A DNA stretch of 20,419 nucleotides, from positions 1 to 20,419 of IMG/VR virus record IMGVR_UViG_3300005337_000055. The stretch is one strand, 5' to 3'. The first letter of the stretch is position 1. Each line of letters starts with the position of its first letter. The notes below the pieces were generated by a model, which saw nothing but the letters and a program-made list of their open reading frames with translations, was not told the DNA's origin and ran no database searches. The position numbers and the translations under genes are program-made. Positions 1-20,419 of the stretch are shown here, piece after piece. Origin of the DNA: a virus.

Positions 1-87
1 GGTGCTAGCGGTAGCTGGTCTGATAGTTCTTCCAGCTCTAGCAGCTCTAGCGATTCTGGCTCAAGCTCGTCGTCATCCTCGGACTAA
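1..87 (+). CDS. C-terminal end of a Ser-rich acidic-tailed protein (5' partial)
   Basis: Frame 1 is open from the first base to a TAA at 85-87. It encodes 28 residues that are almost all Ser with Gly and three Asp, the last residue being Asp. Only the tail of the protein is in the window, so its function cannot be read. A flexible acidic tail would suit a phage ssDNA-binding protein, and a nuclease and helicase follow, but a Ser-rich linker could end many proteins. The next gene starts right after the stop (TAAGTGATG), so the two are probably cotranscribed. That this is the end of a real CDS is likely; any function is a guess. Confidence 0.55.
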   Translation, partial: GASGSWSDSSSSSSSSSDSGSSSSSSSD

Positions 88-90
88 GTG

Positions 91-777
91 ATGTGGAACC
101 TCGCCCGCCGCCCGAAGCGGCACTCATACTCTAGCATCTCCACCTACCTGGAGTGCCCGGCGTCCTACGCCTACACGTATCTCCAGGGCCGCAAGACCCT
201 GGAGACCGCCCCAATGATGCGGGGGACGAGGCTCCATAAGCAGGCCGAGGACTACGTGAGGGACCTTACCCGTGTGGCCCCGGTCCCCTATGAGCTTCGC
301 CGCGTTGGAGTGCTCCTCCATCAGCTCCGTGAGAAGGGGGCCAAGGCAGAGGAGGTGTGGCTGCTCGATCAGCATTGGAACCCCACGGACAACCAAGACT
401 ACGCCCGCGTCAAAGCCATCGTAGACGTACACTACATAAACCAGGACATCCTCTATGTCTTCGACCACAAGTCAGGTCGACAATATCCAAGCCATGTCGA
501 TCAACTTGAGCTTTACTCCGTCATTGGACTTCTCAAGTACCCAAGTGCGAAACGCGTTGAGTCGGGCGCTATCTATATTGACGCAGGAAATACAGGTTCC
601 GAGGGGAGCATGCTCCGTGAAATGCTCCCCCACTATATTAAAAGGTGGGATGGGTACATTGGACGAATGGAAGCAGATACAGATTTTCAGCCGACTCCTG
701 GAAATCATTGTGGAAGGTGTGATCACTCACGATTCAATGGGGGACCCTGTACCGCCGCCCCCGCCAAGTCAAAATAA
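91..777 (+). CDS. PD-(D/E)XK nuclease, Cas4/RecB-like with predicted Fe-S cysteines
   Basis: About 228 residues. Numbering from the GTG at 88, the RecB/Cas4-type nuclease order is visible: an N-terminal SxxSxxxYxxCP segment with Cys23, RGTRLH with His50, Asp113 in AIVDVHY, the core D-x-K as Asp126/Lys128 in VFDHKSG, and QLELYS with Gln139/Tyr143. Cys208, Cys211 and Cys221 near the C-terminus together with Cys23 give the four cysteines expected for a 4Fe-4S cluster in Cas4/AddB-type enzymes. The expected activity is metal-dependent DNA exonuclease or endonuclease, probably in phage recombination or host-DNA breakdown. No cas gene or CRISPR array is nearby, so it is not called Cas4. The start may be GTG 88 or ATG 91; neither has a clear Shine-Dalgarno. 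From about base 475 onward the gene is visibly richer in A/T and poorer in G runs than its first half. Confidence 0.82.
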   Translation: MWNLARRPKRHSYSSISTYLECPASYAYTYLQGRKTLETAPMMRGTRLHKQAEDYVRDLTRVAPVPYELRRVGVLLHQLREKGAKAEEVWLLDQHWNPTDNQDYARVKAIVDVHYINQDILYVFDHKSGRQYPSHVDQLELYSVIGLLKYPSAKRVESGAIYIDAGNTGSEGSMLREMLPHYIKRWDGYIGRMEADTDFQPTPGNHCGRCDHSRFNGGPCTAAPAKSK

Positions 778-779
778 AT

Positions 780-808
780 TTGACCTCTAACCAAAAAGAG
801 GGTATACT
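780..808 (+). promoter_or_regulatory. Sigma70-like promoter with a palindromic spacer (P1)
   Basis: TTGACC (780-785) and TATACT (803-808) are separated by exactly 17 bp. The spacer carries an inverted repeat, CCTCT (784-788) and AGAGG (797-801), around an ACCAAAAA core. The same arrangement recurs at 7575-7603. It lies between the nuclease stop (777) and the VRR-NUC reading frame. Competing reading: AGAGGG (797-802) may act as a Shine-Dalgarno for an upstream non-AUG start of the next gene. The sequence match is seen directly; promoter function is inferred. Confidence 0.6.
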
Positions 809-835
809 ATCCTAGAGTCTGGAATCCAAGCGAAG

Positions 836-1108
836 GTGGTCGAGTACGCGAAACACCGCGGAGTGTTAGCGCGCAAGCTGTCCTTCGGGGAAGGATGGCC
901 AGACTACATGTTTCTGTACCGGGGCCGCATCCTCTTCATCGAGTTCAAGCAGCCGGGGGGACGACAACGTCCCCTACAGAAGTATGTGGGTAGGCTACTC
1001 AGGGAACAGGGGTTCCAGGTAGAGTTGATAGATAACCTAATTGACGGCCGAGAGGCTATTAGAAAGTGGATTGATGGACCAACCAATAGTGTTGACGGAG
1101 TGGCGTGA
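836..1108 (+). CDS. VRR-NUC domain nuclease
   Basis: A 90-residue protein that is essentially one VRR-NUC domain (PD-(D/E)XK superfamily, found in FAN1 and in many stand-alone phage proteins). Visible motifs are GWPDYM (the G-x-PD motif), FIEFKQPGG (the E-x-K motif) and a downstream Gln in PLQKYVG. The expected role is a structure-specific nuclease in phage replication or recombination. The GTG at 836 is the first standard start after the in-frame stop at 788-790, but the codons just upstream (815-835) read ESGIQAK, which looks like the usual N-terminus of this domain and includes its conserved Glu. The true start may therefore be a rare ATC at 809, which has AGAGGG 6 nt upstream. The gene overlaps the next CDS by about 35 nt. 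Confidence 0.8.
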   Translation: MVEYAKHRGVLARKLSFGEGWPDYMFLYRGRILFIEFKQPGGRQRPLQKYVGRLLREQGFQVELIDNLIDGREAIRKWIDGPTNSVDGVA

Positions 1109-1898
1109 ATTCTCACGCGTGATGATCGAGACAGCTGATATCGACCCATCCTACCCCGTCATAGCGCACCTATGCGAGACCCGCCACGAACCGTGGTTGG
1201 GTCGCTTCTTCCTCCACTACATGTGGTTCTACAACATCCGAGAGGCCATCCGCGCCGCCGACGATACGGACGACCGCACCTTCTGGCGTCGCTGCGAGGT
1301 AGACGCGGCATCCTCCCGGGTCTCCCGGGGTGGCGCCCGCCGACGCTTCCGGGGGGCACTAGCCTCAACGGCTATCCTCTTGATGCAGGGGAAGAACATG
1401 ACCCCGTGGCAGATCATGACCGACCTCTACCGCGCCCGGTACGTCGACATCTACACCCACGTGGAGAGGAACTACAAGGGATGCCAGATTGGCCCCTACT
1501 ATCGGTGGAAGCTGATGGATTGGTTCGACATCTGCCTCGGCTGGCCCGTGTCCCTGTCGATCCTCGAAGCGACCAAGGTCCTCCCCGACAACCCTCGGGA
1601 GCACATCGGCACCTACTTCCCCGGCCTGTCGTTCGAGCAGTGTCTCCTCAAAGTGGACGGGTTCGTGAAGGACATTCCCCACTTCGTCAAGCCGGGGGTG
1701 GGCTGCGGTATTGGGGAGGTCGAGACCATCCTCTGTATCCTCAAGGGCTACTTCGACACGCGGTCGATCAAGGTCGGGGGCGACATCCTGGAGTACCGTC
1801 ACAAGCTGGCGGACCTCCCCGAGCTTCAAGCGAAGTGCCCCCCGGTCATCGTGCCGGCGAACAAGTGGGTTTGCGGGGAGTACAAGTATGTCCCGTGA
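1074..1898 (+). CDS. Putative amino acid:DNA transferase (AADT/ADDT-like), base hypermodification
   Basis: 274 residues from the ATG at 1074; TTG 1041 would add 11 residues and ATG 1122 would remove 16. The protein is helical and rich in Trp, Tyr and Arg. Distinctive segments are TRHEPWLGRFFLHYMWFYN (36-54), SRGGARRRFRG (84-94), GCQIGPYYRWKLMD (136-149), and a C-terminal ETILCILKGY (217-226) followed by GGD (235-237). This pattern matches my recollection of the amino acid:DNA transferase family of phages with hypermodified thymine, in which an amino acid or amine displaces the pyrophosphate of phosphorylated 5-hmdU in DNA. A 5-hmdU kinase, an aGPT-PPlase-like protein and a TS homologue lie 2-4 kb downstream, which supports the call. 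The family assignment was made by eye; a different helical DNA-modification protein is possible. Confidence 0.58.
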   Translation: MDQPIVLTEWREFSRVMIETADIDPSYPVIAHLCETRHEPWLGRFFLHYMWFYNIREAIRAADDTDDRTFWRRCEVDAASSRVSRGGARRRFRGALASTAILLMQGKNMTPWQIMTDLYRARYVDIYTHVERNYKGCQIGPYYRWKLMDWFDICLGWPVSLSILEATKVLPDNPREHIGTYFPGLSFEQCLLKVDGFVKDIPHFVKPGVGCGIGEVETILCILKGYFDTRSIKVGGDILEYRHKLADLPELQAKCPPVIVPANKWVCGEYKYVP

Positions 1899-1910
1899 GT
1901 GGAGAGATCA

Positions 1911-2072
1911 ATGACTGAAGAAGACTACGACCGCATATCCGAGGTCAAGGAAGCCCTTTCGCGCAAGATAACCAAGCTGGTTAACGACACGCTTGCTAAA
2001 GCCAAGGTAACCCCTGAGCAAGAGGACGTGATTCGCACCCAACTAACTGAAGAGTACAGGTTCTGGAAATGA
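1911..2072 (+). CDS. Small charged helical protein, unknown
   Basis: A 53-residue ORF starting at ATG 1911 with a very good Shine-Dalgarno (GGAGAG, 1901-1906). Its TGA overlaps the ATG of the helicase gene (ATGA at 2069-2072), so the two are probably translationally coupled. The product is highly charged (E/K/D/R) and looks fully alpha-helical, with no Cys, no membrane segment and no motif that I recognise. It could be a cofactor or inhibitor peptide acting with the helicase, but nothing in the sequence proves this. Strong RBS and exact coupling are the main reasons to believe it is real. Confidence 0.68.
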   Translation: MTEEDYDRISEVKEALSRKITKLVNDTLAKAKVTPEQEDVIRTQLTEEYRFWK

Positions 2073-3436
2073 GCAAAGTTTGGAACCCCAAGCCGTACCA
2101 AGAGCAGGCTATCGAGTTCGCCCTCACCCGGGAGGGGTCGGGGCTGATGTTGGACCCCGGTCTGGGGAAGACATCGATCACCCTCGCCTGTATCTCTCTC
2201 CTCCGACAAGGGGGCGAGATTCGCAAGACCCTTGTTGTGGCTCCCCTACGGGTGTGCAAGTCCGTATGGCCCTCCGAGGGGAAGAAGTGGACCGACTTCA
2301 ATCACCTTCGTATCGTCAACCTCTGCGGCCTCAAGGCTGTCGAGCGGGCGAACCTGCTGGCCCGGGACCACCATGTCTATCTCATCAACCCTGAGTCGTT
2401 GGTCAAAGTCCTGCCTCTTCTGGGGGATGATTTTGATCTACTTGTGCTCGACGAAAGTACGAAGTTCAAGGATACGCAGACGCAGCGGTTCAAGGCCCTC
2501 AAGCCGCTCCTCTACAAGTTCAAGCGACGAATGATCCTGACCGGGACCCCTGTCCCCAACGGGGTCGCCGACCTGTTCGGCCAGATGTACGTCGTTGACT
2601 TGGGGGCCGCTCTAGGCAAGTACATAACCCATTTCCGTATGGAGTTCATGCATCAGGCCCAGGGCGACCTCTACAACTACTACCTAAACCGGGGGGCAGA
2701 GGAGCTCATCTACCGCCGGGTCGAGGGGAAGCTGATGCGTATGGACGCCCGGGACCACCTGGAGATGCCCGAGCTGATCAACTCCTTCATCGAGGTCGAG
2801 TTGCCTACCCCGACGCTCAAGAAGCAGTACAAGCAGCTAGAAGACGACTTCTACACGAAGATCGAGGACGAAGATGTTGCTTCGTTTAACACAGCCGCCG
2901 TTGGGGTCAAGCTCCGTCAAATGGCCAACGGGTTCCTCTACACTGATATCGATACCGACAGGCGGGTCCTCGATCTTCATGACGAGAAGATCGACGCTCT
3001 TGAGGAGCTTGTTGAGGAGATGCAAGGCAGGCCGCTACTTGTTGCTTACGAATTCCAAGCGGACGCTGATCGGATTCTCAAGAGGCTCCCGGGGGCGGTT
3101 GACCTTGGTAAAGTCAAGAACGTCGAGGTCACTATCGACAAGTTTAACCGAGGTGAGATCCCCCTACTCATCGCTCATCCGGCGAGTGCGGGTCACGGCC
3201 TTAACCTCCAGGATGCATGTAACACCGTCTGCTGGTTCGGGATCACGTGGAACCTGGAGCTATACCTTCAGTTCATCGCCCGCGTCTGGCGCCAAGGCCA
3301 AGCCGCCGACGCCGTTATCGTTCACCATATCGTATGTAAGGAGACCAAGGACGAAGATGTAATGAAAGCCCTTGAGGGCAAAGACAAGACCCAAACTAAG
3401 TTTAACAACGCAATTAAAGCTCAACGTAAATCATGA
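2069..3436 (+). CDS. SNF2/superfamily 2 helicase-like ATPase
   Basis: 455 residues with the SF2/SNF2 motif series in order: motif I PGLGKT (30-35), motif II DEST in place of the usual DEAH (128-131), motif III LTGTP (157-161), motif V GHGLNL (375-380) and motif VI QFIARVWRQGQ (401-411). The QxxxRxxRxGQ form of motif VI is typical of SNF2-type dsDNA translocases. The length equals the bare two-RecA-domain core, with no added DNA-binding domain. The likely role is ATP-driven movement on duplex DNA during phage replication, recombination or DNA modification. It starts in an ATGA overlap with the 53-aa gene and ends in an ATGA overlap with the next gene. The family is clear; the job in this phage is not. 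Confidence 0.92.
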   Translation: MSKVWNPKPYQEQAIEFALTREGSGLMLDPGLGKTSITLACISLLRQGGEIRKTLVVAPLRVCKSVWPSEGKKWTDFNHLRIVNLCGLKAVERANLLARDHHVYLINPESLVKVLPLLGDDFDLLVLDESTKFKDTQTQRFKALKPLLYKFKRRMILTGTPVPNGVADLFGQMYVVDLGAALGKYITHFRMEFMHQAQGDLYNYYLNRGAEELIYRRVEGKLMRMDARDHLEMPELINSFIEVELPTPTLKKQYKQLEDDFYTKIEDEDVASFNTAAVGVKLRQMANGFLYTDIDTDRRVLDLHDEKIDALEELVEEMQGRPLLVAYEFQADADRILKRLPGAVDLGKVKNVEVTIDKFNRGEIPLLIAHPASAGHGLNLQDACNTVCWFGITWNLELYLQFIARVWRQGQAADAVIVHHIVCKETKDEDVMKALEGKDKTQTKFNNAIKAQRKS

Positions 3437-3870
3437 ACCCCCGTTATTCCAAGATCCGACAGACCATCATCGACGGAGCCTCTGAAGAGAAACCCCTCAA
3501 CTCCGTGGAGTTGCTCTCCCTTATCTCCGAGGAGACCACGATCAACTCGTTCACGGCCACCCTTACCCAGCTGTGCCGGATCGACCGTTACATCCAACGG
3601 GTCCGCAACTCGAAGGGGAAGTGGGTGTACTGGTACGATCCCTCCAAGAAGGCCAAGATCATCCCGAAGCGGGTCCGCGTGAACGGGGCGAAGGAAGTCG
3701 ACCTTGCTGTGGACCTCTCCCCGCCCGAGCCTCAAAAATCCCCCGTACCGGTGGTTTCCCCAACCGGGACCCTCTCCGTCACCGGCTACATTGTCGAGGA
3801 CGAGTTCGTCATCCTCCGCGTTGGCAACAGCCGCTTCGTCATCCCCTTCGAACAACTCAAACCATTGTGA
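3433..3870 (+). CDS. Winged-helix-like protein of unknown function
   Basis: 145 residues starting at an ATG that overlaps the helicase stop. Residues about 5-65 alternate predicted helices with a closing basic beta-hairpin (KGKWVYWYD), which resembles a winged helix-turn-helix. The middle (about 70-110) is basic then Pro/Ser-rich and looks like a linker, and the last 35 residues (TGYIVEDEFVILRVGNSRF and on) look like a small beta unit. Being coupled to an SNF2 ATPase that lacks its own DNA-binding domain, it could be the DNA-binding partner of that enzyme or a regulator. The fold is inferred from sequence pattern only. Confidence 0.6.
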   Translation: MNPRYSKIRQTIIDGASEEKPLNSVELLSLISEETTINSFTATLTQLCRIDRYIQRVRNSKGKWVYWYDPSKKAKIIPKRVRVNGAKEVDLAVDLSPPEPQKSPVPVVSPTGTLSVTGYIVEDEFVILRVGNSRFVIPFEQLKPL

Positions 3871-4427
3871 CCAAAATCGTTAAGATCCACGGGGCCTCCG
3901 GCTCCGGTAAGACCACCGCCGTCCGCTCCCTGATGGACCACGCCCTGTCGACGGGAATCCTTCACGGGGTAGGGCACAAGGTGGAAGCCTACAACCTTGT
4001 GCTCCCCGGCGTCTATGACCACGTATACGTGATAGGGTCCTACGAGAACAACTGCGGCGGGGTCGACACCATCCCCGACTACCGGACGGTGTTGTCCCTA
4101 GTGGACCACTACCGCTCCCTGGGGGGCCACGTCATCTTCGAGGGGCTGCTCCAGTCCACCTACTATGGTGCGATGGGGGAGCATAGCAAGCAATACGGTG
4201 ACGACTACGTGTACGCTTTCCTCGACACGCCGAAGGAAGTGTGTGTCGAGCGCGTCAACGCTCGCCGGGCGCAGCAGGGGACGAAGACAAAGTTCAACCC
4301 CGACAATACCCGCAAGAAGTGGGACACCATCGAGCGCCTCCACAACAAGCTGTTCGGGGTTCATCGCACCGAGACCCTCTACCACGACAAACCCATGTTC
4401 CCCCAACTACTGGAGATTCTGAAGTGA
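3867..4427 (+). CDS. Phage 5-hmdU DNA kinase (P-loop kinase)
   Basis: 186 residues from a GTG that overlaps the previous stop (GTGA, 3867-3870). The Walker A loop GASGSGKT is at residues 9-16. Further segments fit the phage 5-hydroxymethyluracil DNA kinase family: VIGSYENNCGGVDTI, GGHVIFEGLL (probable Walker B/catalytic segment), FLDTPKEVCVERVNARR (lid-type Arg region) and KFNPDNTRKKW. These enzymes phosphorylate 5-hmdU within DNA, the activation step for later amine or amino-acid addition to thymine. Neighbours agree: a putative AADT upstream, an aGPT-PPlase/HMUDK-helical protein and a TS homologue downstream. A GGAG at 4412-4415 near its 3' end serves the next gene. A generic nucleotide kinase is the alternative, but the SYE...CGG...DTI signature argues against it. 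Confidence 0.82.
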   Translation: MTKIVKIHGASGSGKTTAVRSLMDHALSTGILHGVGHKVEAYNLVLPGVYDHVYVIGSYENNCGGVDTIPDYRTVLSLVDHYRSLGGHVIFEGLLQSTYYGAMGEHSKQYGDDYVYAFLDTPKEVCVERVNARRAQQGTKTKFNPDNTRKKWDTIERLHNKLFGVHRTETLYHDKPMFPQLLEILK

Positions 4428-4636
4428 CCCAAATGTCGTCTAGCGATTACAACAAGATCGTACAGGCCAAGCTCAACTACGAGCAGGCTGTCGAGGAGGG
4501 GCTCAAGGCGGCCGGCTGGCATAAGGGCTGGCGCAAGAAGAACAACCTCACCTTCTGGATCAAGGACATCCCCGGCCAGGGCATCTGTACGGCCCTGTCG
4601 GGGGAGGAAGCCCTCAAGTGGGAGTACGAGCTGTGA
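4424..4636 (+). CDS. Small conserved-context protein, unknown
   Basis: 70 residues from GTG 4424, which overlaps the kinase stop (GTGA) and has GGAG 8 nt upstream; an in-frame ATG lies at 4433. The N-terminal half is a charged helix (EQAVEEGLKAAGWHKGWRKK) and the C-terminal half could form a short beta unit (LTFWIKDIPGQGICTAL) ending in acidic EEALKWEYEL. I do not recognise the family. It lies exactly between the 5-hmdU kinase and the aGPT-PPlase-like gene with coupled starts on both sides, so a role as an accessory subunit of the base-modification enzymes is plausible but unproven. Confidence 0.7.
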   Translation: MTQMSSSDYNKIVQAKLNYEQAVEEGLKAAGWHKGWRKKNNLTFWIKDIPGQGICTALSGEEALKWEYEL

Positions 4637-5472
4637 CCCCTCCCGAGTCCAAGTACTGGGTCGACTTCACCTACTGGATCGAGGAGCGTGAACAGATCCG
4701 TATCAAGAAGGAGGACCTCAAGACGCCGCCCCCGTGGACCAAAGACCGGATCATGGCGACGACCCGCTTCTGTAACATTCGACGAGAGGACGACAAGGTA
4801 ACGCGATGGATCAGGCAAAACTGGAGCGATCCCAACTTCGACCACCCCAACCTGGCCTTCTCGATGTGTCTGGCCCGTATTGTGAACTGGCCCGAGACCT
4901 TGATGGCTCTTGGGTTCCCCGACGTGTGGTCCCCGGCTCAGTTCATATCTCGAATGACGGAGTTATCACAGGGTGGGTCAAGGAAGATATGGGGCGGGGC
5001 CTACATGGTTACCGGCGGCTACTCGGCTGGCGGAGAAACCAAGCAACTCATCATGTCTCGTTGTCTTGAGGAGGCGTTTGTACACGCCGCCGAGATAAAC
5101 ACCAGCTATTCGTGCGAGCAGGCGTTCCGCGAGATCACCCAAGCCCGGGGCTTCTCCACCTTCCTGGGGGCCCAGGTCGTGGCGGACCTTAAGTACACGC
5201 CGCTCCTCTCGGGGTCCAGGGACCGCCTGATATTCTGTGCCCCCGGGCCGGGGTCGACAATGGGGCTTAACTTCCTCCACGGGAGGGAGCCCAAGGCGTC
5301 GATCACCTTCGATCGGTTCTTCCAAGAGGTAAATGAGATACGCTACTGGTTGGAAGAAAACCTGGTTACCCTAGACGCGCACGACACTCAAAACTGCCTG
5401 TGCGAATTCAGCAAGTACGTCCGCATCAAATACCTGGGCGGGCGAGCCAAGAACGGATACAAAGCATGTTGA
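4633..5472 (+). CDS. Putative DNA base hypermodification protein (aGPT-PPlase / HMUDK-helical family)
   Basis: 279 residues from a GTG overlapping the previous stop (GTGA). The family signature is strong: FTYWIEEREQIRIKKE (12-27), PPPWTKDRI (32-40), TRFCNIRREDDKVTRWI (44-60), AYMVTGG (123-129), GFSTFLGAQVVADLKY (173-188), APGPGST (203-209) and a C-terminal HDTQNCLCEFSKYVRIK (250-266). This is the group described as alpha-glutamyl/putrescinyl thymine pyrophosphorylase and the helical domain linked to 5-hmdU DNA kinase. The predicted action is on phosphorylated hmdU in phage DNA during conversion to a hypermodified thymine. The separate kinase gene two ORFs upstream supplies the P-loop domain that is fused in some relatives. 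The exact reaction is predicted from the family, not shown. Confidence 0.8.
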   Translation: MTPPESKYWVDFTYWIEEREQIRIKKEDLKTPPPWTKDRIMATTRFCNIRREDDKVTRWIRQNWSDPNFDHPNLAFSMCLARIVNWPETLMALGFPDVWSPAQFISRMTELSQGGSRKIWGGAYMVTGGYSAGGETKQLIMSRCLEEAFVHAAEINTSYSCEQAFREITQARGFSTFLGAQVVADLKYTPLLSGSRDRLIFCAPGPGSTMGLNFLHGREPKASITFDRFFQEVNEIRYWLEENLVTLDAHDTQNCLCEFSKYVRIKYLGGRAKNGYKAC

Positions 5473-6467
5473 CTCTCAAAGGCCCCAACGTTAACGCCCT
5501 GTTCCCCGAGGCGTTGTGGCGAATGAAGATGGACGGGGTACTTGCCGACTCCCGTAATGGGGCGGTACGCAAGTTCCCCTACCCGGTCCTGATCAAGTAC
5601 GAGCGGCCCCAAGATCGGGTGCTCTTCGACCCCCTACGGGACGCCAACCCGTTCTTCCACCTGTTCGAGTCTATCTGGATGCTCGCGGGTCGCAACGACG
5701 TCACCTTCCCCGCCAGGTTCGCTAAGCAGATGAAGGCGTACTCTGACGATGGGGCTACTCTCCATGGGGCCTACGGGTTCCGTTGGCGGGAGCACTTCGG
5801 GGAGGACCAACTGACGGGGATCATCGACGACCTCCAGCGCGACCCGACCACCCGCCGTAGCGTCCTCGCAATGTGGGACTCCTACATCGACCCACCCGTA
5901 GCCCGCGTTGGAGGCAAAGATGTCCCGTGCAATACTCATGCTTACTTTGCTGTCCGCGACGGTAAACTTGATCTTACTGTTTGCAATCGTAGCAACGATC
6001 TGGTATGGGGCTGCTTCGGCGCCAACGCCGTACACATGTCGATAATGCATGAGTACGTGGCCCGGGGAGCGGGGCTGGAGCAGGGGGTCTACTACCAGTT
6101 CACCAACGACCTCCATCTGTACGAGCAACACTTCAACATGATGGCGCTCGGGGGCCACGCGGACCATACGGACCCCTACCTGTCGGGCGAGTGTCGCTCC
6201 CTCCCCCTGTTTGGGGCCCCAGCAGCTCGTGAGGACTTCGACAAGGACTGTGAGGACTTCTGTATCGATCAGACGCGCCGTAGCCGCACGATGTTCTTCC
6301 AGGGCACGGTAAAGCCCATGTATCTCGCTTGGCGCTACCACAGCCTCGGGGAGACAGGGAATGCCGAGCGGGCGGTACAGGTGACCGAGGCCACCGACTG
6401 GCGCAAGGCTGGGCTCGAATGGTTGATGCGACGCTCGGCTCAGAAGTTGATGATCGTAAAACGGTAA
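5466..6467 (+). CDS. Thymidylate synthase family enzyme, probable dUMP hydroxymethylase
   Basis: 333 residues from ATG 5466, overlapping the previous gene by 7 nt. TS-fold landmarks: phosphate-binding RR at 130-131 (DPTTRRSVLAMW), catalytic Cys155 in VPCNTHAYF, and NRSNDLVWGCFGANAVH (174-190), equivalent to the RSxDxxxGxPFN motif of classical TS. The GANAVH form, one residue longer than in cellular ThyA, is the type found in phage TS homologues. Asn187 in the base-recognition region favours dUMP over dCMP. In a 5-hmdU phage this enzyme makes 5-hydroxymethyl-dUMP from dUMP with methylene-THF and water; an ordinary dTMP-forming TS cannot be excluded from sequence alone. Its position directly after the hypermodification protein supports hydroxymethylase. 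Confidence 0.83.
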   Translation: MLTLKGPNVNALFPEALWRMKMDGVLADSRNGAVRKFPYPVLIKYERPQDRVLFDPLRDANPFFHLFESIWMLAGRNDVTFPARFAKQMKAYSDDGATLHGAYGFRWREHFGEDQLTGIIDDLQRDPTTRRSVLAMWDSYIDPPVARVGGKDVPCNTHAYFAVRDGKLDLTVCNRSNDLVWGCFGANAVHMSIMHEYVARGAGLEQGVYYQFTNDLHLYEQHFNMMALGGHADHTDPYLSGECRSLPLFGAPAAREDFDKDCEDFCIDQTRRSRTMFFQGTVKPMYLAWRYHSLGETGNAERAVQVTEATDWRKAGLEWLMRRSAQKLMIVKR

Positions 6468-6469
6468 CA

Positions 6470-6545
6470 AGGGGGTCGCGTAGGAGCGATTTTCCGCCGT
6501 CCGGTAGGGTAGCCTAGACCCCCTCCCGTTCGCGTCCCCTACGCG
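6470..6545 (+). other. Two competing inverted repeats in the TS-HD intergenic region
   Basis: The 148-nt gap 6468-6615 has no ORF. AGGGGGTC (6470-6477) pairs with GACCCCCT (6517-6524), and TAGG/CCTA (6481-6484/6513-6516) can stack inside. Alternatively CGCGTAGG (6477-6484) pairs perfectly with CCTACGCG (6538-6545). The left arms overlap, so the two hairpins exclude each other. Neither is followed by a T run, so this is not a simple terminator. Regulatory meaning is inferred. Confidence 0.45.
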
Positions 6546-6604
6546 CCCCTATCCGCCCTTCCCGGCCCCCTCCCGACCCCGACCGATCCCCCCGAAACCG
6601 ACCC
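6519..6604. repeat. C-tract block (G-quadruplex-capable on the minus strand)
   Basis: At least ten runs of three to six C occur between 6519 and 6604, with short spacers and almost no G runs on the plus strand. The complementary strand carries four or more G3+ tracts with 1-7 nt loops around 6556-6580, meeting the usual G4 motif. It forms the leader of the HD-phosphohydrolase gene, whose ATG at 6616 has only a weak purine stretch (GAAAGA) as ribosome site. Confidence 0.55.
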
Positions 6605-6615
6605 GAAAGAAAACC

Positions 6616-7095
6616 ATGAAAAATTTCATGACGCTTTATGAAGCAGGAGCCGTCAAGCGGTACCATACTCACCTCACGATACGGGAGCAGGACCTAGCGG
6701 CCCACTCGTGGGGGGTGGCTATGATCGTGATGCAGATAGCCCCCAACCGACCGTGGATCCTCCGGGCCGCACTGCTACACGACCTCCACGAAATCGCCCT
6801 GGGGGACATCCCCTACACCGCCAAGCGGAAATACCAGGCAGTAGCTGACGTGGAGGGGCCCATCTGTAGGGACTTCCAGGGGGAGCATGGTTACTCCACC
6901 GAAAAGCTCGAACCGGGTGACTTCGCCATACTCAAGTGGGCCGATATGTTCGAGTGTTACCTGTGGTCCCGGCGGGAAGTTGAGATGGGTAACCGTCACC
7001 TCGTGAAGGTCATGAATACCGCTTGGGCCAAGATCACCGCCGCTGACGCTCCGACGCCTGAAGCAGCCGCCCTCGCCCGGGAGCTACACCTATGA
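6616..7095 (+). CDS. HD-domain 5'-deoxynucleotidase (YfbR-like)
   Basis: 159 residues. HD metal ligands are visible: His30 in AAHSWGVA, His55-Asp56 in LLHDLHE, the Glu59-GDIP64 stretch typical of YfbR-type 5'-deoxynucleotidases, and Asp110 in KWADMFE. YfbR-like enzymes remove the phosphate from deoxynucleoside monophosphates. In phages that replace thymine, a dTMP-directed nucleotidase keeps dTTP out of the precursor pool, and the location directly after the TS homologue fits that role; actual substrate preference cannot be read from the sequence. Its stop overlaps the ATG of the next gene. The preceding 148-nt gap suggests separate expression from the TS gene. Confidence 0.82.
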   Translation: MKNFMTLYEAGAVKRYHTHLTIREQDLAAHSWGVAMIVMQIAPNRPWILRAALLHDLHEIALGDIPYTAKRKYQAVADVEGPICRDFQGEHGYSTEKLEPGDFAILKWADMFECYLWSRREVEMGNRHLVKVMNTAWAKITAADAPTPEAAALARELHL

Positions 7096-7340
7096 CTCTG
7101 TTTGAGGCCATGGTTAAGCTGGCCCGGGAGCACGGGTCGGATACCCAGGCCGCTGCCGCCTACGGGATGACTAAGTCACAGTGGGCTAGGCTCAAGAATA
7201 ACAAGCAACACCCTACCCTGAGAACCCTCGACAACCTGGGGCTAGTCCCCACCTATGAATGGAGCAACGATGACGACACAAGGCGCACACTACAAGACCG
7301 CCCTCGGCGAAGAACATCACCAGCGGGCGATGCGGCTTAA
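7092..7340 (+). CDS. Small helix-turn-helix protein
   Basis: 82 residues, starting in an ATGA overlap with the HD gene. Residues about 17-50 (DTQAAAAYGMTKSQWARL and onward to the PTLRTLDNLGL segment) fit a Cro/XRE-type helix-turn-helix: a short helix, a turn at YGM, a recognition helix around TKSQWARLKN, then a third helix. The C-terminal 25 residues are charged and Arg-rich and lie over the first 71 nt of the DUF3310 gene in another frame, so that part is probably a disordered extension. The likely role is a small DNA-binding regulator. Good palindromic targets within the window would be the spacers of the two promoters at 780-808 and 7575-7603, though that link is speculative. Confidence 0.65.
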   Translation: MTLFEAMVKLAREHGSDTQAAAAYGMTKSQWARLKNNKQHPTLRTLDNLGLVPTYEWSNDDDTRRTLQDRPRRRTSPAGDAA

Positions 7341-7563
7341 GCTCAACTGGTACGCTGGGAACATCACCAAATACGCCGAGCGGGCTGAGCATAAGGGTCA
7401 GCTGGTGGAAGACCTCATCAAGATCGTGGACTACGCCCTGATGTGGATCGAACCCCAGGAAATGTCTAAGGAACAATGGAACCGTCTTCAAGTCGTACTC
7501 AACAGGAAGCCGGTTGTATGGATCGGTAGCGAGTCATCGGACAGTAGCGGGAAAACGACTTAG
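7270..7563 (+). CDS. DUF3310 (SaV-like) protein, possible nucleotide kinase
   Basis: 97 residues from ATG 7270, with GGAG 5 nt upstream; ATG 7255 would add five residues. The DUF3310 pattern is clear: HY near the start (7-8), then AGNITKYAERAEHKGQ (29-44) and VEDLIKIVDYAL (46-57). This family includes T7 gp1.7, which is reported to act as a dTMP/dGMP kinase. Since this phage carries a TS homologue predicted to make hmdUMP, a nucleotide-kinase role lifting hmdUMP toward the triphosphate is an attractive guess. No Walker motif is present, which is also true of gp1.7. The C-terminus is Ser-rich. It ends the region-A operon; a hairpin starts on its stop codon (TAGGGG-TTTC-CCCCTA, 7561-7576). Confidence 0.72.
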   Translation: MTTQGAHYKTALGEEHHQRAMRLKLNWYAGNITKYAERAEHKGQLVEDLIKIVDYALMWIEPQEMSKEQWNRLQVVLNRKPVVWIGSESSDSSGKTT

Positions 7564-7574
7564 GGGTTTCCCCC

Positions 7575-7603
7575 TAGACCCCGACCAAAAATCGGGGTAT
7601 ACT
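7575..7603 (+). promoter_or_regulatory. Sigma70-like promoter with a palindromic spacer (P2)
   Basis: TAGACC (7575-7580), a 17-bp spacer and TATACT (7598-7603). The spacer holds CCCCGA (7579-7584) and TCGGGG (7592-7597), a perfect 6-bp inverted repeat around CCAAAAA. Its ACCAAAAA core, the G run touching the -10, and a CTAGA a few bases downstream are shared with the element at 780-808. It lies in the 77-nt gap before the region-B genes, the expected place for their promoter. Confidence 0.62.
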
Positions 7604-7640
7604 AGCGGCTAGACGTAAGAATCGTTACTAAATCCCTAAC

Positions 7641-7859
7641 ATGCCAACCAAGCTCAAGCTCCCCGAGGATCACAATGATACCCTGGAACGCTTCCCGCGA
7701 CAGTCGCTCGAATGCGGCTTCTCGGAATTCCCACCCGAAGATGATCTGCTCCCCTTGGCCTGGGTCATCGCCAAGGTGGCGGTTCTCCTGACCTCGATGG
7801 GGCTCATGGGATGGCTGATCTGGTCGCTGGTTCGATGGTCGTTCATCGGATGGCTCTGA
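7641..7859 (+). CDS. Small membrane protein
   Basis: 72 residues. The N-terminal half is charged and Pro-rich, and residues about 37-72 form one long hydrophobic, Trp-rich segment (LAWVIAKVAVLL, then MGLMGWLIWSLV) ending at the C-terminus, so a single transmembrane helix or tight hairpin is expected. It is the first gene after promoter P2. Upstream of ATG 7641 there is no good Shine-Dalgarno. A holin is a possibility because small membrane proteins of this size often are, but no endolysin is adjacent and the acidic N-terminus is not diagnostic, so the function is left open. Confidence 0.55.
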   Translation: MPTKLKLPEDHNDTLERFPRQSLECGFSEFPPEDDLLPLAWVIAKVAVLLTSMGLMGWLIWSLVRWSFIGWL

Positions 7860-8026
7860 CCACCAAAGAAGCCGCAGACCGAATCAGGTACTGGGCTAAA
7901 CTCAACTTTAAGCCGATCCATATGAGCTACGCGCTCTTCATGGATCTGGCCAACGAATTGGACCCCAAGGAGGGGGCTGATACCGTGCCGGCGGAACCGG
8001 TTGTTTCACAGGAAATCGCATCATGA
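7850..8026 (+). CDS. Small protein, unknown
   Basis: 58 residues from ATG 7850, overlapping the membrane-protein stop by 10 nt and ending in an ATGA overlap with the next gene. An earlier in-frame start at 7811 would make 71 residues. The first 40 residues look helical (TTKEAADRIRYWAKLNF, then a short helix with MDLANEL), followed by an acidic, Pro/Val-containing tail. No motif is recognised. Its coupled position is the main evidence that it is translated. Confidence 0.5.
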   Translation: MALTTKEAADRIRYWAKLNFKPIHMSYALFMDLANELDPKEGADTVPAEPVVSQEIAS

Positions 8027-8406
8027 AGAAGTCTCTCATCGCATTGGCGCTCGTCGCTCTGTCGTTCGGCGCAGCCGCTGCTGAACTGGGTGTCGGCGTC
8101 GCCGGCGCAACCGGTGGTTCGACCTCCAGCGGCTCGATCGCTGCCGGTGGCCAACAAGGCTCGGCCATCCTCGGCGTGTCCGGCGGTCGCCAGACCGCAA
8201 CGGCCTCGGGCGCTGCCCAGAACACGACCGTGGTGAACAACACCGGTGGCCAATCGACCTCGGCGAACACGAACACCGGCAGCGCGACGCAAGTCGGCGG
8301 CTCGCTGGGCTTCGCGGGCCAGGCCGGTGCCTCGGGCGCGACCAACACCAGCGGCGCGTCGGGCCAGTTCGGTCTGTTCAAGGGCTTCGTCTTCGCAACC
8401 CCGTAA
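8023..8406 (+). CDS. Secreted Gly/Ser/Thr/Ala-rich low-complexity protein
   Basis: 127 residues with a clear Sec signal peptide (MKK, a hydrophobic core, A18-A19-A20 before the cut at Glu21) and an AGGAAA ribosome site 7 nt before the ATG. The mature part is almost entirely small residues (G, S, A, T, N, Q, V) with no Cys and few charges, ending in FKGFVFATP. It should be exported to the periplasm or beyond. Its signal peptide is a close sister of that of the next gene, so one probably arose by duplication. It lacks the G-run-rich codon style of region A and of the virion arm. Function unknown; an extracellular or periplasmic exclusion or adhesion factor is possible. Confidence 0.75.
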   Translation: MKKSLIALALVALSFGAAAAELGVGVAGATGGSTSSGSIAAGGQQGSAILGVSGGRQTATASGAAQNTTVVNNTGGQSTSANTNTGSATQVGGSLGFAGQAGASGATNTSGASGQFGLFKGFVFATP

Positions 8407-8430
8407 TCCACGGGCTGCGAGATACCGACT

Positions 8431-8462
8431 AAAGGCCCCGGCTCACAAGGCTGGGGCCTTTT
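8431..8462 (+). terminator. Rho-independent terminator
   Basis: AAAGGCCCC (8431-8439) pairs with GGGGCCTTT (8453-8461), extended inward through GGC/GCT with wobble pairs; the loop is CACAA and a short T run follows. On the minus strand the arm ends in TTT, so it may work weakly both ways. It stands only 28 nt before the next ATG, with no obvious promoter between. Confidence 0.8.
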
Positions 8463-8489
8463 CCAATTACAACGTTAACGAGGAAAATC

Positions 8490-9254
8490 ATGAAGAAAAC
8501 TCTCATCGCACTGGCTCTTGTCGCCAGCTTCGGAGCAACCGCCCAGACCACGGTGGACTCCACCAGCGGCTCCAGCTCCAACTCCGGCGCTGCCAGCCAG
8601 TCCGGCGCGGCGGTCAGTTCCACCAACTCGGGGAACACCAGCGTGACCGCGACGGGCAACCAAGCCACCAGCGGCTCGCAGTCGGGCAGCATGTCCGGTG
8701 CCGTCAGCGACTCGCGCTCGGGCGCACTGGGCAACGTGATCAACCTCGACCAGTCGGTGCCGTCGAACCAGACGATCAACCAGAACGTGTCGGGCTCGAC
8801 CACCAACAACTCGACCAGCCACTCCACGGTGGGCGGCGGTACCAACAACACGGACAACGTCAAGTACAGCGGCACCATCGAGAACCGTGCCTCCGGGGGC
8901 TACAACAATACGTCCACCGAGACGGTCAACCAGAACGTCCACTACTCGGGTAGCCAGACCGTCAAGAATGTGCCCAGCATCGCCATGTCGGGTCCCGCGT
9001 CGGGTCCCTGCACGGGCGCGTCGGGTGGCCTCGGCCTCGCGGGTCCCGGCTGGGGACTGGGCCTGAACGGCAGCGCCGTGATGGTGGACTGCCGCCTGCG
9101 CGAGAACACGCGGGTGCTGGGCATGGGCATGCAGTCGCTCGACGGCGCGGCCAACCCGCTGGAAAAGGGCGAGGCCACGGTGATGTTCATGGACGCGATG
9201 CGCGCTCTGGCAGCGTACAACAAGACCATCTACCAAGCCGAGGTGAAGAAGTGA
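8490..9254 (+). CDS. Secreted Ser/Asn/Thr-rich protein with a two-Cys C-terminal module
   Basis: 254 residues with a Sec signal peptide (A16-T17-A18 before Gln19) and AGGA 5 nt before the ATG. Residues 19-160 are Ser/Thr/Asn/Gly-rich with repeated NQNV and SGS elements, like a beta-solenoid or adhesin spacer. Residues 168-250 differ: GPxSGPCTGASGGLG with Cys174, GLGL repeats, Cys201 in DCRLRENTRVLGMGM, then an Ala-rich helix. A similar Cys-GxS...G...CxxRxxR...MGM ending is, as I recall, common in uncharacterised phage proteins. The two cysteines could form a disulphide after export. It is preceded by a terminator and coupled (GTGA) to the Acb2-like gene. Function unknown. Confidence 0.78.
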   Translation: MKKTLIALALVASFGATAQTTVDSTSGSSSNSGAASQSGAAVSSTNSGNTSVTATGNQATSGSQSGSMSGAVSDSRSGALGNVINLDQSVPSNQTINQNVSGSTTNNSTSHSTVGGGTNNTDNVKYSGTIENRASGGYNNTSTETVNQNVHYSGSQTVKNVPSIAMSGPASGPCTGASGGLGLAGPGWGLGLNGSAVMVDCRLRENTRVLGMGMQSLDGAANPLEKGEATVMFMDAMRALAAYNKTIYQAEVKK

Positions 9255-9562
9255 CCTTCCCCGAACAGACACCCTTCCAGCGCGACCACCTCGGTCACGA
9301 GGTGCCCCGCGTGGGCGCCGGCCCCGAAGTCACGCTGTCCTTCGGCGAGCGGGCCGTGGGCCTGACGTTCAACCCCTCCGGTGACCCGGAGGTCAACCAG
9401 ATCAAGGTCAACTGCGCGATCCTGATCGACCAGTTGCACGACCTGCGCTCGGGCCATTACGCCGACGACAACGACGTGAAGCGCATGCTGTCGCTGGCGA
9501 TCACGGATGTCCAGACGGCGCAAATGTGGGCGGTGAAGGCCGTCACTTGGAGGAAGCCATGA
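9251..9562 (+). CDS. Acb2/Tad1-like hairpin-domain protein, putative cyclic-nucleotide sponge
   Basis: 103 residues from GTG 9251, overlapping the previous stop (GTGA). Two stretches mark the family as I recall it: VGLTFNPSGDPEVNQIK (36-52) and SLAITDVQTAQMWAVKAVTW (81-100), two helices forming a hairpin with the hallmark A-x-MWAVKA-x-T end. Acb2 (related to T4 Vs.4) and the hairpin part of Tad1 sequester the cyclic nucleotides that CBASS and Thoeris use as alarm signals, so the expected role is anti-defence in the host cytoplasm. The 30-residue N-terminal part is less conserved in type. It starts a run of small coupled genes. Ligand choice cannot be told from sequence. Confidence 0.7.
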   Translation: MTFPEQTPFQRDHLGHEVPRVGAGPEVTLSFGERAVGLTFNPSGDPEVNQIKVNCAILIDQLHDLRSGHYADDNDVKRMLSLAITDVQTAQMWAVKAVTWRKP

Positions 9563-9711
9563 TCGCCGAGCAGATCAAGGACGCCATCACAGTCCTGTTC
9601 GGCGATACCTCCGCGTCCAAGGAGGAAACGCTGGACCAGCTTCAGGACGTCTATCAACACACCGAACAGTACATCGAAGTGCTGACTTCGGAATTGGGGA
9701 ACAAGTCATGA
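9559..9711 (+). CDS. Small helical protein A (paralogue of 10028-10162)
   Basis: 50 residues from ATG 9559 with an excellent Shine-Dalgarno (GGAGGAAG, 9550-9557) and an ATGA overlap with the Acb2-like gene. Two predicted helices are joined by a loop containing DTSASKEET. Ungapped alignment with the 44-residue protein at 10028-10162 gives 12 identical positions of 42, including the EET, L, E, I and L positions of the second helix. No known family is recognised. Its location after an anti-defence gene suggests an accessory or second anti-host factor, by context only. Confidence 0.7.
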   Translation: MIAEQIKDAITVLFGDTSASKEETLDQLQDVYQHTEQYIEVLTSELGNKS

Positions 9712-10031
9712 ACCTCGCTATCAAGACTTTCCTTGCAGTCGCCGGGGGCGCGATTGCGATGGTCTGCTGCTCCCAAGTTCGCGCCCAAGGGTTCGCTCAG
9801 GAGGAGCGCACGACCTGCTACTCGTGGAACGGGGGCAACCACTCGTCGGGCTCGTTCATCGAGTGCAAGACCATCAAGCCGGTAGCCAAGCCGCAGCCTG
9901 TGGCCGTAGCGGCCCCCGTCGCCCAGCCGGTGTTGATGTCGAACCCGGTGTGTCCGCCCCAGGTGATTCTGGAGCCCGAGCCGCGCAAGAAGCGGGTCTA
10001 CAAGCCCCGACCGAAGCCGGTGTGCAAATGA
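9708..10031 (+). CDS. Secreted Pro-rich Cys-containing protein
   Basis: 107 residues, starting in an ATGA overlap. Residues 1-26 form a signal peptide (hydrophobic core AVAGGAIAMV, likely cut after Ala26 in VRAQG); Cys20/Cys21 sit in the core but the surrounding residues do not make a good lipobox. The mature part has Cys37, a further Cys about 16 residues on, then a long Pro/Val/Ala/Lys region and a basic end, KKRVYKPRPKPVCK. A small exported Pro-rich protein recalls Rz1-type outer spanins, but the missing lipobox and missing inner-membrane partner make that weak. It lies between the two paralogous small genes. Confidence 0.65.
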   Translation: MNLAIKTFLAVAGGAIAMVCCSQVRAQGFAQEERTTCYSWNGGNHSSGSFIECKTIKPVAKPQPVAVAAPVAQPVLMSNPVCPPQVILEPEPRKKRVYKPRPKPVCK

Positions 10032-10162
10032 CGCTCGATCAACTCGTAGAAGCTGTGAAGCTCTACTGGGCAGACAAGTCCCGCACCCCTGAGGAGACCG
10101 CCGAGGGTCTGCGGTCGCTTTCCGATGAGATCGAAATCCTGATCGATTCGCTGATCCCCTAA
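10028..10162 (+). CDS. Small helical protein B (paralogue of 9559-9711)
   Basis: 44 residues, ATG 10028 overlapping the previous TGA. The helix-loop-helix layout matches the 50-residue protein at 9559-9711 (QLVEAVKLYWADKS, then EETAEGLRSLSDEIEILIDSL). It is acidic, with no Cys. Its TAA at 10160-10162 overlaps the TAG of the convergent virion gene by 4 nt, so it is the last rightward gene. Function unknown; the duplication indicates that the fold is useful to the phage. Confidence 0.68.
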   Translation: MTLDQLVEAVKLYWADKSRTPEETAEGLRSLSDEIEILIDSLIP

Positions 10163-11523
10163 TCCTCCGCCAACCCTTCAATTAGGCTCTCTTTGAGAGC
10201 CTTTTTCTTTGCGTCAGCGACGATTGGGGCATAGGCTTGGGTCAGGTACGCCTTCTGTTGGGCGGCAGCGGCCCCCAGCGGGGAGCCTTGGAGAAGCCCT
10301 CCGCCAGATACAGGGTAGGAAGTAGCCCCACCGGACAGGCCCCCGGCTCCCGTAGATCCCGGGGAGTTCCCAGAAGTTCCTCGATTATTCCCCGTAGGAC
10401 CCAAAATAGCACCCGCCCCGTAGTTACCCAGCATCCCCCCGAGGCGACCAGCGATTTGACCAGATAATCCAGCTTCGGAGAGGCCCGATCCAGCCAAAGA
10501 ACCCAGACCCCCAGCCAAAGCTCCCTGTCTCCAGTCGCCCCCGGAGAGGCCCGCGCCGAGGCCCCCCGTCCCCGAACTCACGAGAGCCCGGGCCGCCCAA
10601 TTGGGGAGACCTGTGGCCCCCGCGAGGGCGCTACCGCCCCAACCACCGAGGCCCCCGGTCAGGGCACCTATCCCGGCCCCCTGTAGAATGTTCTTACCTT
10701 GGATACCGGACGAGATGCCCCCTTGGGCGGCCCCCGACAAGGCTCCCTGCCCCCAGGCGGGGAGGCCCGCGTACCAACTCTGTAGGGACCCCAGGGTGCC
10801 CCCTAGCCCAGATCCACCCCCAGCGGTAGCTCCAGCTGCACCGGCTCCCGGGGCGGCTCCAGCTCCAGCTCCAGCCGCGCCTGCTCCAGCGCCTCCTGCT
10901 CCATACGCTGCAAGCGCAGAGCCTCCGAGGAATCCTCCACCGAGAATGAGAGCAGCCATGACGCCATCTTGATTCTCCTGTGCCCACGAGCCGCGCTCGC
11001 GGGCGTGATAGAGGTGTGGGTCCCCCGCTGGGGTCAACACATTCCCCTGGTTTTGGTAAAGTGTGGTCGCCGCCGACCGGGGGTCCCCCGTGGTCCCGTC
11101 CCAGCCCGAGGACATGCCCGAGACGTTGACGTAACCCTTGTCGTTGATGTACTTGTCGAGACCGTTCTTGTAAAGCGTATAGGCGTCGTAGGTGTTGTTC
11201 CCCTGGCCGGGGGTCGCAGGGGTGATCGTACCGTCCGGGTTGTATTTGGGGGTCCCCCCGCTCAGGCCCCTCAACTGGGAGGCGTCGCCCGTATACCCCA
11301 GCCGGTCCCCGAGGGCCAGCATAGGGTCTAGGTTGTAGCTGACGTTACCGGGGTCCCACCCCATTCCCTGGACACTCGTGCGGTCCCCGGTAGGCTGGTA
11401 GTCGTTACCCAAGAAAGCGTTGATACCGAACCCGAGCTGACCTGAATTGCCCGCGTTGAGCGTCATGTTCAACAGTGACCGACCGGCGTCACTGTTGAGG
11501 TCGTATGTCGGGGGGGTAGGCAC
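10159..11523 (-). CDS. Gly/Ala-rich internal virion / DNA ejection protein
   Basis: 454 residues from a GTG at 11523 with GGAGAAG upstream, 0 nt after the previous stop (TAAGTG). Residues 1-180 are polar with Asn, Asp, Gly and Tyr. From about 188 to 240 comes a strongly hydrophobic Gly/Ala stretch (ALILGGGFLGGSALAA, then GAGAGAAGAGAGAAPG), partly encoded by tandem CTCCAG units (10857-10874 on the plus strand). Glycine-zipper-like segments follow to about 400, and the C-terminus is a charged helix (KKKALKESLIEGL). This composition resembles podovirus pilot/ejection proteins that enter the host envelope during DNA delivery. It is the last gene of the leftward virion operon. The role is inferred from composition and position. 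Confidence 0.7.
   Translation of the reverse strand: MPTPPTYDLNSDAGRSLLNMTLNAGNSGQLGFGINAFLGNDYQPTGDRTSVQGMGWDPGNVSYNLDPMLALGDRLGYTGDASQLRGLSGGTPKYNPDGTITPATPGQGNNTYDAYTLYKNGLDKYINDKGYVNVSGMSSGWDGTTGDPRSAATTLYQNQGNVLTPAGDPHLYHARERGSWAQENQDGVMAALILGGGFLGGSALAAYGAGGAGAGAAGAGAGAAPGAGAAGATAGGGSGLGGTLGSLQSWYAGLPAWGQGALSGAAQGGISSGIQGKNILQGAGIGALTGGLGGWGGSALAGATGLPNWAARALVSSGTGGLGAGLSGGDWRQGALAGGLGSLAGSGLSEAGLSGQIAGRLGGMLGNYGAGAILGPTGNNRGTSGNSPGSTGAGGLSGGATSYPVSGGGLLQGSPLGAAAAQQKAYLTQAYAPIVADAKKKALKESLIEGLAED
10184..10210 (+). terminator. Strong Rho-independent terminator for rightward transcription
   Basis: Perfect 8-bp stem AGGCTCTC (10184-10191) and GAGAGCCT (10195-10202), TTT loop, followed by TTTTCTTT. 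It ends the rightward operon 21 nt past the last stop codon. It lies wholly inside the 3' coding end of the leftward gene. Read leftward, the hairpin is followed by AATTG, so it should not stop leftward transcription. Confidence 0.85.
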
Positions 11524-11877
11524 TTATCTTCTCCAGCAAGACCGGGGGAGGATCAAACGGGGGTGGCGCTCTACACGAGCACGCCACTCACGGCACCAGC
11601 GACGATGCTGGTGTCGATCGTACTGACGCACGATAGGGTCCACCCCCTGATCGCGCAGGTTGTAGCTACGTTGCTCTTGCTCATAGCGACGTTGCTCGTA
11701 GCGGTTGGTCCGCTCGTCCTGCGGCTGGGCTCGCACGGTGCCCGCGAGAGCCGACAGTACACAGAACGCCAGCCCCGCGGCCAGTAGATTGAACCGGGGA
11801 GCGGAGGGGACCCCCAGGGTAACGAGCACGAACAAGACCAGGGCGACAACCAAGAGGATGACGGTAATGATGTTCAT
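11524..11877 (-). CDS. Small two-helix membrane protein
   Basis: 117 residues, ATG 11877 overlapping the previous stop (ATGA). Residues 3-22 and about 30-48 are hydrophobic helices; the second ends in AGTVRA followed by a polar region, so it could also be a cleaved signal. The remainder is very rich in Arg, Gln, Tyr and Glu (RRYEQEQRSY type), then Arg/His/Trp with Cys95 and Cys114. It is placed among virion genes, between the Gly/Pro-rich protein and the ejection protein. A holin, spanin-like or virion membrane role is possible; I do not recognise a family. Confidence 0.62.
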   Translation of the reverse strand: MNIITVILLVVALVLFVLVTLGVPSAPRFNLLAAGLAFCVLSALAGTVRAQPQDERTNRYEQRRYEQEQRSYNLRDQGVDPIVRQYDRHQHRRWCREWRARVERHPRLILPRSCWRR

Positions 11878-12215
11878 TGGGACCTCGCTCTCAGGATGTC
11901 GATCAGTTGCTGAGCGCGTTGTCCCTGTACGTCGGGGGACATCACTCCTCCGGGGGGTCCTTGGCCCCCAGGAGGAGGGCCACCAGGACCCCCAGGAGGA
12001 GGCATCCCGCCGCCGCCGCCGCCAGGACCACCAGGACCAGGAGGACCTCCGCCACCTTGCATAGCCTGTAGTTGGGCTATCGCTTGGGGGTCACCCGCCT
12101 GGGCCGCTTGTACCAGCCGCATAATGTTGGGATCCATTTGGCCCTGCGGGGGCGGACCTCCCTGGGGAGGCATCATACCCGGTGGGGGACCTTGGGGTGG
12201 CATCTGAGACGACAT
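11874..12215 (-). CDS. Gly/Pro-rich disordered protein
   Basis: 113 residues from ATG 12215 with AGGAG 7 nt upstream. It opens with Pro/Gln/Gly/Met-rich sequence, then a short helical insert (NIMRLVQAAQAGDPQAIAQL, about 30-49), then a GGGGPPGPGGPGGGGGG-type block, and a C-terminal helix (GQRAQQLIDILRARSQ). The first 125 nt overlap the preceding 83-aa ORF in another frame. The two helical pieces joined by flexible Gly/Pro suggest a linker or scaffold-like virion factor. The Gly-X-Pro density is collagen-like but not a strict GXY triplet repeat. Confidence 0.62.
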   Translation of the reverse strand: MSSQMPPQGPPPGMMPPQGGPPPQGQMDPNIMRLVQAAQAGDPQAIAQLQAMQGGGGPPGPGGPGGGGGGMPPPGGPGGPPPGGQGPPGGVMSPDVQGQRAQQLIDILRARSQ

Positions 12216-12342
12216 TTTGTTGCTCCTGTACTTGTTTCTGGATGTTTACCAGTAGGGTGTTGACCTCGACCCACGGCTGTCGGGACAGTACGTTGGCGAT
12301 ATAGTCGAGGTCCTTGGGTTCAAAGCTGAGGGTGATGGTCAT
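12091..12342 (-). CDS. Small virion-cluster protein overlapping the Gly/Pro-rich gene
   Basis: 83 residues from ATG 12342, overlapping the tail-fibre stop (ATGA). Residues 1-42 (LSFEPKDLDYIANVLSRQPWVEVN, then LLVNIQKQVQEQQ) are a compact helical unit of a type I recall next to podovirus tail-fibre genes. Residues 43-83 are low-complexity Ser/Pro/Gly and are read in a different frame from the first 41 codons of the next gene, so this half may only be a by-product of the overlapping frame. Related small proteins often end near residue 45. Function unknown. Confidence 0.58.
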   Translation of the reverse strand: MTITLSFEPKDLDYIANVLSRQPWVEVNTLLVNIQKQVQEQQNVVSDATPRSPTGYDASPGRSAPAGPNGSQHYAAGTSGPGG

Positions 12343-13790
12343 GCGATTTCCAGTTGGGCAATGCGTTGGTTGAGGGTCTTGACGGCGTTGACCAGTGCCC
12401 ACAGCACGGGCGATTCGTCGAGTGTGTGCAGGTCATCGAACTTGAGTTCCCCCAGTTCGCCGGGGGCCACTGTGACGAGTTCGGGCATGGCTTGCTTGGC
12501 CTGCTGGGCAAGCACGCGGATGTACCGCTGCGTGCCGCGCCCCGTCTCGGGCTTGAAGGTGTAGCTGACGGGCTCCAGCGCGCAGATGGCGTCGAGCCCC
12601 GTGGTGTATGGCTCGATGTTCTCCTTGACGCGCTCGTCGGACGAGTCGCCCCACGCGCCACCCCCCGGTTTGTATCCCTGCCCCGGAGTGACGAACCCCG
12701 CATCACTGCGGAAGGTCCACATCCCCGATTGGTTGGCTATGCTGAAGTTGCCAGTCCCCTCGTCCCAATCGAACCGCTGCGTGGCTTGGTTGCCGAAGTA
12801 TTGGCGCGTGTAGTTGCCCTCGCGCACGATCTTCCACCAGCGCCCAGACGCACCGAAAAAGAACCCGCCGTTTTCGGCAGTGCAGCCACCGTTCTGACTC
12901 GTGGCCCCGTTGCCGTCGAGGCTCCATACAGGTCCGGTCGTGTTCAGCCATCGCAGCGTGCCGTTGGAGCGATCCCACTGGAACGACCACGCGCCAGTGC
13001 TGCCGCCCTGCATGTGCAGATAGTTCGCAGTGCTACCGTCGTAGCGCAGCGCAGGGCCTTGATTGCCCGCAGAGCGGATAGACCCCCCGGCTTGGAAGTC
13101 CCCGTTAGGCGAAAAGATGCTCTGCGGCCCACTCGGCCCAGCGTTCCAGAGAAGCGTACCGTTCGTCTTGTTCCACCCGAAGAACCAGTTTGGGGAAAAA
13201 TTCAGGTATTCGGTGCCCGCGTCCTCGCCCATGTAGTAACTGCCTCCGGGCAAGCCGAACCGCGTCGCGGTGACAGCCTGATCGAAGGTGTAGGCCGTGG
13301 CCCCCGCAAAGAACATCGGCTTGTTTACTGCGGCCCCGCCCGCGCCCATTGAAACCGCGTAGCCCCCTTGGTTGCAGGTAATCAGCATGGTCAGGTAGTC
13401 GGCAGAACCTTGGAACCCATTGGAGACACGCAGCCCCGCCCCGCCACCGTTGGCGCGCGGGTTCACAGCGAGCACACTGTTCGTGGTGCTGGCTGCGTCG
13501 AAGTTGAAGGTCATCCTTCCGCCAGCCGCCATGGCGGCTTGCCCCGCAGCGAGGCGATACCAGCCCAGCCCCGCCTCGCTCGCCCACGCGAGACCCGGCG
13601 CGTTGACCGTACCGTCCTGCAACTTGAACGGGCCGGTCGGGCCCAACAAGCCGTCACGGGTCAGCACGTTGTTCAACTGGGCGGCGATATCGCTCAGGGT
13701 AGTGTTAGCCCAGGTAGAGGCGATGATCGTGTTGGTAACGACCGGGTTGCCTACTGGGAGGGTGTATACACCGGAACCGTCACGGGGCAT
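12339..13790 (-). CDS. Tail fibre/tailspike with C-terminal S74 intramolecular chaperone
   Basis: 483 residues. The ATG at 13790 is chosen because AGGAG precedes it by 6 nt (CAGGAGAACAAG) and the protein then opens MPRDGSGVYTLPVGNP; the first 45 residues (VYTLPVGNPVVTNTIIASTWANT to LSDIAAQLNNVLTRDG) are the virion-attachment type common in podovirus fibres. The middle is repetitive beta-rich, with many W, G and N. The C-terminus from about residue 383 (SSDERVKENIEPYTTGLDAI, then RVLAQQAKQAMPELV) is a peptidase S74 chaperone with the Ser-Asp that normally makes the self-cleavage; it trimerises the fibre and is then released. The last 20 residues form a coiled coil. It overlaps the transglycosylase gene by 11 nt. 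GCGC-rich, low G-run usage in the middle suggests exchange by recombination. Confidence 0.87.
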   Translation of the reverse strand: MPRDGSGVYTLPVGNPVVTNTIIASTWANTTLSDIAAQLNNVLTRDGLLGPTGPFKLQDGTVNAPGLAWASEAGLGWYRLAAGQAAMAAGGRMTFNFDAASTTNSVLAVNPRANGGGAGLRVSNGFQGSADYLTMLITCNQGGYAVSMGAGGAAVNKPMFFAGATAYTFDQAVTATRFGLPGGSYYMGEDAGTEYLNFSPNWFFGWNKTNGTLLWNAGPSGPQSIFSPNGDFQAGGSIRSAGNQGPALRYDGSTANYLHMQGGSTGAWSFQWDRSNGTLRWLNTTGPVWSLDGNGATSQNGGCTAENGGFFFGASGRWWKIVREGNYTRQYFGNQATQRFDWDEGTGNFSIANQSGMWTFRSDAGFVTPGQGYKPGGGAWGDSSDERVKENIEPYTTGLDAICALEPVSYTFKPETGRGTQRYIRVLAQQAKQAMPELVTVAPGELGELKFDDLHTLDESPVLWALVNAVKTLNQRIAQLEIA

Positions 13791-16566
13791 CTTGTTCTCC
13801 TGAAGAAAGTTGTCTTCCCATACTTGCGAACGCATTCGCAAACTCGGGTCGAGCCATGAATGATTCCAGCGCCTTGCGAGCCTCGGGGCCTGAGAGGCCC
13901 GAGATACCCTTCAACACTTTGTCCGGAATGTGACCCGCCAGCCCCTTGAGTATGACCTTCCGCCCAGCTTCGCTCTGAACGAGTTGGTGTGCTCCCCCGA
14001 GCGTTGCCGCCCCCGCGAGACCGGCCACTGCGACGGGGTTCGCCGACGCAATGATAGGGATCGCCTTGCTGGCCAACGGGGCGACCCCGGCCCCCGCCGC
14101 GAGCATAGCAACCGGGCTTGATTCGTGTTTCGTCGTCGTCCGGGGGACAATGGGCTCCGGGGAGACCTTGGGGGTGGGTCGGGGAGCGCGTTCTTGACCC
14201 ACCCGAGGGGGCCGGGGCGGCAGATCGTCCAGGACAGGCTTCGGGGGAGCCTTGGGGACCGGGATCAGGTCGGGCTTGGTAGCCTTGGGGATCGGGGTCA
14301 TTGCGGGCCGGTCGGGGGCCTTCGGCTTGGGGGTGATCTCGATGGGCGGGTGCTTCGGCAGCGGCTCCAGTTCGACCTTCCCCGCCTTGGGGACAGGGAC
14401 GGGGGACAGATCGGCCCGACCCAGCGCCTCCCGGGCCGACGCCGCCTTGTTGAGCTGCTCCACGGAGTCGGTGAGGGCTCCCTTGACGGGGGACAGGCCC
14501 TCCCGCAGACGACCTTGAAGGATCGTCAAAGCCTTCTTCATGTTCGGGTCGTCGTGGGCGCGGATAGCGTCCCCGATCTCATCCGTGATAGCCTGGGCTT
14601 CTTTCCCAGACATTGGGGCGAGGCTGTTCTTACCCCGGTTCATAACACGCTCTTTGATGAACGTGTTCAGGGCCTCCCCGTTCTCCTTGGACAAACCGGG
14701 GACTGCCTCCCGGATATCCTTGACGGCCTTGTTGGTGGAGGTCCACCGAGCCAGGGCGGGGAGCTCAACCTGGGCGAGAGCCTTAGCGTGGGCTTCCTCT
14801 ATCTGAGAGGTCGCCTCCTTAACCGACGAGACCGGTGTGCCCTTGACCGACTGGACCAGGCGGTTGACCTCCCCCAGCCTCTCCTCGTTCGTCCGTGTAA
14901 CCCCACTCACGTTCGCTTCGTGAGCGGCCGTAGCTTCAGCTACCTTCGCCTCGTTGGCTGCAGCGACGCGGGCCAGGTTCTCTTGGTGGGCGGCCTTCAC
15001 GGAGGCGATACGGGCCTCATTTTCGGCCGCGACCTTAGCAACCTCCTCGGCGTGCTTAGCCTTGACCGATTGGGAGAGACCCTTGTTCTCGTCGGTGATG
15101 TTCTTTACGGTGCCCGCGTGACCCTCCCGAGCCAGGGCCAGGCGACGGGCGTTCTCATCCCTTACCTTGGTCAAGGCTGCTTCGTGAGCTGTCTTCGCCG
15201 CGTCGAGCTTGGCTTGGTTCGCGGCCCTGATCCGGGCCACCTCAGCCGAGTGGTCCGCCGCCGCTTGGGTTCCCCCGGCCCCCGCCGCCGCGTTCCGAGC
15301 CGCAACGTCGGCCGCTGCCTTCGCATCCGAGGCCGCGTTCGCGGTGTTGATCTTCGCCGCTTTCTCAGCGGCCTCCTCGGTCATGATACGGTTGTAGCTA
15401 GACGCTGCCTTGGACTCGCTTCTCTCCACGGCCCCCTTCAGCCCGGGGATCCACTTGGCCGTCGCGTCGTAGATTTTTCCAACGGGTCCGCCCATCTCGC
15501 CGATAGTGGGGACATAGCCCTTATCCACGAGCTTCCTCACGGAGTCCTCAAGGCCGCTTTTCGCCCCGCCGACAACCCGAGAGATCAGGTGGCCTGCCGC
15601 CCCCGCTGCGGTCCCCCGAGCGGCCGCAGACCCCACGTCTCCCTGGTCGATACCGGCCTTCACGGCCTCGATACCACCCTGGGCGGCAGCGTTGACGAGG
15701 AGCTTCTTGCCCCCGATATCTTTGGTGAAGAGAGCCTCGGGGAGAGCATGGGCTATGTCGCCCCCGATGTCGTCCTTGTTATGGAGTATCTGCTGGCGAT
15801 ACCAGTCAATGCCTTCCTTGCGTTCCTTGTGGCCCGTACCGATGGGCTTCCCCGTCGCATAGTCAATGGCCGCGTCGATGGGGGCCAGGGGGTACGACAT
15901 AGCTGTACCGGCCCCCGTGACGACGTTAGTCATGAGGTCGTTCGCGGCTAGAACGGTCTCCTTGCCGTAGTGCTTAAGCGACTCAACTAGTGGGCGCTCC
16001 GGGGCTTTACTTTGGGCGGCTACGGGCGGAGGGGGCGAACTATCGCCCGTAGCGTTGGGATTCACACCTACCCCGGAGACCTCGATACGCACCGGGTTCC
16101 CCGGGGTTGATCCGCCCCGGTATTCGGTGGGTTCTTCAACCGTTTCGCCCGTATCGGGGGTCGCGGACATCCATCGGGGTTGGGCCCCCGACTGAGCGGC
16201 GGGTTTCCCGCCCGCCTTGTTCACGAGGGGTACGTATGCGGCAGTCTCGGCGGGGAGGCCCCGCCGACCCGCTAGATATTTCTCATAGGCCCCGGGGCCC
16301 ATGTTGTAGGCTCGGAGACCGCCCTCACGACCGTACTTCTGTTGGAGGGTCGACAGGTAGTCCTCGCCCACGCGGGCGCGCTCGCCCTCACTATCGTCCC
16401 GGGCCGGTATCACCCCGTAGCCCGGCTGGGTATTCGTCCCCGGCATGACCTGCATCGTCCCCCGGGCACCCTTGGGGGACACAGCATTGGGGTTGCCGCG
16501 TGACTCTACGTGGACGACAGCGGAAATGTCGTCCGAGAGTGGGGTAGCTTGTTCCCAGCGGGCCAT
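13780..16566 (-). CDS. Virion lytic transglycosylase / internal ejection protein
   Basis: 928 residues. The N-terminal SLT domain (about 8-115) shows catalytic Glu21 in VHVESRGNPNAVS, GTMQVMP (37-43) and AYNMGPGAYEKYL (86-98). Then come a Pro-rich linker, a helical Ala/Gly region (200-435), six exact 22-residue repeats (439-570), a helical segment, a Pro/Lys-rich stretch (about 725-825) and a C-terminal part with a long hydrophobic Ala-rich segment (VAMLAAGAGVAPLASKAIPI and onward). This is the build of podovirus ejection proteins: the enzyme opens peptidoglycan and the rest forms a conduit for DNA across the periplasm and membrane. It follows the 465-aa virion protein by 2 nt and overlaps the fibre gene. 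Confidence 0.86.
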   Translation of the reverse strand: MARWEQATPLSDDISAVVHVESRGNPNAVSPKGARGTMQVMPGTNTQPGYGVIPARDDSEGERARVGEDYLSTLQQKYGREGGLRAYNMGPGAYEKYLAGRRGLPAETAAYVPLVNKAGGKPAAQSGAQPRWMSATPDTGETVEEPTEYRGGSTPGNPVRIEVSGVGVNPNATGDSSPPPPVAAQSKAPERPLVESLKHYGKETVLAANDLMTNVVTGAGTAMSYPLAPIDAAIDYATGKPIGTGHKERKEGIDWYRQQILHNKDDIGGDIAHALPEALFTKDIGGKKLLVNAAAQGGIEAVKAGIDQGDVGSAAARGTAAGAAGHLISRVVGGAKSGLEDSVRKLVDKGYVPTIGEMGGPVGKIYDATAKWIPGLKGAVERSESKAASSYNRIMTEEAAEKAAKINTANAASDAKAAADVAARNAAAGAGGTQAAADHSAEVARIRAANQAKLDAAKTAHEAALTKVRDENARRLALAREGHAGTVKNITDENKGLSQSVKAKHAEEVAKVAAENEARIASVKAAHQENLARVAAANEAKVAEATAAHEANVSGVTRTNEERLGEVNRLVQSVKGTPVSSVKEATSQIEEAHAKALAQVELPALARWTSTNKAVKDIREAVPGLSKENGEALNTFIKERVMNRGKNSLAPMSGKEAQAITDEIGDAIRAHDDPNMKKALTILQGRLREGLSPVKGALTDSVEQLNKAASAREALGRADLSPVPVPKAGKVELEPLPKHPPIEITPKPKAPDRPAMTPIPKATKPDLIPVPKAPPKPVLDDLPPRPPRVGQERAPRPTPKVSPEPIVPRTTTKHESSPVAMLAAGAGVAPLASKAIPIIASANPVAVAGLAGAATLGGAHQLVQSEAGRKVILKGLAGHIPDKVLKGISGLSGPEARKALESFMARPEFANAFASMGRQLSSGEQDAP
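14857..15252 (-). repeat. Six tandem 22-codon repeats in the ejection protein
   Basis: Codons 439-570 of the transglycosylase gene. His occurs at 439, 461, 483, 505, 527 and 549, and Asn exactly 11 residues later each time (450, 472, 494, 516, 538, 560). The 22 = 2 x 11 spacing fits hendecad coiled coil. Intervening residues vary, so this is an old, selected periodicity and not recent DNA duplication. Confidence 0.88.
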
Positions 16567-16568
16567 GA

Positions 16569-17966
16569 TTACTTGATGTATGTTTTACCGTTCGGGCCGA
16601 TGAACCTCGTCCCCTTGGGGAGCTTGTCGTATTCCTCGTCACCGCTGATCTGGACCGGGGCCGCTCCCCGAGCCGCACCGCCGGCTGCCGGCTGGGGGGC
16701 CACATCCCCGCCCGCCCGCGCCGCTTGGGCGTTCTTGACGCTGTTCCGCATCAAGTCCTCGATCTGGTCCAGGTTCTTGAGTCGAACCGTGGGGTGGAGC
16801 AGGCGGTTATTGACGTTACCCATGTACTCGACGAACAGCTTGCGCTCTTGGTCGGTGATGGTGCCCGGTCCACGCGGGTACTTCGACGCCAGCTGACCCG
16901 CGATGGTATCGAGCTGCTGGGCGTTCATGTCGCTCGTCGTCGGCTTCCTGCCGAAAACCTGACGACCGCCCTCCATGATGGCCCCGGGGATACCGTGTGT
17001 GGTCCCCTCCGGGTCTGAGAGGTACTTCCGTACATCCTTGGTCATATTGAGGACGTCATTGGCGTCCTCAATCTTAGCCTTCAGCTCTTTCTCAATGAGC
17101 TGTTGCTGGGGCGAGGAAGCCTTGGTGGGGCCACCTATCGCCCCGCCGGTTGTACCTCCGCCCGCTCCCGCTCCCCCGCCGCCCGCTGGGCCGGCTCCCG
17201 CCGCACCACCGGCGAGGACCAGTTGGCCGCTCTCCGGGTCCACGGCGAATACCCGACCCGACTTGGAGTCCACCCCGCCCGTAAGCTGGCCGTGCTCGTT
17301 GTAGGCCGGCTGGAGGTTCATACCCGCTGCGGACCCCTTCGCCCGAATCTCAGCCACTCGGAGGTCGTTCTCACGCTTGAGCTGGGCTTCCCGCGACGTG
17401 GCGGCTTCCTTCGCCATAGCCAACTTGAGGGCTTGAGCGCGCTCGGGGGCCTTGAGTAGTTGGTCCTCGATGACCGCCTTGGAGTAGGGGGCCACGAGGG
17501 GGTTCCCACCCCGCATCCCCGCCGCCGCGTGGGATAAGAAGTCCTGAGTAGATGGCTCCCTAGCGGCCACCTCAGCCGCCGCCCCCGTAGGTGGACCAGC
17601 TAGCGCCTCGCCCGTTTCAGAGTTCATAGGCATCTGGCCAGGGACCATAGGTGAGCCAGGGGTCCCCTGGGGCCGCTTGTTGATCCAGTCCAGCAGGTTC
17701 TGTTGCTCGGCCGCGCTGAGGTCCTTCCGCTTCTGGTTCATCTCCCCTTCTTGACGGTCGGCCGTCCACCCTGAGAGGAGGGGGAGAGCCGCTGCGAGAG
17801 GAGACTGCTTGATCCGTTGACCCATGAACTTCGCCCCGGTGACGGCCGAGGTGAAGCCATCCTCTACGCCGGGGTCGGCTGGGGCACCCATAGCGCGGAG
17901 CGCCTTGATCCGAGCCGCTTGCTGGAGAAGCTGCTGTTCTTGTGTATCGAAGTCGAGGTCGGCCAT
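16569..17966 (-). CDS. Internal virion protein, Ala/Gly-rich
   Basis: 465 residues; ATG 17966 lies 2 nt after the previous stop. Helical N-terminus (QEQQLLQQAARIKALRAMGAP), an Ala/Lys/Glu-rich coiled region (about 170-215), a Gly-rich linker near 250-280 (GGGGAGAGGGTTGGAIGG), a second helical domain (IEKELKAKIEDANDVLNMTK to about 410), and a C-terminal YDKLPKGTRFIGPNGKTYIK motif (446-465). This short basic beta ending is seen on phage structural and DNA-injection proteins. Placed just before the transglycosylase, it probably is part of the same ejection apparatus. No enzyme motif is visible. Confidence 0.72.
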   Translation of the reverse strand: MADLDFDTQEQQLLQQAARIKALRAMGAPADPGVEDGFTSAVTGAKFMGQRIKQSPLAAALPLLSGWTADRQEGEMNQKRKDLSAAEQQNLLDWINKRPQGTPGSPMVPGQMPMNSETGEALAGPPTGAAAEVAAREPSTQDFLSHAAAGMRGGNPLVAPYSKAVIEDQLLKAPERAQALKLAMAKEAATSREAQLKRENDLRVAEIRAKGSAAGMNLQPAYNEHGQLTGGVDSKSGRVFAVDPESGQLVLAGGAAGAGPAGGGGAGAGGGTTGGAIGGPTKASSPQQQLIEKELKAKIEDANDVLNMTKDVRKYLSDPEGTTHGIPGAIMEGGRQVFGRKPTTSDMNAQQLDTIAGQLASKYPRGPGTITDQERKLFVEYMGNVNNRLLHPTVRLKNLDQIEDLMRNSVKNAQAARAGGDVAPQPAAGGAARGAAPVQISGDEEYDKLPKGTRFIGPNGKTYIK

Positions 17967-17968
17967 AA

Positions 17969-18883
17969 TTACAGCCCGTAGTTCATTTGGTCAGCGGGGG
18001 TCAACACATTGTTGTTGATGTTCCACGTATCGTAGGCGTTGCTGCCCCAGTTCCACAGGTTCTGGGCCCCGCCCCAAAGGTTCCCCAGGCCTGAGGTGAT
18101 CCCGTTGATCCCCCCGAGGGCCTGTATCGCTCCGACGCCGGTGTTCACGTTCTGTTGCCGCTGCGCGATGTCGGCGTTCTCATTCTGACGCTGAGCGTTG
18201 AAGGTGTCCTGGGCCGCCCCGTAGATCGTCTGGGGGATATAGGCCGCACCGGTGGGGACCTTGGTCGCCCATTTGTTCGGATCCAGCGAATCCCGCATAC
18301 CTCCGAGGTTGGTGTTCCCCGACAGGGCTGCGCTGTACTTGTTCTGGATCTCCCCTGCCCCCTGCTGACGTGCGCGCAGGGCCTGGTCGTACTCGGTGTT
18401 CCCCTGTTGATAGCCCGCGAGGATCGCCTTGTTACCGGCGTCAATGCGAGTATTCCCCAAGCTGCGCTCTTGGTCGTTCCACGCGTTGGAGCCCATGGTA
18501 AGCCCCATGGCGGCGGCGCGGGCACGAGCCGCGTCCTCCGACTTCTGAAGCCCCGGGTTCTGGAGCGCGTTCCACGAGTTGATGACCTCTTGGTTGTACT
18601 GCCCCACCTGCGGCATCGCACCAAGACTGGAGTAGTCGAGGCCCTGGCCGATCTGCCCCGCCAGGTTCCCCTGTCCGCCCATGGATTGGTCCCACAGTCC
18701 CTGCGCCGCGCCGCTCAAGGACGTGTTGTTGATCCAGCGACCGTCCGGGGTCTGGTTCCACGTGATGCTCCCCATCGCATTGGTCTGGTCGGGGCGCTGG
18801 GACCACGTAGTGCGACGGGTGGCGTCGTCGTTCGCCGCCTGTTGCTGGGCGGCGAGTCCACCAAAGTCTGGTATTGCGGCCAT
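17969..18883 (-). CDS. Virion structural protein, Asn/Gln/Gly-rich
   Basis: 304 residues; ATG 18883 overlaps the previous stop by one base (TAATG). It is rich in Gln, Asn, Ala and Gly with many Trp. The early segment RPDQTNAMGSITWNQTPDGRW (29-49) is of a type I recall in podovirus tail or internal virion proteins. A helical middle (RARAAAMGLTMGS, RQQGAGEIQNKYS) is followed by a hydrophobic Gly-rich stretch near 245-275 (GAIQALGGINGITSGLGN) that could contact a membrane. It sits between a tail protein and the ejection proteins. The specific function is not recognised. Confidence 0.7.
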   Translation of the reverse strand: MAAIPDFGGLAAQQQAANDDATRRTTWSQRPDQTNAMGSITWNQTPDGRWINNTSLSGAAQGLWDQSMGGQGNLAGQIGQGLDYSSLGAMPQVGQYNQEVINSWNALQNPGLQKSEDAARARAAAMGLTMGSNAWNDQERSLGNTRIDAGNKAILAGYQQGNTEYDQALRARQQGAGEIQNKYSAALSGNTNLGGMRDSLDPNKWATKVPTGAAYIPQTIYGAAQDTFNAQRQNENADIAQRQQNVNTGVGAIQALGGINGITSGLGNLWGGAQNLWNWGSNAYDTWNINNNVLTPADQMNYGL

Positions 18884-20419
18884 TACAAGATTCCTCCGCT
18901 TAACACGGTAAAGTCGGTGTTAACCCAGATAACTTCCCCATCCGAGCGAGTAGCCATACACAAGGACCCGGCGAAACCCAGGCCCTGAGCATGGGCCCAT
19001 TCCTTCTGGGCCCGTAGACCGCCTGACCAGTAGGCCGCGTCCCAGATAGCTTGGTCCCACAGGGGAATCCCGCCCGAGATGGGGTTCGACTGAATCGCCG
19101 GGGTGGTAAAACTGAAGTCGTAGACCACGGTGGACTTCCAGTTCACACTCCGCCCGGTCAGGAAGTTAGGCCGGTACAGGCCGACCTGTTTGTTGTTCGC
19201 CGGGGTGCCGAAGTAGTTGTACGCCTGCTGGACGAGGGCCGTGATAGCCACCCCCTCGGGCTTCGTCAAGGACACCGCGTCGGCGTTGCCCGTCCATGCT
19301 TGGATCACCTTACCGTCCGGGGTGCCGTAGAACGGGACGACCTGATAATCAGGAACCCAGCACGTCGCGTCCATCCCAGCGAACGTAGTCCACTTGGTAT
19401 TGACCACGTTCTCCGCGAGCTGTATCGAGCCCCCTTGGACGACGCTCGGAATGTTGACTATGAGCATGTTAATGCTCGGGACGAACTTCAAGTCCCAGCC
19501 GGGGAGCGAACCCAGGAAGTTAGCTTGTTCCGAGAGGAACTGTTGAACCGGCTGCGCTTCGACGCTCGACTGGGGGCCGACGACCCGCGAGGACGTGAAC
19601 ATATCGTTCATCGAAATCAAGCCTTGATTGGTCAAGAACTTGAGGTCCCCCGACACCTTGGTGTAGAATCGGTGTCCTTCGAGCAGCGCACCGGCGTAGT
19701 AGACCCCCTGAAGGGCCCAGGTATCAATGGTGTCCGGGTCGATGCCCTTGTAGACAGCGATGTCCCCCTCGGAGCCGAAAGCCACCAAGAGGTCATCCGA
19801 GCCGTCACCGTCGTCTACCGTCCACGTAGCGAGGGCCTGGAGGAAGCCCCCACGCTTGAACAGAGGGCCGAAGTCGAATTTCTTGGCCACCCCGTAGACC
19901 TGGTCGGGGGGCAGATACCAGCCGTAGCAGGTGTCTTTCTGGACAGCCCAGAGCCGCTTCTGGTGGATCGTCGCGTCGATCAAGGTCGTGGGATCCACCC
20001 CTGACCACGTACCTGGGGCTGTGCCGTCGCCCGCCGTGAGCCGGTCGTAGATGATGGCCGGGGGAGCGGTCTGGTGTATCCAGATACCGGGGTCCTGCCC
20101 CGAGAACAGAACCTTGTGGGTCCCGGCCGAGTTGGCCATCATGGTACCCTGCCAGATCGAGGTCGTCAGCCCAGTAAGCACGGGGGCGTCGGCGGCTCGG
20201 GTAACAACCGTGTCCTTGGACGTTACGTCGTACATCCCGTCGCCCGACCAAGCGTACAGGAGGGACTGCCCCGAGTTGGTGTGGTAGGTATACAGAGAAC
20301 CGACTGTACCGGGGAGGCCCGTGACCCACTCGCGGAAGCCCCTACGGTGTACGCACCCGTAGACTTCCGGCCACCAATTCACCATCTTGATGGCGTTCTC
20401 GGGGGGCATCCCAAACAGG
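18883..20419 (-). CDS. Large virion/tail hub or DNA-stabilisation-type protein (5' partial)
   Basis: At least 511 residues; the frame stays open to the window edge (LFG before the first Met at 20409), so the start lies outside. The N-terminus MPPENAIKMVNWWPEVYGCVHRRGF is typical of a podovirus tail protein loosely described as P22 gp10-like stabilisation or tail-hub protein. The body is beta-rich with many repeated short blades (GSLYTYHTNSGQSLLYAW, KRLWAVQKDTCYGWYLP, DDLLVAFGSEGDIAVYKG), suggesting a beta-propeller-like fold. The C-terminus has SGGIPLWDQAIWDAAYW and ends with a small beta unit. Most likely part of the tail machine between portal and needle or fibre; the exact name is uncertain. 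Confidence 0.72.
   Translation of the reverse strand, partial: LFGMPPENAIKMVNWWPEVYGCVHRRGFREWVTGLPGTVGSLYTYHTNSGQSLLYAWSGDGMYDVTSKDTVVTRAADAPVLTGLTTSIWQGTMMANSAGTHKVLFSGQDPGIWIHQTAPPAIIYDRLTAGDGTAPGTWSGVDPTTLIDATIHQKRLWAVQKDTCYGWYLPPDQVYGVAKKFDFGPLFKRGGFLQALATWTVDDGDGSDDLLVAFGSEGDIAVYKGIDPDTIDTWALQGVYYAGALLEGHRFYTKVSGDLKFLTNQGLISMNDMFTSSRVVGPQSSVEAQPVQQFLSEQANFLGSLPGWDLKFVPSINMLIVNIPSVVQGGSIQLAENVVNTKWTTFAGMDATCWVPDYQVVPFYGTPDGKVIQAWTGNADAVSLTKPEGVAITALVQQAYNYFGTPANNKQVGLYRPNFLTGRSVNWKSTVVYDFSFTTPAIQSNPISGGIPLWDQAIWDAAYWSGGLRAQKEWAHAQGLGFAGSLCMATRSDGEVIWVNTDFTVLSGGIL

Follow-up and report, generated by a model that had tools for sequence, protein, structure and literature searches.

Which thymine derivative would be made by the DNA-modification genes that lie clustered in the genome of an uncultured phage? 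The window, i.e. the whole stretch of 20,419 nucleotides analysed here, is a 20.4-kb fragment of a phage that is probably of the short-tailed type. At positions 1074-7563 it carries an intact thymidine-hypermodification core comprising an amino acid:DNA transferase (AADT), a 5-hmdU DNA kinase, a separate HMUDK_hel protein and a thymidylate synthase (TS)-like putative hydroxymethylase, together with a DUF3310 protein and an HD hydrolase of the YfbR-like family. We consider it highly probable that this is a compact cassette of the M6/ViI/phiW-14/PaMx11 type within a podovirus-like replication block that makes a modified thymine, most likely an untailored aminoacyl adduct.

Gene layout and core enzymes

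88..777, plus strand: PD-(D/E)XK (RecB/Cas4-like) exonuclease, replication block, 5' of the cassette (phrog_69 exonuclease, E 1.6e-16; position kept in relatives)
836..1108, plus strand: VRR-NUC-type endonuclease, resolvase-like, replication block (phrog_93 endonuclease, E 2.7e-16; position kept)
1074..1898, plus strand: AADT of the Pfam ADDT family PF18724 (hhalign, PDB profile, fold, invariant residues)
1911..2072, plus strand: 53-aa small protein (no significant Pfam or PHROG family)
2069..3436, plus strand: SNF2-type DNA helicase/ATPase, phage replication block (PF00176, 1.8e-19, 70.4 bits; phrog_62, 3e-132)
3433..3870, plus strand: 145-aa orphan protein (no Pfam or PHROG match, no homologue)
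3867..4427, plus strand, GTG start: putative 5-hmdU DNA kinase, P-loop, HMUDK_HMUD1 PF18748 (40 bits, cut-off 27)
4433..4636, plus strand: conserved protein of 67 aa, encoded between the kinase and HMUDK_hel genes (10 loci)
4633..5472, plus strand, GTG start: HMUDK_hel PF18723, helical partner of the 5-hmdU DNA kinase (127.9 bits, cut-off 25)
5466..6467, plus strand: TS-like protein, predicted dUMP 5-hydroxymethylase (Thymidylat_synt PF00303, 1.7e-19, 70.4 bits, cut-off 24.3; phrog_5131, E 1.6e-106)
6616..7095, plus strand: YfbR-like HD phosphohydrolase (PF12917, 1e-11, 45.3 bits; phrog_7076 dATP triphosphohydrolase, 6e-16)
7092..7340, plus strand: 82-aa small protein (no PHROG match)
7255..7563, plus strand: DUF3310 (T7 gp1.7-type) protein (PF11753, 3.7e-7, 30.5 bits; phrog_236 nucleotide kinase, 1.9e-10)

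The denomination VRR-NUC for 836..1108 is presumed from the family context. Each open reading frame of the cassette is present and intact, and by sequence comparison the family matches of its enzymes are far above chance. Stop-start overlaps of four bases (ATGA/GTGA) occur at 2069, 3433, 3867, 4633 and 7092, and the TS-like gene (5466) overlaps the preceding one by seven bases, all of which supports a coupled gene run; a gap of 148 bases (6468-6615) lies just 3' of this gene. The original prediction of AADT, kinase, HMUDK_hel and TS in a coupled run, followed by HD and DUF3310 proteins, is thus borne out by intact reading frames, overlaps, Pfam and PHROG matches, hhalign and fold. The identical nine-gene order is found in 18 loci, the window and 17 further IMG/VR loci. 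When the full window was compared with phages by megablast, no match was returned.

The AADT family (PF18724 ADDT) was previously named aGPT-PPlase2. A direct Pfam scan returned no match for the window AADT even at E 10; profile-profile comparison with hhalign related it to ADDT of M6, Pam3 and SH-Ab at 99.9% (E 1.6e-33), it matches phrog_6364 (E 5.5e-25), and its homologue L004 passes the Pfam cut-off (27.5 versus 26.2 bits). A profile search of the PDB found the AADT 25qc (E 1.9e-15) and 8z2m (E 6.4e-13). The AlphaFold model (pLDDT 94.5) aligns with 8z2n over 247 residues (Z 27.2, rmsd 2.2 A), and the next unrelated row of the fold search has a Z of 7.4; 8z2m and 8z2n are structures of the 5-phosphomethyl-dU (5-PmdU) glycinyltransferase of PaMx11. 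All family-invariant residues (DPxY, RGxxRRxxR, GxYxxWK/GxWxxFK..D and ExETxxC), which are common to M6 gp51, are kept. With phrog_6364, profile comparison, PDB profile search and fold in agreement, the assignment of 1074-1898 as AADT can be considered secured at the level of sequence and model, and amino-acid transfer to phosphorylated 5-hmdU in DNA is its predicted activity.

Using tblastn against phages the window AADT found no match and L004 found 86 records; in viral contigs a single-protein scan detected nothing and an alignment-based scan 26 loci, and in 25 loci the gene occupies the same place. In genome contigs none of 72 pattern matches was confirmed, so that neither a host nor a prophage was identified.

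Signature residues were checked on 36-56 sequences per enzyme family. The Walker A motif GASGSGKTT of the kinase is intact and, together with E92 and R133, conserved in 53 sequences; phosphorylation of 5-hmdU in DNA is the activity predicted for 3867-4427. HMUDK_hel (PF18723), previously named aGPT-PPlase1, is encoded near the kinase, as in the pair gp54-gp55 of phage M6, whose gp55 is homologous to it. Its model (pLDDT 92.8) resembles the glycinyltransferase and HhH DNA glycosylases weakly in fold (Z about 10-11), the likeness to the latter being middling and only suggestive, and a sequence search of the PDB gave no match. A search for P-loop proteins beside HMUDK_hel in kinase-less loci found none. 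Profile searches have placed 1074-1898, 3867-4427 and 4633-5472 in ADDT, HMUDK_HMUD1 and HMUDK_hel, as claimed at the outset, and not in unrelated families.

Predicted pathway and end product

Gene identity, intact signature residues, the transferase fold and the conserved order are directly supported. What we infer for these genes, namely the reactions, which amino acid is used and that the DNA gains protection, is as follows. The TS-like enzyme would form 5-hydroxymethyl-dUMP; the HD hydrolase and the DUF3310 protein would tilt the nucleotide pool, with hmdUTP used in place of dTTP at replication. Together with its glycosylase-like helical partner, the P-loop kinase would then phosphorylate 5-hmdU in DNA at a subset of sites, and AADT would swap the phosphate for an amino acid. 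The end product would be an untailored aminoacyl-methyl-dU, i.e. an adduct resembling N-alpha-glycinylthymidine, and the DNA would be protected from restriction.

Homologues of FAD lyase, acetyltransferase, Nmad5, PLP and radical SAM enzymes are absent from the window, from the apparently near-complete G002, which at 44.8 kb is the closest of its long relatives, and from the Rhodoferax podovirus P26218. Since all three lack known tailoring enzymes, the pathway most likely ends at thymine carrying an untailored amino-acid adduct, and the genes appear to represent a core pathway rather than the pathway to the product of M6 or PaMx11, the window being a fragment. The earlier reasoning from the lack of radical-SAM and PLP enzymes to a simple adduct therefore holds and extends to G002 and P26218.

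A more complex product (aminoethyl-, acyl- or methyl-carrying), with its tailoring genes in the unsequenced part of the genome, is in our judgement unlikely. It would be compatible with the fragmentary state of the window, and 16 relative loci contain a methyltransferase-like gene of ~190-267 aa inside the cassette, and a few contain glycosyltransferase-like or radical-SAM/SPASM genes there, while genes of no known family also occupy these slots. Such genes of the relatives, however, sit within the cassette, of which the window has the whole, and neither G002 nor the complete P26218 genome has any of the known tailoring enzymes tested. Among 18 IMG/VR relatives PALP was found in none and radical SAM in one, the locus of which lacks AADT. 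Where cassette slots of relatives hold a methyltransferase-like, glycosyltransferase-like or radical-SAM gene, this hints at further thymine derivatives.

A sizeable share of the related cassettes lacks AADT and keeps kinase, helical or TS genes, which means that the upstream steps can stand alone. Proteins in the slots of these AADT-less relatives were considered as hidden AADTs, and profile comparison gave no support. Modification in the window might accordingly halt at 5-hmdU or 5-phosphomethyl-dU, with an AADT that is inactive or has another role, the more so as this AADT has diverged, sharing 20-49% identity with its relatives. Retention of every invariant residue, the close match to the solved enzyme and the conserved place of the gene argue against such a halt, which we hold to be very unlikely.

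SNF2, interleaved proteins and putative nucleotide-pool enzymes

The original prediction also regarded SNF2, a winged-helix-like protein and the small proteins as a DNA-scanning component. In such a dedicated DNA-access machine, which would move the modifying enzymes along new DNA, SNF2 should accompany modification genes and never occur without them. The gene indeed lies inside the coupled run and is kept there in the 18 loci of same order, but SNF2 homologues were detected in 1957 phage records versus 115 with HMUDK_hel, and blocks of polA, nuclease and SNF2 are also found without any modification gene. In 11 relatives VRR-NUC is directly joined to SNF2 with no AADT between them, and the SNF2-type helicase of M6 is encoded about 7 kb off the cassette. 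Hence, while the enzyme identities and the simple-adduct reasoning of the overall interpretation stand, its scanning component does not, and we rate a machine of this kind as highly improbable. SNF2 belongs to a common phage replication block and is unlikely to be a modification enzyme; AADT is slotted into this block.

The 145-aa protein (3433-3870) has no homologue in the relatives or in phages; Pfam and PHROG searches gave no family for the suggested winged helix, and profile comparison with other slot proteins yielded nothing above chance. The 53-aa protein (1911-2072) was found only in the window itself, without convincing relatives. The 67-aa family, with the motif GWxKGWRKKNNLTFWIK...LEDALKWEYEL, had no match in the phage collection; present in 10 loci, it is the sole conserved candidate for an accessory subunit among the interleaved non-enzyme proteins.

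Among the putative nucleotide-pool enzymes the TS-like protein has the TS fold with conserved catalytic Cys and dUMP-binding residues (C155, R175, D178, N187, H217 and Y219), and its best solved relative is a CMP 5-hydroxymethylase, ahead of all TS; its sequence thus suggests a dUMP 5-hydroxymethylase. That it is an ordinary thymidylate synthase in a nucleotide-metabolism cluster is extremely improbable, as the fold and the uracil-reading Asn187 are outweighed by this closest solved protein, by homology to the M6-type synthase and by the neighbouring DNA kinase and AADT, which need 5-hmdU. The HD hydrolase, with conserved H30, H55, D56 and D110, is a putative nucleotide-pool enzyme, and the DUF3310 protein, conserved as last gene of the cassette, is a candidate hmdUMP/dNMP kinase.

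Comparison with known systems

The hypermodification core can be considered as a portable cassette that many uncultured podovirus-like phages carry within their replication block, in a form lacking the usual tailoring enzymes. Pseudomonas phage M6 (gp51-gp61, NC_007809), whose modified nucleoside is 5-(2-aminoethyl)-dU, has AADT, kinase, separate HMUDK_hel, TS-like, HD and DUF3310 genes in the same relative order. Its PALP-type PLP enzyme gp52, radical SAM gp53 and Nmad5 gp56 are all absent from the window, where in turn SNF2 and the 67-aa protein are interleaved, and the two AADTs belong to different clades. In Pseudomonas phage PaMx11 (gp46-gp53) the transferase of the same fold is followed by kinase, HMUDK_hel, TS, HD and DUF3310; its FAD-dependent gp47 and acetyltransferase gp48 have no counterpart in the window.

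The AADTs of M6 and PaMx11 are glycine enzymes, and phiW-14 is the putrescinyl-thymine phage. The characterised glycine enzymes, PaMx11 included, have GPWxxFK where the window AADT has GPYxxWK, a motif shared by its clade and phiW-14 and not by M6 or PaMx11, so that substrate or product may differ. It is a possible, though doubtful, extension that the pathway of this clade ends at untailored aminoacyl-thymine, unreported as a final genomic base, that GPYxxWK enzymes use an amino acid other than glycine or an amine, and that the 67-aa protein is a new kinase subunit.

For pelagiphage podoviruses of the HTVC023P type TS and aGPT-PPlase1 (HMUDK_hel) near polA were read as thymidine hypermodification, and the relevant part of that report describes these two genes, not an AADT and kinase set as in the window (PMC9599517). 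Rhizobium phage RHph_I65 (gp5-gp12, MN988541) has AADT, P-loop kinase, a ~98-aa protein, HMUDK_hel, TS and DUF3310 in one run with no PLP or radical SAM between these core genes; it is a different phage (54.5-kb circular record) with an AADT of the M6/PaMx11 clade. The system is thus not new in kind, since M6, PaMx11, RHph_I65 and P26218 share all or the larger part of the core. In P26218 (gp12-gp18, NC_029061) VRR-NUC-type nuclease, SNF2, AADT, kinase, TS-like, HD and DUF3310 genes form one run, with SNF2 placed before AADT, HMUDK_hel and the 67-aa protein missing, proteins 26-38% identical to those of the window and the structural genes on the opposite strand. As this phage is cultured, with a complete 36-kb genome free of known tailoring genes, its close variant of the cassette makes the base left in DNA by the minimal pathway open to direct testing.

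The cassette and its enzymes

All ORFs named in the original prediction proved intact. Statements on the phage itself are restricted to the window, which is the entire 20,419-base linear virus record.

Genes of the cassette in the window
1074-1898, putative amino acid:DNA transferase (AADT); refined boundaries
1911-2072, 53-aa protein; refined boundaries
2069-3436, SNF2 protein; Pfam SNF2
3433-3870, 145-aa orphan without relatives
3867-4427, 5-hmdU kinase, GTG start; Pfam HMUDK_HMUD1, 40 bits (cut-off 27)
4433-4636, 67-aa protein; conserved in ten loci
4633-5472, HMUDK_hel (helical partner of the kinase), GTG start; Pfam HMUDK_hel, 127.9 bits (cut-off 25)
5466-6467, thymidylate synthase (TS)-like; Pfam Thymidylat_synt, 70.4 bits
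6616-7095, HD hydrolase; Pfam YfbR-like
7092-7340, 82-aa protein; refined boundaries
7255-7563, DUF3310 protein; Pfam DUF3310

ATGA/GTGA overlaps join the 53-aa protein to SNF2, SNF2 to the orphan, the orphan to the kinase, the 67-aa protein to HMUDK_hel and the HD to the 82-aa gene, which makes translational coupling plausible across these genes; 148 bases separate the TS-like and HD genes.

None of the three ORFs fixed beforehand as decisive (1074-1898, 3867-4427 and 4633-5472) falls in an unrelated family, and the latter two pass Pfam directly. The protein of 1074-1898 matches nothing in a Pfam scan, and phrog_6364 (PHROG) is its one direct family match; its prediction as AADT was borne out by profile comparison, relatives, PDB profiles and fold. 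Aligned with three relatives, it matches an alignment of the M6 gp51, Pam3 and SH-Ab-15599 AADTs at 99.9% (E 1.6e-33). The related locus L004 attains the Pfam ADDT cut-off, as do 6 of the 20 whole records searched, including M6 and Pam3. Among PDB profiles nothing matches notably apart from the pair of solved AADTs, 25qc (1.9e-15) and 8z2m (6.4e-13). An AlphaFold2 model built on 30 aligned sequences (pLDDT 94.5) superimposes on solved PaMx11 gp46, a 5-phosphomethyl-dU glycinyltransferase, with Z 27.2 and 2.2 A over 247 residues (Foldseek E 5e-11), the best unrelated row reaching Z 7.4. The window retains all (near-)invariant residues of the family (D24, P25, Y27, R85, R89, R90, R93, G140, K146, D149, E215, E217, T218, C221), and these 14 are also common to M6.

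The TS homologue, the YfbR-like HD protein and the DUF3310 protein were each matched by the expected Pfam family. The nearest solved structures to the TS-like enzyme, a predicted hydroxymethylase, are CMP 5-hydroxymethylases (5b6d, 4.8e-18), ranking above all thymidylate synthases. Catalytic Cys155, the substrate residues R175, D178, H217 and Y219, and Asn187 are conserved; since Asn187 occupies the site that reads uracil in thymidylate synthase, the substrate is likely dUMP, not dCMP. The HD and DUF3310 genes keep their position at the cassette end and would fit nucleotide-pool roles, presumably as a dTMP-side hydrolase and a T7 gp1.7-type nucleotide kinase.

The HMUDK_hel model (pLDDT 92.8) has no clear relative among solved structures. 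It fits best to the PaMx11 glycinyltransferase (Z 11.0), followed by helix-hairpin-helix DNA glycosylases at a Z of about 10; at such values chance matches among helical proteins are frequent, and thus a base-flipping role is at most a suggestion. Six related loci (L031, L032, L033, L043, L045, L046) have HMUDK_hel but no detectable P-loop kinase, and the kinase stands without HMUDK_hel in L070 and in L083, the cultured Rhodoferax podovirus P26218, where HMUDK_hel was not found; the two are separable in ways unexplained by the known pathway. Homologues of HMUDK_hel, annotated as "nucleotide kinase domain-containing protein", also lie on bacterial and haloarchaeal plasmids (NZ_CP092105, NZ_CP100410, NZ_CP101324 and others).

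Genome setting and interleaved genes

Two scans of viral contigs turned up 44 loci carrying HMUDK_hel and 26 carrying AADT, counts that do not reflect natural frequencies because the loci were chosen for having these genes. With duplicates removed, gene order is identical in 18 loci, the window counted: PD-(D/E)XK nuclease, VRR-NUC, AADT, SNF2, kinase, HMUDK_hel, TS-like, HD, DUF3310. In 25 loci the gene after VRR-NUC is AADT and in 11 it is SNF2, which marks AADT as the removable piece of the block.

G002, at 44.8 kb the longest of the close relatives, has a family A DNA polymerase upstream of the block and, away from it, terminase, a 748-aa portal and a major head protein; from this content the record appears near complete. 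P26218 is a cultured podovirus with a 9-nm tail in microscopy (PMC4657236). The description of the window as podovirus-like is thus reasonable from these relatives, though short of proof.

Outside the cassette, the adjoining window genes 8023-8406 and 8490-9254 have signal-peptide-like starts (MKKxLIALALVA), are rich in Ser/Gly/Asn and are kept at the same position in G002; 8490-9254 has no PHROG match. For 18883-20418 (phrog_5107) the label "amidase" looks doubtful; the homologue in G002 sits within the block of virion genes, behind a tail protein (phrog_6013).

The interleaved SNF2 ATPase had been proposed as a DNA-scanning or access component, and this is not supported: SNF2 homologues occur in 1957 phage records against 115 for HMUDK_hel, and in M6 the SNF2-type helicase lies about 7 kb from the modification cassette. 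In Stenotrophomonas phage AXL_3 and phage ctUtU524, polA, a PD-(D/E)XK/Cas4-type nuclease and an SNF2-type helicase stand in a row, and no kinase, HMUDK_hel or AADT is annotated nearby. Commonplace in phages and present without modification genes, SNF2 is probably no dedicated part of the pathway. The simplest reading is that the modification genes were inserted into a pre-existing replication block, which also explains their coupling to it. For the 145-aa "winged-helix-like" protein, likewise proposed as a component, no relative turned up in families, related loci or phages, and it is therefore no conserved component. A strongly conserved motif marks the 67-aa protein, which lies upstream of HMUDK_hel in ten loci; nothing in the phage collection matches it.

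The end product

Alongside AADT, the M6 cassette contains genes for PALP, radical SAM and Nmad5, and that of PaMx11 genes for an FAD enzyme and an acetyltransferase. Homologues of these five tailoring enzymes are absent from the window, G002 and the complete P26218 genome; among 18 IMG/VR relatives searched PALP was found in none and radical SAM in one, the record of L043, whose cassette lacks AADT. The original prediction of a simple adduct thus stands as the better reading, with the reservation that the window covers only part of its own genome.

The AADT motif reads GPWxxFK in M6 and PaMx11, and GPYxxWK or near variants in the window, its relatives, phiW-14 and SH-Ab-15599; in a midpoint-rooted tree the window AADT belongs to a clade apart from M6/PaMx11. 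DNA of phiW-14 contains putrescinylthymine, labelled from ornithine C5, not C1 (PMC5977210). Judged by motif, clade and this product, glycine should not be assumed as substrate.

Other tailoring may exist among the relatives. A family of about 190-267 aa, a candidate new tailoring enzyme, occupies SNF2-kinase, kinase-HMUDK_hel or HMUDK_hel-TS slots in 16 related loci; it carries an FGGxG-type motif, matches SAM methyltransferases weakly, has no Pfam match and is absent from the window.

Examples of this family in related loci
L002:3785-4552
L004:3858-4586
L008:8330-9085
L020:8303-9106
L064:8806-9567

In two AADT-less loci a glycosyltransferase-4-like gene with a weak Pfam match lies between SNF2 and HMUDK_hel (L033:8288-9436, L046:8683-9924), which suggests a sugar in place of the amino acid on hmdU. 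In the AADT-less L043, HMUDK_hel and TS flank a gene for a radical SAM + SPASM protein (11044-12012).

Comparison with known systems

This kind of system is already known; in viral metagenomes, Lee et al. (2022) reportedly found these genes in various combinations. In M6, ViI and phiW-14, T is proposed to be first replaced by 5-hmdU out of an hmdUTP pool, after which 5-hmdU kinase phosphorylates part of the 5-hmdU in DNA, preferring TG/TC (PMC6449724). By homology, all steps through amino-acid transfer would be encoded in the window. Podoviruses with TS and aGPT-PPlase1 are published (PMC9599517). In P26218, gp14-gp15 (L083:9773-11181) are an AADT annotated as hypothetical and a 5-hmdU kinase annotated as terminase small subunit, beside TS; the latter label on this kinase recurs in phrog_800 and M6 gp54. 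What is new is the well-supported conserved, stripped-down cassette of podovirus type, together with its relation to the cultured phage P26218 and one conserved small protein.
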